DNA of 64,000 nt, taken from Rhodobacter capsulatus (GTDB lineage Bacteria > Pseudomonadota > Alphaproteobacteria > Rhodobacterales > Rhodobacteraceae). The notes below the pieces were generated by a model. That model was not told where the DNA came from and made no database searches. It worked only from the letters and a program-made list of their open reading frames with translations. This document shows positions 1 through 64,000 of the stretch, in pieces. A program made the translations under genes and the position numbers. Position 1 is the stretch's first letter, and each line of letters begins with the position of its first letter. Location of the stretch: NCBI RefSeq assembly GCF_005144475.1, contig NZ_SWJZ01000009.1, positions 1 through 64,000 on the forward strand, in the 5' to 3' direction.

Positions 1-96
1 TCAAACGCGCCATGTACGGCCGAGCCGGGCCAGAACTGTTGAGGGCAAGAATGCTGCCCCTCCGCCACACAGATTGAGGCAGAGCCGATTTAAGGG

Positions 97-780
97 CTAC
101 GCGACAGCCATGCTGGCCGTCGACTGGCTGAGCGTCTGCACCCCGTTCACCGCCAGGAACGGCTGGCAATCCAGAGTCTCGACTTCGCGGCCGTCCGGAT
201 CCTGTTCGCAGACGAATTGGCAGCTGTCCTTTGACCGGTCGTGCAGCCGCGCATGGTAGCAGCGGCCCGAAATCGCCAGCGGCAGGCGACCGTGGCCCCA
301 GACTTCGACCGGAACGCCGTGGTCACCCGCCACCCGAGCCAACACCGCGATGGAGGCGAGCGCAAGTTCTGGCGGCAGACAGACGCGCCGCGCGCCGCGC
401 CGGATCAGCCAGCGCATGGTGCCTTCATTGTAGACATTCACCAGGGGGCCGACCCAGAACGGACGACCCTCTGGCACATGGGCCAGGGCGGTTACATCGT
501 TGACTTCGACCGGCAGATCGAGGTCCTGCAATTCGGCGGTCAGTTTCCGCTCGCGCTTCAACGTGATCAGGGCCAGCGAGGTCATGGCGACCTCCTTGCC
601 CGCAGCCACCAGCCTATCGACGGCACCCGGAACCTCGCCCTGCCAGAAAGGCAGACGCTTGGAGCAGACGAGTTCCCCAAGCACGACGCGGGCGACTGGT
701 GCAGGGGCAAGGTCGCGGTAGAAAGCGCGCACTTTCTCGGCGGGCTAGAAAAAGAAGTTGGGGCCGACGGTCAGATCCAT
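97..780 (-). pseudogene. ubiV: ubiV remnant (U32 family), amber codon and 3' truncation
   Basis: UbiV is the partner of UbiU in O2-independent ubiquinone hydroxylation and carries a [4Fe-4S] cluster. The natural ATG is at 780 (MDLTVGPNFFF), four bases after ubiU. Codon 12, where the family has Trp (a WP motif), is TAG, so only an internal GTG at 732 opens the remaining frame. The four expected cluster cysteines are present (one in GELVCSKR, three in the GRCYHAR to FVCEQ stretch). Homology ends at NGVQTLS about 200 residues in, whereas the family has about 290-300; the frame then closes after nine unrelated residues. Bases 1-96 show no recognisable UbiV C-terminus. The gene looks dead twice over. 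Confidence 0.85.
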
Positions 781-784
781 GCGG

Positions 785-1765
785 CTATCTCCAGGTCTTG
801 GCATAAGCGCCGGCGGTCGCGGCCTGGCCCTCGGTCAGCCGGGAGAGGGTGCTGCCGCCTAGGGGAAGGCCTGCATCCTGCGCCTCGACCGCGGCACGGA
901 AGGCGCGCACCACCTGCGAGACGTAAGCCCGGCTGCGCTGGCGGCCTTCGATCTTCAGCGCAGTGACCCCGGCCTTGGCCAGGCGCGGTATCAGGTGCGT
1001 GGCGTCCAGCGAGACCGGGTCCTCGAAGATGTGGCCGGTCTGGTTCCCGGAGGTGAAGCAGCCCTTGCAGAGGGTGGGATAGGGGGCCGGGGCGGACTTG
1101 GGGGTGCGATGGATGGTGAAGCCCCCCAGGCGTGCGGCCAGCTCGTGTCCCTCCTCGGCATAGGCGACGTGACTGGCGGGCGAGCAGACGTCGTTCATGT
1201 TGGGAGACTGGCCGGTTGCAAAGGAGGACAGCGAACAGCGTCCTTCGGCCATGACGCAAAGGCCGCCGAAGACAAAGACTTCGGTCTCGACGTCGATCTC
1301 TCGGTTGATGGCGGCGATCTCCTCGACTGTCAGCACGCGTGGCAGGACAACGCGGCGGACCCCGAAGGCGCTAGCATATAGGTTGATCGCGTCCGGGTTG
1401 GCCGCGGCCGCTTGCACCGAGAGATTGCGGCGCAGGGTGGGGTGGTATTCGGCGGCATGGGAGAGCAGGACGATGTCAGCCAGGATCACCGCATCTGCGC
1501 CGGCGGTCTCGGCATTTGCCACGGCCCGGTGCCAAAGGGGTTCTGCCCCCGCGCGGGGAAAGGTGTTGATCGCAACGAGCACCTTCGTGCCTCGCCCATG
1601 GGCAAAGCCCACCGCTTCGGCCAGTTCGTCGGGCGAGAAGTTGAGCCCCGGAAAGTTGCGGGCATTCGTTTCGTCGTTGAAGCCGCAATAGACGGAATGG
1701 GCACCGGCCTCGACGGCGGCACGCAGGGCAGCGGGAGTGCCTGCCGGGCAGACCAGTTCCATCAT
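785..1765 (-). CDS. ubiU: O2-independent ubiquinone biosynthesis protein UbiU (U32 family)
   Basis: 326 residues, full length for UbiU. It acts as a heterodimer with UbiV in anaerobic hydroxylation of the ubiquinone ring. It begins MMELVCPAGTPAALRAAVEA, the U32 signature, and has the cysteine pattern GLCVMAEGRCSLSS, a further Cys in NDVCSPASH and one in LCKGCFTSGNQ, matching the [4Fe-4S] ligands of the family. The start overlaps the end of ubiT by 4 bases, and the stop is 4 bases before the ubiV ATG, so ubiT-ubiU-ubiV form one transcript, probably driven from the FNR-type box upstream of ubiT. The frame is intact, but both partners are broken, so the pathway is unlikely to work from this copy. 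Confidence 0.9.
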   Translation of the reverse strand: MMELVCPAGTPAALRAAVEAGAHSVYCGFNDETNARNFPGLNFSPDELAEAVGFAHGRGTKVLVAINTFPRAGAEPLWHRAVANAETAGADAVILADIVLLSHAAEYHPTLRRNLSVQAAAANPDAINLYASAFGVRRVVLPRVLTVEEIAAINREIDVETEVFVFGGLCVMAEGRCSLSSFATGQSPNMNDVCSPASHVAYAEEGHELAARLGGFTIHRTPKSAPAPYPTLCKGCFTSGNQTGHIFEDPVSLDATHLIPRLAKAGVTALKIEGRQRSRAYVSQVVRAFRAAVEAQDAGLPLGGSTLSRLTEGQAATAGAYAKTWR

Positions 1766-2291
1766 TGCGGATCTCCGATCCGGTGCAGATGCGGTCCGGT
1801 CGCGCGCTCCGCCCGTGTCAGCATCCGGCGCAAGCGATGCGCCATGGGCCCGGAAAGCGCGGCAAGCTCCTCGGTCAGGTCGAGTTCGGCGTCGTCGATC
1901 GCATTGCGGAGCGCGAGGACTGCGGCCGTGTCGCCTTCGACCGTGATATCCCGCGAGAAGAACAGCGCGTCCCCATCCTCGGCCCCGTGCAACATGGCAA
2001 GGAATGCCGAAAGGGTTCCGGCAATGCGCGCGTCATGCGCCGGCGGCCGGTTGCGCGGATGGGCAGTCATCGTCGCGGTCTGCGGATGCAGGAGCAGAGC
2101 CCAAGGCAGGTCCACCGGGTCGATCAGGAACCGGCGGGACGCGTGGTCGTCGAGGCGCCGCAGCATCGACGGATGCGAGGACACAAGGCGCCGCGTCAGG
2201 CGGGACAGCATCAGATTCAGGGGCAGCAGCGCGGCAAGGGACGAACCGCCAGACCAATGACGTGGGGCAGGCGTGGCAGGGGGTCGGGCAT
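1762..2291 (-). pseudogene. ubiT: ubiT (SCP2-domain ubiquinone biosynthesis accessory factor), frameshifted
   Basis: The C-terminal 149 residues (from an internal ATG at 2211) carry the UbiT/SCP2 signature GDALFFSRDITVEGDT followed by LRNAIDDAELDL. The natural start is the ATG at 2291, preceded by AAGGA at good spacing and reading MPDPLPRLPHVIGLAVRPLP. After that the frame runs into TGA, while the expected continuation LLPLNLMLSRLTRR lies in another frame. An extra CG or GC dinucleotide at about 2227-2232 accounts for the shift. UbiT is a lipid-binding protein needed for anaerobic ubiquinone synthesis. The internal ATG could still give a shortened protein lacking the N-terminal amphipathic part. 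Confidence 0.75.
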
Positions 2292-2345
2292 CGTGCGTTC
2301 CTTGATCGGATCACCCCCTGATAGGCGGAGGGCCGCCACGGTGGT

Positions 2346-2359
2346 TTGATAATAGTCAA
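2346..2359. promoter_or_regulatory. FNR/FnrL-type box
   Basis: TTGATAATAGTCAA matches the FNR consensus TTGAT-N4-ATCAA with a single mismatch. It sits between the divergent ubiT (start 2291, 55 bases away) and the ubiD stump (ATG 2410, 51 bases away). The position and the anaerobic function of both genes support oxygen-responsive control by an Fnr-family regulator. Confidence 0.7.
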
Positions 2360-2409
2360 GTCTCCTGCTGCGGCGTCGCGGTATCGCCTTGGCAAAGGAC
2401 TCTCCCGCG

Positions 2410-2799
2410 ATGCGCAGCCTGCCCGTCTTTCACGATCTTCGTGCGTTCCTGTCCCATGCCGAGGCGGCCGGTGAACTGGCGCGGATCGTCGCGCCCGTGG
2501 ACATCCGGCACGAAATGGCCGCGGTCCAGCTGGCGGCTTTGCGGGCCGGCGGGCCGGTGCTGCGCTTCGAGACAGCGGAAAGCGGGGGCGAGCGGGCGCG
2601 GATGCCGGTCGTTTCCAACCTCTTCGGCACACCGTCGCGAGTGGCGGCGGGCCTGAGTCTGCGCCTGGACGAGGTTCCCGCCTTTGGTCAGTTCCTGCCT
2701 GCGGCCCGAGACGACGGCCCAGATCACTGCACAGGTCGCCGCTCGGGCGGTCGACCTGCTGCGAATCGCACCCCCCCGGGCAAGCGCTTGGACTCCTGA
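2410..2799 (+). pseudogene. ubiD-family decarboxylase, N-terminal stump
   Basis: From the ATG at 2410 the product reads MRSLPVFHDLRAFLSHAEAA, then LRAGGPVLRFE and PVVSNLFGTPSRVA, the N-terminal region of UbiD-type prenylated-FMN decarboxylases (about 490 residues). Recognisable homology stops near 2700 after roughly 97 residues, and the remaining 33 codons look unrelated. The cofactor-binding and catalytic parts are missing, so this cannot be a working decarboxylase. It follows the FNR-type box and faces ubiT, consistent with a former anaerobic quinone module. An upstream ATG at 2389 is also in frame but has a poorer context. Confidence 0.75.
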
Positions 2800-2814
2800 G
2801 CAAGGACCCTCAAG

Positions 2815-3477
2815 ATGACCGAACTCTCCCCCTCCGCCCTTGTTGGCGACATCGCCGGAACCCTGCCAGGCGCAGCCGAGGTCTTTCGGCAAAACGGCAT
2901 CAGCTTCTGCTGTGGCGCCAAGCTGTCGCTTGCGGAAGCGGCAGCGAAGCAGGGCATTGCCGTCGACTTGCTGCTAAACGAGCTCACCCTCCTGGAAGCG
3001 GCTGCACGTTGCGAGGCCCCGACTGAAACACTGCCCCTGATCGACCACATTCTCACCCGCTACCACGAGACCCATCGGGTCGAGATGGACTGGCTGATCC
3101 CGCTGGCCCAGAAGGTCGTGACCGTGCATGGCGACCACGAGGAAGCCCCGATCGGGCTGACTGAGGCGCTCCTGACCCTGCGGGATGAGCTGGACAGCCA
3201 CATGGCCAAGGAAGAGCAGGTTCTGTTCCCGATGATGCGGCAGGGCGGCCATCCGGCGATCCAGCACCCCATAGCGGCCATGCGCCACGAACATGACACG
3301 GCCGCCGGCCTCTTGCGCAAGGTCGAGCATGTGACCAATGGCCTGACCCTGCCCGAGGGGGCCTGCCGGTCATGGACTGCGCTCTACACCGGGTTGAAGA
3401 AGTTCAGCGGCGACCTGGTGGTCCACATGCACCTCGAGAACGAAGTGCTGTTCCCCCGCTTCGACGCTGCCGCCTGA
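2815..3477 (+). CDS. ytfE: Di-iron repair protein RIC (YtfE/DnrN family)
   Basis: 220 residues, the usual length. This family repairs iron-sulfur clusters and handles nitrosative damage through a hemerythrin-like di-iron site. The N-terminal ScdA_N domain shows FCCGAKLSLAEAA with the Cys pair at 32-33. His84, His105, His129, Glu133, His160, His204 and Glu208 stand where the E. coli YtfE ligands stand as I remember them. AAGGACCCTCAAG precedes the ATG. nnrS follows after 3 bases, so the two are probably co-transcribed as a NO-stress pair. Regulation by an NNR/Dnr or Fnr factor is plausible, but no clear site was found directly upstream. Confidence 0.92.
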   Translation: MTELSPSALVGDIAGTLPGAAEVFRQNGISFCCGAKLSLAEAAAKQGIAVDLLLNELTLLEAAARCEAPTETLPLIDHILTRYHETHRVEMDWLIPLAQKVVTVHGDHEEAPIGLTEALLTLRDELDSHMAKEEQVLFPMMRQGGHPAIQHPIAAMRHEHDTAAGLLRKVEHVTNGLTLPEGACRSWTALYTGLKKFSGDLVVHMHLENEVLFPRFDAAA

Positions 3478-3480
3478 CCT

Positions 3481-4611
3481 GTGAGCGGGGCCTGGCGCGC
3501 GCCGCATCTGCCGTTATTCCTTCTGGCGGCGCTTTGGGCCGGGCTGGTTCCGTTGGTCTGGCTCTGGCCCGGGCTGTCCTGCGACCCGGCCGCCTGGCAC
3601 CAGCAAGAGCTGATGCTGGGCTTTGTCGGCGCGGCGATGGGGGGCTATCTGCTCACCGCCCTGCCGCATTGGCTGAAGGACGCAGGAATGTCCGTGTCCG
3701 GCGTACCGCCGCTCGCGACCCTATCGTTGGTGGCAGCCTGGGTGATCGGGCGGCTGGCGGGAGGAAGCTGCCAGCCCGATGGCGTGTCACTGGCCGGGCT
3801 TGCGCTTTATCCCTTCGGGCTGACGCTTTGCCTGGTCCTTCCGGTCGGACGGGCCGGGGCGTGGTCGCGCCTGCCGATCGCGCTGGCACCTCTTGTCCTT
3901 TTGCTGATTGCGGTCCGGCTGCGTCTGGCTGCCGACGGCCTGACCGCCGTCCTGGGCCTGACGTTCGTGGTCGCGGTTGTCGGAGGGCGGATCATACCTG
4001 CTTTCCTGGCGGCCCGCGCCAATGACCGCAAGCCGCGTCGGCGCATGCCGTGGGACAACCGGTTGGCCGACGGGGCGCTGGCCTCGGCGCTGGCGCTGCA
4101 CCTTGCCGGGGCTGGAGAGAAGGGGGTCGGCGCGCTGCTTCTCGCTGCGGCCTTCGGGCAGGCGGCACGGATGCGGCGGTGGGATATGGCTCCGCTCCTG
4201 CGCGGCCACCGGGACATTGCCCTGTTGCTTTGTGCCTGGCTCTGGCTGCCGCTGGGCCTGGGGCTCGTCGGGGCCGGGCTGCTTGGAATGCACGGGCTGC
4301 CGATGGCCACGGCCGTCCATGCCCTGACGACGGGGTTGATGGGAAGTATGATCCTGGCCGTCATGGCGCGGGCCTGGATGCGCCGCGAACCGGGCGAGTT
4401 GCGTCCCGGACCGTTGTTGTGTGCCGCGTTCGTCCTTATCCAGCTTACCGCCGTGTTGCGCCTGACCCTGACCGCGCTCGCGCCCTCGGCCCTCTGCTGG
4501 AGCGCAGGGTGGACACTTTCGGCCATCGCAGCCACCCAGGCGTTCTACCGACCGCTCAATCGCCCGATCCTCAGCGCGGGCCGGGCGGCTGGAAGCTCTC
4601 CGCGTGAATGA
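3481..4611 (+). CDS. nnrS: NnrS family membrane protein
   Basis: 376 residues starting at GTG 3481. The protein is almost entirely hydrophobic with about ten to twelve membrane segments. It shows family landmarks such as ELMLGFVGAAMGGYLLTALP near the N-terminus and GLMGSMILAVMARA near the C-terminus. NnrS is a haem- and copper-containing inner-membrane protein linked to nitric oxide tolerance in denitrifiers. It lies immediately after ytfE, supporting a joint role in nitrosative stress. No damage is seen. Confidence 0.88.
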   Translation: MSGAWRAPHLPLFLLAALWAGLVPLVWLWPGLSCDPAAWHQQELMLGFVGAAMGGYLLTALPHWLKDAGMSVSGVPPLATLSLVAAWVIGRLAGGSCQPDGVSLAGLALYPFGLTLCLVLPVGRAGAWSRLPIALAPLVLLLIAVRLRLAADGLTAVLGLTFVVAVVGGRIIPAFLAARANDRKPRRRMPWDNRLADGALASALALHLAGAGEKGVGALLLAAAFGQAARMRRWDMAPLLRGHRDIALLLCAWLWLPLGLGLVGAGLLGMHGLPMATAVHALTTGLMGSMILAVMARAWMRREPGELRPGPLLCAAFVLIQLTAVLRLTLTALAPSALCWSAGWTLSAIAATQAFYRPLNRPILSAGRAAGSSPRE

Positions 4612-4658
4612 AACCTACTTAACCCGTTCCGTCGGGCGGCCGGGCCGGACCTGCGCTG

Positions 4659-4875
4659 GTGGGAAAGCGCCGGACATCCCGGATGTTGCCCCGGCTGCCG
4701 GGCTGGATCGTCTCTGCGCCGTCCGAGACGCCGGAGGCGGCGGCCTTCTGGTCCGGGGCCGCGCTGGCGCATCTGGGTCAGGCAACGGCGTCGGGGGATG
4801 TGCCTCTGGCGCTTTGGCGCGATCGTCTGGCCCTGGCGGCGGCCGGGAACTGCACTGCAATGGCGGGGCGAAGGG
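4659..4875 (+). pseudogene. DUF1403 family protein fragment
   Basis: The frame from 4659 reads LPRLPGWIVSAP, then AAFWSGAALAHL and LWRDRLALAAAG, which resembles the N-terminal third of DUF1403 proteins of Rhodobacterales. Similarity stops near 4870, where a fragment of a different gene begins on the opposite strand. The function of DUF1403 is unknown. The fragment is too short to be functional. Confidence 0.55.
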
Positions 4876-5013
4876 ACCATAGATGGCGATGACCGATTTT
4901 GCCTTGGCATACGTCCGTGCTGCCGCCTCAAGCGCCTTGCGCGGCAATCCGCATTCGCCTTCGATCTCGGGCCAGGTGGTGGCGCGCACCATGATCTCAA
5001 ATGCCTCGAGACT
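4876..5013 (-). pseudogene. Fragment of a molybdopterin oxidoreductase (FdhF/YdeP-like)
   Basis: About 46 residues in one minus-strand frame read ATTWPEIEGECGLPRKALEA followed by ARTYAKAKSVIAIYG. This resembles the middle of FdhF/YdeP-type molybdopterin oxidoreductases, where a substrate-loop helix precedes the next Rossmann strand. Both flanks lose similarity, and the left edge abuts the DUF1403 fragment. From here to cobF (5014-5242) nothing else recognisable was seen. Confidence 0.45.
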
Positions 5014-5242
5014 TCGACAGGCAGGATGCAGAGGTTCAAATCCGCATCGCACTCATGAACCGCTTCACATCGCTCGGCACGCCCGAGACCGTCCGCATGC
5101 GCTGAAGATATCTGGGAAAGGGACACCTCCGGCCTCAGCGCTAATAGCGCAACAAAGCCCCCGCAGACTAGTTACAATCGCAAACGCCATCCTCAAAACA
5201 GGCATCCCGTGGCAGACCCAGCCTGATAGGTGAACACAGTTG

Positions 5243-6007
5243 CTAGGGAATTGTGCGCCGCATCAGATAGATATCCATGATCCAGCCATGCTCAGCCCGC
5301 GCGTTGGCGCGCGTCTGGACGATAAGATCGGACATCTCGGCCAAGGAGCCGGACAGCAGAATCTGGTTCTGCATTCCGACATAGGCCCCCCACCAGATTG
5401 CTACCCCAGCCGGGTCGAGCGCGGCAAACTCACAGCCGCCGTCCAGCATGACAACAGCCGTAGCCGCACCCTCTGGCCAGCCGGTTTCGCGCAGCCGGCG
5501 GCCTGTGGTGATGGCGACGGGGGCGGCAAGGTCATTCAGCGGAATTCCATGCGCTGCGCATAGTGTTTGAATGGCGGTGATGCCGGGTATGACCTTCAGC
5601 CGCAGGGGCATTCTACGGCCGAGCCGCTCGGCGATGCGCAGAGTGCTGTCGTAAAGCGACGGATCGCCCCAGACCAGAAACGCCACCTTTGCCCCGCCAT
5701 CCTGCGCCAGATGACCAGCAATCACCGTGGCCCAGACCGCTGCGATCTCGTCGTGCCAATCTTTGACGCGGCGCAGGTAGTCTGGCGTTTCGGGGTCGCG
5801 CACTGGCAGATCAAATGTTTCAATCCGAACCGCCGGATTGGTGATACAGTTGCGGCAGATTTCGTGGCGCAGCCCGGCCAGATCGGCCTTGTCCTCGCCC
5901 TTAAGCGGGATGAGGATCAGATCGACGCTGTTCATCGCCTTGACCGCTTCTAAAGTCACATGTTCGGGATTGCCCGTACCGATCCCGATCAGGGTCAGGT
6001 CAATCAT
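5243..6007 (-). CDS. cobF: Precorrin-6A synthase (deacetylating) CobF
   Basis: 254 residues, normal length. CobF methylates C1 of precorrin-5 and releases acetate in the aerobic cobalamin pathway. It opens with the SAM-methyltransferase loop LTLIGIGTGNPEHVTLEAV and carries FLVWGDPSLYDSTLRI and VIPGITAIQTLCAAHGIPLN, both typical of CobF. It overlaps the upstream cobA by 8 bases, so they are translationally coupled. Its product needs later Cob enzymes not seen in this window. Confidence 0.93.
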   Translation of the reverse strand: MIDLTLIGIGTGNPEHVTLEAVKAMNSVDLILIPLKGEDKADLAGLRHEICRNCITNPAVRIETFDLPVRDPETPDYLRRVKDWHDEIAAVWATVIAGHLAQDGGAKVAFLVWGDPSLYDSTLRIAERLGRRMPLRLKVIPGITAIQTLCAAHGIPLNDLAAPVAITTGRRLRETGWPEGAATAVVMLDGGCEFAALDPAGVAIWWGAYVGMQNQILLSGSLAEMSDLIVQTRANARAEHGWIMDIYLMRRTIP

Positions 6008-6731
6008 CGGATGAGCCTTCCATCAAAGGGCCGTATAGGATCACCGCCGGACCGCTGCCCGCCTCAGCCGCGATCACTGCGCCCAAGGCTCCGATGGTGG
6101 ACCAAGTCAGGCGCTGTTCGGGATGACCGACGGCCTCGGCCACAAGGGCAGGGGTATCGGCGGATAAGCCGCGTGCCATCAGCCCCGCGGCCAGAACCGG
6201 GAAGGTGCGTTTGCCCATGAAGACAACGGTGGTAGCCGCCGGATCGGCCAGTGCGGCCCAGTTTAGCCCCTCAGGTAAATCACCCGTCACATCGGCGCCA
6301 GTCACGAACTGCACCCGGCGCGAGGTCAGCCTCCGCGTCAGAGGGATGCCCGCCGCTGCCGCCGCCGCACAGGCCGAAGGCACGCCCGGCACGATTTCAA
6401 ACCCCACCCCTGCTGCGTTCAGGGCGGAGATTTCTTCTTCCAAACGGCCAAAGATGCCGCTGTCGCCGGATTTTAACCGCACCACCTTGGCACCGGTCAG
6501 CGCGTGATCGACCAGAAGCCGGCTGACCTGATCCTGCTTGGGCGACAAGCGCCCGGCCCGTTTGCCGACCGCGATCAGATCGGCCTCGGCCCGGCAATGG
6601 GACAAGATGGGGCCAGCCGACAGATCATCGAATAAGATGACATCGGCCTGCGACAAAAGCCGTGCTGCTTTGAGCGTCAAAAGCTCCGGGTCGCCGGGGC
6701 CAGAGGAGATGAAAGAGACAAAGCCGCTCAT
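6000..6731 (-). CDS. cobA: Uroporphyrinogen-III C-methyltransferase CobA
   Basis: 243 residues. It converts uroporphyrinogen III to precorrin-2 using two SAM. Signatures are FISSGPGDPELLTLKAARLL, VVRLKSGDSGIFGRLEEE, and GVPSACAAAAAAGIPLTRR with the SRRVQFVTG strand. It sits between the cobB 3' fragment (4-base ATGA overlap) and cobF (8-base overlap). With cobB broken, its native promoter has probably been lost and expression may now depend on the IS21 fragment or read-through. Confidence 0.92.
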   Translation of the reverse strand: MSGFVSFISSGPGDPELLTLKAARLLSQADVILFDDLSAGPILSHCRAEADLIAVGKRAGRLSPKQDQVSRLLVDHALTGAKVVRLKSGDSGIFGRLEEEISALNAAGVGFEIVPGVPSACAAAAAAGIPLTRRLTSRRVQFVTGADVTGDLPEGLNWAALADPAATTVVFMGKRTFPVLAAGLMARGLSADTPALVAEAVGHPEQRLTWSTIGALGAVIAAEAGSGPAVILYGPLMEGSSDD

Positions 6732-8215
6732 GGGGAAACCTTTGGGCTGGCAGGAGAGATCAGGTGAAAGAAAGTGCCGCTGACGCGCGCGCCGCCAGAG
6801 GTTTGGCGGCAGGAACCGGTTTCGGGGACCGCATCACCATTGGCATCTTCTACCGCAGCAAGGACGGGGTCGGGCTGACTCAGGATGGTGGCATAGTGGA
6901 ACTCATGCCCGCGCAGCACCGCCATCCCCAGCTGTCCCGGCAAGGGGTGTAGGGGCCGTGCAAGGCGGTAGCCCAGATGCATGCGCCGCTTGGCAAAGCT
7001 GGTTTCTAACCCCAAAAGACCCACCATCTGGTGGTGCGTGCCATCGGCGGCCACCAACCCAGCACCCAAGGCCATATAGCCGCCGCATTCGCCATGCACC
7101 GGCCGCGCCTGCGCAAAGGTTGTCAAACCCGCGCGGAACTGGCCCGCCGCAGCCACGACCAGCCGGTCGGGGTAGACGCGAAGGCTGACTGGCCGGTTCG
7201 CAAATGATGCTGGAACACTGTAGCGGTTGCGTTCAAAGCTGATCAGGCAGGTGGGCGAGACGCGCTTGCTGATCTCGATGAAGCCGTCGAAGGCCACTGG
7301 CAGGGGCATCAAGGCTGCCCGTTCCTCAGCCCAGACATCGGCGATTGTTCCAGACAGCGTGCCATGTGCGGTCTCGTGCCACAGCGCGACGCAACGTTGT
7401 TCCAGCCAGTCATTCAGCGCGGCAAGATCGGGAAAGTCCGGCATGCCTTGCAGCATCTGATGACGGGAGTCGCGGACGTTCTTCTCGACCTGCCCTTTCT
7501 CCCACCCTGCTGCCGGATTGCAGAAATCTGGCTCGAAGACATAGTGGTTCGCCATGGCCAAAAAGCGGATATTGACCTGCCGCGCCTTACCGCGGCCCAC
7601 AAGATCCACCGCCGTCTTCATGTTATCGTAGATCCTGCGTTCTGGCACGCCGCCGAACACCCGGAACGCATGCCAGTGCGCGTCGAACAGCATCTCATGG
7701 GTCTGCAAGGGATAGGCCCGCAGAAGGAAGGCCCGGCTGTGAGACAGCTTGATATGCGCCATCTGCAGCTTCATCCGCTCGCCGCCGATGACCGCAAAGT
7801 CCTCGCTCCAGTCAAACTGGAACGCCTCGCCCGGGCGGAAAGCCAGCGGGACGAAGGTGCCGCGCCCCGTTGTTTGCTCGTCGCGCTGACGATCGGCACG
7901 CCACTGCCGTGCAAAGGCCGCCACCCGGTTGTAGGAGCCGGTGAAGCCAAGAGCGACGAGATCGGCATGCATCTTCTTCAGCGTGTGCCGATCTTTGCGT
8001 CCCTTCTTCGCATTGGTCTTAAGCCAGCCTGCCAGCGTCTCGGCAAATGGATCAAGCTTGCTCGACCGTTCCGGCGTCGCAAACTTGGGCTCGATCACAT
8101 CAGCCTTCAGATACTTCTTGATGGTATTGCGCGACACTCCGGTGCGGCGCTCGATCTCCCGGATCGCCAAACCCTGACGTAGGCGCAGCTTCCGGATCAC
8201 GTTGAGTAGTCCCAT
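6728..8215 (-). CDS. Chimeric ORF: IS21 transposase IstA fused to CobB C-terminus
   Basis: The frame starts with IstA (ATG 8215, [39 protein letters not shown]-type signs [14 protein letters not shown] and [11 protein letters not shown]). Around base 7150 it switches without a stop to the C-terminal glutamine-amidotransferase domain of cobyrinate a,c-diamide synthase: [13 protein letters not shown] with the nucleophile Cys, [35 protein letters not shown]. IstA normally ends elsewhere and is followed by istB, which is absent. The N-terminal ATP-binding domain of CobB is absent too. A fused protein of about 495 residues could be made but should have neither activity. An in-frame ATG at 8272 adds 19 residues. 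Confidence 0.85.
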
Positions 8216-8360
8216 GTCGATCACTCCTTTGACCCCCTCGCTCTTCGCTCGGGGGAGGGTCACATGGGTCAAATCTCAATGGAAATTATCCGCCTACCCG
8301 GGTCAGTTCTCAGTGGAAATCAACAGTCCACTATCGATTGTGGACACTATCCGCCTCTCT
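7150..8360 (-). mobile_element. IS21-family remnant (istA plus left end)
   Basis: The remnant contains most of istA and the left terminal region. Two related 21-base repeats at 8266-8286 and 8300-8320 agree at 18 positions. TATCCGCC recurs at 8287-8294 and 8348-8355. Such multiple repeats are typical of IS21-family ends. istB and the right end are missing because the element is joined directly to the 3' part of cobB near 7150. The outer left boundary is not exactly placed. Confidence 0.7.
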
Positions 8361-8428
8361 CACCACGCGGCAGGGCGGTCAGGCCGGACGCTTACCGATC
8401 ACCGCCATCCCGAAAGCGAAGTGTCGTC

Positions 8429-8764
8429 ATGACCGCCCCTGCCACACTCGCCATTTACGCCGGAGCGGCCCTGGCCGAGATCCTTGGCTGTTTCGCCGTC
8501 CGGGCCTGGATGCGGCAAGGGGCGAGCCCTCTCCGGCTGTTGCCAGGCCTCGTCAGCCTTGCCGTTTTTGCGTGGCTGTTGACCCTTGCCCCATCGGATT
8601 TCGCGGGGCGTGCCTATGCGGCCTATGGCGGCGTCTACATCGCGGCCTCGCTCCTCTGGCTTTGGCTTGTCGAAAAGCAGCGGCCTGATACGTGGGACAT
8701 GAGCGGCGCTATGCTCTGTTTGCTCGGTGCAGCACTCATCCTGTTTGCCCCTCGAAGTGCGTGA
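8429..8764 (+). CDS. ynfA: YnfA family (UPF0060) small membrane protein
   Basis: 111 residues with four predicted membrane helices. Landmarks are [14 protein letters not shown] at the N-terminus, [18 protein letters not shown] in the middle and [19 protein letters not shown] at the end. YnfA proteins are SMR-like inner-membrane proteins, some reported as small-multidrug exporters. The ATG at 8429 gives the family length; upstream in-frame codons belong to the IS21 end. It stands alone beside the IS21 remnant. 8765-8891 has no recognisable gene. Confidence 0.88.
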
Positions 8765-8891
8765 TCTTTCTTGTCTGACCAGTTCGTCGACCGAAAACGC
8801 CCAGACGGGATGACCATCATCTGGATCGGCCCAAGTCCTGCCGTGGCAAACTCCACACATCGTGACGCTCGAAGATGATGCACGGGGCGTA

Positions 8892-9734
8892 CTACCGCTG
8901 AATTTCGCCGGCTAGGACAGCGCGTCCGTGCACGGCGAGAACTGCTGCAAACCTTGGACATCCGAACTGGCTGATGATCTCCATGACCCGAGCCTCGTAG
9001 GCTGTCTGACCGATGAGCCGACACAGGTCTGAAGCGTGAAACTGCCGGTTCCCACTGGGCGCAGCCTTGATCTGGTCGTGCAGCTCCCGCTCTCGTGGAT
9101 CGAGCGCTCTCTCCGACGTAGGCGGTGCCTCCGATCGGCTCACCGTGCCGGGTGAGGTTCGCCAGCGACGCATGAACCCAAGGAGGAACCCGGCAGGAAC
9201 CTTGTCGTTTCCGCGAGACCGGTTGAAGGCCAGGAAGCGGTCCCAGATCACCTGCGTGTCGACGTTCCAGCAGGGCAGGGCCTTCTTTGCCGCCTTGATC
9301 AACTCGGCCCAACAGGTTTGGAAGACGTTCGAGCCAGCGCCAATAGTGATCTGTCCTGAGAATACAGTTTTGTTATCTTTATCTCTAGATAGTGATGTGT
9401 CGCCTGTGCCTGACTCAATATCCTGATCTTCCCCCTCGGCGTCAAAGGCAGCGAAACGGAAGAGCCAGGGGGCGAACTTGCCGTTTGGCTTCTCTCGCCT
9501 CAGCTCCAACTCGGACGCCTCGAGTTCCGCCAGCAGTTCGGTCAGGTACTGGCGCGAGATGCTCATTTTGGACGCGAGATCGGTGAGGGTGAATGCGGCC
9601 GTCCCGCGCGGCAACCCGTTGTAGCCCTCTTTCCACGCGATAGCGTCGAGGATCACGGTTGCCAGCTTGTGGGCGGATACGGATAGATCTGTCTGTGTGA
9701 TCCGTCGCAGGATCAGGCCGGTCGTGGGTTCCAT
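8892..9734 (-). CDS. Conserved hypothetical protein with N-terminal helix-turn-helix
   Basis: 280 residues from the ATG at 9734, which has AGGAG 9 bases upstream. Residues 20-80 look like a winged helix (FTLTDLASKMSISRQYLTEL), reminiscent of replication-initiator or element-regulatory proteins. A linker of low complexity follows, then a helical C-terminal part ending AAVLAVHGRAVLAGEIQR. It is the first gene of the mobile-element-like block and is read away from the T4SS. A role in element replication or control is only a guess. The inverted repeat at 9831-9863 lies about 100 bases upstream. Confidence 0.5.
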   Translation of the reverse strand: MEPTTGLILRRITQTDLSVSAHKLATVILDAIAWKEGYNGLPRGTAAFTLTDLASKMSISRQYLTELLAELEASELELRREKPNGKFAPWLFRFAAFDAEGEDQDIESGTGDTSLSRDKDNKTVFSGQITIGAGSNVFQTCWAELIKAAKKALPCWNVDTQVIWDRFLAFNRSRGNDKVPAGFLLGFMRRWRTSPGTVSRSEAPPTSERALDPRERELHDQIKAAPSGNRQFHASDLCRLIGQTAYEARVMEIISQFGCPRFAAVLAVHGRAVLAGEIQR

Positions 9735-9830
9735 GGTCGGTGTCTCCTGTGAGAGACGACCCCATGCCGAGCGCAAACAACATTCTTGCCAGCAAAACAA
9801 CTTTGCCGGTTGCAGAGGTTTGGACTTTGC

Positions 9831-9863
9831 GCTAGAAGATCCTTGTTCACGGGTTCTTCTAGC
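9831..9863. repeat. 9-bp perfect inverted repeat
   Basis: GCTAGAAGA and TCTTCTAGC flank a 15-base spacer, about 100 bases upstream of the minus-strand HTH gene. It may be a regulator-binding site or a hairpin in its leader. No other evidence. Confidence 0.4.
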
Positions 9864-9942
9864 GCGGCGTCAGGCTTTACGGTCTGGCGTCGTTTCCCTT
9901 TTCGGGTTCGGTGCACAGTCTCCGGTGCAAGTTGTGTCGGAG

Positions 9943-9967
9943 GCGGGCCTGCCTGATGCAGGCCCGC
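9943..9967 (-). terminator. Strong hairpin after the secreted-protein gene
   Basis: GCGGGCCTGC and GCAGGCCCGC form a perfect 10-bp stem with a 5-base loop, beginning 7 bases after the stop at 9974 of the minus-strand gene. There is no clear T-run, so it is a terminator or a transcript-stabilising hairpin. Confidence 0.5.
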
Positions 9968-9973
9968 GCAAAT

Positions 9974-10639
9974 TCAGTAGCGGACCTCTTCGAAGCCGTA
10001 GTTGCCCTCATGATCGCGCCAGTCGACGAAGACCGAGCGGTAGCTCACCCAGTTGCAGTGTCCGGTAGTGGGCAGATCGGAGGCGGGCGGGACTTGGGCA
10101 ACGCTGGATCTGGTCCAGTGATAGTCACCCTGGACCCCGTAGGAGCCGAGGCGCGTGGAGTCCGATGTGATGCAGTCGCCGTCTCGGTTCTGGCGCTGGC
10201 TGAACTGGATGTGAAACACGCGGATGCTGCGCACGAAGTCGAAGGCATCACCCGAGATGTCGACGTCAGCGCGTTCGTCAGACTGGACCCGGACCAGAGG
10301 CAGGGGATCTCGCGGCACGCTGAGCTGAGGCCCGTCCCGGAAAACGATGTCGTACATACGCTCCATCGGCGAAAGCGGGGCAGGGGCGGTGAACGACGCC
10401 CCCATCGGACAGCGCCAGATCTGTAACGGCGGTTCGATCGGCCAGGGCGTGATCCGACGGGTGAAGACCGCGCGTGCACGGGCACAAGGTGCAGATGCCG
10501 GCCAGCCACCTGCCAAGCAGAGAAGGATGGCGCAGTCGACTTGATAGGCTTGCGCCGGCTCGACCGAACCTCCGAGGCTCGATACGGTGATGGCCGCGGC
10601 AGCCGCCGCGGTCCGGACCCTGTGCTTCCTGTGCTTCAT
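9974..10639 (-). CDS. Secreted hypothetical protein
   Basis: 221 residues from ATG 10639 (MKHRKHRVRTAAAAAAITV), giving a Sec signal peptide likely cleaved after VEPAQA. The mature protein has several cysteines (CAILLC, PCARAR, WRCP, DCITSD, HCNWVSYRS) and ends with a Trp/Tyr-rich segment. I do not recognise a family. Its place at the edge of a T4SS block and its export signal make an envelope or conjugation-accessory role possible. Confidence 0.5.
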   Translation of the reverse strand: MKHRKHRVRTAAAAAAITVSSLGGSVEPAQAYQVDCAILLCLAGGWPASAPCARARAVFTRRITPWPIEPPLQIWRCPMGASFTAPAPLSPMERMYDIVFRDGPQLSVPRDPLPLVRVQSDERADVDISGDAFDFVRSIRVFHIQFSQRQNRDGDCITSDSTRLGSYGVQGDYHWTRSSVAQVPPASDLPTTGHCNWVSYRSVFVDWRDHEGNYGFEEVRY

Positions 10640-10939
10640 GACGCCGACTCCCGCTATAATAGTGCGGCGATACAAAACAACACTACCGATAGCAAGGAAA
10701 TTTCAGCGCATCGGCTGCGATGTCGTCCCGAGGCGGTGGTCGTAGATGCCCGCCCAAAGCCTGATTTCGCTTCGACGCACCGATTGAGCACTTACATCCA
10801 CGATCCACGCGTAAGCGGCCATTAAACCGGCCAAGTCATCGGGCACGTTTTCCGTATCGTGTCACGCAATACTATGATAAGAATTATTTTCGATGGAAGT
10901 TCGCACGGCTAGTGAAGCGGCCAAGAAGAAGGTCATTCG
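10640..10939. other. Intergenic region between divergent genes
   Basis: 300 bases without a credible gene. It contains a TATAAT at 10655-10660 and an A/T-rich stretch at 10865-10895 before the fic gene, likely holding promoters for both directions. No repeat or RNA was recognised. Confidence 0.4.
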
Positions 10940-12135
10940 ATGGTTCGCGACGATGGAGAGACGGTAGGCCTGTTCGAGCCACTCATGGTCTCGGAGGGCT
11001 CTCTCGCCCGCGCAGGCTTGAATGATCTCGTGCTCGAGTTGGCGGAGAAGTCCGCCGGCTTCCGCAGCAGCTTGCCCGCTTCAATGGCCGAGGCGCTTGC
11101 CGATCTCGTGCGGTCGATGAACTGTTACTATAGCAACCTCATCGAGGGGCATGACACCCATCCCGTCGACATCGAACGTGCGATGCGGAACGACTACAGT
11201 GCCGATCCATCGAGGCGAAACCTTCAGCTAGAAGCGAAGGCGCATATCGCCGTTCAGAAATGGATCGACGAAGATGGCATGGCCGAACCACCAACAGCGC
11301 CCGCGTCGGTCATCGAACTACATCGACGGTTTTGTGAGCTTTTGCCGTCCGAGCTTCTCTTCGTCGCAAGCCCAAAGACAGGTGAAAAATTCCCGATAGT
11401 ACCTGGCGAACTGCGCACCGATACGTTGAAGTCGGGCGCCATGTCGCCATCAGCCCTGGTGCTGTTCCCCGCTTTCTGGAGCGGATGCACAAAGCCTACA
11501 GCCTTCCCGGCAGGATCGAGCCGATCCTTGCTGCGGCTTGCGCCCATCACAGGCTTCTCTGGGTGCACCCCTTCCTTGATGGGAATGGTCGCGTTGCCCG
11601 CCTGATGTCCTACGCAATGCTGCGAAAAACCCTGGACACGCGGGGACTGTGGTCCGTGGCGCGCGGGCTTGCGCGACAAGAGGCAGCCTACAAGGAACAC
11701 CTCGCCGCGTGTGACGGCCCCCGCCGTGGCGATCGTGACGGACGGGGCACGCTCAGCGAGGCCGCGCTTGCCTCCTTCGCGCAGTTCTTCCTGCGCACCT
11801 GCGTTGACCAGGTAGAGTTCATGGAAAGCCTGATGCGACCGGACCTGCTGCGCGACCGCATCCTGATCTGGGCAGAAGAAGGGATGCGTGCCGGAGCGCT
11901 GCCACCAAAAGCCGATACCGTGCTGAAGGCTGTGCTCTATCAGGGGCAAATCGAGCGCGGAGAGGTCGAGACCATCCTTGGCACCAGCGACCGCACTGCG
12001 CGACGGGTAACATCCGCGCTTCTGGAGGCGGGTGCTCTGTCGTCGATATCGACCCGTGCGCCGCTGAAGCTGGCTTTCCCTGCAAAGTATGCTGGGCGGT
12101 GGATGCCGGGGCTGTTTCCCGACCACAAGGGCTGA
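10940..12135 (+). pseudogene. Fic family protein, frameshifted
   Basis: Fic proteins transfer AMP or related groups to target proteins. The first frame (10940 to about 11430) has the Fic_N region, including YYSNLIEGHDTHP, the inhibitory helix type. The second frame carries the core motif HPFLDGNGRVARL, the DUF4172-type tail and a C-terminal winged helix (ILGTSDRTARRVTSALLEAG). The protein should continue from ELRTDT to VGRHVAISPGAVPRFLERMH, but these lie in different frames, so one base is missing around 11425-11440. The separate ATG at 11485 could give a truncated Fic core of 216 residues lacking the N-terminal inhibitory helix. Confidence 0.8.
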
Positions 12136-12202
12136 GGTTCGCAGGAGCGCAACAGGCGTAGCGCGGCCCATCTTCGTGGTGGTCCGGTAGAAGGGAAGTC
12201 CA

Positions 12203-12478
12203 CTATTCCAAGGCGTCCACGAACCGCCCGTATTCCTCGCTCACCTCCCTGGCCTCAACAAAAGCCCGCGCGCGTTCATCATCGAGGCAGCGGAAGTAAT
12301 CCTGCACCTCGGTGATGTAGGCTTCGAAATCCCCCCGGATCAGATCCGCGTAGGCGCGCATGTCCTCTCGTGACGTAGGCAGGAACGGCCGCTCGGGCGG
12401 AGTGCAGGCATGGGCCGGCCCCACCGCCACACTAAACGTGATCAGCAGCACCAGAGGGATGTTGCACGCACAGGTCAT
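12203..12478 (-). CDS. Small secreted hypothetical protein
   Basis: 91 residues with a signal peptide (NIPLVLLITFSVAVGPAHAC) and a short helical mature part, DMRAYADLIRGDFEAYITEV then DYFRCLDDERARAFVEAREV. The mature domain has a Cys near its start and one in the middle. It is divergent from the gene at 12674 across 195 bases that must carry both promoters. No family function is known to me; the type is common beside Rhodobacterales T4SS loci. Confidence 0.55.
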   Translation of the reverse strand: MTCACNIPLVLLITFSVAVGPAHACTPPERPFLPTSREDMRAYADLIRGDFEAYITEVQDYFRCLDDERARAFVEAREVSEEYGRFVDALE

Positions 12479-12673
12479 GTGCAGGGCAAAACTCCTTTGC
12501 CGCCTTTAAGATCACGATTTTGTCAGCTATCATCGTTATCGGAGCAAGGCGATCTTTGTCAAGTCGTTTTAATTGTCTTGCTATCGTTCATGTTGTATTG
12601 TATCGCCCACGGTGTTGCGACCCCGTGGGCCCGAGACTGCACCTCAGGCAGAAGAAGGACCCAAGGGAAGGCC

Positions 12674-13033
12674 ATGATAGAAGAAGCCCCGAATGTGGTT
12701 ACAGAAGATGGACTGCGCGGCCTCCTTGCCGAAGGCTACCTCATCGAGGTGGTCTGCAAGGAAGGGGCCGAGAAGCGCCACAACAGTTGGTACGGCGCCT
12801 GGGTCATCCGGGCCGTTGCCCCGGACGGGCGCGACGACAAGATGCTCGTCACCAGCCGTAGCGTCCTCAAGCTGCGCGATTTCAAGACCATCGTCGGCCT
12901 TGTCAGCTTCCTTGCCGACATGGGCTGCACGACCGCCAGCATCCCGCTCGTCGAGGGTGCCCGCGAGCATCACGCAGCCCCCGGACGGACATCCGAGCCA
13001 AGGACCGGCCCGGTTTTGGTCAAGGACAACTGA
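12674..13033 (+). CDS. Conserved hypothetical protein upstream of the T4SS operon
   Basis: 119 residues. The ATG at 12674 has AAGGGAAGG just upstream. The product (DGLRGLLAEGYLIEVVCKEG, then WVIRAVAPDGRDDKMLVTSR and LRDFKTIVGLVSFLADMGCT) looks like a compact soluble protein. It precedes the lytic transglycosylase and is probably the first gene of the virB operon. The function is unknown. Confidence 0.6.
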   Translation: MIEEAPNVVTEDGLRGLLAEGYLIEVVCKEGAEKRHNSWYGAWVIRAVAPDGRDDKMLVTSRSVLKLRDFKTIVGLVSFLADMGCTTASIPLVEGAREHHAAPGRTSEPRTGPVLVKDN

Positions 13034-13079
13034 CTGCGCGTTTGCGCTCGTCTTTCTACTAGGTACCGCCGCCTCTTCA

Positions 13080-13757
13080 ATGCCTTTGGCCGCCGAAACT
13101 CTCGCGAGTGCCGGCGGCTTTATCTTCCAGGTCAGTCCCGACGGTCGACTGATCGACACCGCCGAGACTACGAGCAGCCTGCGCTCGTTCACCGGCGGCG
13201 ACGACGCCCAGAACGGGCCTCTTTCAGATCGTCTCTTTCTTTTTGCAGAACCGCAGTCCCGTGGGGATGATGATCCCCTGAACGATGTGACGGCTGCCGC
13301 AGCGGTTACCCCGCGTGCTGGCCGCGCCTCCCCCGAAATCCTCCACGCTATCGAAACCACGGCACTGCGCTACGGCAGCCATGACGCCCTGCGCCAGGCG
13401 GGTCTGTCGGTCACCGACTGGACGCTGTTCTATCGCGCCAATATCGAGGTCGAGAGCGCCTACAATCCCGGCGCCTTGAGCCCGGTCGGGGCCATCGGGC
13501 TTGGCCAGTTGATGCCCGACACCGCCCGCGATCTCGGCGTCGATCCCCATGACATCGCCCAGAACCTCGACGGCTCGGCGCGGTACCTTCTGATGATGCT
13601 CGAGCAGTTCGGCGATCCAGCGCTGGCGCTCGCGGCCTACAATGCCGGTCCCCATGCGGTCACCCGCCATGGCGGCATTCCCCCCTTTCGAGAAACCCAA
13701 GGCCATGTGGCCCGTGTGACAGCCGTGTTCCAGCGGCTGAGAGGAGACCTTTCGTGA
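13080..13757 (+). CDS. Lytic transglycosylase (SLT, VirB1-like)
   Basis: 225 residues from the ATG at 13080. The SLT domain is complete: EVESAYNPGALSPVGAIGLG with the catalytic Glu, QLMPDTARDLGVDP, ALAAYNAGPHAV. It would open the peptidoglycan for the conjugation apparatus. The start is uncertain: in-frame codons upstream, LVFLLGTAASSMPLAAETLA, read like a signal peptide, yet no ATG, GTG or TTG stands before it after the preceding stop at 13033. Either the 13080 start makes a protein with little signal, or the original start was lost. The stop overlaps virB2 by 4 bases. Confidence 0.75.
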   Translation: MPLAAETLASAGGFIFQVSPDGRLIDTAETTSSLRSFTGGDDAQNGPLSDRLFLFAEPQSRGDDDPLNDVTAAAAVTPRAGRASPEILHAIETTALRYGSHDALRQAGLSVTDWTLFYRANIEVESAYNPGALSPVGAIGLGQLMPDTARDLGVDPHDIAQNLDGSARYLLMMLEQFGDPALALAAYNAGPHAVTRHGGIPPFRETQGHVARVTAVFQRLRGDLS

Positions 13758-14068
13758 CGTCCAAGAATCTTCAAAGCGTGCTCCGCGCGCGGGCCATTGT
13801 CGCGCTCGGCGCAACCGCCCTCATCGTGCTGGCAGGCCCTGCGCTGGCCCAAAGCATCGATCTGTCGCCCGTGCAAACCCTTCTGCAAGGCATCGTCGAT
13901 GCGATCACCGGCCCCTTGGGCATCGTGATCGGCACGCTCGCGCTGATCGGCGTGTTCCTCTCCTGGCTCTTCGGCATCCTCGATTTCCGCCAAGCGCTCT
14001 GGGTCGTGGTCGCGATCGCGGGCATCGCTGCAGCGCCCACCATCGTCGCCGCCATCTGGACGACCTGA
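13754..14068 (+). CDS. virB2: T4SS pilin VirB2 (TrbC family)
   Basis: 104 residues, GTG start overlapping the SLT stop. A long signal peptide ending ALA-Q is followed by two hydrophobic helices (PLGIVIGTLALIGVFLSWLF and ALWVVVAIAGIAAAPTIVAA), the pilin layout. It forms the conjugative pilus. It is the first of a tightly packed series virB2-virB3-virB4. Confidence 0.85.
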   Translation: MTSKNLQSVLRARAIVALGATALIVLAGPALAQSIDLSPVQTLLQGIVDAITGPLGIVIGTLALIGVFLSWLFGILDFRQALWVVVAIAGIAAAPTIVAAIWTT

Positions 14069-14077
14069 GCCAAACCG

Positions 14078-14356
14078 ATGTCCGACCAGTCCCGCGTGTT
14101 CATCGGCCTTCTCAGGCCACCCAAGCTGATGGGCTTGCCGATCATGTACGCCATGGTTTGGCTCTTCGGCTCGACGCTCCTGTTCCTCTGGGTCCAGAGC
14201 TGGGTGGTGGCCGTCTTCGCGGGGCTGGCCTGGCCGGCGCTTTGGAAAGCCGCGGACTGGGATCCGAACTTTCTCGACGTCCTGGTCATCACCTTGCAGG
14301 AAACCCCGCCTACAACGAACCGCAAACTCCATGGGGGCGACAGCTATGCCCCGTGA
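14078..14356 (+). CDS. virB3: T4SS inner-membrane protein VirB3
   Basis: 92 residues, usual length. It opens with VFIGLLRPPKLMGLPIMYAM, the VirB3 signature, and has two adjacent membrane helices. VirB3 works with VirB4 in pilus assembly. The gene overlaps the preferred virB4 start by 11 bases. Confidence 0.88.
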   Translation: MSDQSRVFIGLLRPPKLMGLPIMYAMVWLFGSTLLFLWVQSWVVAVFAGLAWPALWKAADWDPNFLDVLVITLQETPPTTNRKLHGGDSYAP

Positions 14357-16742
14357 TGGAGTTGCCGATGATGTGGCCGACGCGCTCGATCCGCTGACCG
14401 CGCTGCCCGCATGGGTCATGGGCGAGAAACGGCTCTCCTCCATGCTGCCTTACGTCAGCCTTGTGACCGACCGGACGATCCGGACGCGCGGCAACGAGCT
14501 GATGCAATGCATCCGGCTCGAAGGGGTGAACAGCACCACGAGCGAGGACGCCCATCTCGACCGAATCGGCGGGCTCTTGGCGGGCATCGTTGCGCAGGTC
14601 GGGACGGGGTTTTCCTTCTACCTGCACAAGGTCTCGAAAGCGGTCGATGTGACCCTGCCGCCCATCCCGGGCGCAGGGTTCGCCGCCGCCGTTGACCAAC
14701 GCTGGCAGGCCCATCTGGGTTGGTCGGGCTTGCGCGACAAGACACTGACCCTGACGGTGCTGAAGCGCCCGGAGACCGGCAGCCGTCTGCCGTTCGGCCT
14801 GAGCGCGGGACGCGCCCGGCATGCAGCCGACACGACCCGGCGCTTGCGAAAGCTCGACGAGGTCGTGGGATTTCTCCTGTCATCCTTCGATGAGTTGAAA
14901 CCCCGCCTCCTTGCCGCCAGCACTGGCGAGCTTCTGGGCTTCCTCGGCTCGCTCAACGTAGGCGAGGAGCATCCGCTCTACCCGCGATCGCGCCTCGGCG
15001 TGATCGCCGAGGATGTTGCCAATACCCGCGTCACCTTCCGCGGCACGACCATCGCGCTCTCTGACGGTGCCGTCGGCGACAAGCTCGGCACGATCTTCGC
15101 AGTGAAGAACTACCCCGCCAAGACCGACAGCCTGATGCTCGACGAGCTGAACCTGCCCGTCGACATGGTGGTCACACACTCCTTTGTGCCGATCAATGCC
15201 AACATTATGGCGGGTCGCATCAAGCGGCAGTTGCGCCTGATGCAGGCCGCCAATGACGGGGCCGTCAGCCTCGCGCAGGAACTCGAACTCGCACAGGACG
15301 ATCTGGAATCGAAACGCCTGATCTTCGGTGAACACCATATGACGGTGGCCGTCTATGCGCGCACCAGAGGCCAGCTCGACGATATCGCGGCCGAAATCCG
15401 CAACATCTCCGCCACCTCCGGCATCAACCTGATCTCAGAAGCCTTCGGGGCGCGGGCGCATTTTATGGCGCAGCATCCTGGCAACACCGGGGCGCGGAGC
15501 CGCAAGGCCGCGATCACGAACCACAACTTCGCGGATCTCGCCACCTTCCATCGCACGCCGCTCGGCAAGATTGGCCGGGAAGTGCCGTGGGGCGTGCCGA
15601 TCACGCTTTTCCCGACGCCAGAGCGCAGCGGGTTCCGGTTCAACTTCCACGAAGAGGGGGCGCCGGACCGTGAGCCCACAGGCGGGCACACGCTGATCCT
15701 CGGCCGCCCCGGGTCGGGCAAATCCGTGCTCGCGGCTTTCCTCATGACCATGGCCCGGCGCGCAGGTGCCCGGCTCTTCGTCTTCGACTACCGCGCCGGC
15801 ATGGAAATGGCCGTCCGCGCGCTTGGCGGCAGCTATTCGACCGTGCGCGCCGGACGGCCCACGGGGCTCAACCCCTTGCAGACCGACATTGATGCCCGAG
15901 GTCAGGCCTGGCTTGCTGACTGGCTCGCAAGCCTCCTCGAGCGCCGCGACCGGCCTTTGACCCCGGTGCAGACCAACCGCCTGCAGGAGGTCGTGCGCCA
16001 GAACGCAAGCGCCGGGAATGCGGGGCTCAGGAACTGGTCGGACTTCGCCTCGCTCCTCGTCTCGACCGATGACGACGGCGATCTCTTCGAGCGGATGCAG
16101 GAATGGACCGCCGAGGGCCGCTACGGCTGGATTTTCGGGGCGAACGCAAACGACACGTTCCAAATCGGGGGCAGCACCGACGCTGATGTCGCGGGATTCG
16201 ATCTAACCGGCATCCTCGACTCCGAGAGCGAACGGGAACGCATGGCGGTCCTGTCCTACCTCTTCCGCCGGGTCGAGCGGGTGATCGAGGATCGCAAGCC
16301 CACGATCATCGTGATCGACGAGGCCTGGAAGGCCCTCGACAACGCGTATTTCGCGGAGCGGCTCTCGAACTGGCTGGTTACCGCGCGAAAGCAGAACGCG
16401 GTCGTCGTGATGATGACCCAGTATGCCAGCCAGCTCGAGCGCACCCGGACCGGCAAGACCATCGTGGAAGCCGTGCCGACGCAGGTGCTCCTGCCCAACA
16501 TCCGCGCCTCGGCCGCCGACTACGCGATGCTCGGCCTCAGCGAGAAAGAACTCGACGTGCTTCTGGGCGTCGGCTCCGCCTCTCGCCTCGCGCTCGTGCG
16601 CGATGACCGTGGCGCGGTGGTGATCGACGCCGATCTCAGCGCCCTCGGTCCCCTCGTGACCATCCTTGGCGGCATGGAGAAGGGCGAGGCTCTTGTTGGC
16701 TCCGATTACCGCGATCGCCCTGATTTCTGGAGAGTGACATGA
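14346..16742 (+). CDS. virB4: T4SS ATPase VirB4
   Basis: 798 residues from ATG 14346 (an in-frame ATG at 14331 adds five). The CagE/TrbE N-terminal domain is followed by an AAA-type ATPase with Walker A LGRPGSGKSVLAAF near residues 452-460 and Walker B TIIVIDEAWKAL near 653. It powers pilus biogenesis and substrate transfer at the inner membrane. The stop overlaps the next gene by 4 bases. No defect is visible. Confidence 0.95.
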   Translation: MPRDGVADDVADALDPLTALPAWVMGEKRLSSMLPYVSLVTDRTIRTRGNELMQCIRLEGVNSTTSEDAHLDRIGGLLAGIVAQVGTGFSFYLHKVSKAVDVTLPPIPGAGFAAAVDQRWQAHLGWSGLRDKTLTLTVLKRPETGSRLPFGLSAGRARHAADTTRRLRKLDEVVGFLLSSFDELKPRLLAASTGELLGFLGSLNVGEEHPLYPRSRLGVIAEDVANTRVTFRGTTIALSDGAVGDKLGTIFAVKNYPAKTDSLMLDELNLPVDMVVTHSFVPINANIMAGRIKRQLRLMQAANDGAVSLAQELELAQDDLESKRLIFGEHHMTVAVYARTRGQLDDIAAEIRNISATSGINLISEAFGARAHFMAQHPGNTGARSRKAAITNHNFADLATFHRTPLGKIGREVPWGVPITLFPTPERSGFRFNFHEEGAPDREPTGGHTLILGRPGSGKSVLAAFLMTMARRAGARLFVFDYRAGMEMAVRALGGSYSTVRAGRPTGLNPLQTDIDARGQAWLADWLASLLERRDRPLTPVQTNRLQEVVRQNASAGNAGLRNWSDFASLLVSTDDDGDLFERMQEWTAEGRYGWIFGANANDTFQIGGSTDADVAGFDLTGILDSESERERMAVLSYLFRRVERVIEDRKPTIIVIDEAWKALDNAYFAERLSNWLVTARKQNAVVVMMTQYASQLERTRTGKTIVEAVPTQVLLPNIRASAADYAMLGLSEKELDVLLGVGSASRLALVRDDRGAVVIDADLSALGPLVTILGGMEKGEALVGSDYRDRPDFWRVT

Positions 16743-16954
16743 CCCGTACCATCACGCGCAGCGTTGTGCTGCTTGGGCTCGGCCTGACCCTGACAGCCTG
16801 TGCCCAGCATAATCCCGCGCAGGCCAACTGCTTCAACTTCCGCGAGGCCCCTGCGCAGGCAGGAACTGCCATGACCACGATCTCGACCATGGGGGCGGAA
16901 GTCACGCGGCGCGACACGGCTTGCGATTTCGTGCTGCTGAGGGCGGGCGGCTAA
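16739..16954 (+). CDS. Small lipoprotein in the virB operon
   Basis: 71 residues with a lipoprotein signal (LLGLGLTLTAC; lipobox LTAC) and two more cysteines. Its position between virB4 and the next SLT gene suggests a T4SS outer-membrane lipoprotein, a possible VirB7 counterpart, though sequence similarity to VirB7 is not evident. ATGA overlap with virB4. Confidence 0.6.
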   Translation: MTRTITRSVVLLGLGLTLTACAQHNPAQANCFNFREAPAQAGTAMTTISTMGAEVTRRDTACDFVLLRAGG

Positions 16955-16958
16955 GCCG

Positions 16959-18125
16959 ATGCGGAGCTGGCTCCCCCTCTCGATGATTGGCCTTGCGCTG
17001 GCAGGTCCCACGGCCGGGCCAGCCAACGCTCAAGGCGTGCCGACCTTCGATCTGCGCTTGTTTGCTGAACGACAGGCAATCCTCGAACAGACCGATCAGG
17101 ACCTAGCGCTGCAGCAAGACCGACTGACCCGCGAAGAGGAACTGGCCGAGATCGAACGCCAGCAACTCGCCTCCCTCGAAGGGCTGATGGATGCCATGTC
17201 CCTCGGCTCAGGCGATGTCGCAGGCACCGTGGCAGGGCTCGAGACGGGACAGGGGGCTGTTGACGATGTCGAGAGCGCCGCAGCCAGCCTCTACGCGCCT
17301 GAGGACAACAATCCGGCTGCAGCCCGGATGTTTGGCGATGCCCGGGAAGGGATCGAAGAGCTGATCATCCGCGCCGCGCGCGACACACATAGCCTGCCCG
17401 GGGTGAGCCGCGCTGGCTTGTCTCTGGTGCAGTGGCGCTGTCTTCTGCAGGCGCTGATCTGGCAGGAGAGCCGGTTCCAGATTGGTGCGCGCTCACCCGC
17501 CGGGGCTTTCGGGCTCACGCAGATCATGCCTGCCACCGCAAGCGATCTCGGCATCAACCCCGCCTATTACGACGACCCGTACCTGCAGGTCACCGGCGGC
17601 GCGCGATACCTCGCGATGATGCTGAACATGTTCGATGGCAACATCATCCATGCGCTTGCCGCTTACAACGCAGGCCCGGGCAACGTGCAAGACTACGGCG
17701 GCGTCCCGCCCTTCGCGGAGACCCAGCACTACGTGGTGGTGATCCCGCAGCAATACAACAGCTACCTTGCCGCCGTGGGCGGCATCGATGCGCTCGGTAC
17801 GATTGATCCAGTCCTTCTGGCGAACGCGAGCTTCAGCCTGTCGGCCCATGGGGCAGGTGTCTACGGGGACTATTCGCTGGTCTCGGTTCGCGCGGCCGCC
17901 CTGCGCGTGCAGGACATCATCACCCGCATCGGTGAGACCGAAGACCTGCATGAGGCCATCGCGCTCAACACCTATGCGCGCGCCGAGTTGGCCCGGCTGG
18001 TCGCGATCCGCACCCGGATCAAGGCCGCCCACACCCAGCCGCTGAGCGAGGAACAACTCGCCATGGCCGCCGCCCAAGCCGCCGAGCGGCAGTTCATGGA
18101 TTTCACCTTGGAGAGTTTGCGATGA
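16959..18125 (+). CDS. VirB5-like protein with embedded lytic transglycosylase domain
   Basis: 388 residues. After a signal peptide (ALAGPTAGPANA-Q) come GVPTFDLRLFAERQ and a coiled-coil region (35-75), as in the following VirB5 (GVPTVDTQNIAQEI). Residues about 150-260 are an SLT domain: ALIWQESRFQIGARSPAGAF with catalytic Glu, GLTQIMPATASDLGINP, ALAAYNAGPGNVQDYGG. The tail ends QFMDFTLESLR, like VirB5's RYMDFTLPSLAP. This looks like an SLT domain built into a VirB5-type scaffold, possibly placing a muramidase at the pilus tip. It overlaps virB5 by 4 bases. Confidence 0.8.
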   Translation: MRSWLPLSMIGLALAGPTAGPANAQGVPTFDLRLFAERQAILEQTDQDLALQQDRLTREEELAEIERQQLASLEGLMDAMSLGSGDVAGTVAGLETGQGAVDDVESAAASLYAPEDNNPAAARMFGDAREGIEELIIRAARDTHSLPGVSRAGLSLVQWRCLLQALIWQESRFQIGARSPAGAFGLTQIMPATASDLGINPAYYDDPYLQVTGGARYLAMMLNMFDGNIIHALAAYNAGPGNVQDYGGVPPFAETQHYVVVIPQQYNSYLAAVGGIDALGTIDPVLLANASFSLSAHGAGVYGDYSLVSVRAAALRVQDIITRIGETEDLHEAIALNTYARAELARLVAIRTRIKAAHTQPLSEEQLAMAAAQAAERQFMDFTLESLR

Positions 18126-18919
18126 TCAAGCGCATGTCCCGTTCCCTTGCCACCGGTGCCGCGACACTTGCGCTTGGCCTCGCTTTTGCAGGTCCCGTCG
18201 CGTCACAGGGCGTGCCCACGGTCGATACCCAGAACATCGCCCAGGAAATCCGCCAGCTTCAGCAGATGCTGCAAGATTTCGGGATCCAGACCGATCTTCT
18301 GGACAATGCGCTCGCGCAGCTCGAGACGCTGCAAGGCCAGCTCGATCAGCTGAACGAGATGTATGCCTCGCTCACCGGGCCGCGCAGTATCCTCGGTCTC
18401 GCCATGGGCGGCGATCTCGACGGCCTCCTGCAGGCCAATTTCGAAGACATCCCTGGTCTGATCCGCGGCATCCAGGCGGGCGACTGGTCGAGCCTGATCG
18501 GCCCCAACGCAGGTCCCCTGCGCACGCAGATGGAACAAGCCCTTGCCAGTGCCGGGTTCGACGAGGACTCGCTGCGCGAGATCGCCACGAGCGGCAATCC
18601 CGGCGCTGAAGGTGTCGCCACCCGCGCCACGACCGGCGCTGTGATGTCGGCGGCGGCCCAGAACAGCCATGCAGAGGCAGCGCAATCCCTCGAACGTGTC
18701 GAACAGCTCGTCGCGATTATCCCCGACATGGAGGACCTGAAGGCGTCGATGGACCACAACACCCGTGTTACGGCGGAACTCGCCATCGCCATGACGCGGA
18801 TGTGGGAACTTGAAGCCATCCAGACCCTCGGCGCAGGCAATGCGGGCGTGGTGGATGCCGCCACCGTCGCCGAAGAGCGCCGGTACATGGACTTCACCCT
18901 GCCGAGCCTCGCGCCATGA
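18122..18919 (+). CDS. virB5: T4SS minor pilin VirB5
   Basis: 265 residues with a signal peptide ending VASQ. A long helical region (QEIRQLQQMLQDFGIQTDLL) precedes the globular part and an AEERRYMDFTLPSLAP end. VirB5 is a pilus-tip protein. Both ends overlap neighbours by 4 bases, as expected for coupled translation. Similarity of its first 60 and last 15 residues to the preceding gene suggests duplication. Confidence 0.85.
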   Translation: MIKRMSRSLATGAATLALGLAFAGPVASQGVPTVDTQNIAQEIRQLQQMLQDFGIQTDLLDNALAQLETLQGQLDQLNEMYASLTGPRSILGLAMGGDLDGLLQANFEDIPGLIRGIQAGDWSSLIGPNAGPLRTQMEQALASAGFDEDSLREIATSGNPGAEGVATRATTGAVMSAAAQNSHAEAAQSLERVEQLVAIIPDMEDLKASMDHNTRVTAELAIAMTRMWELEAIQTLGAGNAGVVDAATVAEERRYMDFTLPSLAP

Positions 18920-19593
18920 GCAAGGCTCCAGACATGACGGCAGGTATGAGCACGCGGGAACTCGTCGAAGAGGAACTGATCCATGGCGCCCTGCGCCGGG
19001 AGCAGCTCTGGCGGATGATCGGACTTGGCGGAGCGGGCTTCGGTGTCTTCGGCTGCCTTGCGGCCGCCGCCGTCGCCCTGATGGTCGAGACGCCCCCGCC
19101 GGTCGTCGTGCCCTATGATCCTGCAACGGGTCTCGCTCTGCCGAACGCCACGGTCGAAACGGTCTCGCTTGCCGAGCGACCCGCCATCATCGAGGCGCAG
19201 ATCTACCGCTACATCCTTGATCGCGAGGCCTACAACCAACTCGATAACGACCTGCGCGTGCGCCGCGTGCTGGCGCAATCCACCGGGGCGGCCGAGGCCA
19301 GCATGCGCGCCATGTGGACCTCCGGGCAGGAGAGCTATCCGCCGACGCGATATGGTCCTGCGGCAGAGATGGCTGTCGAGATCGCCTCAATCACGCTCAT
19401 CGGTGAAAACCGCGCGCAGGTGCGCCTCAGAAAGCGCCTGACAAGCCCGCAAGGGGCGCAGGACGGTTCCTTCACCGCCACGCTCATGTTTGCCTTCCAA
19501 CCCGAACGGACCCGCACGATCGACGACGTCTGGCAAAACCCCTTCGGCTTCACCGTCACCCAATATGCCATCCGATCGGACCGTTCCGAATGA
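18916..19593 (+). CDS. virB8: T4SS inner-membrane scaffold VirB8
   Basis: 225 residues: a short cytoplasmic N-terminus (MSTRELVEEELIHGALRREQ), one membrane helix (FGVFGCLAAAAVALMVE) and a periplasmic NTF2-like domain with YNQLDNDLRVRRVLAQST and VTQYAIRSD. VirB8 nucleates T4SS assembly. ATGA overlap at both ends. Confidence 0.9.
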   Translation: MSKAPDMTAGMSTRELVEEELIHGALRREQLWRMIGLGGAGFGVFGCLAAAAVALMVETPPPVVVPYDPATGLALPNATVETVSLAERPAIIEAQIYRYILDREAYNQLDNDLRVRRVLAQSTGAAEASMRAMWTSGQESYPPTRYGPAAEMAVEIASITLIGENRAQVRLRKRLTSPQGAQDGSFTATLMFAFQPERTRTIDDVWQNPFGFTVTQYAIRSDRSE

Positions 19594-20303
19594 CCTCCGT
19601 TTTCGTCCGTACCTCCGTGCACGCCCTGCTGGTCGCCAGTGCCCTGGCGCTCACTTCACTCGCAGCTTCGGCCGAGACCACGCCACGCCCCGGACCCCAT
19701 GACAACCGCGTCCGGATCGCGACCTGGACCGAGGGGCAGGTCTACCGCGTTGTCACCACCCTGACCCGCGTTACCACCGTCGAGTTCGGTGAGGGCGAGA
19801 CCATCCGTTCGATCATCGCGGGCGACACAGTCGGCTTCCAGTTCGACGGCGTGCCAGGCGGGCGGGCTTTCGCGATAAAGCCTGCAGCCTCGGGTGTGGC
19901 CACCAACATCACGGTCTACACGAACCGCCGCTCCTACTACTTCCACGTGGTCGAGGCGCGCGAGACCCCGCATTATGTCGTGCAGTTCCGCTATCCCGAG
20001 AGCCGCGTTCAGCCAACCCGGGCGGTCGCCGCTGATGCGCCGAACGCGAACTATGCCGTCAGCGCAAGCGAGGAGTTCACACCGACGGCCGTCTGGGATG
20101 ACGGCACATTCACGTATTTCCGCTTCGCGCGAAACGCGCCGGTCCCGGCGATCTTCCGCTATGCCAATGGTGGCGAGCGGGCGGTGAACAGCACGGCACT
20201 CGAGGACGGCGTCATCCGTGTCTCGGGCGTGAACCGCCAATGGGTCCTGCGCCTCGGCGAAGACGAGGTCTGTGTTCAGGATGTGGGCGGACCCACGTCA
20301 TGA
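19590..20303 (+). CDS. virB9: T4SS outer-complex protein VirB9 (TrbG/CagX)
   Basis: 237 residues with a signal peptide ending SLAASA. It shows IATWTEGQVYRVVTTLTRVT then VEFGEGETIRSIIAGDTVGF, and at the C-terminus TAVWDDGTFTYFRF and NRQWVLRLGEDEVC, the family hallmarks. It forms the periplasmic/outer-membrane core with VirB7 and VirB10. Confidence 0.92.
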   Translation: MTSVFVRTSVHALLVASALALTSLAASAETTPRPGPHDNRVRIATWTEGQVYRVVTTLTRVTTVEFGEGETIRSIIAGDTVGFQFDGVPGGRAFAIKPAASGVATNITVYTNRRSYYFHVVEARETPHYVVQFRYPESRVQPTRAVAADAPNANYAVSASEEFTPTAVWDDGTFTYFRFARNAPVPAIFRYANGGERAVNSTALEDGVIRVSGVNRQWVLRLGEDEVCVQDVGGPTS

Positions 20304-21628
20304 GCCAGGACACCGAAGACCTGGCCGCGCGCCTCGCGGCCCTTGAAGCGACGGGCGACAAGAAGCGGGCGGTCACACGTCCATCCCCGCTAACGGCGAT
20401 TCTTGGCGTGGCCGGGATTTTGGCCGTGGGGGGGCTTGCTTGGGCCGCCCTTCAGCCATCACCGGAAGCGCCCTTGCCGACCGCGGCCCCCGAAGAGTTC
20501 CAGACTACGGGATCGGGCTTCGGCGACCTCGCACCCATGCCTGTCGCCGAGCCTGCGCCGCCGCCACCGGCCGAGACCGGCCCTTCCGCGTCGGAACTTG
20601 CGCTGACGGAGAGCCTCGCGACGCTCCGCGCGGAACTCGAAGACCTGCGCGCGCGGCCTGTCGAGGCATCAGACAGCGGCGCGGAGCAGGCCATCGCCGA
20701 TCTCACGGCGCAGATCGCGGCGCTGCAGGAGGCCTCGACCGAGGCGCAACGCGCGCTCGAGCGGCAATTGACCGAACGCGACCGCGAGCTTGACCAGTTG
20801 CGCATGGACCTCGAGGTCGCGCGGCTGACCCCGCCTGAGCCGACGGACCTCGGGCCGAACGAGGAAGAGCTGCGGCTCGCCGAACTTGAGCGCCGCCGCA
20901 TCGCCGAAGCGGAGGCCCGGGCCGAACGCATCGCGTCGCCCATGATCGCGTTTTCCGGGATGGGGGCAGGGACCGACCAAGAGAACAGCATTGAGGCCGC
21001 GCGCCTGAATGAAGACGAAGCCTTCGTCCGCGCAGGCGCAAGGCCCGCCCCGGTGACGCGGGCCGAAGTGATCGTGAACCCCGGCAACACCGTCGTGCAG
21101 GGCACGATGATCCAGGCCGTGACCGAGACGGCGCTGGACAGCACGCTGCCCGGCGCGATCCGCGCCATCGTCTCCGAGGACGTCCATTCCTTCGACGGCA
21201 CGCGTGTCCTGATCCCGCGCGGCGCGCGTCTCGTAGGGCGCTATCGCTCCGATGTGGCGCTCGCGCAGTCGCGGGTCATGGTGGCCTGGGACCGCATCAT
21301 CCTGCCCGACAACCAGACCGTGGAAATCAGTGCCTATGGTGGCGACGAGCTCGGCCGCACCGGCACCACCGGCTTTGTCGACACCCGCTTCGCGCAGCGC
21401 TTTGGCTCGGCCACGCTGATCTCGCTGATCGGGGCCTTGCCTGCGGCCGCCGCTGGACAGATCGAGGATGAGGCTGCTGCCGATATCGCGAGCGATGTGG
21501 GCACGGACCTGCGCGACAGCACGCAAAGCGTGATGCAGGACTATCTGGCGATCCGTCCCGTGATCCATGTCGATCAGGGCACCCGGATAACGGTCATGGT
21601 CGACCGCGATCTGGAGATTTTGTTTTAG
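20300..21628 (+). CDS. virB10: T4SS core channel protein VirB10, C-terminus altered by IS110
   Basis: 442 residues from ATG 20300, which overlaps the virB9 stop. It has a cytoplasmic N-terminus, one membrane helix (LTAILGVAGILAVGGLAWAA), a Pro-rich and coiled-coil periplasmic stretch, and the TrbI domain (GTMIQAVTETALDSTLPGAI, RVLIPRGARLVGRYRSDVA, DNQTVEISAYGGDELGRTG). The last codons, DLEILF-stop, run into the IS110 insertion. Reconstruction of the empty site gives DLEIF-stop, so only the final residues changed and function should be kept. Confidence 0.92.
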   Translation: MSQDTEDLAARLAALEATGDKKRAVTRPSPLTAILGVAGILAVGGLAWAALQPSPEAPLPTAAPEEFQTTGSGFGDLAPMPVAEPAPPPPAETGPSASELALTESLATLRAELEDLRARPVEASDSGAEQAIADLTAQIAALQEASTEAQRALERQLTERDRELDQLRMDLEVARLTPPEPTDLGPNEEELRLAELERRRIAEAEARAERIASPMIAFSGMGAGTDQENSIEAARLNEDEAFVRAGARPAPVTRAEVIVNPGNTVVQGTMIQAVTETALDSTLPGAIRAIVSEDVHSFDGTRVLIPRGARLVGRYRSDVALAQSRVMVAWDRIILPDNQTVEISAYGGDELGRTGTTGFVDTRFAQRFGSATLISLIGALPAAAAGQIEDEAAADIASDVGTDLRDSTQSVMQDYLAIRPVIHVDQGTRITVMVDRDLEILF

Positions 21629-21654
21629 GATGACCCCAGCTCTCACACAGTTTG

Positions 21655-21825
21655 CGGGGGTTGCCGACCGGGCAAATCAACCCGGTCGGCAGCGGGGGAC
21701 GGATCGATCTGGAGATGGTCGAATTGGGCCGATCAGAAGTGGGATCACCCCTGCAGTTTCGCATGTCCTGAACGGATACCTGGGGAAGGTTTCAGCACTT
21801 TGCCCCGCATAACAAGATAAGGAAG
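21655..21825 (+). ncRNA. Candidate IS110 bridge RNA
   Basis: The left end holds a perfect 11-bp hairpin (21662-21672 with 21681-21691) followed by four guide-like segments. CGATCTGGAGAT at 21705-21716 equals the left target flank at 21607-21618. TCAGAAGT at 21733-21740 is the reverse complement of 22776-22783; its TCAGAA part covers the core plus right target flank. AACGGATAC at 21771-21779 equals the right element end at 22769-22777. AACAA at 21811-21815 is the reverse complement of core plus left element end (21620-21624). Order and strandedness follow the bridge-RNA scheme described for IS621: 5' stem-loop, target loop, donor loop. Exact RNA ends are estimated. Confidence 0.7.
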
Positions 21826-21831
21826 ACGAAG

Positions 21832-22764
21832 TTGAACAACACGGTAGGGATCGACATTTCAAAGGCGACACTCGACGCGTTTCGCATGTCGGACGGGCGA
21901 CGAGAGCAGTTTTCCAACGATGCCGCCGGTCTCAAGGCACTGACGAAGTGGCTCGGGAAAACACCCGTCAGGGTGATCTACGAGCCGACCGGTCCCTACC
22001 ATCGGGACCTCGAACAAGCCTTGGCCGCTACAGGCCATGGCTTGGTGAAGGTGAACCCCACGCGGGCGCGCCGTTTCGCGCAGGCAACGGGCCAGACCGC
22101 CAAGACCGACCGCGTCGATGCCGAGCTTCTCGCACGGATGGGCGCAGTGCTCAACCTCGAAGCCAGCCCGGCCCGGTCGAATGCACTCATGGAAATCAAG
22201 GAGTTGCACGTCGCGCGCGTCGGCCTGATCAAAGACCGGACAGCGTGCCGGAATCGGTTGGCGACAGCGCGGTGCAAGGTGATCATCTCGCAGCTGAACG
22301 CGCGCTACCGCCAGATCAAGACGCAGATCGCCCAGATCGACGCAGAGCTGGTGCGCTACGTCAAAGCCGATCCGGAGCTCGCGCGCCGTTATGAGATTCT
22401 TCTCTCCATTCCCGGGATCGGCCAGGTCGCCGCCATCGCGCTGATCGTCGAGATGCCTGAACTTGGCAGCATGAACGCCAAGGAGGTCGCCAGCCTCGCG
22501 GGACTCGCGCCGATCACCCGACAGTCTGGCATGTGGAAAGGCAAGGCTCGGATCAGCGGCGGTCGCCAGACAATCCGCACGATGCTGTTCATGCCGGCGC
22601 TCATCGCGACGAGGTTCAACGCGCCATTGCGCCAGATACACGAAGCCCTCATTGGAGCCGGAAAACCGTGGAAGGTCTCGATCACTGCGGTCATGCGCAA
22701 ACTCGTCATCCTCGCCAACGCGCTCGTACGCGACGACCGCACTTGGGCTGACGCCCGTGCTTGA
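21832..22764 (+). CDS. IS110-family transposase (bridge-RNA-guided recombinase type)
   Basis: 310 residues from TTG 21832, with AAGGAAG upstream. The N-terminal DEDD (RuvC-like) domain shows VGIDISKATLDAF, IYEPTGPYHRDLE and KTDRVDAELLARMG. The C-terminal Tnp_20 domain has LSIPGIGQVAAIALI and LAPITRQSGMWKGKARISGG with the conserved Ser before Gly. The protein is intact and full length, so the element may be active. It lies in the same direction as the virB operon and may drive or interrupt virB11 expression. Confidence 0.92.
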   Translation: MNNTVGIDISKATLDAFRMSDGRREQFSNDAAGLKALTKWLGKTPVRVIYEPTGPYHRDLEQALAATGHGLVKVNPTRARRFAQATGQTAKTDRVDAELLARMGAVLNLEASPARSNALMEIKELHVARVGLIKDRTACRNRLATARCKVIISQLNARYRQIKTQIAQIDAELVRYVKADPELARRYEILLSIPGIGQVAAIALIVEMPELGSMNAKEVASLAGLAPITRQSGMWKGKARISGGRQTIRTMLFMPALIATRFNAPLRQIHEALIGAGKPWKVSITAVMRKLVILANALVRDDRTWADARA

Positions 22765-22784
22765 TCATAACGGATACTTCTGAC

Positions 22785-23819
22785 ATGGCGGCGAGCTATC
22801 TCGAAGCCTCGCTCGACCGGCTTGGCGCGCCCGCGCAGCGCGACGACACGATCGAGATCTGTATCAACCCCGATGGTCGTGTCTGGGGCGAGTTCCAGGG
22901 CGATCATTTCATGCGGGGCCTCGGCACGCCGCTGAATCAGACCGAGATCAAGGACCTCGGTAACCAGATCGCCTCGGCGGCATCGACCACGCTGAGTACC
23001 AAGAAACCCATCGTCTCGGTCTCGATCCTCTACCGGGACCGTCCGATCCGGGCGCAGGTGATCCAGCCGCCCGCCGTCGAGGGTGGGTTCTCCATCTCGC
23101 TGCGGTTCTTCTCCTCCCTGCCGCTGGAGGCAATCAAGCTCGGCTTTCTCTATGGCCAGGAGCGCAGCCTCGAAGGTCTGCGCCGTGAACGGAATGCAGC
23201 GCTGCGCGATGTGGTGGCCTCCGGCGACATTGATGCCGCCCTGCGCTTCTGCGTCGAGAACAAGCTCAACATGATCGTCTCGGGGGGCACATCGACCGGC
23301 AAGACGGTCGCAGCGCGCAAGATCCTCTCCCTGATCCCGCCCGAAGAGCGGATCATCACGATCGAAGAGGCTGCAGAATTGCGGCCCGAGCAGCCAAATG
23401 CCGTGACGCTGATTGCTGATCGCGACACGGAGGCCCGCAGCGCCGATGTGCTTCTGGCCTCGACCCTGCGGATGCGGCCGGACCGGATCGTGCTGGGCGA
23501 AGTTCGCGGCCGCGAGGCCATGACCTTCCTCGAGGCGATCAACACCGGCCACGGCGGCTCGCTCACAACGCTGCATGCCGAAACCCCGCAACTGGCCGTC
23601 CGCCGTCTCGCCATAGCCGCGCTCAAGACCGATGTGCCGATGACCTATGCCGACATGGTCGACTACATCGAGGGCTCCATCGACGTGATCATCCAGGCAG
23701 GCCGCTATGACGGCGCCCGCGGCATTACCGAGTTCTTCCTGCCGGGGCAGGCGAGACATCCAAACCAGAACACTGCCGGAACCGGGGTCACAAAGCGCCC
23801 AACGGTCACCGCCGAATGA
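22785..23819 (+). CDS. virB11: T4SS ATPase VirB11
   Basis: 344 residues from ATG 22785 (MAASYLEASLDRLG). Walker A is SGGTSTGKT at about 166-174; RITIEEAAELR-like IITIEEAAELRPEQPN, VLLASTLRMRPDRIVLGEVR and GHGGSLTTLHA follow. It is a hexameric traffic ATPase of the T4SS. An ORF start at 22761 lies inside the IS110 end and is not native. In the reconstructed empty site its ribosome-binding GGAG sat in the virB10 tail; the insertion moved it 1.16 kb away, and no good replacement is visible, so translation may be weak. Confidence 0.92.
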   Translation: MAASYLEASLDRLGAPAQRDDTIEICINPDGRVWGEFQGDHFMRGLGTPLNQTEIKDLGNQIASAASTTLSTKKPIVSVSILYRDRPIRAQVIQPPAVEGGFSISLRFFSSLPLEAIKLGFLYGQERSLEGLRRERNAALRDVVASGDIDAALRFCVENKLNMIVSGGTSTGKTVAARKILSLIPPEERIITIEEAAELRPEQPNAVTLIADRDTEARSADVLLASTLRMRPDRIVLGEVRGREAMTFLEAINTGHGGSLTTLHAETPQLAVRRLAIAALKTDVPMTYADMVDYIEGSIDVIIQAGRYDGARGITEFFLPGQARHPNQNTAGTGVTKRPTVTAE

Positions 23820-23836
23820 CCCGAAAGGAAAACCCC

Positions 23837-24256
23837 ATGCGCAAGATCACCCTCACCGCAGCTGTCACCCTGCTGGCCGCGCCCCTCGCGGCACAGACCT
23901 CGCCGCAGGTCACGAATGATCTCACAGTGACTATGTCCCCCAAGCAGTACCGGATCTGCAACGACCGGCCTGAACGACCGACCTGGATGGATGAAGTCCA
24001 CCCGCGCGAGGCCTACAAGGCGCTGACGCTGATGGATCTGTACGAACTGCGCGCATGGGAACAGATCGTCGATACGGGCAACTGCGGCTGCGAAGTCCGC
24101 TTCCCGGCATGGGAAGATGCCTCTGAAGAATTCAACGAACGGTATCGCCTGGCATCAGCCGCGGAACATACGTCAGCGCAGCGGGACATCCGGCAGCAGC
24201 GCAACGAGCTGCGCCACGCGGTTCAGGACATCTGCGAAGCTCAGGGCAACTGGTAA
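23837..24256 (+). CDS. Secreted hypothetical protein between virB11 and virB6
   Basis: 139 residues. ATG 23837 follows GAAAGGAAAACCCC. A signal peptide (ITLTAAVTLLAAPLAAQ) precedes a soluble domain with a Cys cluster (DTGNCGCEVRFPAWEDASEE) and a charged helical end. It overlaps virB6 by one base. It probably is a periplasmic T4SS accessory protein; no known family was recognised. Confidence 0.6.
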   Translation: MRKITLTAAVTLLAAPLAAQTSPQVTNDLTVTMSPKQYRICNDRPERPTWMDEVHPREAYKALTLMDLYELRAWEQIVDTGNCGCEVRFPAWEDASEEFNERYRLASAAEHTSAQRDIRQQRNELRHAVQDICEAQGNW

Positions 24257-25281
24257 TGGGCGTAGTCAGCTGGATGGTCGGAACCGCTGACGGTTTCCTT
24301 GTCGATGCTGCCGAGTCTCAGTTCGGGGCTGTGGCCAGCAATACCGGCACGATCGTCCTGCTGATGGTCACGCTTTCGCTGATCGGCGTCTGCATCAACA
24401 TGGCCTTCCAATTCCGCAGCATGGATGGGGCCAGCTTCTTCTGGTATCTCATCAAGCTGACACTGATAGGCCTCTTCGCCTTCAACTGGGCCAACTTCAA
24501 TGCGGTTGCGAATGCCGTCATTGGTGGGCTTGACTATGTAGCGGGCGCGCTAGTGTCGTCCGTTGGCGGGGGTGGCGCAGGCGCAACCCATTTCGCGGGA
24601 GAGTTCGACAACCTGATCGAGCGCTTCGCGACATATCTGAACGCGATCGGCAGCAATCTGAACTGGATGACAGGCGCGATCCTCGGTGGGATCGGCCTGG
24701 TGCTCCTCAGCCTCCTTGGCTTCATGACTGGGATCGTCCTCATCTTCGCTAAGATGATGCTGACCCTGATGCTCGGTCTCGCGCCGATCATGATCGCGCT
24801 GTCGCTCTTCGACGCAACCAAGGATTTCTTCCACAGATGGGTCTCGACGACGATCAGCTACGCCTTCTACCCCATCGTCATCGCCGCCATGTTCTCGACC
24901 GTCGTCGGAATGGCGAACTCGCTCTTGGCCCAGCTCGGCGACCCGAACTCAGCCACAAACATCGGCTCGCTGGTGCCGTTCTTCGTGATGGTGTTCCTGG
25001 CCAAGGGCTTCGTTGCGGCAACACCCCTGATCGTGCGGGGGATCTCTGGAAACCTGATGGTTGCCGCGGCACCAGCTGTGGTCTCTGGCTCGGCCGGGAT
25101 CATGAGGGGGATCCTCAATACCGACGGCGTGAAGGGCAGGGCGCGGATTGGCGCGCTCACGACAGGTGAAGTGATTGGGCGGGGGACAATGCAGGCACCC
25201 GCCGCTGTGCGGAGTGCTGCAGCTACGGCAAGCGCGCAGGTGGTCAGGATGGCTGAGAGAGCGAAGCAGTTGGGTCGGTGA
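24256..25281 (+). CDS. virB6: T4SS polytopic membrane protein VirB6 (TrbL)
   Basis: 341 residues with several membrane helices: TGTIVLLMVTLSLIGVCINM, LGGIGLVLLSLLGFMTGIVL, MMLTLMLGLAPIMIALSLFD and SLVPFFVMVFLAKGFVAATP. The ALSLFDATKDFFHRWV stretch is typical of VirB6. It forms part of the inner-membrane channel. It is the last virB gene here; from its stop to ugpB (25282-25571) no gene was recognised. Confidence 0.88.
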   Translation: MGVVSWMVGTADGFLVDAAESQFGAVASNTGTIVLLMVTLSLIGVCINMAFQFRSMDGASFFWYLIKLTLIGLFAFNWANFNAVANAVIGGLDYVAGALVSSVGGGGAGATHFAGEFDNLIERFATYLNAIGSNLNWMTGAILGGIGLVLLSLLGFMTGIVLIFAKMMLTLMLGLAPIMIALSLFDATKDFFHRWVSTTISYAFYPIVIAAMFSTVVGMANSLLAQLGDPNSATNIGSLVPFFVMVFLAKGFVAATPLIVRGISGNLMVAAAPAVVSGSAGIMRGILNTDGVKGRARIGALTTGEVIGRGTMQAPAAVRSAAATASAQVVRMAERAKQLGR

Positions 25282-25571
25282 GACCTAATGCGCCGCCGCC
25301 ATGATGCCTTCTCGTTGATGCGAAGGGCGGATAGCTGTCTGACTGCAATGCGGCATCGCACTTCTGACAACTGTCGATAGCAGCCATTCATGATGAGCTC
25401 GGCCGAGCTTTTGAAGTGCGGTCGTGGCCGGGCACGTCAGGCTGCGAAACTGGCGTGGTCGATACCAGCAGCGCGTCTGGCACCGATTGTCTTCACGGCG
25501 ACATATAAGTTTTATCGATCCGTCATCCGTCCGCCCTAAGGTCCGGCCAGCAATTCCTAGAGGTTCCCGCG

Positions 25572-26870
25572 ATGAAGAAGACACTTTCCGCCATTGGCGT
25601 CCTTGCCCTGACCGCAACTTCGGCCCTTGCCGAACCGGTGCAGATCACCTGGTGGCATGGTATGGGCGGCGCGAATGAAGAGGTGATCAACCAGATCGCC
25701 CAGAAGTTCAACAGCGCCCAGGCAGCCTGCGGGCTGACCCCGGTGTCGAAGGGCACCTATGAAGAGGCGCTGGCCTCGGGCATCGCCGCTTTCCGTTCGG
25801 GCGAACAGCCGAACATCCTTCAGGTCTTTGACGCCGGGGCCGCCACGATCATGAACGCACCCGATGCCATAATTCCGGCCGAGGATCTGCTGGTCCAGAA
25901 CGGTCATGCCTTTGACCGCGAATCCTTCATCCCCGGCATCCGCCATTTCTATGCCGATGCCGCGGGCAAGTTCGTCGGCATGCCGTTCAACTCGTCGGCG
26001 CCGATCATGTATGTCAATGACGAAGCCTTTGCGAAGGCGGGCGTCGAGGTGCCGAAGACCTGGGCCGAGTTCGAGGCCGCGGCGCCGAAGCTGAAGGAAG
26101 CGGGCTATATCCCGCTGACCGCCTCGCAGCTCACCTGGATGTTCTTCGAGAACTTCTTCTCGCGCAACAATGTGCAGATGGCCTCGAACACCAATGGCTA
26201 TGACGGCTTCGAAGGCACCACGCTGAATGCCACCGCCCCCGAAGTGCTGGCGTTCTGGAACCGCGTAAAGGCCTGGCACGATGCCGAGCTTTTCGGTTTC
26301 TACGGCGCGGGCTGGGCCGACAACCAGAAGCCTTTCGAAGAAGGCAAGGTTGCGCTGTGGATCGGCTCTTCGGGGTCGTTCGGTGGCCTGTCGAAGACCG
26401 CGACCATGCCCTTCTCGGCCACGTTCCTGCCCTATGACGAGACCGTGGCCGACGGCAACAAGTCGTCCTTCATCGGTGGCGCGTCGCTCTTTGCCTTTGC
26501 CGGTAAGCCGGATGCGGAAAACAAATGCACGGCCGAGTTCTTCAGCTTCCTGACCTCGACCGACATCCAGGCCTTCTACCATCAGGCCACGGGCTATGTT
26601 CCGATCACCACTGCCGCCTATGAAAAGTCCAAGGCGGATGGCTGGTACGGAAAGCACCCGCAGGCCGAGATCGGCATCATGCAACTGTCGCTGCCGCAGG
26701 GCGAATGGTCCAAGGGCTACCGCCTGGGATTCTACCCGCAGATCCGGGTGATCGAGGAGCGCGAGTTCAACAAGATCTTCTCCGGCGAAACCACGGTGGA
26801 AGACGCCTTCAAGGCGATCGAGACCGAGGGCAACGAGCTGCTGGCCAAATTCGCCAAGACGGCGGGCTGA
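25572..26870 (+). CDS. ugpB: sn-Glycerol-3-phosphate-type ABC transporter substrate-binding protein UgpB
   Basis: 432 residues with a signal peptide (MKKTLSAIGVLALTATSALA). The mature protein starts EPVQITWWHGMGGANEEVIN, the UgpB motif, and includes QVFDAGAATIMNA, GMPFNSSAPIMYVNDEAF and GGASLFAFAG. It is the periplasmic receptor for glycerol-3-phosphate or glycerophosphodiesters. First gene of ugpB-A-E-C plus a hydrolase. A Pho box upstream was looked for but not convincingly found. Codon style resembles the chromosome more than the neighbours, but this was judged by eye. Confidence 0.92.
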   Translation: MKKTLSAIGVLALTATSALAEPVQITWWHGMGGANEEVINQIAQKFNSAQAACGLTPVSKGTYEEALASGIAAFRSGEQPNILQVFDAGAATIMNAPDAIIPAEDLLVQNGHAFDRESFIPGIRHFYADAAGKFVGMPFNSSAPIMYVNDEAFAKAGVEVPKTWAEFEAAAPKLKEAGYIPLTASQLTWMFFENFFSRNNVQMASNTNGYDGFEGTTLNATAPEVLAFWNRVKAWHDAELFGFYGAGWADNQKPFEEGKVALWIGSSGSFGGLSKTATMPFSATFLPYDETVADGNKSSFIGGASLFAFAGKPDAENKCTAEFFSFLTSTDIQAFYHQATGYVPITTAAYEKSKADGWYGKHPQAEIGIMQLSLPQGEWSKGYRLGFYPQIRVIEEREFNKIFSGETTVEDAFKAIETEGNELLAKFAKTAG

Positions 26871-26940
26871 TCGCCTGACTTTCGACCGCTGGGCCCCGCT
26901 CCCGGGCCCGGCGGTCTTTGCTTTTTCCCGCAAGGCCCTG

Positions 26941-27906
26941 ATGACCGATCTTTCCGCCCCGCTTGCCGCCAAGGCCCGGCCCTTTGCCCGGCTGCGCGCC
27001 GCCCTGACAGCACAACCCGAACCTGCCAAGCGTGTTCAGTTCGACCGGCCGCTGTTGCCGTGGCTGTTCCTGCTGCCGCAGCTTCTGGTGATCTTCGTCT
27101 TTTTCTACTGGCCCTCGGTGCAGGCGATCAGCTCGTCCTTCTACCTTGAGGACCCGTTCGGTTTTGGCGCCACCTTCGTGGGCATTGACAACTACACCGA
27201 TGCGCTAGGCTCGGCGGAATATCTTAATATCGCGGCCTTCACCGCCTTCTTCACCGCAGTCGTGACTGCCGCCTCGCTGGGCCTCGGGCTTCTGCTGGCG
27301 GTCAAGGCCGATGCGGTGATCCAGGGTCGCGGGCCTTACCGCACCGCGCTGATTTCGGTCTATGCCATTGCGCCGCCGGTGGCCGGGCTGATCGGGATGA
27401 TGCTGTTTGACCAGCATATCGGTCCCTTCGTGAAACTGGCCGCAATGCTGGGCTGGGACATGAAAGTGGGCATCGACTACTGGGACACCGCCTTTGCCAT
27501 GATCCTGGTTTCGGTCTGGAAGCAGGTTCCCTACAACTTCATCTTCTTCCTCTCGGGGCTGCAGGCGGTACCGGCTTCGGTCCGTGAGGCCGCGATTATC
27601 GATTGCCGCAACGGCTGGCGCCGGTTCCGCACCGTGACGCTGCCGCTTTTGGCCCCCACAGCGTTCTTCCTGCTGATCATCAACATCACCTACGCGTTGT
27701 TCGACACCTTCGCGGTGATCGACGTGATGGTGAAGGACAAACCTGCGAACAACCCGATCACGCTGGTCTACAAGGTCTATAATGACGGCTTCCGCGGCAA
27801 TGATATCGGCGGCTCTTCGGCGCAGTCGGTGATCCTGATGCTGGTCGTTCTGGTCCTGACGCTGGCGCAATTTCGCTGGCTTGAACGCCGCGTCCACTAC
27901 GGCTGA
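26941..27906 (+). CDS. ugpA: ABC transporter permease UgpA
   Basis: 321 residues, about six membrane helices (WLFLLPQLLVIFVFFYWPSV first). The EAA-type loop reads ASVREAAIIDCRNGWRRFRT followed by VTLPLLAPTAFFLLIINITY. It pairs with UgpE. 70 bases after ugpB, with a GC-rich palindrome (ccgctgggccccgctcccgggcccggcgg region, 26887-26916) that may tune ugpB over the downstream genes. Confidence 0.92.
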   Translation: MTDLSAPLAAKARPFARLRAALTAQPEPAKRVQFDRPLLPWLFLLPQLLVIFVFFYWPSVQAISSSFYLEDPFGFGATFVGIDNYTDALGSAEYLNIAAFTAFFTAVVTAASLGLGLLLAVKADAVIQGRGPYRTALISVYAIAPPVAGLIGMMLFDQHIGPFVKLAAMLGWDMKVGIDYWDTAFAMILVSVWKQVPYNFIFFLSGLQAVPASVREAAIIDCRNGWRRFRTVTLPLLAPTAFFLLIINITYALFDTFAVIDVMVKDKPANNPITLVYKVYNDGFRGNDIGGSSAQSVILMLVVLVLTLAQFRWLERRVHYG

Positions 27907-27912
27907 TCCCAT

Positions 27913-28755
27913 ATGCACCGCATCCGCCCCCTCGACCACCTGATCCTGATCCTTGGCTGCCTGTTCATGCTGGCTCCCGTCGCGGTGGCCATCATGACCT
28001 CGACCCATAGCGCCGCCGATATCCATGTGGACGGCCTCTCGCTTGCACCCGGTGGCCATGCGATTGAGACCTATGCGACCGTGCTGAGCAAGCGCGGCGG
28101 GTTCACCGGCGAAGTGACAGGCGCGACCATGGCGATGAATTCGCTGATCCTTGGCCTTGGCTTTGCGATCGGCAAGATCGCGCTGTCGATGCTGGCAGCT
28201 TATGCGTTGGTTTATTTCCGCTTCCGCTTTGCCACTGCGATGTTCTGGGTGATCTTCACCACCCTGTTGCTGCCGTTGGAAGTGCGGATCATGCCATCCT
28301 ATCAGGTGATGTCCGACCTGCGCCTGCTCAACAGCTATACCGGGCTGATCCTGCCGCTGCTGGCCTCGGCCACGGGCACCTTCTATTTCCGGCAATTCTT
28401 CAAGTCTGTGCCTGACGAGCTGCTGGAGGCCGCCCGGATCGACGGGGCAGGCCCGGTGAAATTCTTCTTCGATATCCTGCTGCCGCTGTCGAAAACCATG
28501 ATGGCCGCAATCTTCATCATCATGTTCGTCTATGGCTGGAACCAGTATCTCTGGCCCATGCTGATGACGACCGAAGAACGCTTCTTCACCCTGATGCGGG
28601 GGATCAAGCAGATCTTGCAGGTCTGGGTTGGCAGCCAGATCCCCGATTACAACCAGGCCTTCGCCCTTGCGGTGCTGGCGCTGCTGCCGCCCGTGATCGT
28701 GGTGGTGGTGTTTCAGCGCTGGTTCATCAAGGGTCTGACTGAAAGCGACAAGTAA
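27913..28755 (+). CDS. ugpE: ABC transporter permease UgpE
   Basis: 280 residues, six membrane helices, EAA loop [20 protein letters not shown] then [20 protein letters not shown]. It is the second channel subunit for the Ugp importer. The start follows ugpA by 6 bases and the stop is 1 base from ugpC. Confidence 0.92.
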
Positions 28756-28756
28756 C

Positions 28757-29839
28757 ATGGCTTCCATCACGCTGACCAATGTCTCGAAAACCTATCCCGG
28801 TGCCCCCGCACCTTCGGTCTGCGACATCAACTTGACCATCGCCGATGGAGAATTCATCGTGCTGGTCGGCCCCTCGGGCTGCGGGAAGTCCACGCTATTG
28901 CGCATGGTGGCGGGGCTGGAAGAGATCAGCTGCGGCGAGGTGCGCATCGCGGATCGCGTGGTGAACCGGGTGGACCCGGCGGATCGCGACATTGCCATGG
29001 TGTTCCAGAATTATGCGCTCTATCCGCATATGACGGTGAGGGAGAACATGGCCTATGGGTTGAAGAACCGCAAAACCCCAAAGGCCGAGATCGAGGCGCG
29101 CGTGGCCGAGGCCGCCCGCATGCTGGAACTGGGTCCCTATCTCGACCGCCGCCCCCGTGCCCTGTCTGGCGGGCAGCGGCAGCGGGTTGCCATGGGGCGG
29201 GCGGTCGTGCGGCAACCTGCTGCTTTCCTGTTCGATGAGCCCTTGTCCAATCTGGACGCTAAGCTGCGCGTCTCGATGCGCGGCGAGATCCGTCGCCTGC
29301 AGCGACGGCTGGGAACCACCTCGCTTTATGTCACCCATGACCAGCTGGAGGCGATGACCCTGGCCGATCGGCTGGTGGTGCTGAACGCGGGCCGGATCGA
29401 GCAGGTGGGAACGCCGTTGGAGATCTACCATCACCCCGCCTCGACTTTCGTGGCCTCCTTCATCGGGGCCCCCGCGATGAACCTGCTGGACGGGCGGGCC
29501 GACAGCGGCTGGCTACAGGTTGGCGTCCACCGGCTGGCGCGGCAGGATCAGCTGGGCTCGGGCCCCGTCACCATCGGATTGCGGGCCGAAGACCTGACGC
29601 CGGCGGCCGAGGGATTGGCCTTCAAGACCGATTTCGTCGAAGAGCTTGGTGCGCAGCGGCTGGTTCATGGCCATGTCGACGGGCAACTGCTTGTGGTGGC
29701 GATGGACCCCGCGATGCCGATTTCCGCCGAGCTGCGGCTGGGTGTTGCGCCGGATCGGGTGCATGTCTTTGCCACCGATACCGGCAAACGGATCGAAACG
29801 GCCCCGGCCATATCCCGACCTGCGGTGGTGACCGCATGA
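28757..29839 (+). CDS. ugpC: ABC transporter ATPase UgpC
   Basis: 360 residues: Walker [14 protein letters not shown]-loop [14 protein letters not shown], signature [14 protein letters not shown], Walker [18 protein letters not shown]-loop [10 protein letters not shown], and a C-terminal TOBE regulatory domain. It energises the Ugp importer. ATGA overlap with the hydrolase gene. Confidence 0.95.
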
Positions 29840-30831
29840 TCCACCGGACGGTTTCCAGGCTTGCGCCGCTGTCACAGGCAGAGCGTGAGACCATCCGCCA
29901 GCTTCCCCGCACGGTGGCGGCGCATGATGCGCATCTGGCTGGCCTGCCTTGCATGACCTCTGTCGAGCAGGGTGGAGCCGCCGCGGATGCCCCACTGGCC
30001 TTCCCCTTCACGGTCGCGGCCTGGAACCTTGAACGCTGCCTGTTTCCAGTTGAAAGCGCCGAAATGCTGGCAGAAGCGGGCGCGCAGGTGGCGCTGCTCT
30101 CTGAAATGGACCATGGAATGGCGCGCAGCGGGCAGGCGCACACCACTGCCCAACTGGCCGGGCATTTGGGCATGGCCTATGCCTATGGCGTGGAATTCGT
30201 CGAGCTGGGCCTTGGCTCAGAGACCGAGCGGGAGTTCTGTGTTGCCGACAGCAATAATCTGGGCTGGCATGGCAATGGCCTGATGGCCGCCACGGCGCTG
30301 TCGCAGCCCTTCCTGCTCCGGCTGCCGGGGCGGCGGTTCTGGTTCCTGCAGGGCGGGGATCAGCCCCGGCTGGGGGAACGCATGGCCATCGGCGCGAAGG
30401 TCAGGACAACTGCCGGATTGGCGGTTATGGTTTCGACCCATCTGGAAAGCAACGCCAATGCGGCGGAACGTAGCGCCCAGATGGTAAGCCTGATCGACGC
30501 GCTTGAGGCCGCCTTTCCCGGCCTGCCCATTCTGATTGGCGGCGATCTGAACACGGGCAATCATATCGGCGGCGACTGGCGCGCGGAAACCCTGTTCGAC
30601 CTGGCCCGCGCGCGTGGCTTTGGCGTGCATGGAGGCCCCGAGGAGCAAATGACCACCCGCCCCAGCCTGATCACCCGCTGGCCCGAGCGCGCGATGAAAC
30701 TGGACTGGTTTCTGTCGCGCGGACTGGAGATCGGCCGGTCGCGGGTTTTGCCGTCAACCAGCAAGCTGGGCAAACCGCTATCAGACCATGACCTTCTTCT
30801 TGTCGATATCGAGGGTTTCTCAAGAAGCTGA
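29836..30831 (+). CDS. Endonuclease/exonuclease/phosphatase-fold hydrolase in the ugp operon
   Basis: 331 residues without a signal peptide. The EEP fold is seen in [56 protein letters not shown] and [11 protein letters not shown], which carry the metal and catalytic residues. It is translationally coupled to ugpC. The usual partner in this position is UgpQ, a glycerophosphodiesterase of a different fold; this enzyme may do a similar job on imported phosphodiesters, but that is inference. Confidence 0.75.
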
Positions 30832-30943
30832 CCGGCCTTCCGGCCGCCCTAGAGTCAGATTCCATTGCAGAGACCATTTACGGCAGCTTCCGGGATTTCA
30901 GCGATGCGGCGACGGTTCGGATGGGCTGGCGGCAATGGGCCGA

Positions 30944-32926
30944 TCACGTAAACTCCGCGATGATGGCCCGAGTCGTCTGCACAGCCGCCGCAAGTTGGGT
31001 CCTGTCTGCCTCCTTGAGCCCCAGACCAGCCAGATCGAACGACAATTGACCGGACCCACCGCCACCCGCCGCAGCGCGTGCTGCTCGGCCGCGCGCACGA
31101 CCTATTGGCGCTGGCTGCGGATCCTGCGTCTCCGTTGCAGGTAGCTCAACGGTCATCGACGAGGACGCAGTCCCAGACCCCTGTGCCCCTGCAGCCGCCC
31201 GCACCGCCTGCAGTTCCTGCTTCAGCTTCTCCACTGTCTCGCGCGTCTCGGTCATCTGCCGATCCCGCCGCAGCCCGTCCTCATCCGGGTATGGGAAACT
31301 CCCCGCCTGACCGGCATGCAGCACCTTCAGCGCCGGATCCTCGAAATACTTGATCCGCCGCGCCCGGACCGGCATCTGCGCGTCGATGACGAGGATCACC
31401 TCGTCGAGGTCCATGCGCCGGGCCTGGTCTTCTGTAAGGAGCGGCGTGTCCTCTGTCCGCTCAGAGACGCTGCGCCCCTCGAAGGGGTTGCGCCCGACCG
31501 CGCGGGATCGGGTTACGACGCGCTTTGTTGTCTTCCCCACGGCCTGGCTCAGTTCCTCAATCGTCTTCTGTTCGGACGGGGTGAGGTAGAGCTTCACGCC
31601 GGCGCCGCCCTGGAGTGACCGGCGGGTATTCTCTCCATAGATCTCGTCCAGCGCCGGGATGGTCTGAGTGACGATGGCGAGGTTGCCGCCGAAAGAGCGC
31701 AGCGTCTTGATGCTCTCGGCGACGATCGGCATTTTCCCGAGACGGTCGAATTCGTCGAGCATGATCATCACCGGCCAGGGCTCGTCATCGCCGGGCTCCT
31801 GCGCCTGCAGCGAGGCGATGAGGTCCGAGAAGAACAGCCGGATCAGCGGGGCCAGCGGGCGGATCATCTCGGACTCGACCACGAGATAGATCGCATGCGG
31901 CCGCCGCCGGATGTCCCGGAATGAGAAATCCGAGGTCGCGGTGGCCGCGTCGATCGCACGGTTGTCCCAGGTGTCGAGACCAGAGGTCATCAGGAGCGAC
32001 AGGTAGGAAGTCAGGGTGTCGTTGTTGGTCGAGGCCATGCGCTCGAAGATCAGCTTGGCCGAGGTGTTCTTCACCTCACGCGCGCGCTTGAGGTACTCCT
32101 TCTGCTTGTCACCGCCCGAGGCGGTGATGCGGTAGATCTCGCCAATGGTCGGCACGCCGCGCTCGAAGGCCAGAAGACCGGCCGCCACGAACAGATCAAT
32201 GCCGCCTGCCAGTAGCCCGCTCAGCTTTTCGTTTTCGGTCTGCAGGAAGAGCTTGGCGGTGAGCTTCAACTCCATCTGCTGCCGGTCGGGATTGGTCATC
32301 GCCGCGATGCGCGCCAGCGGGTTGTAGCGGTGGGTGGGTCGGTCCCAGTCGGTCGGCGCGAAGCGGAAGACCTTGTCGCCCATGCTGGCGCGAAAGCGCG
32401 AGGTCTCGCGGAAGTTCTCGCCCTTCACGTCGAGCACCACGGCCGAACCTTTGTAGGTCAGTAGGTTCGGGATCACGAAGCCCACGCCCTTGCCCCGACC
32501 CGTTGGCGCCACGATCAGCGCATGCGGGAAGGTTTTTGACACCAAGAAAGGGCGCTTCGATTTCGGGGGGCCAAGCTTGCCCAGAAGGAAGCCGCCACCC
32601 GGCTTGGCAAAGAAGCCGTTGCGCTTCATTTCGGCTCTGGTCTGCCAATGCGTCGTGCCGAAGCGCGTCAGGGCATCGCCGAGAAGCGTGACACTCAACA
32701 TGAGCGCGGCAACGCCAAAGCCTGCGAGGATCAAGTTCACCCAGAGGAAGTCCCGCGGCGCGCTGACGCCGAGGGCGCGGTACTCGCGCGCGAGAAGGGA
32801 GACCTCAAAGGCTTGCGTCGACAGGCCATAGCGGATGGTGAGGTAGCCCGTTGCCACGACATAGCCGATGGCGAGGCCAACCAGCGTCAGGCTCAGGATC
32901 CCGCCCGCGATCTTGCCCTTATCCAT
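30944..32926 (-). CDS. virD4: Type IV coupling protein VirD4/TraG
   Basis: 660 residues from ATG 32926, overlapping the relaxase stop by 8 bases. Two N-terminal membrane helices (ILSLTLVGLAIGYVVATGYL, LILAGFGVAALMLSVTLL) precede Walker A APTGRGKG (140-147) and Walker B IMLDEFDRLGKM (391-396). The C-terminus has an acidic/Ala-rich tail. It links the relaxosome to the VirB channel. The minus-strand order is mobC-like, relaxase, virD4, separate from the virB operon and convergent with the ugp cargo. Confidence 0.93.
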   Translation of the reverse strand: MDKGKIAGGILSLTLVGLAIGYVVATGYLTIRYGLSTQAFEVSLLAREYRALGVSAPRDFLWVNLILAGFGVAALMLSVTLLGDALTRFGTTHWQTRAEMKRNGFFAKPGGGFLLGKLGPPKSKRPFLVSKTFPHALIVAPTGRGKGVGFVIPNLLTYKGSAVVLDVKGENFRETSRFRASMGDKVFRFAPTDWDRPTHRYNPLARIAAMTNPDRQQMELKLTAKLFLQTENEKLSGLLAGGIDLFVAAGLLAFERGVPTIGEIYRITASGGDKQKEYLKRAREVKNTSAKLIFERMASTNNDTLTSYLSLLMTSGLDTWDNRAIDAATATSDFSFRDIRRRPHAIYLVVESEMIRPLAPLIRLFFSDLIASLQAQEPGDDEPWPVMIMLDEFDRLGKMPIVAESIKTLRSFGGNLAIVTQTIPALDEIYGENTRRSLQGGAGVKLYLTPSEQKTIEELSQAVGKTTKRVVTRSRAVGRNPFEGRSVSERTEDTPLLTEDQARRMDLDEVILVIDAQMPVRARRIKYFEDPALKVLHAGQAGSFPYPDEDGLRRDRQMTETRETVEKLKQELQAVRAAAGAQGSGTASSSMTVELPATETQDPQPAPIGRARGRAARAAAGGGGSGQLSFDLAGLGLKEADRTQLAAAVQTTRAIIAEFT

Positions 32927-35270
32927 GGGTGATCCCTTTCTCGCCGTGGGCCGCGGCATGGCGGGCGCGCTGTGCCTCGATCTGTTCCTCGGCCAGCGCA
33001 TCCAGCACCCGCTCCATGGCGGGACCGTGCTCCGTTACTTCGCTGCTTTCCAGATAGGCCTTGGCAAGTTCCAACTGCCGAAGTGGGTCCTCGGTGAACT
33101 TGTCCAGCACATCCGCGTGTCCTGCGCGGAGGGCAGTCACAGCGTTCGGCGTGAGGTTGCGGTCGATCTGGGCGATCAGGCGCTGCCCGTCGGTCTCGGA
33201 GAGCGGCTTCACATCCTCGGCCTCGGCCCGCTGCAAGAAGGTTAGCACATAGGGGGCGGTCTCAGCCATGAAGCGCCGTTCGGCATAGTCCTGTCGCGCT
33301 TGATCCTCGATGTCGAAACTCCGCTCGCTGATGTAGGCGCGCGATGCGCCCAATGCGCGAAGGCGGTTGATTTCCTCCTGCACCGCGTTTCCGAACTCCT
33401 CTTCGGGCATTTCCGCTCGGTAGCGGGCAAAGGTGCGGTCATCCTCGGTGATCTGACCGAGGTGTTGCATAGGATCGCGCAGAGCGAGGTCCATGTCACC
33501 GGCGTGGAGCCTGAGGTCCTTTTCGTCGACGGCGAACTCCTGCGGCTTGCGGCTGTCGGTGATCTTGTCCCAGGCCATTGAGGCCAGCTCAGCATGATCG
33601 GGCGACCTCTGCGCATAGGCGTTGAAGGCGGCGCGGGCTTCTTCCACTTCGACGGCACCAGCCCTGCGCACGGAAGGGTCGTCCGAAAAGGGATGGTCGA
33701 AGTCTGTCCGGCGGAATTGGGCGACGAGCTCTTGGAAATCCCGGCGCTCGGACGGGGCGAAAATGTCGGGCTCGCCCGCCGCGCGCTCACGCTCTGGCAG
33801 CGTCACGTGTTCCGCCAAGGCAACCGGGTCACCGTCGGTCTCATCCACATCATCGATGGCCCGCAGGATGCGCGCCGCGGTAAGGGTGTCGCCCAGGCGG
33901 ACATGTACGGTTTCCAGCCGGTCCAGCGCTTCCTCGCGGTCCTCGCCCTTCTCCAGATCAAGATCGCCAGCCTTGGCGATGGCGCGCAGATCATGCGCCA
34001 ACCATTGCCGTTCGAGCGCGGCGTTGCCTGCACCCTCGCGCATGCGGGCGGCTACGGCTTCGGGATCAATGCCCGTGCCCTGCAGCGCCTCCGTAAGCCG
34101 TGCCTTCACATCCCCGTCGTCGAGACGCATCATCTGGTCCTCGCGCATATTGGCGCGCGCATAGACCCCATCCCGCGATGGTGCGTCGAGGAGGGCAGCC
34201 GAGCGATCCCCGAGAGGGTTCAGATGCGCGACCGAGGCCAGCACATCGGTGAGCTTTCGTTCGATCTCCGGCCTCCTGGCCGCGGGCGCCCGGTCGATTG
34301 CCGCCTCGATCTGACGGATGTTCTGAGAAAACTCGGTGATCAGCGTGTCGAATGCTGGCTCAATTTGGGACATGTAGATGGCTCCGTCAGATTGAATCTG
34401 ACCGCCCCTGGCAAGGATGGTGCTGGCCCGCTCGAGTGCCTCGGCCACGTCATCGAAGTTCGACCGGGATGCCTCGACCGCCAGCCCCCGATAAGTCAGC
34501 GCATTGCGCGCCACCGTCTGCAGGGCTGCGGCGAGATCAGCGCCTGTGCGCTGGCGCTCGACCGGCGGACGGCCCTCCTCACGGGCCTTGTAGACCTCGT
34601 CGATCTCGGCGCGATAGGTCGTGACCCCCCGGTCAAGACGCCGTGTCGCCTCGAGCCTTATCCCGTGGATCTGTGCCGCCTCGACCATCGCCACCCGAAA
34701 GGCGTCGTAGTTGAAGTGGTGATCCTTCCCGAGAAAGAACATTTCGCCATCCTTGCTGCGGCGGTTCAGAACGATATGCGCATGTGGATGCGCGCGATCT
34801 TGGTGTATTGCAGCAATATAGTCGAATTGCGACCCCTCACCTTGAAAGAACTTCTCGCAGACGGATTCCGTGATCGCGCGGACCTCCTCGCCGCTGGTAC
34901 CGACGGGAAAGGCCATAAGCAGATGCGAGGTGTGGCCGAGCTTCGGACTATGCCGCTCGCCCCACTGGTTCTCGAAGCGCCGCACGACCCGGTCGATCTC
35001 GGCCTCTGTCAGGGTCTTCTTGCCATCATGGGTGCCGCGGCTGTCGAGGATGTGGCTCGACTTGGTGGTGAGATACGTCAGCTGGGCCTTCAGCTGCGCG
35101 CCCGTGTGGCACCCGCCTTTCGAGATCGGCTTGAAGATGGCCGGCGAGTAGCCCCGCGCGGCCCGGACCATTTGCGCCTTCTTCGACAGCCCCTGCCAAC
35201 TGCCCGAGACACGGCTCCAATCGCGATCGAAAAGGGCGGGGCTGATGCCGCGCGCCTCACTCCGCGCCAT
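32919..35270 (-). CDS. VirD2-like relaxase
   Basis: 783 residues. The N-terminal relaxase domain carries the His motif HQDRAHPHAH (156, 160, 162, 164 as metal ligands) and a tyrosine in LTYLTTKSSH (Tyr66) as the likely nicking residue, consistent with a MOBP-type enzyme. The rest, 250-783, is mainly charged and helical, probably for DNA and partner binding. It nicks oriT and pilots the strand through the T4SS. It overlaps the MobC-like gene by 14 bases. Confidence 0.88.
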   Translation of the reverse strand: MARSEARGISPALFDRDWSRVSGSWQGLSKKAQMVRAARGYSPAIFKPISKGGCHTGAQLKAQLTYLTTKSSHILDSRGTHDGKKTLTEAEIDRVVRRFENQWGERHSPKLGHTSHLLMAFPVGTSGEEVRAITESVCEKFFQGEGSQFDYIAAIHQDRAHPHAHIVLNRRSKDGEMFFLGKDHHFNYDAFRVAMVEAAQIHGIRLEATRRLDRGVTTYRAEIDEVYKAREEGRPPVERQRTGADLAAALQTVARNALTYRGLAVEASRSNFDDVAEALERASTILARGGQIQSDGAIYMSQIEPAFDTLITEFSQNIRQIEAAIDRAPAARRPEIERKLTDVLASVAHLNPLGDRSAALLDAPSRDGVYARANMREDQMMRLDDGDVKARLTEALQGTGIDPEAVAARMREGAGNAALERQWLAHDLRAIAKAGDLDLEKGEDREEALDRLETVHVRLGDTLTAARILRAIDDVDETDGDPVALAEHVTLPERERAAGEPDIFAPSERRDFQELVAQFRRTDFDHPFSDDPSVRRAGAVEVEEARAAFNAYAQRSPDHAELASMAWDKITDSRKPQEFAVDEKDLRLHAGDMDLALRDPMQHLGQITEDDRTFARYRAEMPEEEFGNAVQEEINRLRALGASRAYISERSFDIEDQARQDYAERRFMAETAPYVLTFLQRAEAEDVKPLSETDGQRLIAQIDRNLTPNAVTALRAGHADVLDKFTEDPLRQLELAKAYLESSEVTEHGPAMERVLDALAEEQIEAQRARHAAAHGEKGITHG

Positions 35271-35859
35271 GCTCGGCCGCCTGCTCCGCTTCCTGCCGTG
35301 CCAGACCGGCGAGCGCCTTGGTGACCTCGAGGTCTAGTTCGCGACGCCGCGCGCGGAACATCTCCTGGATCTGGTCGGCCATGTCGAACACGAGCACCGC
35401 GAGATCGCGGATCTCGGCATGGCTGGCGGGGGTATAGGGCAGACGTTCGCCCTTGAGCTTTGCTTCGTTCAGGCGGCGCGCAACCTGGTTCACGTTGTTG
35501 CCGACCCGGTTCAGCGCCGCGCTCATCCCTTTCAATTCATCCGTCATGCCCTCATCCGGGCGCAGGAGATCGTCGGCGGCCAGCATCAGGCAGTGCATCG
35601 CGTCTGACCGATGCGCGATCCCACGCCGCGCGAGAGCTGCGTCAAAGCCGCGAAGGTCGCGGTCGGTGACCCGCATGGTCAGCACACGGGTGCGACTATC
35701 GTTGGCCGAGACTGCGGAACGACCCCGGCTCAGCACGTTGTAGATCGTCTTGGGTGAGACCTTCAGCGTCGCACTGATCGCACTGACCGAAACGCCTTTC
35801 GCCCGTTCCCGGACGATCTGACGGCGCTCCTGATCGGTCAGTCTGCGACTGCTGCCCAT
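35257..35859 (-). CDS. MobC-like relaxosome accessory protein
   Basis: 200 residues. An N-terminal HTH (QIVRERAKGVSVSAISATLK, SPKTIYNVL) resembles a resolvase-type DNA-binding unit; the C-terminal half has ALNRVGNNVNQVARRLNEAK, the MobC signature. It would bind oriT and help the relaxase. The inverted-repeat cluster directly upstream (35893-35995) is the likely binding site and oriT. Confidence 0.82.
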   Translation of the reverse strand: MGSSRRLTDQERRQIVRERAKGVSVSAISATLKVSPKTIYNVLSRGRSAVSANDSRTRVLTMRVTDRDLRGFDAALARRGIAHRSDAMHCLMLAADDLLRPDEGMTDELKGMSAALNRVGNNVNQVARRLNEAKLKGERLPYTPASHAEIRDLAVLVFDMADQIQEMFRARRRELDLEVTKALAGLARQEAEQAAEHGAE

Positions 35860-35892
35860 GTGAAGTATACGTTCCTATTTCTTGCCAACTTC

Positions 35893-35995
35893 GTACAAGC
35901 CCGCCTTCTCCCAGCACAAGCGGAGAAGGCAGCAAGGGCTTGTACTCAATGTAGAAAATCGGCCTCACGGGCCGATTTGACGTCCTTTGTCAAAT
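35893..35995. repeat. Cluster of inverted repeats, candidate oriT
   Basis: Three palindromes lie side by side upstream of the MobC-like gene. First, GTACAAGCCC (35893-35902) pairs with 35936-35945, and inside it GCCTTCTCC (35903-35911) pairs with 35922-35930, giving a 19-bp stem with one bulge. Second, AAATCGGCC (35956-35964) pairs with 35970-35978. Third, ATTTGAC (35975-35981) pairs with 35989-35995. Position between relaxosome genes and virC1 suits an origin of transfer. A nick site of a known consensus was not identified. Confidence 0.6.
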
Positions 35996-36000
35996 GCAGC

Positions 36001-36345
36001 GCGCAACGCGCTCAATGCAACGCGTCCCGCGTACCCTGCATCGCGCATCGCGTCCTTTGGACTGCGTTTTGCGCGCCCTGCAGCACGTCTTCTGGCGAGT
36101 GCCCGATGCCATGTGCCGCCTGCATCGCGTGTGATGCTGGATGGTCCGCGTCCAGTGCGGGATGCGTCGCGTTTCCTGCGTTGTGGACAATGCCGTGTGA
36201 CGCATGTTGCGCGTCATCTGGAGACCGCATCGCGCAGACCGGATGACGTCAGGTGTCACGTGCAGCGTGTCTCAGGTCCCCAGCACGATGCACTGTGCAA
36301 CCCGCATTTCGCATCGGGGATTCCGCATCCCGTCTTCTGCTTGAC
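36001..36345. repeat. Degenerate GCATCGCG-type repeat array, no gene
   Basis: The octamer GCATCGCG occurs exactly at four places (two at about 36039-36052, then near 36123 and 36228), with about eight looser copies (GCAACGCG, GCGTCGCG, GCATCCCG, GCATTTCG types) spread over 345 bases. Open frames on both strands here are Cys-rich by-products of the repeat. Next to virC1/virC2-like genes it could be a binding array akin to overdrive or a partition site. Confidence 0.5.
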
Positions 36346-36420
36346 GCCGTCGCACACGGAGGTTAGCGACGCAGAAACATCTTTGTCGCGTTTAACCATT
36401 CTTGCGAGAGGCCCGCCCCC

Positions 36421-37140
36421 ATGCCGAACGACAATCTCGTGGTGATCGCCGCGATGGCCCGGAAAGGGGGGAGTGGCAAAACCACGCTCTCGCGCGCCCT
36501 GATCAGCGCTGCTGTTGCCGCTGGCCGTCGCGTCCTTTTGATCGATACCGACAGCACCGGCGTGCTCGGCACCTGGCACAAGCGGGCTGAAGCCGCGGGC
36601 TTGGGATCACCGCTCCTGCGATCGGCGACCGTCGAGAGCGTAGGGGCTGTGGATCGCCGGATCAAGCAGGTCTATGCGGCGGACTCGGCGGATTTCATCT
36701 TCATCGATACGGCAGGCGTCGGGGCCGAGTGGTCGGACGGGATCGCCGTTCTGGCCGATCACATCGTGACACCGGTGATGCTCTCGACCTCGGATCTCGA
36801 TGTCGGCGCGCAGACCGCCGACTGGTTCGAAAAGCTCCGCGCCCGCGTCGATGACCCCGACAGCCTTCCGCGCCACCATGTCGTTCTGAATATGGTTGAC
36901 CCCAAGACCACGCGCGCCGATGCCGCCCTCATCGAGGCGGCGATCGCACGGTTCCCAGTGGTCGAGACCGTGATGATGCGCCGGAATGCCTACAAGGAAA
37001 TGGACGAGAAGGGCCTCCTGCACGCTGTAGCGTTGCAAAAGCAGGCCGATCCGAACCCCCTCATGCGCCCGCATGTGCGCCATGTGGTCGAGGCCCTCGA
37101 AGAAGCGACCGACATCCTCAACAACATCCTGGCCGCGTGA
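36421..37140 (+). CDS. ParA/VirC1-like ATPase
   Basis: 239 residues. Deviant Walker A ARKGGSGKTTLSRAL near residue 15-25, LLIDTDSTGVLGTWHKRAE, IFIDTAGVG, and STSDLDVGAQTADWF. VirC1-type ParA proteins bring the relaxosome to the T4SS at the cell pole; a classical segregation role is also possible, but no ParB was seen. The repeat array lies directly upstream, and the virC2-like gene follows. Confidence 0.82.
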   Translation: MPNDNLVVIAAMARKGGSGKTTLSRALISAAVAAGRRVLLIDTDSTGVLGTWHKRAEAAGLGSPLLRSATVESVGAVDRRIKQVYAADSADFIFIDTAGVGAEWSDGIAVLADHIVTPVMLSTSDLDVGAQTADWFEKLRARVDDPDSLPRHHVVLNMVDPKTTRADAALIEAAIARFPVVETVMMRRNAYKEMDEKGLLHAVALQKQADPNPLMRPHVRHVVEALEEATDILNNILAA

Positions 37141-37150
37141 GGACGGGGCG

Positions 37151-37798
37151 GTGAGGAAGAAGATCCCGACCATCATGCGGCCCGACCCGGTATATGCAGC
37201 ATCCCTTCGGCCAGAGGTTGGAGAAGACCCCGGAAGGGAAGAGGTACGGCTCGCGGAGGTGATGCCAGAACCTGGGAGCGCGCAGCCCGCAGTCCTATAC
37301 GATCACGCTGCTTCGCCGCAAAGGACGCAGCCTGCGCCCACTCATCAAGCCAGACAGGAGGCAACTGGACCCGCTGAGCCTGCGGTCATGTCATCACCAA
37401 CCCGAACGCGACACAGTCCGGCGACGCGCAAGATCGACATCCGGGTGAATGCGCTGGAACGGCAAGAGGAAGCCCTGATCGATTGCGGCGTCGATCCCGC
37501 CCATGTCATCCGCGCCGCCCTGCGCCGCGCGGTCAAGAACTGGGAACTCGGGCCTGACTTCGTCGCCCCCTCAGAAGAGCAGCGCACGCGGATCACCGAA
37601 TGGCGAGCACGGACCTCGCTAGCGGTTGACGCGATGGCTGTGACCTCCCTCCTGCGCGCCCAAGACCCCCTTGACGTATTGAGTAAGTGGACCCTGATCC
37701 GCGGACAGTTGGAGCCCCGAGTCTGGGCCGAGATCGACGCTATCCTGAGCGAGATCGCCGCCTATGCTGCGGTGCCGCACGGAGATGACGAAGTCTAA
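37151..37798 (+). CDS. VirC2-like DNA-binding protein
   Basis: 215 residues from GTG 37151 (an ATG at 37175 is an alternative). A disordered N-terminal half precedes a ribbon-helix-helix-like domain (KIDIRVNALERQEEALIDCG, HVIRAALRRAVKNWELGP), as in VirC2. It probably binds the adjacent repeat array together with the ParA/VirC1 protein. Confidence 0.65.
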   Translation: MRKKIPTIMRPDPVYAASLRPEVGEDPGREEVRLAEVMPEPGSAQPAVLYDHAASPQRTQPAPTHQARQEATGPAEPAVMSSPTRTRHSPATRKIDIRVNALERQEEALIDCGVDPAHVIRAALRRAVKNWELGPDFVAPSEEQRTRITEWRARTSLAVDAMAVTSLLRAQDPLDVLSKWTLIRGQLEPRVWAEIDAILSEIAAYAAVPHGDDEV

Positions 37799-37955
37799 CC
37801 CATTGTTTAGGCGCGTTTCCGCCAAGCATCCGATCACAATTTTCCCGAAAGCACCTGTTCATCTTGCAGTTGCAGAAACCAGTCATTAACAACCCTGCCA
37901 AGGATAGAGTGGCCTCCTTTTTCCCGGTGCAGAGGTCCAGGTAGAGGAGCAGATT

Positions 37956-38126
37956 ATGTCCAACACAGCCCGCCTGACAGGCGAACCCATCATGCGCATC
38001 CTCTGCAAGAAGACCGACGCCCTTGTGGGCTATCTTTACCAGTGGAACAACGGCGACCTCCAACCGGCATGGATCAACGAGGCCATGGCCGAGGTCCGCT
38101 ACGAGCCCATGGTACAGGCCGCCTGA
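37956..38126 (+). CDS. Small conserved-looking hypothetical protein, 56 residues
   Basis: ATG 37956 has AGGAG 6 bases upstream. The product is MSNTARLTGEPIMRILCKKT followed by DALVGYLYQWNNGDLQPAWI and a short acidic helix. The clear ribosome-binding site and ordinary codon use support a real gene. Function unknown; it follows the virC2-like gene by 157 bases. Confidence 0.55.
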   Translation: MSNTARLTGEPIMRILCKKTDALVGYLYQWNNGDLQPAWINEAMAEVRYEPMVQAA

Positions 38127-38166
38127 AGCGGGGAGACGCCCAGCTGGTTAAACGCCAGCGCTCGGG

Positions 38167-38240
38167 ATGATGCATAGAATTCGCTTTCATGCATCATGAG
38201 TCGCCATTATTGTGAGTTATAGAAATGGATCCTATAGCTC
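38167..38240. promoter_or_regulatory. Two inverted repeats upstream of fic
   Basis: ATGATGCAT (38167-38175) and ATGCATCAT (38189-38197) form a perfect 9-bp inverted repeat. GAGTTATAG (38214-38222) and CTATAGCTC (38232-38240) form a second with 8 of 9 matches, ending at the fic ATG. They are likely operators, perhaps for the winged-helix tail of the Fic protein itself. Confidence 0.5.
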
Positions 38241-39371
38241 ATGCGCTGGAACTGGAATCAACCCGACTGGCCGAATTTCGTCTATGACAGCGCTGCCATC
38301 GAACCTCTCGAGCGGCGGTTCCTGCTGTCATCCGGCGAGATTCTCGGCGCCGTCCGCCATGTGACCGGCGATGAACGCGACCGGCTGCGCATCGAACTTC
38401 TGAGTGAAGAGGCGATGCGGACAAGCGCCATCGAAGGCGAGGTGCTAGACAGGGGCAGTGTGCAATCCTCCCTCCGGCGGCAATTCGGTCTGATCACTGA
38501 CGGTGCGCCATCGAAGCCCAAGGAACAGGGCGTCGCAGAGATGATGGTCGACGTCTACTCGACCTACGGCGCGCCTCTGACCCACGAGACCCTCAGCCAC
38601 TGGCACGGGATGCTCCTGGCACATGACCGAAGCCTCGAGACCATCGGTGCCTACCGGCGACATGCCGACGCGATGCAGATCGTCTCCGGCAGGATCGACC
38701 GACCGACGGTGCATTTCGAAGCACCGCCTTCGGCGCATGTCCAAGGTGAGATGGACGTGTTCGTCGACTGGTTCAACCGAACGGTACCAGACGGTCCAAC
38801 GCCCCTGCCGGCTCTGACCCGAGCGGCGCTTGGGCACCTCTGGTTCGAAAGCATCCACCCCTTCGAAGATGGCAATGGTCGCCTCGGCCGCGCCCTGGCG
38901 GAAAAATCCCTTGCCCAGAACATCGGCCAGCCGAGCCTGATCGCGCTAGCCTATACGATCGAACGGGACCGGAAGGCCTATTACGACCAGCTCGAGATCC
39001 ACCAGAAAACGCTGGACGTAACCGGCTGGCTGATCTGGTTCGCCGAGATCGTTCTGAAGGCGCAGCAGGTAACGCTGACACGGGTCGCGTTCTTCATCGC
39101 CAAGGCGAAGTTCTACGACCAGTTCCGTGATCGACTGAACGAGCGACAAGCCAAGGTGATTGAGCGCATGTTCCGCGAGGGGCCCGACGGGTTCAAAGGC
39201 GGCCTCAGCGCCGAGAACTACATCGCAATAACCGGCACGTCACGCGCCACCACAACGCGGGACCTGCAGGACCTCGTGGAGATGGGCGCGCTTAGCCGTA
39301 CCGGGGACCGGCGGCATACGCGGTATTGGCTAGGAGTCGCGGAAACAACGATATCGCAGGGTTCGTCGTAA
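38241..39371 (+). CDS. Fic family protein with C-terminal winged helix
   Basis: 376 residues, intact. The N-terminal DUF4172/Fic_N region contains the inhibitory motif TSAIEGE. The core is HPFEDGNGRLGRAL with the catalytic His, and the C-terminus is a winged helix (YIAITGTSRATTTRDLQDLV). Such proteins AMPylate targets and often control their own expression. It opens the defence block ahead of the type I R-M operon. Two inverted repeats precede it. A second, broken Fic gene lies at 10940. Confidence 0.9.
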   Translation: MRWNWNQPDWPNFVYDSAAIEPLERRFLLSSGEILGAVRHVTGDERDRLRIELLSEEAMRTSAIEGEVLDRGSVQSSLRRQFGLITDGAPSKPKEQGVAEMMVDVYSTYGAPLTHETLSHWHGMLLAHDRSLETIGAYRRHADAMQIVSGRIDRPTVHFEAPPSAHVQGEMDVFVDWFNRTVPDGPTPLPALTRAALGHLWFESIHPFEDGNGRLGRALAEKSLAQNIGQPSLIALAYTIERDRKAYYDQLEIHQKTLDVTGWLIWFAEIVLKAQQVTLTRVAFFIAKAKFYDQFRDRLNERQAKVIERMFREGPDGFKGGLSAENYIAITGTSRATTTRDLQDLVEMGALSRTGDRRHTRYWLGVAETTISQGSS

Positions 39372-39523
39372 CCCAAACGAGCGAAGGACCTGGGTCAAAC
39401 GCCACCATGGGAAATCACATATCCGCTAGTGGATAAGGTCGAGGAACGCCCGCAGGAGCATCAAATATTGATTTCTTTAATGGAAGAATGAAAGGTGACT
39501 CATTATCCGCGAGGAGATGCCCG

Positions 39524-39703
39524 ATGGGTGAGGATGCCGCGAAGCTTTCGAACCTGAATCTGAAGATCACCGAGGACGAGCGGTGGGCCTTCAAAGAGCT
39601 CTGCGTCCGGCACCGGATGAGCCAAGTCGACGGTTTCCGGCTGGCGGCCCGGCTTCTGGAAGACCACCTCGAGACGCACAAGAAGAAGAGTGAAGGCGAA
39701 TAG
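39524..39703 (+). CDS. Small ribbon-helix-helix-like protein before hsdM
   Basis: 59 residues from ATG 39524, with GAGGAG 8 bases upstream. The product has a strand (LSNLNLKITEDERWAFKELC) followed by two helices, as in RHH repressors and antitoxins. Its stop is directly followed by the hsdM ATG, so it is the first gene of the R-M operon and may control it. The in-frame ATG at 39488 is less likely because it lacks a ribosome-binding site. Confidence 0.65.
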   Translation: MGEDAAKLSNLNLKITEDERWAFKELCVRHRMSQVDGFRLAARLLEDHLETHKKKSEGE

Positions 39704-41722
39704 ATGAATACCCATACGACGAACACCTCCCTAGCGGATTTCATCTGGAAGAACGCGGACGACCTCTGGGGGAACTTCAAGCACGTCGATTTCGGAAAGG
39801 TCATCCTGCCCTTCACCCTGCTGCGCCGGCTGGAATGCGTGCTCGAACCGACCCGGGACCAGGTGCGCGAAACCGTCAAGACCATGAAGGACAGCGGGAT
39901 CGACCTGGGCGTGATCCTCCGGACCCAGACCGGTTACCCGTTCTACAACACCTCGAACTACGACCTCCGCAGCCTGGGCGCGACCCGGACCCGCCAGAAC
40001 CTCGAGGATTACATCGCCTCCTTCTCCGACAACGCCCGGGTCATCTTCGAACAGTTCGACTTCGCGAACACGCTGGCCCGGATGGACAAGGCCGGGGTCC
40101 TCTACAAGATCTGTCAGAACTTCGCCGCAATCGACCTGCATCCGGACGCGGTTCCGGAACGGGTCATGTCCAACGTCTACGAACACCTGATCCGGCGGTT
40201 CGGGGCCGAGGTGAACGAGGCCGCCGAGGACTTCATGACCCCACGCGACGTGGTCCATCTGGCCATCGAGCTGCTGCTCGACCCGGATGACCAGATGTTC
40301 ATCGACAACCCGGGGCTCATCCGGACGCTGTATGACCCGACCTGCGGCACCGGCGGTTTTCTGTCCGACGGCATGGAACATGTGAACGCCCTGCGCGACC
40401 GCTACTCCATCGCCCCGGTCATCGTGCCCTACGGCCAGGAACTGGAGCCGGAGACCCACGCCGTCTGCCTGGCCTCGATGCTGCTCAAGACCGTCGAGTC
40501 CGATCCGGGCCGGGACCTGTCGAAGAACATCAAACTGGGCAGCACCCTGTCCGACGACAAGCTCACGAACGAGAAGTTCCACTACTGCGTCTCGAATCCG
40601 CCCTTCGGCAAGAAGTGGGAGATGGATCAGGCCGCAGTGGTCCGGGAACATCAGGAAAAGGGGTTCGAGGGCCGGTTCGGCCCCAAGCTGCCCCGGGTCA
40701 GCGACGGGTCGATGCTGTTCCTCCTCCACCTTCTCAGCAAGCTGGAGGCGCCGGAGCGTGGCGGCGGGCGGGCGGCGATCGTCCTCTCCGGCTCGCCCCT
40801 GTTCAACGGAAACGCGGGTCAGGGCGAATCCGAAATTCGGCGCTATCTGGTGGAGGAGGACGTGGTCGAGGCGATCATCGCCCTTCCGACCGAGATCTTC
40901 TTCCGGACCGGGATCGGCACCTACATCTGGCTTCTGTCGAACAAGAAACCGGCCCACCGGAAGGGGCACGTCCAGCTGATCGACGCGACCGCGCTGTATG
41001 AGCCGATGCGCAAGAGCGAGGGGAACAAGCGTCGCCGGGTCGGGGACGACCAGATCCGCCAGATCGTCCAGATGTATTCCGACTTCGCCGAGACGAAGGA
41101 AAGCCGGATCTTCGACGCCCGCGATTTCGGCTATCGCCGGGTCAAGGTCCTGCGCCCGCTGCGCAAGAAGGTCGTGATGTCGCCCGAGGGGCTGGCCGCG
41201 CTGGCGGATGAAACCGCCTGGGGCAAGCTGTCTACGGAGGAACAGGCGGCCTGGACCGCGCTGTTTCAGGCGGACATGGGCGAGGCGCACGGTTGGCACC
41301 GGTTCGAGGCCTGGGTCAAGAACGCGGTCAAGCGCGACCCGGGGCTGGGCCGCGTGAACGCCGCCCTGATCAAGGCGTTCCAGAAGGCGTTCGGGGTGCG
41401 CGACCCGGACCTTGACCCGATTCTGGACAAGTCCGGCGCGGTGATCCCCGATGACGACCTGACGGATTTCGAGAACATCCCCCTTGGCACCGACATCCGG
41501 GACTATATGGCGCAGGAGGTGCTGCCCCATGCGCCCGACGCCTATGTGGATGACGGGTTCCGCGACGAATACGACGGTCAGGTGGGCATCGTGGGGTATG
41601 AGATCAACTTCAACCGCTACTTCTATGAATACCAGCCGCCCCGCGATCTGGAGGAGATCGACGCCGAGCTGAAGGCGGTCGAGGCGGAAATCGCGGCGGT
41701 GCTGGCGGAGGTGACGGAATGA
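39704..41722 (+). CDS. hsdM: Type I restriction-modification methyltransferase HsdM
   Basis: 672 residues. HsdM_N helices come first (SLADFIWKNADDLWGNFKHV), then the SAM motif DPTCGTGGFLSDGM and the catalytic N6-adenine motif SNPPFGKKW. The C-terminal part is longer than in short HsdM proteins and ends with a coiled coil. It methylates adenine in the host recognition site. It overlaps hsdS by 4 bases. Confidence 0.95.
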   Translation: MNTHTTNTSLADFIWKNADDLWGNFKHVDFGKVILPFTLLRRLECVLEPTRDQVRETVKTMKDSGIDLGVILRTQTGYPFYNTSNYDLRSLGATRTRQNLEDYIASFSDNARVIFEQFDFANTLARMDKAGVLYKICQNFAAIDLHPDAVPERVMSNVYEHLIRRFGAEVNEAAEDFMTPRDVVHLAIELLLDPDDQMFIDNPGLIRTLYDPTCGTGGFLSDGMEHVNALRDRYSIAPVIVPYGQELEPETHAVCLASMLLKTVESDPGRDLSKNIKLGSTLSDDKLTNEKFHYCVSNPPFGKKWEMDQAAVVREHQEKGFEGRFGPKLPRVSDGSMLFLLHLLSKLEAPERGGGRAAIVLSGSPLFNGNAGQGESEIRRYLVEEDVVEAIIALPTEIFFRTGIGTYIWLLSNKKPAHRKGHVQLIDATALYEPMRKSEGNKRRRVGDDQIRQIVQMYSDFAETKESRIFDARDFGYRRVKVLRPLRKKVVMSPEGLAALADETAWGKLSTEEQAAWTALFQADMGEAHGWHRFEAWVKNAVKRDPGLGRVNAALIKAFQKAFGVRDPDLDPILDKSGAVIPDDDLTDFENIPLGTDIRDYMAQEVLPHAPDAYVDDGFRDEYDGQVGIVGYEINFNRYFYEYQPPRDLEEIDAELKAVEAEIAAVLAEVTE

Positions 41723-43038
41723 GCCTTCCGGCTTACGATGTTTTTAAGGTTGCTCCAGTGGAGTGGCTTGGTCCCCTTCCTGCCCATTGGGGCGCGGCTG
41801 CGATCAAACGGCTTGTGTTAACCCCGATAACTGACGGTCCGCACGAAACCCCACAGTTTCACGAGTCTGGCATCCCGTTTGTATCCGCAGAAGCGGTGGG
41901 CACCGGAAAGATAAATTTTGAAAAAATAAGAGGATATATCTCAAGCGAGGATCATTTACGATACTCTCGAAAGTACTTTCCCAAGAAGAACGACATCTTC
42001 CTGGTTAAGTCTGGAGCTACCACAGGTGTAAGTGCCATTGTAGAAGTGGATACTGAATTCAACATCTGGTCCCCACTGGCTGTGGTTCGGTGCGATAGCG
42101 AAAAGATAATCCCCCATTTTATGCTTTACGCCCTTCGGAGCAGAAATTTCCTTGACGGGATCGCCCTGAATTGGAGTTACGGCACTCAACAGAATATCGG
42201 TATGGGCGTTCTAGAAAGGCTACACGTACCCCTTCCGCCCAAATCAGAACAAGAAAAGATTGTAGCCTTCCTGAATGGGTCAGTTTCAAAGGTCGACAGC
42301 CTGATCGAGAAGAAGACCCGGTTCATCGCGCTGCTGAAGGAAAAGCGGGCGGCCGTGATCACCCATGCGGTGACCAAGGGCATCGACCCGGACGCGCCGA
42401 TAAAGGACTCGGGCGTGGACTGGCTGGGCCGCGTGCCCGCCCATTGGGAGGTGCTGCGCATCGCGGCCCTGTTCCGCGAGGTCTCACGCCCGGCGGACCC
42501 GGCCCTGCCGGTCCTGTCCGTGTCCATCCACGACGGTGTGACGGACGGGGAACTTGCCGACGAGGACCGGGACCGGAAGGTCGCCCTCAGCGAGGACCGG
42601 ACCAAATATCAGGGCGTCGCGCCCGGCGATCTGGTCTACAACATGATGCGCGCATGGCAGGGCGCGTTCGGGGCGGTCACGGTCAAGGGGTTGGTCAGCC
42701 CGGCCTATGTGGTCGCGGCCCCGGTCACCACGTTCCGGACCAAGTTCATCGAACACCTTCTTCATACAAAGAGCGCCGCCGAAGAAATCCGCCGGTTCTC
42801 GCGCGGCATCGCGGATTTCCGGATGCGGCTTTACTGGGATCATTTCCGGGCGCTGAAGGTCTGCCTACCGCCGCTGGAGGAACAAGACCGCATCCTGTCC
42901 GAGATCGACACAGAATCCGCCCGCATCGATGGCCTGATCGCCCTGACCGAGCGCAGCATCGACCTCCTGCGTGAGAAGCGCGCGGCGCTGATCACCGCCG
43001 CCGTGACCGGCAAGATCGACGTGAGGGCTGCGGCATGA
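41719..43038 (+). CDS. hsdS: Type I restriction-modification specificity subunit HsdS
   Basis: 439 residues with two target-recognition domains, each opened by a WLG.LPAHW motif (EWLGPLPAHWG; DWLGRVPAHWEV), separated by conserved helices (VDSLIEKKTRFIALLKEKRA; second ARIDGLIALTERSIDLLREK). This sets the bipartite DNA target. TRD1 (about 41740-42260) is visibly less GC-rich than the rest, in keeping with exchange of specificity modules. An Abi gene follows after 166 bases. Confidence 0.93.
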   Translation: MSLPAYDVFKVAPVEWLGPLPAHWGAAAIKRLVLTPITDGPHETPQFHESGIPFVSAEAVGTGKINFEKIRGYISSEDHLRYSRKYFPKKNDIFLVKSGATTGVSAIVEVDTEFNIWSPLAVVRCDSEKIIPHFMLYALRSRNFLDGIALNWSYGTQQNIGMGVLERLHVPLPPKSEQEKIVAFLNGSVSKVDSLIEKKTRFIALLKEKRAAVITHAVTKGIDPDAPIKDSGVDWLGRVPAHWEVLRIAALFREVSRPADPALPVLSVSIHDGVTDGELADEDRDRKVALSEDRTKYQGVAPGDLVYNMMRAWQGAFGAVTVKGLVSPAYVVAAPVTTFRTKFIEHLLHTKSAAEEIRRFSRGIADFRMRLYWDHFRALKVCLPPLEEQDRILSEIDTESARIDGLIALTERSIDLLREKRAALITAAVTGKIDVRAAA

Positions 43039-43204
43039 CTTTTGGCGCGGACCGGTCGGTTTCTTATTGCTTTGGTAGGATTCCTGCCCTATCTACTGTG
43101 TCAACAAGACCCGCCACGCCTCGGACGGAACCTCGGTTTCGCACTGCGCACCCCGGCGGGTTACTTGTTTTCAGGGTATCGCTTTCGCGGCGCAGAGGTG
43201 CCGC

Positions 43205-44107
43205 ATGAAGTTCGAAAAACCTGCCGTTTCCGTCCCGGATCAGGTCAAGCTCCTCAAACGTCGTGGCATGGCTGTCAGGGATGAAGCCCTTGCACAGCAC
43301 TACCTGAACTTCATCTCCTACTACCGGCTGCGGGCCTACTGGCTGCCCTTCGAGGTGCCCGCCGCGAACAACGGCGATCACGCTTTCCGCGACGGGACAA
43401 CCTTCGAGGACGTGCTGACGCTCTACATCTTCGACCGCGAACTTCGGCTCCTGGTTCTGGACGCCATCGAGCGGGTCGAGGTGGCCCTGCGCGCACAATG
43501 GGCGCATCACATGGCGATGACCTATGGCCCCCATGGTTACCTCGAACAGGGCCACTATGCCCATATCGGGCGTCATGCAGATGCGGTTGCGGAGCTCAAG
43601 AAAGAATTTGCGCGCTCGCGCGACACGTTCGCCACCCATTATCGCGACAAATACACGTCGCCGACGCTGCCACCGGTCTGGATGGCGGCAGAAGTCATGT
43701 CCTTCGGCTTGCTGTCGAAATTCTACAGCGATCTGAAGCTGCGCAGCGATAGAAACGCCATCGCCGCCCCCTTCGCCCTGGATGAGAAGGTCGTCACATC
43801 TTTCGCCCACCATATCAGCCACGCGCGCAACATTTGCGCCCACCACGGTAGGCTGTGGAACAAGCGCTTCACGGTGAAAATGACGGTTCCGAAATATCCC
43901 GCAAAACTGCCGGTCGCCATGCGGGATGCCGATCCGCGCTATCTGCACAACACCCTGGTGATGCTCGATTACCTGCTGGCCCTGATCGCGCCGGGCAATG
44001 AGTGGAAAAAACGCCTTGTGGCACTGATCGACAGCTGCCCGTTGGCCGATCCTGCCAGCATGGGGTTTCCGGCGGATTGGCGCGCCAGAGCAGCATGGAG
44101 GGTATGA
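43205..44107 (+). CDS. Abi_2 (AbiD/AbiF) family abortive-infection protein
   Basis: 300 residues. N-terminal [20 protein letters not shown] and [10 protein letters not shown] are typical of Abi_2. The HEPN-type motif [12 protein letters not shown] near residue 216 supplies R-x4-6-H for RNA cleavage. It is thought to kill or arrest infected cells. AGAGGT precedes the ATG. It sits inside the hsd operon between hsdS and the GIY-YIG gene, making a combined restriction and abortive unit likely. Confidence 0.85.
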
Positions 44108-44109
44108 GA

Positions 44110-44166
44110 ATGCCGATTGCTGTCCAAGCGACGCTGGCGAGGCTTCTGAACGAGGTGGCCGCATGA
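44110..44166 (+). other. 18-codon ORF overlapping the GIY-YIG start
   Basis: MPIAVQATLARLLNEVAA, two bases after the abi stop and overlapping the next ATG by 4 bases. It may couple translation across the junction, or be the last bit of a lost gene. No other evidence for a functional peptide. Confidence 0.3.
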
Positions 44167-45089
44167 CCACGGGTGAGACCTTCGGCAGGACCATCCAGCT
44201 TTTCCTGGTCGACGGGAAACCCACGGGCCTGCGCAAGGCCACGATCCACGGCTGGACCGGCCTGTTGTTCGTCAGCGGCGCCTCGGCCTTCGGCGATCTG
44301 ACCGCCCGGGCCGAGGTGGACCGGACCGGAGTCTATATCCTGTCCGGCCCGGACCCGGACAAGCCCGGCGTGACCCGGGTCTATATCGGGTCGGGGAACT
44401 CCGTCTCTGAGCGGATCGAACAGAGCGCGAAGAAGCGCGACTTCTGGGAAACCGCGATCACCGTCACCACCAGCGATGACGACCTGTCTAAGGGGCATGC
44501 CGAATACCTTGAGGCGCGGCTGATCCGCCTGACCGCGCAGGCGGGCCGGGTGACGCTGGATAACGGCACCCAACCCGATACCGACCGCCGCCGCCTGCCC
44601 GAGGCGGATGTCGCGAACATGGAACAGTTCCTGTCGAACCTGAAGATCATCCTGCCGGTTATCGGGCTGGATATGCTCAAGCCTCAGCCCCGGGCCGTGA
44701 CGCAGGTCGCGAAACCTGCCGAGGAGCGGACGGTCGAAGAGGTTCACTTCGAGATCCGCCACAAGAGCGGCGTTCAGGCGACCGCCGTGGAAGAGGACGG
44801 GGAATTTGTAGTGCTGGAAGGATCCGAGGCCCTGATCGGGACCGGGTACGTCCAGCAGAGCTATGGCGGCCTGAAGGAAAAGATGATCGCGGATGGCGCG
44901 CTGGTTCCCCATGCCCCGGACCGGATGCGCTTCGCCAAGCCCTGGCCGTTCGGCAGCCCCTCGGCCGCGGCGGCGGTGGTACTGGACCGGAACAGTAACG
45001 GGCGGCTGGAATGGAAGGTCCGGGGATCGAAGCTGAATTATCACGAGTGGCAGCAGGCGCAAGCCGGCGGGTCGGAGGTGACGGAATGA
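44163..45089 (+). CDS. GIY-YIG nuclease-like protein with DUF4357
   Basis: 308 residues. The central GIY-YIG module is TGVYILSGPDPDKPGVTRVY then IGSGNSVSERI with a Glu in AEYLEARLI. The C-terminal part (VEEDGEFVVLEGSEALIG, YGGLKEKMIADGAL) matches DUF4357. Such proteins often accompany type I R-M loci; a nuclease or nucleic-acid-binding role is assumed. It overlaps hsdR by 4 bases. Confidence 0.78.
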   Translation: MTTGETFGRTIQLFLVDGKPTGLRKATIHGWTGLLFVSGASAFGDLTARAEVDRTGVYILSGPDPDKPGVTRVYIGSGNSVSERIEQSAKKRDFWETAITVTTSDDDLSKGHAEYLEARLIRLTAQAGRVTLDNGTQPDTDRRRLPEADVANMEQFLSNLKIILPVIGLDMLKPQPRAVTQVAKPAEERTVEEVHFEIRHKSGVQATAVEEDGEFVVLEGSEALIGTGYVQQSYGGLKEKMIADGALVPHAPDRMRFAKPWPFGSPSAAAAVVLDRNSNGRLEWKVRGSKLNYHEWQQAQAGGSEVTE

Positions 45090-48000
45090 GCGACCTGCAT
45101 TACGAGAAGAACCTCGAAGGCTACATCGTCTGGAAGCTCACCGCCGCAGGCTGGCTGGTCGGCACGACCGACGCCTATGACGCGGACCGAGCCATGTACC
45201 CGGAGGATCTGGAGGCATGGCTACGCGCTACCCAACCCCAGAAATGGGACCGGCTTCACGCGATGAACGGGGACAAGACCCTTACAGTGGTCATGGACCG
45301 GCTGGAGGCGGCGCTGGAAAAACAGGGGATGGTGCAGACACTGCGCCGGGGGTTTTCCATCGCGGGCGCGGGGCATCTGGACCTGTCCGAGGCAGCCCCA
45401 GAGGACCGGCGGAACGACCAGGTCCTGCATCGTTACGCGTCGAACCGGCTGCGGGTCGTGCCCCAGCTGAAGTACCACCCCGAGCGCGAACTCGCCATCG
45501 ACCTCGGCCTGTTCCTGAACGGCCTGCCGCTGGCCACGGTCGAGTTGAAGACGGACTTCACCCAGTCCGTCGAACACGCAAAGGCCCAGTATCGGCGCGA
45601 CCGGCCTCCGGTCGACCCGGTCACCAAGCGCAAGCACCCGCTCCTGACCTTCAAGCGGGGCGCAATCGTCCATTTCGCGATGTCGGACAGCGAGATCTGG
45701 ATGACCACGAAGCTTGCGGCCGACGATACCTTTTTCCTCCCCTTCAACAAGGGGGATAACGGCCGGGCCGGCAACGCGGCCCGGGCCGATGGAGAATACC
45801 CGGTCGCCTATTTCTGGGAGGAGATCTGCCAGCCGGACGCGTTCCTGCGGATCTTCCACAGCTTCGTCTATGTCGAGAAGAAGAACGTGGTGGACCTGAA
45901 AGGGAACTGGTCGGTCAAGGAGACGCTGATCTTCCCCCGGTTCCACCAGTTCGACGCGGTCAACAAGATGATCGCCGACGCGAAGGCGAAGGGGCCCGGG
46001 CACCCCTACCTGTGCGAGCACAGCGCCGGTTCCGGCAAGACCTCGACCATCGCCTGGACGGCGCATGACCTGGTGAAGCTGCGCCGGGATGACGGGACGC
46101 CGATCTTCGACACGGTGATCATCGTGACGGACCGGAACGTCCTGGACGGCCAGTTGCAGGACGCGGTCCAGCAGATCGACCATCAGAAGGGGCTGATCGC
46201 GGCCATCGACCGGGAAACCTCGTCGAAGTCGAAGAGCGACCAGTTGAGCGAGGCGATGCTGAAGGGCACTCCGATCATCGTGGTGACCATCCAGACCTTC
46301 CCCTTCGCGATGGAGGCGATCCTGACCGAGCGGTCGCTGCGGGACCGGAACTTCGCGGTGATCATCGACGAGGCGCACAATTCTCAGACCGGGAACACGG
46401 CGTCAAAACTTCAGGCGACGCTGGCCCTGTCCGCCCGGAAGGACGCGGCGGATATGACGGTCGAAGACATCCTCCTGGAGATCCAGCGGGCCCGGAAACG
46501 TCCGGCGAACGTGTCCCATTTCGCCTTCACGGCGACCCCGAAACATTCGACCATGATGCTCTTCGGGCGCCCGACCGACCCGTCCCGCCCGGGGGGGAAC
46601 GACAACCTCCCGGTATCGTTCCACAAATACGAGATGCGGCAGGCGATCGAGGAGGGGTTCATCCTCGATGTCCTGCGGGGCTATGTCCCCTACAAGACCG
46701 CGTTCAACCTCGGCCAGGAGATCGTCGAGGAGAAGCGAGTCGACGGGAAAGCGGCGAAGCGGGCGCTAGCGAAATGGATGACGCTTCACCCGACGAACGT
46801 CACCCAGAAAGTCCGGTTCATCATCGAACATTTCTCAAAGAACGTGGCCCACCTCTTGGACGGGAAGGCGAAAGCGATGGTCGTCACCAGCTCCCGGGCC
46901 TCCGCGGTCCGGTACAAGCGTGCATTCGACGCCTTAATCGCGGCCAATCCAGCTTATGGGAACATCCGGGCGCTGGTGGCCTTTTCGGGGAAACTGACCG
47001 GGCGCGAGGTGATGCACCCGAACGATGACCTTCTGAAGGGGGACGCGTTCATCGTCGAGGAGGACGCGGAGTTCACCGAGGCGAACATGAACCCGGATGC
47101 GGCCGGAAAGGATCTACGCCACGTCTTCGACCGGCCGGAATACCGGGTCATGCTGGTGGCGAACAAGTTCCAGACCGGGTTCGACCAGCCGAAGCTGGTC
47201 GCTATGTACGTGGACAAGAAGATCGCGAACGCGGTCGAGATCGTTCAGACCTTCTCCCGCCTGAACCGAACCTTCCCCGGGAAGGATCAGACCTTCATCA
47301 TCGACTTCATCAACGACCCCGACGTGGTTCGGGCCGCCTTCGCCCAGTATGATCGGGGCGCCCGGATCGAGGAGGTTCAGGACCTCAACGTCATCTATGA
47401 CCTGAAGGGCTTCCTGGACGATCAGGGGCTATATGACGACACGCACATGTTCGACTTCCAGCGAGCCCGATTCCGGACCGCTTCCGCCGCCGCAAGCGGC
47501 GCTGATGACGAGGCGGCGCACAAGGCGATGTTCGCGGCCACCCAGGAGCCGACCGACGCCTATAACCGGCGCCTCGCAGAGTTGCGGGACCGGGCCGGCG
47601 CAGCCGAGGACGCCTGGCAGCGCGCGAAGAGGGCCGGGAACGAGGACGGGATGAAGCGCGCGGATCACGAGCGCGAGCAGGTCGAGACGGCGATCATCTC
47701 CCTCACGGATTTCAAGGCGGGCCTGGCCCGGTTCGGTAGGCTCTACGCCTATATCGCGCAGCTGGTCGACCTTGGAGACCCGGACCTCGAAACCTTCGCC
47801 GCCTTCGCCAAGCTGCTGGCGAACCGGCTGGACGGGATCCCGCCCAATCAGATCGACCTGCACGGGATTGCGTTGACCGGATACCAGATCGCCGAGCGCG
47901 AACCGGCCGGGGGTGAAACGGAACCCGAGGAGCCCATTCTCCAGCCCGACAAGGGGGGCGGAGGGGGCGGACGCCCCGGGGCGTTGCCGGTCTACATCCA

Positions 48001-48319
48001 GGAACTGATCGAGCGGCTGAACAGCCTTTTCGGCGAGGCGACCCCGATCGAGGACCAGGTCGCCTTCGTGAATCAGGTGGCGGCGATCACCCGCGAAAAC
48101 CGGGTGGTCATGGCGCAGATCGAGAAGAACACGAAGGATCAGGCGATGAAGGGAAACCTGCCCGGCGCGGTGCAGGCGGCGGTGGTCCGGGCCATGTCTT
48201 CGCACAGCGCGCTCGCCACGCTTCTGCTGAGCAAGGACCGACAGGCCCTGCCGATCCTCGAAGGGGTCGTCTACGAGATCTTGAAACGAGGTGCAGCTCT
48301 CGACCTAACTTCAAAGTGA
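45086..48319 (+). CDS. hsdR: Type I restriction endonuclease HsdR
   Basis: 1077 residues from ATG 45086. The N-terminal nuclease domain has LPLATVELKTDFTQSVEHAK (the ExK of the PD-ExK fold). The motor has Walker A CEHSAGSGKTSTIAW, DEAH box VIIDEAHNSQTG, FAFTATPKHSTMM and later TGFDQPKLVAMYVDK. It cuts unmodified DNA after translocation. It is the last gene of hsdM-S-abi-GIY-YIG-hsdR. Confidence 0.95.
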   Translation: MSDLHYEKNLEGYIVWKLTAAGWLVGTTDAYDADRAMYPEDLEAWLRATQPQKWDRLHAMNGDKTLTVVMDRLEAALEKQGMVQTLRRGFSIAGAGHLDLSEAAPEDRRNDQVLHRYASNRLRVVPQLKYHPERELAIDLGLFLNGLPLATVELKTDFTQSVEHAKAQYRRDRPPVDPVTKRKHPLLTFKRGAIVHFAMSDSEIWMTTKLAADDTFFLPFNKGDNGRAGNAARADGEYPVAYFWEEICQPDAFLRIFHSFVYVEKKNVVDLKGNWSVKETLIFPRFHQFDAVNKMIADAKAKGPGHPYLCEHSAGSGKTSTIAWTAHDLVKLRRDDGTPIFDTVIIVTDRNVLDGQLQDAVQQIDHQKGLIAAIDRETSSKSKSDQLSEAMLKGTPIIVVTIQTFPFAMEAILTERSLRDRNFAVIIDEAHNSQTGNTASKLQATLALSARKDAADMTVEDILLEIQRARKRPANVSHFAFTATPKHSTMMLFGRPTDPSRPGGNDNLPVSFHKYEMRQAIEEGFILDVLRGYVPYKTAFNLGQEIVEEKRVDGKAAKRALAKWMTLHPTNVTQKVRFIIEHFSKNVAHLLDGKAKAMVVTSSRASAVRYKRAFDALIAANPAYGNIRALVAFSGKLTGREVMHPNDDLLKGDAFIVEEDAEFTEANMNPDAAGKDLRHVFDRPEYRVMLVANKFQTGFDQPKLVAMYVDKKIANAVEIVQTFSRLNRTFPGKDQTFIIDFINDPDVVRAAFAQYDRGARIEEVQDLNVIYDLKGFLDDQGLYDDTHMFDFQRARFRTASAAASGADDEAAHKAMFAATQEPTDAYNRRLAELRDRAGAAEDAWQRAKRAGNEDGMKRADHEREQVETAIISLTDFKAGLARFGRLYAYIAQLVDLGDPDLETFAAFAKLLANRLDGIPPNQIDLHGIALTGYQIAEREPAGGETEPEEPILQPDKGGGGGGRPGALPVYIQELIERLNSLFGEATPIEDQVAFVNQVAAITRENRVVMAQIEKNTKDQAMKGNLPGAVQAAVVRAMSSHSALATLLLSKDRQALPILEGVVYEILKRGAALDLTSK

Positions 48320-48377
48320 TCTCGTCAGATATGCCGCGCAGAGACAGACTGAAGTGAATGTCGATCTTTGAGATCAT

Positions 48378-48638
48378 TCACGATACGTACCCGCGTCGCC
48401 TCTTCGTTGCCGCGAGCTTCACCAAAGCCGTGATAGCCTTGCCTTCATCAGGATGGGTCTCGACCATCATCTGCCCCCGAAACCCGATCCGGCCCCATTC
48501 GCGCACGAGGCTGGCGCGACCGAAGAGGTCGCGTTGCACACTCAGCCGATAGAAGCGACGCATGTTGCGCGCCGGATCGATCCGGCGCATCTGCAAGTCG
48601 GTCGGGAAGACATCGAGCTGGATCGGGCTGTGGTACAT
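48378..48638 (-). CDS. WGR domain protein
   Basis: 86 residues from ATG 48638. The sequence MRRIDPARNMRRFYRLSVQR followed by REWGRIGFRGQMMVETHPDE and AAATKRRRGY-like KLAATKRRRGY is a WGR domain, a nucleic-acid-binding fold. Stand-alone WGR genes are common on Rhodobacterales mobile elements. An upstream ATG at 48728 would add a basic N-terminus overlapping the end of the DUF2493 gene. It is convergent with hsdR. Confidence 0.75.
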   Translation of the reverse strand: MYHSPIQLDVFPTDLQMRRIDPARNMRRFYRLSVQRDLFGRASLVREWGRIGFRGQMMVETHPDEGKAITALVKLAATKRRRGYVS

Positions 48639-48724
48639 GTAGTGATCGACTGAGGTTTTCTCCACAATATCAGGTGGAAGTCTGCGCTTCCACCTCGATT
48701 TCCCCGCGAGGGGTAAAAGGGGGC

Positions 48725-49657
48725 TCACGCCCCCTTCTCGAACTTCATGACCGGGATACCAAGCTTTTTGGCCTTGTCGGCGAGGTTCTCCTGGATGCCA
48801 TTACCTGGGAAGACGAGGACGCCCACGGGCAGCACTTCGAGCATGGCGTCGTTGCGCTTGAAGGGCGCGGCCTTGGCGTGCTTGGTCCAGTCGGGCTTGA
48901 AGGCGACCTGCGTCACTCCGCGGGCCTCAGCCCATTTGGCGGCGATGAGTTCAGCGCCCTTGGGGCTTCCACCGTGGAGAAGGACCATGTCGGGATACTT
49001 GGTCCGGACCTGATCGAGCTTGCCCCAGATCAGACGGTGATCGTTGAAGTCGGTCCCGCCGGTGAGGGCGACCTTGGGGCCAGCGGGGAGCATCACCTCG
49101 GTTTCCGCGCGGCGCTTGGCGGCCAGGAAGTCGCGGCTGTCAATGAGCGCTGCGGTCATGTGCTGGCGGTTCACCATCGAGCCAGTGCGAGGGCGCCAGG
49201 TGGAGCCCGTGTGATGGACGAACTCGGTGGCGGCGTGATCGCGCATCATGTCCATGCAGTTGCGCCGTTCGATCAGCGTCAGGCCTTCGGCCGTCAGGCG
49301 CTCGAGCTCGGTCGATTTCACCTCGGAGCCGTCCTGCTCCCGCTGGAGGCGGCGCTGCGCCTGCTCGTTCTCATCGAGCGACCGCTCGATCCGGGCCGTC
49401 GCGCGGTGGAAGAGATTGACCTGGCCCCAGAGCACTTCTTCGAGGTCGGGTTCCATGCGGGTGTCTTCCAGGGTCGCAACGAGGGCGTCGAAGATGTCGG
49501 CGACGGCGACCGCAAGGCGCTGCCCATCGGGCATCGGGCGCGGATCAGGCTCGTCAAAGGGGCGGTAGCCGTAGAGCTGCAGCTCGTCGAGCGCATGGGC
49601 GGTCTGGGATGCAGTGTGGACGGGTTCATAGGCGTCGTCGTGGGTGTGGATCGTCAT
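48725..49657 (-). CDS. DUF2493 (SLOG-like) protein
   Basis: 310 residues from ATG 49657, with GGAGG upstream. The N-terminal half is helical. The C-terminal DUF2493 domain has KVALTGGTDFNDHRLIWGKL, LLHGGSPKGAELIAAKWAEA and VLVFPGNGIQENLADKAKKL, the Rossmann-like SLOG fold that may bind a nucleotide or nucleic acid. Frequent on conjugative elements; its precise role is unknown. Confidence 0.8.
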   Translation of the reverse strand: MTIHTHDDAYEPVHTASQTAHALDELQLYGYRPFDEPDPRPMPDGQRLAVAVADIFDALVATLEDTRMEPDLEEVLWGQVNLFHRATARIERSLDENEQAQRRLQREQDGSEVKSTELERLTAEGLTLIERRNCMDMMRDHAATEFVHHTGSTWRPRTGSMVNRQHMTAALIDSRDFLAAKRRAETEVMLPAGPKVALTGGTDFNDHRLIWGKLDQVRTKYPDMVLLHGGSPKGAELIAAKWAEARGVTQVAFKPDWTKHAKAAPFKRNDAMLEVLPVGVLVFPGNGIQENLADKAKKLGIPVMKFEKGA

Positions 49658-49738
49658 CGGTTTCTTGCCTCCGGGCCTCAACTCGTCCGCGCGTCATCCC
49701 GCGCGGCCTTCATGGGCTGCGAAAGCCGTGGGAGGGGA

Positions 49739-49870
49739 CGCCCCTTCACCCCCTTTCGGGGCCGGAACGCATGTGGAGGAGGACGGGGGGCGGCTGATTT
49801 GTCTCGCGATGCAAAGGCGGGGCTCGCCCCCGCCGGCGGAAATCAGTCGCCCCCCGTCCTTGAAGGGGCG
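49739..49870. repeat. Nested inverted repeats, large structured element
   Basis: Three nested stems: CGCCCCTTCA (49739-49748) with 49861-49870, perfect 10 bp; GGACGGGGGGCGGCTGATTT (49781-49800) with 49840-49859, 19 of 20; GGCGGGG (49816-49822) with 49828-49834, perfect 7 bp. A small CCCC/GGGG hairpin sits in the left arm. It occupies the 344-base gap between the DUF2493 gene and the Toprim gene; no ORF is credible there. It could be a single-strand origin, a structured RNA or a terminator. Confidence 0.6.
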
Positions 49871-50025
49871 GCATCTTTGACGGCCGCCTGCCCATCTCTT
49901 GAAGGCCGCTCGGGTGACGGGTGGATGAGATTGCCCGGAAAGAGGCAAAGCGACGATCCACAGCCATGACAGGGATCCGTACCCCCCTGCCCCGCACTCC
50001 CCGACTGACCCTTGCGCGATGCGGA

Positions 50026-51057
50026 TCAGCCTGACAGGCGATGCCGATCCTCTGGCCCGATCTGCCCTGCCAGATGCTGGCGCAGCGCCTCTTTGCCGTA
50101 CGCCCGGAGATCATCGTTGAAATCCCCGAGCCGCGGTTCCAGCACCCGAACGGCAATCCCGGCATCAAGTGCTCTGGCGCTCAACCTCTCTGCCGCGCGT
50201 TGCCCGGCCGGATCGCTGTCGATGGCGATGTAGAGGCGCTGAAGCCCCTCCGGCAGCAGGACCGCCCCGAGGTGACCCGACGACAGCGCAGCCCAGACAG
50301 GGAGGCTAGGCACTGCTTCGATCAGGGACAGCATGGTCTCGATGCCTTCGCCGATGACGAGGATGTCGTCATGCGGGGTCAGCCTGACGGCATTGCCAAG
50401 GAGATGACCCATGGCACGCCGCTGCGTCTCGACCCGCGCCTTTCCCTGTCCGTCAGGCGCAAGCCAGGTGCGATGCACGCCCTGCAGGGCCCCTGCCCCA
50501 TCGGTGACCGCGGCGATCAGCGCCGGTCTGGGGATGCTCCGGGTCTGGCCCTCATCCCGATGCCAGCACTTCGGGTGGAAGCGAAGGGCGCTCATCCTGC
50601 CGCCTTGGGTCAAGCCCCGGGAGCGGAGGTAGGTGTCGGCAAGCGTGGCTGCGACCGGCACCGAAGCCGCGAACAGACGCGCCGCCGCCGCTGGCGTGCC
50701 ACCGGGGGGCTTGGTCTTCTTCGGCACTGGCGCATCCGAGAGAACCGGCGGCGGACGGCCCAGATGCGCCCGGGCCTCGGCCAGAAGATCGGGAAAGCGG
50801 GAGATCCCGGTCCTCTCGCGGATGATATCGAGAAGATCACCATGCTCGCCCGTGGCGCCATCGGTGAACTTGCCGGCCGCGCCCGGCCCTGAGGCGGGTC
50901 CAGTCAGCCGCACAAAGAGCGACCGGCCGGGGTTGTTCTGCAGATCGCCCACGATCCAGTAGGACCCTTCCCGCCGTCCGGCGGGAAGGTAGGCGCGACA
51001 GACACTCTCTGCATTTTCCGCCAAAGCGCGGATCAGATCTTCGGTCTCGGAATACAT
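50026..51057 (-). CDS. Toprim-domain protein (primase-like)
   Basis: 343 residues. The Toprim domain shows ILVIGEGIETMLSLIEAVPS and RLYIAIDSDPAGQRAAERLS, with the acidic catalytic residues. The N-terminus resembles the DUF7146 primase-like module (WIVGDLQNNPGRSLFVRLTG). It may prime or process element DNA after transfer. It starts 4 bases after the strawberry-notch gene ends and belongs to the same transcript. Confidence 0.8.
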   Translation of the reverse strand: MYSETEDLIRALAENAESVCRAYLPAGRREGSYWIVGDLQNNPGRSLFVRLTGPASGPGAAGKFTDGATGEHGDLLDIIRERTGISRFPDLLAEARAHLGRPPPVLSDAPVPKKTKPPGGTPAAAARLFAASVPVAATLADTYLRSRGLTQGGRMSALRFHPKCWHRDEGQTRSIPRPALIAAVTDGAGALQGVHRTWLAPDGQGKARVETQRRAMGHLLGNAVRLTPHDDILVIGEGIETMLSLIEAVPSLPVWAALSSGHLGAVLLPEGLQRLYIAIDSDPAGQRAAERLSARALDAGIAVRVLEPRLGDFNDDLRAYGKEALRQHLAGQIGPEDRHRLSG

Positions 51058-51060
51058 GGC

Positions 51061-54000
51061 TCAACACCCTCCGCGTGCATGTAGTCCCGCTACAGGACAA
51101 CGTGCAAGCAGGCGATCCAGCACGGCAATGCCGCCCGAGTCCGTTGGGCAGAAGAGACGCAGCTTCCAAGCGATAATTTCCGAGAAGAAGCCATCTGCCT
51201 TGAGCCGGTCTTTGGCGGCCTCGGTGAAGCTGGAGAGCTCGATCCGGTTCACGCCCATGACGCGGGACCGGTGGAGTTCCATCCCTTCAGCCAACCGCAC
51301 CACCGTCTTGCCCTCCAGAACGAGGGCATGGACCTGCGCTGCCGTGAGCTTCGGCGCATCGGCCGCCAGCGTGGTCGCAACCCAGGCGGGCGAGACACGG
51401 CGGCCGATGATGCGCTGGCCGTCATCGGTCTGCAGCCGGTAGACGCGGGTCTCATCCTGGGGGAGTTGCTTCCAGATCGGCAGCAAGAGACCCACCACGA
51501 TATGCAGCGTCGCCTCCGAGAACTCCGGTACTTCTGCAAGTTCCGCAGTCCAGGCGGCGGTGAAGGCCGCGCGGTCGGCTTCCAGCCAGTGGGTGTCCTC
51601 CATCATCTTGGCTGGGACGGTGCTCGCCTCCGTTGGCCGGATCAGCCGCAGCCGCGGCTCGATGGTGCCGTCGTCCAACATCAGGCTGGTGGCAGGCACC
51701 TGCACTGCAGCGCGACCGGAGCGGCTGTTGACGAGAAGCCGCGCCTTGGGATCGTCCAGCCAGCCGAGCGCATCCGCGAGCGAGGTCGGCGTGTTGCGCC
51801 GCTTTTCCGCGATGGTCAGGAGCTGGGTTTCGGCACCGGAGCCGGGATGGGTGTAGATCACGCGCGCATCCGTGACACGGAAGCTTTCGGCACGCAGCGT
51901 CTCAAGTCCGAGGTCGTAGATACCGGCCGCGATGGCGCCTTCGATACGCTGATCGAGCAATTCCTCGAAGGCAGAGAACAGCACGGCCTGCATATCGATC
52001 GTCAGCGCAAGCAGACGATTGAGGAAAGTGGTGATCGGGGGCAGGTCGTCCTTCAACCCGTTGTCATCGGTCAGGCTCAGACCGGTGGCATCCTCGAAGG
52101 CCCCGAGCGAACAGCCCGCCACATCGCCGCGATAGATGCGGCGGTAAAGCTGGCGCAGCGCGTCTCGGGCATAGGGCGACTCGAGGTTGTCTTCGGGTCG
52201 GAACAGCCCTTGCCCGCCGGTCTGGCGCTGGCCACGCGTGATGGCTCCCAACGTGTCGAGGCGGCGCGCGATGGTCGAAAGGAACCGCTTTTCTGCCTTC
52301 ACATCCGTCGCCACCGGCCGAAAGAGCGGCGGCTGCGCCTGATTGGTGCGGTTGGTACGGCCGAGACCTTGGATGGCAGCATCGGCCTTCCAGCCGGGTT
52401 CCAAGAGGTAGTGGACCCGCAAGCGCTGGTTCTTGGCGCCAAGGTCGGCGTGATAACTCCGACCCGTGCCTCCGGCATCCGAGAAGATCAGGATGCGCTT
52501 CTGGTCATCCATGAAGGCGGCGGTTTCCGCGAGGTTGGCAGACCCCGCCCGGCTTTCGACGACAAGCCGCGCGGCAGGACCCTCGCCTTTGCGCACGATG
52601 CGGCGCGAGCGGCCCGTGACCTCGGCCACGAGGTCGGTGCCGAAGCGCTGGACGATCTGGTCGAGCGCCCCCGGCACGGGCGGCAGCGAGGCCAGCTTTT
52701 CGATCAGCGCGTCGCGCCTGCGGGCAGCCTCGCGACATTCGACCGGCTGGCCATCCCGCACCACGGGCCGTGACGACAGATTGCCCTCGCTGTCGGTGAA
52801 GGGCTCATAGAGCTGCACCGGGAAGGAATGGGCGAGGTAGTCCAGGACATATTCCCGCGGGGTGATGTCGACGCGGATGTCGTTCCACTCCTCGGTCGGG
52901 ATCTCCGAGAGGCGGCGTTCCATCAGCGCCTCGCCGGTCGAGACGATCTGGACGACGGCCGCATGGCCTGCGGCCAGATCGGCCTCGATGGCGGCGATCT
53001 GGGTGGGGGTTTTCATGCTGGTCAGCAGATGGCCGAAGAAGCGCTGCTTCGCGGACTCAAAGGCCGAACGCGCGGCGGACTTGGCCTGGCGGTTCAGCGT
53101 GCCGCTGTCGCCCGTGATGTTCGCCGCCTCCATCGCGGCGGCGAGGTTGTTGTGGATGATGGCAAAGGCCCCGGCATACGCATCATAGATGCCGCGCTGC
53201 TCAGGCGTCAGCGCGTGTTCCAGCATCTCGTATTCGACGCCATCGTAGGACAGCGACCGGGCCGTGTAGAGGCCCAAGGACCGCAGGTCGCGGGCGAGGA
53301 CTTCCATCGCGGCGACGCCGCCTGCTTCGATGGCCTCGACGAACTCTGCTCGCGTCGCGAAGGGGAAATCCGCACCACCCCACAGACCGAGCCGCTGCGC
53401 ATAGGCGAGGTTGTGGACCGTTGTCGCGCCGGTGGCGGAGACATAGACCACGCGGGCATTGGGCAGCTTGTGCTGCAGGCGCAGGCCCGCCCTGCCCTGC
53501 TGCGAGGCCTCCGTATCGCCGCGCTCGCCTTTGCTTCCAGCGGCATTTGCCATGGCATGGCTTTCGTCAAACAGGATCACCCCGTCGAAATCCGTCCCCA
53601 GCCAGTCGACGATCTGGTCGACCCGGGACTTCTTGGCACCACGTTCTTCCGATCGCAGTGTCGCATAGGTGGTGAACAGAATGCCCTCGGAGAGCGGGAT
53701 GTCGCGACCTTGCGCAAAGCGCGAGAGCGGCGTCACCAACAGCCGCTCCTGGCCGAGCGCCGACCAGTCGCGCTGCGCGTCCTCGAGGAGCTTGTCGCTC
53801 TTTGAAATCCAGAGCGCCTTGCGGCGGCCCTGGCACCAGTTGTCGAGCAGAATCCCGGCCGACTGGCGGCCCTTGCCCGCGCCCGTGCCATCGCCAAGGA
53901 AGAAGCCGCGGCGGAAGCGGACAGCGTCCGCGGCATCATCGGACGCAGCCGAGACCATTTCGCCAGCTTCATCGACGGTCCACGATCCGGCGAGATAGGC

Positions 54001-55422
54001 ACCATGCGCCTCGCCAGCGTAGATAACGGTCTCGAGCTGCGCGTCGGAAAGGAGGCTGTCGCGCAGCACGGCTGCAGGGAGTTTCGGGCAGTAGGAGGGT
54101 TTCGGGGGCACGACCGAGGCCATTGCCGCCGACTGCACCAGCTTGGTCGGATGCGGGGCCGCGCCAGGGATATCGATCGATTGCAAGCAGAAGGTCTCGT
54201 AGATCGCGTCCGACAGGCGCGCAGCGCCGAGATCGTCCGCAGCCTCGCGCAGGGTATAGGCCAGGTCCTCCGCATCCGGCGTGGTGACATGCACATCCAT
54301 CTTGGCCGCTGCCGTCGAACGCAAGGGTCGAGCGGCAAGGCCGGACGCATGGGGAGGAATTCCCCGGAAAGGGGAAGCGGGCTGCGATTGAGCGACGGCG
54401 CCCGCATCCATCTCGAGGCGCGGCGGGACCTCGGCGGCAATCCGGGCAAGAAGGTGCGCCACATCGGGAGACATCGGCCGAGCCAGATCGGCGGTGATGC
54501 CGCCCCGCTCGCCGCCCCGGCACTTGTCGAAGACTGAGATCCGGGTCCCAAAGCTGGTGCCGTGCTTGGCGAACGCCGCACCCGACACGGAGCCGGTGAA
54601 GACCAGATGCGCCGTCTCGGTCAGGCGGGCGAAGGTTTCCGCCCAGGCAGGTGCGTCCGGCGCGAAACCGGCACCGGTGATTGCGACCAGACGCCCGCCG
54701 GGGGCCAGACGCGCAAGGGCCGAGCGCAGATGCCGGGCTGTCGCCTCGGTCGTCCGGCCATCGACATGGGCTACCGCCGAGAACGGCGGGTTCATCAGGA
54801 TGACGCTCGGGCACAGGCCCGCGTCCAGATGATCGTCGATCTGCGCCGCGTCGAAGGTAGTGACGGGATGCACCGGAAAAAGGTGACGCAGAAGGCCGGC
54901 GCGGGTCTCGGTGAGTTCGTTCAGCGCGAGGCTGCCGCCGGCGATCTCGGCGAGGATGGCAAGAAGCCCGGTCCCGGCCGAAGGCTCGAGGACCAGGTCA
55001 CGCTGCGTGATCTGCGCCGCGGAGAGGGCAGCGATCCCCATGGGCAGCGGCGTCGAGAATTGCTGGAAGCGCTCCATCTCCTCCGAGCGCCGGGTATGCG
55101 TCGGCAAGAGGCCGGCAACCTTGGCGACGATCGGCAGCAGCGCGGCAGGCGATCCAGCACGTGCGAGCAGCGCGCGGCCGAACTTCCGCAGGAAGAGGAC
55201 CAGCGCCACCTCGCCCGCCTCATAGGCGAGCTTCCAGTCCCAGGCGCCGTCGGCATCGGAGCTACCAAAGGCGCGCTCCATTTCGAGGCGCAGACGCAGC
55301 GCGTCGATTTGGAAGCCTTGAGCGAGATCGGGCTGAAGTGCTTCGGCAACAGCGAGGATCGCGGGCGCGGGATCACGAGACGGGACAGGAACGGGAGGCG
55401 CAAAGGGTGCGAGATAGGTCAT
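51061..55422 (-). CDS. Strawberry-notch family helicase with N-terminal methyltransferase domain
   Basis: 1453 residues. Residues about 110-300 form a SAM-dependent N6-adenine methyltransferase-like domain (EPSAGTG 146-152, NPPF 211-214). The SF2 helicase core follows with a loose Walker A GDGTGAGKGR (510-519) and DESH box (619-622), then the helicase C-terminal half of strawberry-notch proteins (LIFSDAGGTGRSYHADLGAK, GLGRTNRTNQAQPP). Common on plasmids and ICEs of alphaproteobacteria. The role is unclear: chromatin-like remodelling, DNA repair or protection of transferred DNA. Confidence 0.88.
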   Translation of the reverse strand: MTYLAPFAPPVPVPSRDPAPAILAVAEALQPDLAQGFQIDALRLRLEMERAFGSSDADGAWDWKLAYEAGEVALVLFLRKFGRALLARAGSPAALLPIVAKVAGLLPTHTRRSEEMERFQQFSTPLPMGIAALSAAQITQRDLVLEPSAGTGLLAILAEIAGGSLALNELTETRAGLLRHLFPVHPVTTFDAAQIDDHLDAGLCPSVILMNPPFSAVAHVDGRTTEATARHLRSALARLAPGGRLVAITGAGFAPDAPAWAETFARLTETAHLVFTGSVSGAAFAKHGTSFGTRISVFDKCRGGERGGITADLARPMSPDVAHLLARIAAEVPPRLEMDAGAVAQSQPASPFRGIPPHASGLAARPLRSTAAAKMDVHVTTPDAEDLAYTLREAADDLGAARLSDAIYETFCLQSIDIPGAAPHPTKLVQSAAMASVVPPKPSYCPKLPAAVLRDSLLSDAQLETVIYAGEAHGAYLAGSWTVDEAGEMVSAASDDAADAVRFRRGFFLGDGTGAGKGRQSAGILLDNWCQGRRKALWISKSDKLLEDAQRDWSALGQERLLVTPLSRFAQGRDIPLSEGILFTTYATLRSEERGAKKSRVDQIVDWLGTDFDGVILFDESHAMANAAGSKGERGDTEASQQGRAGLRLQHKLPNARVVYVSATGATTVHNLAYAQRLGLWGGADFPFATRAEFVEAIEAGGVAAMEVLARDLRSLGLYTARSLSYDGVEYEMLEHALTPEQRGIYDAYAGAFAIIHNNLAAAMEAANITGDSGTLNRQAKSAARSAFESAKQRFFGHLLTSMKTPTQIAAIEADLAAGHAAVVQIVSTGEALMERRLSEIPTEEWNDIRVDITPREYVLDYLAHSFPVQLYEPFTDSEGNLSSRPVVRDGQPVECREAARRRDALIEKLASLPPVPGALDQIVQRFGTDLVAEVTGRSRRIVRKGEGPAARLVVESRAGSANLAETAAFMDDQKRILIFSDAGGTGRSYHADLGAKNQRLRVHYLLEPGWKADAAIQGLGRTNRTNQAQPPLFRPVATDVKAEKRFLSTIARRLDTLGAITRGQRQTGGQGLFRPEDNLESPYARDALRQLYRRIYRGDVAGCSLGAFEDATGLSLTDDNGLKDDLPPITTFLNRLLALTIDMQAVLFSAFEELLDQRIEGAIAAGIYDLGLETLRAESFRVTDARVIYTHPGSGAETQLLTIAEKRRNTPTSLADALGWLDDPKARLLVNSRSGRAAVQVPATSLMLDDGTIEPRLRLIRPTEASTVPAKMMEDTHWLEADRAAFTAAWTAELAEVPEFSEATLHIVVGLLLPIWKQLPQDETRVYRLQTDDGQRIIGRRVSPAWVATTLAADAPKLTAAQVHALVLEGKTVVRLAEGMELHRSRVMGVNRIELSSFTEAAKDRLKADGFFSEIIAWKLRLFCPTDSGGIAVLDRLLARCPVAGLHARGGC

Positions 55423-55549
55423 CGGGGAACTCCGGAATGAGGGACAGGACCAGCCCCGGACACCCTCTCTCGGGCACCCTCAGGCCTGATCTTCCCCGGC
55501 CCCCCTCTTCCTCTCGAGCCGACGCGTCCCGGACGCTTGGCTTGATTTT

Positions 55550-55564
55550 GTTCCCGTTATGTTC
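55550..55564. promoter_or_regulatory. LexA (SOS) box, alphaproteobacterial type
   Basis: GTTCCCGTTATGTTC is an exact GTTC-N7-GTTC, the LexA site of alphaproteobacteria. It lies 36 bases before the 98-residue gene at 55600 and 128 bases before the divergent helicase start at 55422. It suggests DNA-damage induction of one or both. Confidence 0.6.
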
Positions 55565-55599
55565 TACATTGAGAGCCAAGCCAGCAAGGGATTTACCCG

Positions 55600-55896
55600 A
55601 TGGACAGCACCACATGCGCCTTGCCCGCAACGCCCAAGCAAATCGCCTATGCGCGCTCCCTCGCCCTGCGCAACCAGACCCTCCTGCCATGGGAAGTTCA
55701 GCAGGACCGTAGGTCGCTTAGCGCCTGGATCGAGGCACAGGCCCAGCTGAAGCCGGTATCCGAAATGGACCGGCTGTCGACCTCGAAGCAGGTGGCCTTC
55801 GCGGAGAAGCTCGCCCGGATCAAACACCGCGCCGTCCCGGACGAATGCTTCCGCGACAAGGGGCTGATGTCGAAGTGGATCGACGGGAACAAGTGA
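55600..55896 (+). CDS. Small hypothetical protein with an internal duplication
   Basis: 98 residues. The first half (TPKQIAYARSLALRNQ, then DRRSLSAWIEAQ) and second half (TSKQVAFAEKLARIKHR, then DKGLMSKWIDGN) are the same motif twice: KQxAxAxxLA, a Pro, an Asp and a final S-x-WI. This module is seen in nucleic-acid-related element proteins resembling DUF3072. The LexA box is directly upstream. Exact function unknown. Confidence 0.65.
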   Translation: MDSTTCALPATPKQIAYARSLALRNQTLLPWEVQQDRRSLSAWIEAQAQLKPVSEMDRLSTSKQVAFAEKLARIKHRAVPDECFRDKGLMSKWIDGNK

Positions 55897-56295
55897 TCCC
55901 GGCACCGGCTGGCTCCGGCCTTCCGGAGCTTCTGCCATACCGTGGCTTGGCAAACCGAGCGTAGTTGCCAACCTGTAGGTTGGCAGATTAGCCCTTCGGG
56001 ACATCAGCCTCGGTCAAACTCCCGTCCGAAGTATCGAGACCTGGTCCCGACGGCACGCTGGGAGGTACACCGCTGCGGCCTTCTGCAACCACCACCAGTC
56101 GTAGCCGTCTCTCGACCCAGCGTCTTCAGATCTCCCTCCACTTCGGGCTTGTCCCTGAGTTCTTTGAATATGGTGATATTGGAGCGTTCATAACGCTGGA
56201 AAAGCATCCTGATCAAAGAAAACTATAGCGGTCTCTTTGGGCAGAGGCGTCGCCGCCCTCAGCGCGTCTATGGGAAGCCCAGAAGACCGGCGGAC
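55897..56295. other. Gene-poor stretch with an orphan palindrome
   Basis: About 400 bases. A 20-base palindrome lies at 55966-55985. A minus-strand frame at 56004-56216 (MLFQRYERSNITIFKELRDK) has no ribosome-binding site and no recognised family; it may be a remnant. No RNA gene seen. Confidence 0.4.
55966..55985. promoter_or_regulatory. Operator-like palindrome
   Basis: TGCCAACCT-GT-AGGTTGGCA: two perfect 9-bp half-sites around a 2-base centre. This form is typical of dimeric repressors such as HigA/Xre-type antitoxins, yet no matching gene follows on either strand within 200 bases, so it may be the surviving operator of a lost module. Confidence 0.5.
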
Positions 56296-56472
56296 TCAGT
56301 CCATCTTTGGAAGCCATGTGTTTTGCCGGAGTGACCTCTCGTTCGTCCGGCGAAATGCTGCCCGTAACGCTTCCGTCGGTGAGGGCGGAGATTCCAAAAC
56401 CTCGAAGAATGCCTGATGGTCGCATGGCTTCAAGGTTGTGACGTTCAGGCTGTTGTCGTTTGCCGGTTTCAT
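56296..56472 (-). CDS. Short DUF1778/TacA-like antitoxin C-terminus
   Basis: 58 residues from ATG 56472, with GGAGG 9 bases upstream. KPCDHQAFFEVLESPPSPTE followed by ALRAAFRRTNERS matches the toxin-binding tail of DUF1778 antitoxins (FxxxLxxPPxPxxxL). The N-terminal DNA-binding RHH is missing and no GNAT toxin follows. It lies directly downstream of the RES toxin gene. It could be a stand-alone neutraliser or a decayed antitoxin. Confidence 0.5.
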   Translation of the reverse strand: MKPANDNSLNVTTLKPCDHQAFFEVLESPPSPTEALRAAFRRTNERSLRQNTWLPKMD

Positions 56473-56510
56473 GTCTTCGGCCCTCCAAGAAGCGCATGCG
56501 CCGTGACTCG

Positions 56511-57212
56511 TCAGCCGACGGCCGTAATCGAGTAGTGCGGTGTCCCGTCCCAAACAAGATCCCAAGACGCACCCGGCCGGACGTTCTGGATGGCGTGGGG
56601 CTCGAAGCAGACGAGGCAATTCCCGCCCGGCACAGGAGCCCGGACCGAGGGATAGATCAGGCCACGCGATCCAGCCCGGCGGAGATGTTGGGCCAGGCTT
56701 TGGCCCTCGGGATATCCGACAGCCGGGTCCGGATGCAGCGCGGGATGGCCCAGCTCGTCGGTCATGTCGTCGAAGACGCCGATGAAATCCGCAAGCAATT
56801 CCACATAGCGGGCGCTGTCATGGAAGCTGCCGGTAAAGCCGAGTTCGCGCGTGCGGTGCCAGGCCACTTCGCTGACGGACACCATCACATCCCATGCGCA
56901 ATACCATGCGCCGCGCTCCTCGGTGTTGAAGCGGTTTCCCCCGGCGCGGGTGTAGGTGAAGGCGGCGTTGACGTGACTGTCGCCATAGATGCGCAGATCG
57001 CGGCTGCGGCGCTGCCAGGCCAGCTCGCGCGGGTCCAGATGCGGGTTGCGGCCACGTTCCGCCAGAAGACGGCCGCTGGTCAGGCCCTCGATCTCCGCCA
57101 GAATCTCCATCTCGTCATCGGTATCGACAAGACCGCGCAAAGATGGCGGCTTGTGGTAAGTGGCGGGCAGAAGACGGACGAGACCACGATCGGAAATCTC
57201 GGTCTGCTTCAT
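56511..57212 (-). CDS. RES-domain toxin (NAD+ phosphorylase family)
   Basis: 233 residues. The RES domain is seen in RIYGDSHVNAAFTYTRAGGN followed by RFNTEERGAWYCAWDVMVSV, and later SRGLIYPSVR and GNCLVCFEP. The R, E and S residues that name the family are present. Such toxins degrade NAD+ and halt growth unless neutralised by the Xre/MbcA/ParS partner. The start overlaps the antitoxin stop by 4 bases. Confidence 0.88.
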   Translation of the reverse strand: MKQTEISDRGLVRLLPATYHKPPSLRGLVDTDDEMEILAEIEGLTSGRLLAERGRNPHLDPRELAWQRRSRDLRIYGDSHVNAAFTYTRAGGNRFNTEERGAWYCAWDVMVSVSEVAWHRTRELGFTGSFHDSARYVELLADFIGVFDDMTDELGHPALHPDPAVGYPEGQSLAQHLRRAGSRGLIYPSVRAPVPGGNCLVCFEPHAIQNVRPGASWDLVWDGTPHYSITAVG

Positions 57213-57610
57213 GCCCCACCGCGCAGCGCATCGAGATAGGTCCGAACCGCGAGAATTTGCGGCAAGCCACCGTCGATGGCGGTGTCAATCGGACGGCTGC
57301 CCCCGAACAGCGGGCCGGTGTTCGGTCGGGTGAACCAGCTTCGCGCGAGCGGCTCGGAGAAGTAGAGTTCGAGCGACTTGTAAATGCCGATCACCGCACT
57401 GAGCCGCAGAAGCTGATCCTTGGTCAGTTCTCCCGCAAAGTCCGGCTTCTTGGCGCGCTTCCATGTGCTCTCCGACATATCGGCAAGGCCTGCCGCTTCC
57501 TTGAGGCTGAGACCCCAGGCATCAGCCACGCGCGCGTAGGCCTTCAACGCGACGGCGTTGATCTGTGCAGGTTCCCGGATTTTCTCAGCAGCGTACATGG
57601 CGTCCTCCAT
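57209..57610 (-). CDS. Xre/MbcA/ParS-family antitoxin
   Basis: 133 residues (ATG 57610; ATG 57598 is an alternative). The N-terminal Xre HTH is AWGLSLKEAAGLADMSESTW, and the C-terminal toxin-binding domain has LSAVIGIYKSLELYFSEPLA, RSWFTRPN and PLFGGSRPIDTAIDGG. It precedes and is coupled to the RES toxin. The promoter immediately upstream carries two direct repeats likely bound by this HTH. Confidence 0.9.
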   Translation of the reverse strand: MEDAMYAAEKIREPAQINAVALKAYARVADAWGLSLKEAAGLADMSESTWKRAKKPDFAGELTKDQLLRLSAVIGIYKSLELYFSEPLARSWFTRPNTGPLFGGSRPIDTAIDGGLPQILAVRTYLDALRGGA

Positions 57611-57617
57611 TGGCCTG

Positions 57618-57658
57618 AATATAGATCATATGACCTCCTTGTAAAGATCAAATGAACC
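57618..57658 (-). promoter_or_regulatory. Promoter and operator repeats of the RES/Xre module
   Basis: On the minus strand, TTTACA (57645-57640) and TATATT (57623-57618) are separated by 16 bases, a fair sigma-70 promoter. On the plus strand, AGATCATATGA at 57623 and AGATCAAATGA at 57645 are direct repeats 22 bases apart that overlap it. This arrangement suits repression by the antitoxin. Confidence 0.55.
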
Positions 57659-57668
57659 GCCCGCGCTC

Positions 57669-58313
57669 TCACCCAAACCTGCGCCCGGCTTCGGTGAAGG
57701 TGTACTCGTTGACGATGATCCCCTCCTCTATGGCCTCGTCAGAAGTGAGATGGTCGTATTCCGCCTCAAGCTGGCGGTAGAGCCAGCGGGCAATATCACG
57801 CAGCGCGTCGGTCACGATCTCCTCCGCATCCGCGGTTGGCGGCTGCCAGGTCGGACTGTCGCGGGTGACGTCCACCGACATGGTGTATTCGTGGTAGTAG
57901 CGTCCGCGATGGCTGACCTCGGCGGCGAGCTTGTAGAAGTTGCGCCGCTGGATGGCCTGCAGCCGATCCGCGATGCCATGGAGCATTGCGTCCGTGGGCG
58001 CATAGTCCCGGATGCTCGCGGTAGCACCCTTGGCGTGTGACCAGTAACCTTCGAAGCAGGCGCCGTCGCCCTGGCTCCAGAAGCCGGAGAACCAGATACA
58101 CGGCTTGGCCCGCGTGCCGCCGCCCATCAGCCGGACGGGAGAGGTCTTTAAGCGGACGCCGAGGATTTCGCAGATGCGTTGGAAATCCTCATAGACCGCG
58201 TCCCACCAATCGTCGTGAGGGCTAAGCTCGCGATACCAGCTGCGCGCCTTTTCCTTGGCCACATCCGAGAGTTCGGGGAATTGGTAGACGGTGGTGCAGA
58301 TGATTTCAGGCAT
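57669..58313 (-). CDS. Conserved hypothetical protein (annotated elsewhere as stability-system antitoxin)
   Basis: 214 residues. Landmarks: VYQFPELSDVAKEKARSWYR, DDWWDAVYEDFQRICEILGV, GGGTRAKPCIWFSGFWSQGD and GACFEGYWSHAKGA. Homologues on phages and plasmids have been labelled antitoxin of a toxin-antitoxin stability system, but firm evidence is not known to me. It overlaps the upstream gene by 8 bases. Confidence 0.65.
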   Translation of the reverse strand: MPEIICTTVYQFPELSDVAKEKARSWYRELSPHDDWWDAVYEDFQRICEILGVRLKTSPVRLMGGGTRAKPCIWFSGFWSQGDGACFEGYWSHAKGATASIRDYAPTDAMLHGIADRLQAIQRRNFYKLAAEVSHRGRYYHEYTMSVDVTRDSPTWQPPTADAEEIVTDALRDIARWLYRQLEAEYDHLTSDEAIEEGIIVNEYTFTEAGRRFG

Positions 58314-58725
58314 GTGCGTCCTCCCCGTTCAGCGCGGCGGAGAGCCAGTCTTGCGTGCTGGTCCAACCGATGGACTTGCGGGCACCGAGATCGATGACAT
58401 GCGCGCCACCGCCGAAGGCATCGAGTCGGGGCCGGGAACAGGTCAGGGCGTACTGGAAGCCCCAAAGGCCGGTGAGGTCGAGTTCGTCTGCCAGGCGCAG
58501 CACGAAGCGGATGACGGCCTCGACATCGCCGTGGGCGTCATCATGGATCCAGAGGGTTCTGCCCTCGGGCGCGTCCTGGCGCACGAGGTCGAAGCCCGCG
58601 ACCTCCGGGTCCTCGGCGTCCTGATCAGCTTCGCGCAAGCTCTGGAACAGCGCGAGCGCGCGGGTCGCCTTGTCGGGGGTGCCGACGTCGAGCAGGCACG
58701 AGAAATCGGTGAAGTAATCCGCCAT
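58306..58725 (-). CDS. Hypothetical protein of the element stability region
   Basis: 139 residues from ATG 58725, with AGGAGG upstream. The product is MADYFTDFSCLLDVGTPDKA then an acidic domain (RTLWIHDDAHGDVEAVIRFV) and a Gly/Asp-rich end. Seen beside the previous gene in related elements as far as I recall; function unknown. Confidence 0.6.
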   Translation of the reverse strand: MADYFTDFSCLLDVGTPDKATRALALFQSLREADQDAEDPEVAGFDLVRQDAPEGRTLWIHDDAHGDVEAVIRFVLRLADELDLTGLWGFQYALTCSRPRLDAFGGGAHVIDLGARKSIGWTSTQDWLSAALNGEDAHA

Positions 58726-58798
58726 GGGGACCTCCTGAAAGGGGAGAGCCCGGCCGAAAGGCCGGGCACTGGATGGAGTGAACGGGTGGTTGGCGCGA

Positions 58799-58996
58799 TC
58801 AGGCGGAAGGCACTTCGCCTGCCGCCTGTCGCGCGGCATGCGCGCAGAGCATCTGCCGGTAGAAGCGCTTGCGCGCGGCCCGGAAGCCGCGCACGGCGCG
58901 CGTGTCGGGGTGGAGCGCCCGGACCGCAGCACGCAGGACCGCGTAGGGCGTGGCCGTCAAGGGCAGGCCGAGGCGCACATAGGCGGGGTCGGTCAT
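58799..58996 (-). CDS. Small hypothetical protein
   Basis: 65 residues: MTDPAYVRLGLPLTATPYAV then a basic helical part (LRAAVRALHPDTRAVRGFRA). It starts one base before the DUF6915-like fragment ends, so they were probably co-transcribed. No known function. Confidence 0.55.
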   Translation of the reverse strand: MTDPAYVRLGLPLTATPYAVLRAAVRALHPDTRAVRGFRAARKRFYRQMLCAHAARQAAGEVPSA

Positions 58997-58997
58997 C

Positions 58998-59288
58998 TCA
59001 GCTGACCTCGACTACGGTTGAGGCAAGATGTGGATCGACCGATGCCTCGATCCGCTCGGACCGGCCCATCCAGGGTTCGGGCCGGATTGCCTTGACCCAG
59101 TCGGCGAAGCTCGGAATGAACCCCAGATCCTCGCGGACATGCTGCTCGCCCACCCATCGTGTCGGGATCACGCGGCCCGTGGAGAGGGTAATCGTCGGCC
59201 CGAAGACGGTCTCGGAGAGCCAGATTCCAGCGGCATGGTGAAACAAGGCCCGGTGGCTAAAGTCGGCGGAATGGGCTTTTGAGGAGTC
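58998..59288 (-). pseudogene. DUF6915-like gene, N-terminus removed by the Tn554-like insertion
   Basis: The frame reads SSKAHSADFSHRALFHHAAG, then FGPTITLSTGRVIPTRWVGE, QHVREDLGFIPSFADWVKAI and RPEPWM, the conserved part of small DUF6915 proteins. The usual first 20-25 residues, ending before the SKA motif, are replaced at about 59288, where the recombinase gene begins. A longer open frame up to 59522 is only antisense to that gene. Confidence 0.6.
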
Positions 59289-59294
59289 GATTAT

Positions 59295-60527
59295 GTGGAC
59301 AGCACGCCCGCGGCGGCGTTTTGCCATATGCTGGACGGTATGACCCCGGAATCTCTTGAGGCGCTGATGTTCAAACTGACAGGTTCCGTTAGCGGCGGCA
59401 CAATTCTGGTGACAGATTTGGACGGTAATCCAGTCGAGCCGATCTGTCGATTTGCTGCCTACTTGCTGGCGAAAGCATATTCGCCCAACACCGCCCTCGC
59501 CTATGCGCGCGACCTCATTCATCTCTGGACCTTTCTCTCAACACAAGGAATTCATTGGACCTCCTTCTCCCCTGAACTCTCAGCCGCCTTCCTGGGGCAC
59601 CTTCGGTCGGTGCCAGCCAATCGCAAGCGCCGGGACACTTCGATCAGACTTGTGGTGAGTGAGGGGGCGCCCGTTGCAAAAGGACTGTCGGCCGCCACGA
59701 TCAATCGCGCCCTTGTGGCGGTCGACGCCTTCTATCGTTGGGCGATTTTCACCGGAGCGTTCAGCGTGGCAAACCCGATCGTGAAGAAACAAGATCAAAC
59801 ATCTTGGCGGGTGAGCGACAGGCACAGGCCGTTTCTGACTGGGATTTTACGGCAGAGGTCTGAGGTCAGAGAATTGCGCCTCAAGACCATGCAGCGGCTT
59901 CCAAGACCGATGAATCAGCAACAGGTCGAAGGCCTAATGGCCGCCACGCGCAATCTCCGCGATCGCAGCTTGGTATTGCTGATGCTGAACGGAGGCCTTC
60001 GCCCCGGAGAAGTCCTCGGCTTACATCTGGCCGATATCGGCTACGGGCGCCGCCGCATCTTCGTGCGCTGCCGCGATGATCATCCAAAGGGCGCACGATC
60101 GAAGTCCCGCGTCGAGCGCGTAGTCGATTTGCATGATGGCGAGACACTGGAAACCCTGAACGCATACGTCATGCACGAACGACCAAGTGATGCTGACGTT
60201 CCTTTCGTGTTCCTGGTCGGCGGCACAGGCGTAAACCGTCAAGAACCGCTGTCCTATTCTGCGCTGGCGCGACTTTTCGCTCGCGCATGTGAGCGCGCCG
60301 AGATCCGTGAGCCGTGGATGACCCCGCACGCCCTTCGCCACACCCATGCGACGCGCATGTGGGAGGCAGGGATGCGAGAACTGACATTACAGAAGCGATT
60401 GGGTCATGCCTCGCCGGAATCGACCAGAATTTACACAAGGGTATCCGACGCCGTAGTGGTCGCCGAGTATCGACACGCCTTGGGTCTGGACCGTCCTTCG
60501 CAAACAACGGACGGAGAGGCTCTGTGA
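59295..60527 (+). CDS. Tyrosine recombinase, TnpA-like
   Basis: 410 residues from GTG 59295, chosen because GAGGAG stands 9 bases upstream (ATG 59340 is an alternative). An N-terminal SAM-like core-binding domain (YSPNTALAYARDLIHLWTFL) precedes the catalytic domain: Arg in NGGLRPGEVLGL, HALRHTHATRMWEAG, GHASPESTRIYTRVSD with the nucleophile Tyr. It overlaps tnpB by 4 bases. Confidence 0.88.
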   Translation: MDSTPAAAFCHMLDGMTPESLEALMFKLTGSVSGGTILVTDLDGNPVEPICRFAAYLLAKAYSPNTALAYARDLIHLWTFLSTQGIHWTSFSPELSAAFLGHLRSVPANRKRRDTSIRLVVSEGAPVAKGLSAATINRALVAVDAFYRWAIFTGAFSVANPIVKKQDQTSWRVSDRHRPFLTGILRQRSEVRELRLKTMQRLPRPMNQQQVEGLMAATRNLRDRSLVLLMLNGGLRPGEVLGLHLADIGYGRRRIFVRCRDDHPKGARSKSRVERVVDLHDGETLETLNAYVMHERPSDADVPFVFLVGGTGVNRQEPLSYSALARLFARACERAEIREPWMTPHALRHTHATRMWEAGMRELTLQKRLGHASPESTRIYTRVSDAVVVAEYRHALGLDRPSQTTDGEAL

Positions 60528-62554
60528 CCCATGTATCGCCAAAATCGGACGTCGACCGCCCTGTCATATTTGAGCACGCAGACGAAGCTGACTATGCGGC
60601 ATTTCTGGCGCGCATCCCGATGGCTGACAGTTTTCGCCGCAAGCGGCTGATATACCGATCCACGTTTATTGAGAGTTGGCCGGATATCAGGGATTGGTTC
60701 GCTGCCCCCCTGCCCATCAGAATTGGCTGCCTAAATGGTGACAAGCAGGCCCACCCGACTTATCCGGTCAGCTTTCGGGCCCGCAGCTATCTTTATTACG
60801 CAGCCATGACCGACCGAATCCGGTTGGACTACGATTTCCTGTTCGCAGTCGGGAACATGCGTGTGGCGGAGACGATGGAGCCATTGAACGCCTATGAGGG
60901 GCTCGACGCATTGGTCGCGGACAGTGCGAAGATTGGCTATTCCGCAACCGGCGTGCAAGCAGCGCTCCGCGTGGTTTTGCCACGCCTTGCGATGAACACG
61001 GGTGTTCGCTCTTTCGGCGAACTTCGCCAGCATCACCTCGACGAAATGATCGCAGGTGTCGACGCCTTCGCCGCACGGCATGACACTCATATCTTCCGAA
61101 ACGAGAAAGAAGACTTCCCGGCAGGCTTTCAGCGCAGCTGGCGGGTCAAAACCCGCATTCTGCAGCTGCTCCTCTTCCAAAACGGGAATGATGTCATCCG
61201 GCCTCAGATTATCCAAGACAAACGCAAGCCGATCGCTTCGCCGAGGCCAGACCTCCAGGAATGGGCAAACCGGTGGCTTGAGAGAAAGCGGGTCAGTCTT
61301 GCTCGCCCGACGGTAGATCACATGGCCGTTTCGATGAGGCATTTTGTGACTTACTTGTCTACCCGACAGCCCAGCATTTTGAACTTTGCTGATATCAATC
61401 CTGAGCTTTTCAACGATTACCTTCGCCACCTTCAGTTCGACATTGCACCACGCACAGGCGCGCCGCTGTCCATAAACGCTCGTCGAGCAAGGGCGGGCAC
61501 TGTTGCCAAGTTCCTGTCTGATGGCGCGGCATGGGACTGGCCCAATTTTCCAACACGGCCGATTCTTGATCCGAACGATCTGCCGAAGTTGGCACACCGC
61601 GTGCCAAGGTTTATTCCAGAGGACCAGCTGTCGCGCCTTATGGCGCAGCTGCCGAGCCTCGAGTGTGAGTTTCAGAAGGCAGCGCTCCTGATCGCCCGCT
61701 GGTCTGGCGCTCGGCGGGGAGAGGTGATTCGGCTCCGCTTGGACTGCCTGGATCAGTATCCCGACGGGACCTTCCGACTGCGGATACCCGCTGGAAAGAC
61801 TATGCGGGAACGCCTGGTGCCTTTGCATGACGACGCCGCAACGGCATTGCACGAAGTCATCCAGCGACGGCTCGAAGCCAACGACCGTCCGATCCGGGAT
61901 GACAAGACTGGCGACTTGGTCCGCTATGTCTTCTTTCGCCGCAGCGGGCGGATGTCGGCAGACTATTTGCTACAATACCCCCTGAATCAGATGTGCAGAC
62001 TCGCCGGGCTGGTCGATCAAGATGGAAAGCCGATAGTTACCAGCCATCGGTTTCGGCACACTGTGGGCACGCAACTTGCCGAACGAGGTGCCAAGTTGCA
62101 CACGATCATGAGCGTCTTGGGGCATCAGACGCCGCACATGTCCATGGTCTACGCACGGATCAGCGACGCCGAAGTGCTGCGCGACTAACGCAGCGTTCTG
62201 GGACCCGGCGAAATGATTGCCGGACCGGGCGCAGAAGCGATCCGCGCAGGAAAGCTGTCATGCGCGGCGATCGACTGGCTTAAGTCGAACTTCATCAAGA
62301 CCGAGCTCGAACTTGGCCATTGTCTACGCCTGCCGTCGGAGGGACCTTGCGAATGCGACCTGTATCTCAGCTGCGCCAAGTTCGTCACGACCAAAGCTTA
62401 CGCTGGTCGGCTGCAAGAGCGGAGAAAACTCGAGTTAGTACTTGCTGAAGATGCGCGCGAGCGGGGATGGTCTAAAGAGGTCGAACGACATCAGAGCACA
62501 GCTTCGCGCATCGAACGTCTGTTGAAGGATCTGGGTGAAGAAGCCGACCCATAG
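60524..62554 (+). pseudogene. Tyrosine recombinase, TnpB-like, split by an in-frame stop
   Basis: From GTG 60524 the frame gives 554 residues with the catalytic core (WSGARRGEVIRLRLDCLD, SHRFRHTVGTQLAERG, GHQTPHMSMVYARISD) and ends RD-stop at 62188. The same frame continues RSVLGPGEMIAGPGAEAIRA and on to GPCECDLYLSCAKFVTT and a helical end at 62554, the normal C-terminal domain of Tn554 TnpB proteins. TAA replaces what should be a Tyr codon. All catalytic residues lie before the stop, so partial activity cannot be excluded; the tail could also start from ATG 62213. Confidence 0.78.
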
Positions 62555-62636
62555 CAGTGAGCGAACGACAAATAAGCTATGTTGACATCGGATTGCGTCG
62601 GCCAAACCGCGCGCTATAGCAAACTCATACCAGATG

Positions 62637-62993
62637 TCATGATCTTCGCACGGAAGCCCAGACCATCGCTACCCAGAAAGCTGTCCGAAACGTCATCGCG
62701 CCGACAGTGCGCGCCTCGAAGGCATCCCCCACAAAAACCCGCCAGCCGAACACGGCAAAGACCGTTGCGGTCGCGATCAGGATGGTCAGCGCCACGGGCA
62801 ACGCAAGCCGATGCCCGATCATCAGAAGCCGGCCGCCAATGACATAGGCGAAGCCTGCGAGGAAGTTGAACCACAGGACGAAGGGCACGACGGCCCCCAT
62901 GTCAACCGCGCCGAACAGGGCCGATCCACCCGAGATCAGCGTCAACAACCCAAAGGCGATGGCCGCAGCACCGGCGATGTGATGAGTTTTCAT
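62637..62993 (-). CDS. Small four-helix membrane protein
   Basis: 118 residues with four hydrophobic helices (IAGAAAIAFGLLTLISGGSA; VVPFVLWFNFLAGFAYVIGG; LPVALTILIATATVFAVFGW; MTFRTAFWVAMVWA). It overlaps the TetR gene stop by 4 bases and is likely controlled by that regulator. Function unknown. Confidence 0.65.
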   Translation of the reverse strand: MKTHHIAGAAAIAFGLLTLISGGSALFGAVDMGAVVPFVLWFNFLAGFAYVIGGRLLMIGHRLALPVALTILIATATVFAVFGWRVFVGDAFEARTVGAMTFRTAFWVAMVWASVRRS

Positions 62994-63598
62994 GTCTGCC
63001 CCTCCTTGCAGGCAAACAGGACCAATTGCACCTCCAGCAGGCGCATCCCCTCGGGTACGATGTCAAAGCTGCGCGAGCCAAGGCTCCACCTTATGGCGAT
63101 GCCCTGAACAAGTGATGTCAGCAGCACGGCGGCATCCTTTGGTTGAACGCCCGCCCCCATCATTCCGGCTTCGGCCATGGCCTGTAGGTGTGCCACCAGA
63201 TGCGCCTGGTACTGCATCAGAACCCCGCGAAACCGGTCGCGCAGGGCGGCATTATCCACATTCAATTCGCGGGAATGCAGGATGGCGGGGAGCGCGGGGG
63301 TTTCCGCGATCTGCTGCAACTGGGCGGCGATCAGCGCCCGCAGCCTTGTCATTGGACTTGCATTGCCGTCCATGGCCTGCTGCCAAGCAACTTCCAGCCG
63401 GTCCGCGATAGCGTCACCGACGGCCGTCCAGAGTTCCGCCTTTGTTGGGAAATGCCGGAATATCGCGGCTTGGGTGACGCCTACCTCTTGCGCGATGTCA
63501 TTGGTCGTCAGCCGGTCAGGGCCGATACGGTCGGACAAGTCCAGAACGGCGGCAATGATTTCGGTCTTGCGATCCTCGGCTGATTTGCGACGCAACAT
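62990..63598 (-). CDS. TetR-family transcriptional regulator
   Basis: 202 residues. The N-terminal HTH is RLTTNDIAQEVGVTQAAIFR with HFPTKAELWTAVGDAIADRL after it; the rest is the helical ligand-binding domain. It is divergent from the cytochrome b561 gene, with a partly palindromic site between, and is co-transcribed with the small membrane protein. Confidence 0.9.
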   Translation of the reverse strand: MLRRKSAEDRKTEIIAAVLDLSDRIGPDRLTTNDIAQEVGVTQAAIFRHFPTKAELWTAVGDAIADRLEVAWQQAMDGNASPMTRLRALIAAQLQQIAETPALPAILHSRELNVDNAALRDRFRGVLMQYQAHLVAHLQAMAEAGMMGAGVQPKDAAVLLTSLVQGIAIRWSLGSRSFDIVPEGMRLLEVQLVLFACKEGQT

Positions 63599-63614
63599 GG
63601 GACACCTCTTGTAA

Positions 63615-63630
63615 GTAAGTAATCACTAAC
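63615..63630. promoter_or_regulatory. Probable TetR operator
   Basis: GTAAGTAATCACTAAC matches its own reverse complement at 12 of 16 positions and sits between the TetR start (63598) and the divergent cytochrome gene (63679). The site resembles GTNAGT-type TetR operators. Confidence 0.5.
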
Positions 63631-63678
63631 ATAATCTGCCAAACAAGCAAGCTGATTCGCCAGACCGAAAGGACCGCC

Positions 63679-64000
63679 ATGCCCAGCCCCAAGGGATACA
63701 CCCGCCTGCAGATCGCCCTTCACTGGGGCGCAGCCCTGCTGATCGTGCAGCAATACCTGTTTAAAGATGCCATTGCAGCCGCGTGGGACGCTGCGGCAAA
63801 GGGGGTGGAAACCGCCTTTAATCCGCTGGTTCTGGCCCATGTCGCAGGCGGGGCGCTGGTCATGCTGTTTGCGCTGTGGCGGCTGTCGATCCGGGCGCGG
63901 CGCGGCGCGCCTGCCATGGTCGGTGACAGTGCCGCGCAGCGCGCCTTGGCAAAGGCCGCCCATGTCGGCCTTTACGCGCTGATGATCCTGATGCCGCTCA
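63679..64000 (+). CDS. Cytochrome b561 family protein (cut by the window end)
   Basis: The first 107 residues are present. MPSPKGYTRLQIALHWGAAL has the first haem His of the b561 fold; a second helix carries LVLAHVAGGALVMLFALWRL with another His, and AAHVGLYALMILMPL begins the third. AAAGGA precedes the ATG. It probably transfers electrons across the inner membrane, and it may be controlled by the divergent TetR. Confidence 0.85.
   Translation, partial: MPSPKGYTRLQIALHWGAALLIVQQYLFKDAIAAAWDAAAKGVETAFNPLVLAHVAGGALVMLFALWRLSIRARRGAPAMVGDSAAQRALAKAAHVGLYALMILMPL

What the first reader, a model, noticed from the sequence alone, without database searches (positions are those of the whole stretch)
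39524..48319. Type I R-M operon with an RHH-like leader gene, an HEPN Abi protein and a GIY-YIG protein inside
Gene order is RHH-like, hsdM, hsdS, Abi_2, GIY-YIG/DUF4357, hsdR, with overlaps or short gaps. The Abi_2 protein has an RNase-type R-x4-6-H motif. The arrangement suggests a two-layer defence: DNA restriction, then cell arrest if restriction fails, perhaps sensed through the GIY-YIG protein.
Basis: partly seen in the sequence, partly recalled or inferred. Interest (0 to 1): 0.65.

Follow-up and report, generated by a model that had tools for sequence, protein, structure and literature searches.

The report
RNA-controlled toxin inside restriction-modification operon
A plasmid gene cluster that cuts foreign DNA carries, wedged between its DNA-modifying and DNA-cutting genes, a probable growth-stopping RNA-cutting toxin with its own small RNA antidote, an arrangement that recurs in other bacteria and may serve as a backup when the first defence fails.

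Summary
The gene order is real: RHH-like leader, hsdM, hsdS, Abi, GIY-YIG/DUF4357, hsdR (39524-48319), on a plasmid-type element. The Abi protein is a full-length homologue of AbiF (8vz6, E 5.5e-52), the RNase toxin that such RNAs neutralise. So an AbiF/abiF-RNA toxin-antitoxin cassette sits inside a type I R-M operon. The RNA differs at 0-1 of 66 positions in 13 relatives, although abiF synonymous divergence is 0.40-0.76. Ketogulonicigenium has the operon without the cassette. In a Pseudomonadota sample 16 of 40 AbiF genes lie beside type I genes on the same strand, 11 of 40 nested, 0 of 40 opposite (AbiEii control: 2, 0, 3 of 40); but 0 of 19 in a class sample. GIY-YIG looks like a separate accessory, not AbiF's sensor. 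'Abi2/AbiF/AbiD embedded in R-M operons' is in print since 2013; PrrC and DarTG are known embedded toxins. Apparently new: the retained RNA unit and the counts. Nothing was tested at the bench.

The parts
39524..39703 (+). Leader gene, 59 aa, possible ribbon-helix-helix regulator
   Evidence: 88-92% identical in three near relatives and 63% (68%) in K. vulgare, just before hsdM in each; AlphaFold: helices 17-29 and 34-58 after an extended stretch, pLDDT 76.8; Foldseek rows include RHH proteins ParG, CopASO, TacA, CopG but all rows E >= 1.2; no Pfam match
39704..41722 (+). hsdM, type I methyltransferase
   Evidence: Pfam N6_Mtase and HsdM_N, PADLOC MTase_I E 2.7e-256; NPPF motif
41719..43038 (+). 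hsdS, specificity subunit
   Evidence: Methylase_S, PADLOC Specificity_I E 1.8e-99; 46% and 78% identical to the Thioclava and Nitratireductor copies, whose M, Abi, GIY and R are 90-96%
43067..43095 (+). Promoter-like stretch for the small RNA (TTGCTT ... TATCTA), read by eye from the likeness to relatives; weak in this copy
   Evidence: aligned by eye; over 45 abiF RNAs a -35/-10 pair sits at a fixed place in 43, but the window is one of the two exceptions, and the consensus scanner found none here
43103..43171 (+). abiF-type small RNA, predicted antitoxin; Rfam match 43110-43161, outer stem 43103-43108 with 43164-43169, short U run 43168-43171 (terminator-like)
   Evidence: RF03085 32.2 bits, E 0.012; fold z -2.8; 0-1 of 66 differences in 13 relatives; covariation. 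Ends are my estimate.
43205..44107 (+). abiF (Abi_2, HEPN RNase toxin), R208-x4-H213
   Evidence: Pfam E 3.9e-57, PADLOC AbiD E 3.3e-72; PDB 8vz6 E 5.5e-52 over residues 2-299; dN/dS 0.04-0.11
44110..44166 (+). 18-codon open frame between abiF and GIY-YIG, overlapping the GIY-YIG start; possible translational coupler
   Evidence: sequence reading; not tested
44163..45089 (+). GIY-YIG / DUF4357 protein, putative nuclease
   Evidence: DUF4357 E 7.6e-13, PADLOC PDC-S14 E 2.1e-111; Y58, Y74, G76, R84, E117 in 63 of 63 alignment rows; model aligns to UvrC GIY-YIG domains Z 6.2-6.5
45086..48319 (+). hsdR, type I restriction subunit
   Evidence: SWI2_SNF2, ResIII, T1R_D3-like, HSDR_N; GSGKT, DEAH and E-x-K motifs

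Best explanation
A type I R-M operon carries a two-part toxin-antitoxin cassette, abiF RNA plus the AbiF HEPN RNase, between the modification genes (hsdM, hsdS) and hsdR. Shown by sequence: M, S and R with their motifs; an AbiF with its active-site residues; a conserved RNA hairpin unit 5' of abiF; and the same operon without the cassette in a relative. Inferred: the RNA is made from its own promoter, ends at its hairpin, binds AbiF and keeps it silent; read-through supplies AbiF, GIY-YIG and HsdR. The first layer is restriction. If a phage survives it (modified DNA, antirestriction protein) and shuts off or redirects host transcription, or if the plasmid is lost, the RNA is no longer renewed, AbiF cuts RNA and growth stops. 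That would abort infection and also penalise loss of the R-M locus. HsdS varies while the rest is constant, so the same backup would follow changing specificities. GIY-YIG is taken as a separate accessory nuclease, not the sensor.
For: AbiF is homologous over its length to the AbiF of structure 8vz6. An RNA of the Rfam abiF kind lies in the expected place. The RNA is identical in 11 and differs at 1 of 66 positions in 2 of 13 relatives while abiF dS is 0.40-0.76 and dN/dS 0.04-0.11. The stem covaries at 5 of 6 outer pairs over 16 RNAs (picking them required 5 of 6 pairs, so partly circular). The RNA model finds 48 matches at E<0.01 on 47 of 80 AbiF loci, 14 of those 47 having served to build it, against 2 of 95 loci without an AbiF profile match. 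Promoter-like pairs sit at a fixed place in 43 of 45 RNAs against 14.0 in shuffles. In the phylum sample AbiF lies beside type I genes on the same strand in 16 of 40 loci, nested in 11 of 40, on the opposite strand in 0 of 40; AbiEii control 2, 0 and 3 of 40 (Fisher p 3e-4 and 4e-4). At least 11 changes of nested state on the AbiF tree. C. difficile AbiF is toxic, its R and H are needed, and its RNA neutralises it (PMC12373285).
Against: No toxicity, RNA expression or phage test exists for this operon. The RNA scores below Rfam's threshold. The window itself is one of 2 of 45 RNAs whose best promoter-like pair is not at the common place, the scanner found no promoter, and the U run is short. 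Linkage is not universal: 0 of 19 strong AbiF hits of the class sample and 2 of 9 of the order sample lie beside type I genes, and 24 of 40 of the phylum sample do not, so AbiF works elsewhere without R-M. My RNA model finds nothing at 14 of 17 class AbiF genes examined, nor at 3 of the 16 R-M-linked ones. Co-location can reflect defence-island traffic alone.
Confidence: 0.58

Rival explanations
1. PrrC-like guard: the R-M proteins themselves hold AbiF silent, and phage antirestriction proteins release it; the RNA is a secondary regulator.
For: prrC, also a HEPN RNase, is embedded in the EcoprrI type I operon and its product is held by that enzyme; the 2013 survey extends this to other HEPN proteins of R-M operons (PMC3710099, PMC3874165, PMC12707154, passages). 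In 11 of 14 nested loci outside the window's clade the next hsd gene starts -93 to +38 nt from the abiF stop, which suggests they are made together; in the window's clade GIY-YIG lies between.
Against: AbiF lacks PrrC's ABC NTPase part. By my reading 13 of 16 R-M-linked AbiF of the phylum sample keep an RNA match. The five AbiF of Rhizobiaceae plasmids that are 57-60% identical have the same RNA type and no hsd profile match within the 6 kb fetched on each side.
Confidence: 0.16
2. Addiction only: the cassette stabilises the R-M locus or its plasmid by killing cells that lose it, with no role in phage defence.
For: The operon lies on plasmids typed conjugative and in one plasmid between IS6 transposase genes; toxin-antitoxin pairs can stabilise plasmids (recalled).
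Against: Lactococcal AbiF and AbiD1 act on phages (PMC3710099, passages); 24 of 40 AbiF in the phylum sample are outside R-M, so stabilising R-M is not their common task.
Confidence: 0.13
3. Chance traffic: defence genes pile up on such plasmids and the slot tolerates inserts, without functional coupling.
For: The S-R slot has been called a potential recombination hotspot (PMC12255303 section 25); Acetobacter has a further gene pair there; AbiF is absent from the related K. vulgare and Roseovarius S88 operons; class sample 0 of 19.
Against: 16 same-strand against 0 opposite-strand neighbours (p 3e-5) and none nested among 40 AbiEii loci; repeated nesting in two slots; cassette under purifying selection.
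Confidence: 0.13

Closest known systems
AbiF / abiF RNA (RCd22 of C. difficile; PbAbiF 8vz6)
   Same: Abi_2 HEPN protein with R-x4-H; RNA of the RF03085 kind directly upstream with promoter-like and hairpin-U parts; toxin neutralised by the RNA in the studied cases (PMC12373285, PMC12737573)
   Different: Here inside a type I R-M operon; one RNA motif instead of two in RCd22; RNA with a longer apical hairpin, below Rfam's threshold
Abi2/AbiF/AbiD 'Embedded in R-M operons' (HEPN survey 2013, PMC3710099)
   Same: Same family and same kind of context, same two-layer proposal
   Different: It proposed control by R-M subunits; in the passages seen no RNA antitoxin, counts or control families appear
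RRDM island (RptR, HsdMS, DarTG2, HsdR, M48; PMC12255303)
   Same: Toxin-antitoxin pair between hsdS and hsdR with a small leader regulator
   Different: DarTG2 instead of AbiF/RNA; RptR is a four-helix protein of 79 aa, the leader here looks RHH-like
EcoprrI-PrrC
   Same: HEPN RNase gene embedded in a type I operon (that it lies between hsdS and hsdR is recalled)
   Different: PrrC is an ABC-HEPN anticodon nuclease held by the R-M enzyme; no RNA antitoxin is described in the passages seen
PDC-S14 (PADLOC candidate) and PD-T4-3
   Same: PDC-S14 profile matches the GIY-YIG protein (E 2.1e-111); PD-T4-3 shares a GIY-YIG-like region
   Different: PDC-S14 is only a candidate; the PD-T4-3 resemblance is weak (Z 4.0)

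Membership tests
Type I R-M system | HsdM, HsdS and HsdR in one operon with catalytic motifs | tested here: met
   M and R fall below NCBIfam's hsdM/hsdR cut-offs (96.9 of 242.75; 152.8 of 284.55 bits), so a divergent subclass
AbiF toxin | Abi_2 HEPN domain with R-x4-H | tested here: met
abiF RNA (RF03085) | Match at or above the gathering score | tested here: not met
   32.2 against 37 bits; the apical part is 15 nt longer than the model's; core pairs and the letters CGCCUC and GCGCA are kept
abiF RNA, in the wider sense | Conserved stem with GCCUC and GC-x-CA directly 5' of abiF | tested here: met
Type III toxin-antitoxin (ToxIN kind) | Tandem repeats of the antitoxin RNA | tested here: not met
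   one match in the window; of 80 loci only L160 shows two matches at E<0.01
AbiF/abiF RNA toxin-antitoxin pair | Toxicity and its neutralisation by the RNA | not testable with these tools
   needs expression in a laboratory strain
PrrC | ABC NTPase fused to HEPN | tested here: not met
   only Abi_2 found in 300 aa
RRDM | RptR leader and DarTG2 | tested here: not met
   no DarT or DarG family among the hits of the operon's proteins; the leader was set against RptR only by described size and fold, not by sequence
GIY-YIG nuclease | Fold and the residues Y, Y, R, E (motif roles recalled) | tested here: met
   residues in 63 of 63 alignment rows; UvrC GIY-YIG Z 6.2-6.5 over 81-84 residues, plant Grx N-terminal domain Z 8.0; Foldseek itself no match at E <= 0.001; activity not tested
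RHH regulator (leader) | Strand then two helices, dimeric | tested here: inconclusive

The most novel reading that the evidence does not exclude
The abiF RNA unit is a switch for the whole defence operon. Its promoter and hairpin lie between the modification genes and hsdR, and elsewhere the next hsd gene is joined directly to abiF. Termination at the RNA would keep both toxin and restriction subunit low and let modification lead. A phage that redirects transcription through the hairpin, or stops RNA renewal, would raise AbiF and HsdR together. One RNA would then be antitoxin and timer of restriction at once.
Probability: 0.17. Interest if true: 0.75.

Novelty: new variant of a known kind. Interest (0 to 1): 0.5.

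Why it matters
AbiF is held to be the ancestor of Cas13 (PMC12373285, PMC12737573), and I saw no natural trigger for it in the passages read. If it is repeatedly installed with its RNA inside type I R-M operons, the R-M system and the RNA are a concrete, testable pair of candidates for how the toxin is held and released. The relatives also form a natural set (with cassette, without cassette, with truncated GIY-YIG) for testing whether embedded toxins back up restriction.

Tried and rejected
GIY-YIG as the sensor of AbiF: not supported, the two are mostly found apart. The 18-aa frame 44110-44166 as a relic of an hsdM C-terminus: rejected by eye, no likeness to 14 hsdM ends that abut GIY-YIG elsewhere. 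A sigma-70 promoter for the RNA in the window itself: not found by the scanner. Foldseek for GIY-YIG and leader gave no match at E <= 0.001. An Rfam scan of 385 class genomes for RF03085 gave 2 genomes and not the window's own, whose match is sub-threshold; that search uses stricter filters. PF08843 (AbiEii) served as control.

Limits of the counts. Of 63 phylum-sample rows of Abi_2, 20 weak ones (97 bits or less) were not looked at; of the 43 strong ones the window's own and two fetched with the class sample (L108, L124, both without type I neighbours) were left out, giving 40; with those two it is 16 of 42. Several of the 40 come from the same genera. Contigs end near some genes (25 of 40 AbiF and 26 of 40 AbiEii loci have 3.5 kb on both sides). 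The 11 nested include L151, whose upstream HsdR match is a weak fragment (49 bits). The AbiEii loci are 40 of the 41 best-scoring rows outside the window's genome (one row of G802 was passed over), not a random draw; some are from the window's class. For L148 and L156 the RNA match lies inside an over-long ORF call, so the script's 23 of 40 with RNA is 25 of 40 by my reading, and 12 of 16 R-M-linked is 13 of 16. The promoter test used the window and 44 of the 50 best matches; L070, L154, L172, L135, L175 and the second match of L160 were left out, and its shuffles keep single-base content only. The tree (87 rows) used 7 of the 13 near relatives and the quick method; a state 'no' can be false at contig ends. 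Identities of whole operons were computed for Thioclava, Nitratireductor, K. vulgare and Roseovarius S88 only. One search printed a Fisher value with a wrong control count (3 instead of 2); the right ones are.
Full report
What is there. The region 39524-48319 holds six genes on one strand in the stated order. hsdM and hsdS overlap by 4 nt, GIY-YIG and hsdR by 4 nt, and the leader stop abuts the hsdM start. The largest gap, 166 nt between hsdS and abi (43039-43204), is not empty: Rfam's abiF RNA (RF03085) matches at 43110-43161 with 32.2 bits (gathering score 37) and E 0.012 in a search of 11 kb against 4227 families, the only match up to E 1. The surroundings are those of a plasmid-type mobile element: relaxase, TraG-type coupling protein, VirB4-like ATPase, VirC1/ParA protein and an integrase lie in the window, and the operon's neighbours recur on plasmids of Thioclava and Actibacterium typed as conjugative.

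The toxin. The Abi protein matches Abi_2 (E 3.9e-57) and PADLOC AbiD (E 3.3e-72). Among the PDB sequences it matches one at E <= 0.001, chain 8vz6_A, over residues 2-299 with E 5.5e-52; the review PMC12737573 (passages) names 8VZ6 as the PbAbiF-RNA complex. R208, N209 and H213 stand in 98 of 98 alignment rows, the window counted twice. In C. difficile a conserved R and H (R202, H207) are needed for toxicity, and the RNA RCd22, which holds two abiF motifs, binds and neutralises the protein (PMC12373285; outline with abstract, passages and sections 6, 7 and 12 read).

The RNA. In 14 loci of the same operon clade (window, L004-L013, L066, L068, L070; L069 is the plasmid twin of L066) the gap before abiF is 166 nt. 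Over the 66-nt stretch 43104-43169, 11 of 13 relatives are identical to the window and 2 of 13 differ at one base, while abiF synonymous divergence to the same relatives is 0.40-0.76 and dN/dS 0.04-0.11. The hairpin folds with z -2.8 against shuffles; the whole 166-nt gap folds with z -1.5 only. The stem covaries over 16 RNAs of diverse loci, 5 of 6 outer pairs with changes on both sides, 0 of 500 shuffles as good; the RNAs had been picked with a pattern that asked for 5 of 6 pairs, so this is partly circular. The window's RNA differs from the standard abiF RNA by a longer apical hairpin, shared with AbiF of five Rhizobiaceae plasmids (57-60% identical AbiF) and three genomes of the order sample; 98% of its cells pair, with 2 of 5 pairs compensated. 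A covariance model from 16 RNAs finds 48 matches at E < 0.01 on 47 of 80 AbiF loci (14 of the 47 were in the model). In 95 loci without an AbiF profile match (1.5 Mb) it finds 2 at E < 0.01, one of them strong. In 45 RNAs the best -35/-10 pair ends 11-20 nt before the stem in 43, against 14.0 in shuffled sequence; mean score 13.34 against 10.90. The window is one of the two exceptions; the stretch I mark as its promoter rests on likeness to relatives. Most of the listed RNAs are followed directly by a T-rich run. Promoter, hairpin, U run, toxin gene is the layout described for RCd22-abiF (PMC12373285 section 7). Against this: in the class sample the model finds RNA at 3 of the 17 AbiF genes (5 of 19 with L108 and L109).

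Where it sits. Ketogulonicigenium vulgare carries the same operon (leader 68%, M 82%, S 49%, GIY 85%, R 76% identical) without the cassette: there the hsdS stop overlaps the GIY-YIG start as ATGA. In the window hsdS ends at the homologous stop and the stretch RNA, abiF, 18-codon frame (43039-44162) follows, ending again in ATGA. Insertion in one line or loss in the other would both fit. Roseovarius S88 has M-S-R with neither gene between, and a GIY-YIG gene upstream. Actibacterium has the cassette but a GIY-YIG frame of 82 codons. HsdS is 46% and 78% identical to the Thioclava and Nitratireductor copies where M, Abi, GIY and R are 90-96%, so specificity is exchanged around a constant frame.

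How general. Abi_2 was sought in three samples and flanks were fetched. In the phylum sample 16 of 40 strong AbiF genes have an hsd gene on the same strand within 3.5 kb, 11 of 40 have hsd genes on both sides, 0 of 40 have one on the other strand. In the order sample 2 of 9, in the class sample 0 of 19. A control of 40 AbiEii loci gave 2, 0 and 3 of 40; Fisher p 3e-4 (same strand) and 4e-4 (nested), orientation p 3e-5. By my reading 13 of the 16 linked AbiF have an RNA match. Two slots are used: between hsdS and hsdR (window clade, L116 Acetobacter, L146, L150, L156, L166 and others) and between hsdM and hsdS (L100, L101, L140, L145, L152). L100 has the window's RNA core letter for letter in the other slot, beside an hsdM that scores 546 bits where the window's scores 622. 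On an AbiF tree of 87 rows, nested state changes at least 11 times and R-M linkage at least 15 times. In 11 of 14 nested loci outside the window's clade the next hsd gene starts -93 to +38 nt from the abiF stop; in 9 of these 11 the preceding hsd gene ends 122-325 nt before the AbiF domain, and all 9 have an RNA match.

GIY-YIG. The fold is supported (UvrC GIY-YIG domains Z 6.2-6.5; model pLDDT 71.6) and Y58, Y74, G76, R84 and E117 stand in 63 of 63 alignment rows. The gene lies within 6 kb of type I genes on the same strand in 38 of 63 loci, in several positions, and with AbiF in 11 of 63. It looks like a mobile accessory of R-M loci, possibly a nuclease for modified phage DNA (a guess from a weak likeness to PD-T4-3, Z 4.0), and nothing ties it to sensing for AbiF.

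What is known. The 2013 HEPN survey lists 'Abi2/AbiF/AbiD' as 'Embedded in R-M operons' and proposes a PrrC-like backup for HEPN proteins of R-M operons (PMC3710099, passages). An island with DarTG2 between hsdS and hsdR and a leader repressor protects E. coli from phages (PMC12255303; outline, passages and sections 20, 25 and 26 read). PrrC in EcoprrI is the classic case (PMC3874165, PMC12707154, passages). Guilt-by-embedding candidates (PDC) come from a 2024 preprint cited in PMC12988326 (passages) and PMC12255303. Searches of the held library listed no paper that I could see to tie the abiF RNA to R-M operons; most listed papers were seen as listing only. The Payne 2024 preprint and the Zilberzwige-Tal Cas13 paper were not read and are known here only as cited.

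Verdict. The thing is an AbiF/abiF-RNA toxin-antitoxin cassette in a type I R-M operon, a new variant of the known kind 'toxin embedded in R-M'. Shown: anatomy, conservation, recurrence. Inferred: silencing by the RNA, trigger, backup role.

Noticed in passing
L055:1540-1589 (+), Sphingomonadaceae: A near-perfect abiF RNA (53.9 bits) with no AbiF profile match in that locus; the frames listed beside it do not look like AbiF: an orphan antitoxin RNA or a relic.
   Followed up: partly
L160:7601-7655 and 7844-7909: Two abiF RNA matches in a row before an AbiF gene that is followed directly by hsdR.
   Followed up: no
L116 (Acetobacter vaccinii plasmid) 4141-5786: A protein annotated ImmA/IrrE family and one annotated DUF4411 sit in the same hsdS-hsdR slot before AbiF, so two accessory modules share one R-M operon.
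   Followed up: partly
L009:6197-9244: The middle of hsdR reads on the opposite strand, an inversion or an assembly fault in this metagenome-assembled genome.
   Followed up: no
L070 (Nitratireductor plasmid) 4233-15795: The leader-to-hsdR unit lies between two IS6 family transposase genes, and no Fic gene is listed beside it, unlike in several relatives: perhaps a mobile unit.
   Followed up: no
window 38241-39371: A Fic-family gene (DUF4172 plus Fic) stands just before the operon in the window and in several near relatives; Fic genes also lie near AbiF in two Rhizobiaceae plasmids without hsd genes nearby.
   Followed up: no
window 44110-44166: An 18-codon frame of constant length but changing letters joins abiF to GIY-YIG in the near relatives compared.
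   Followed up: partly
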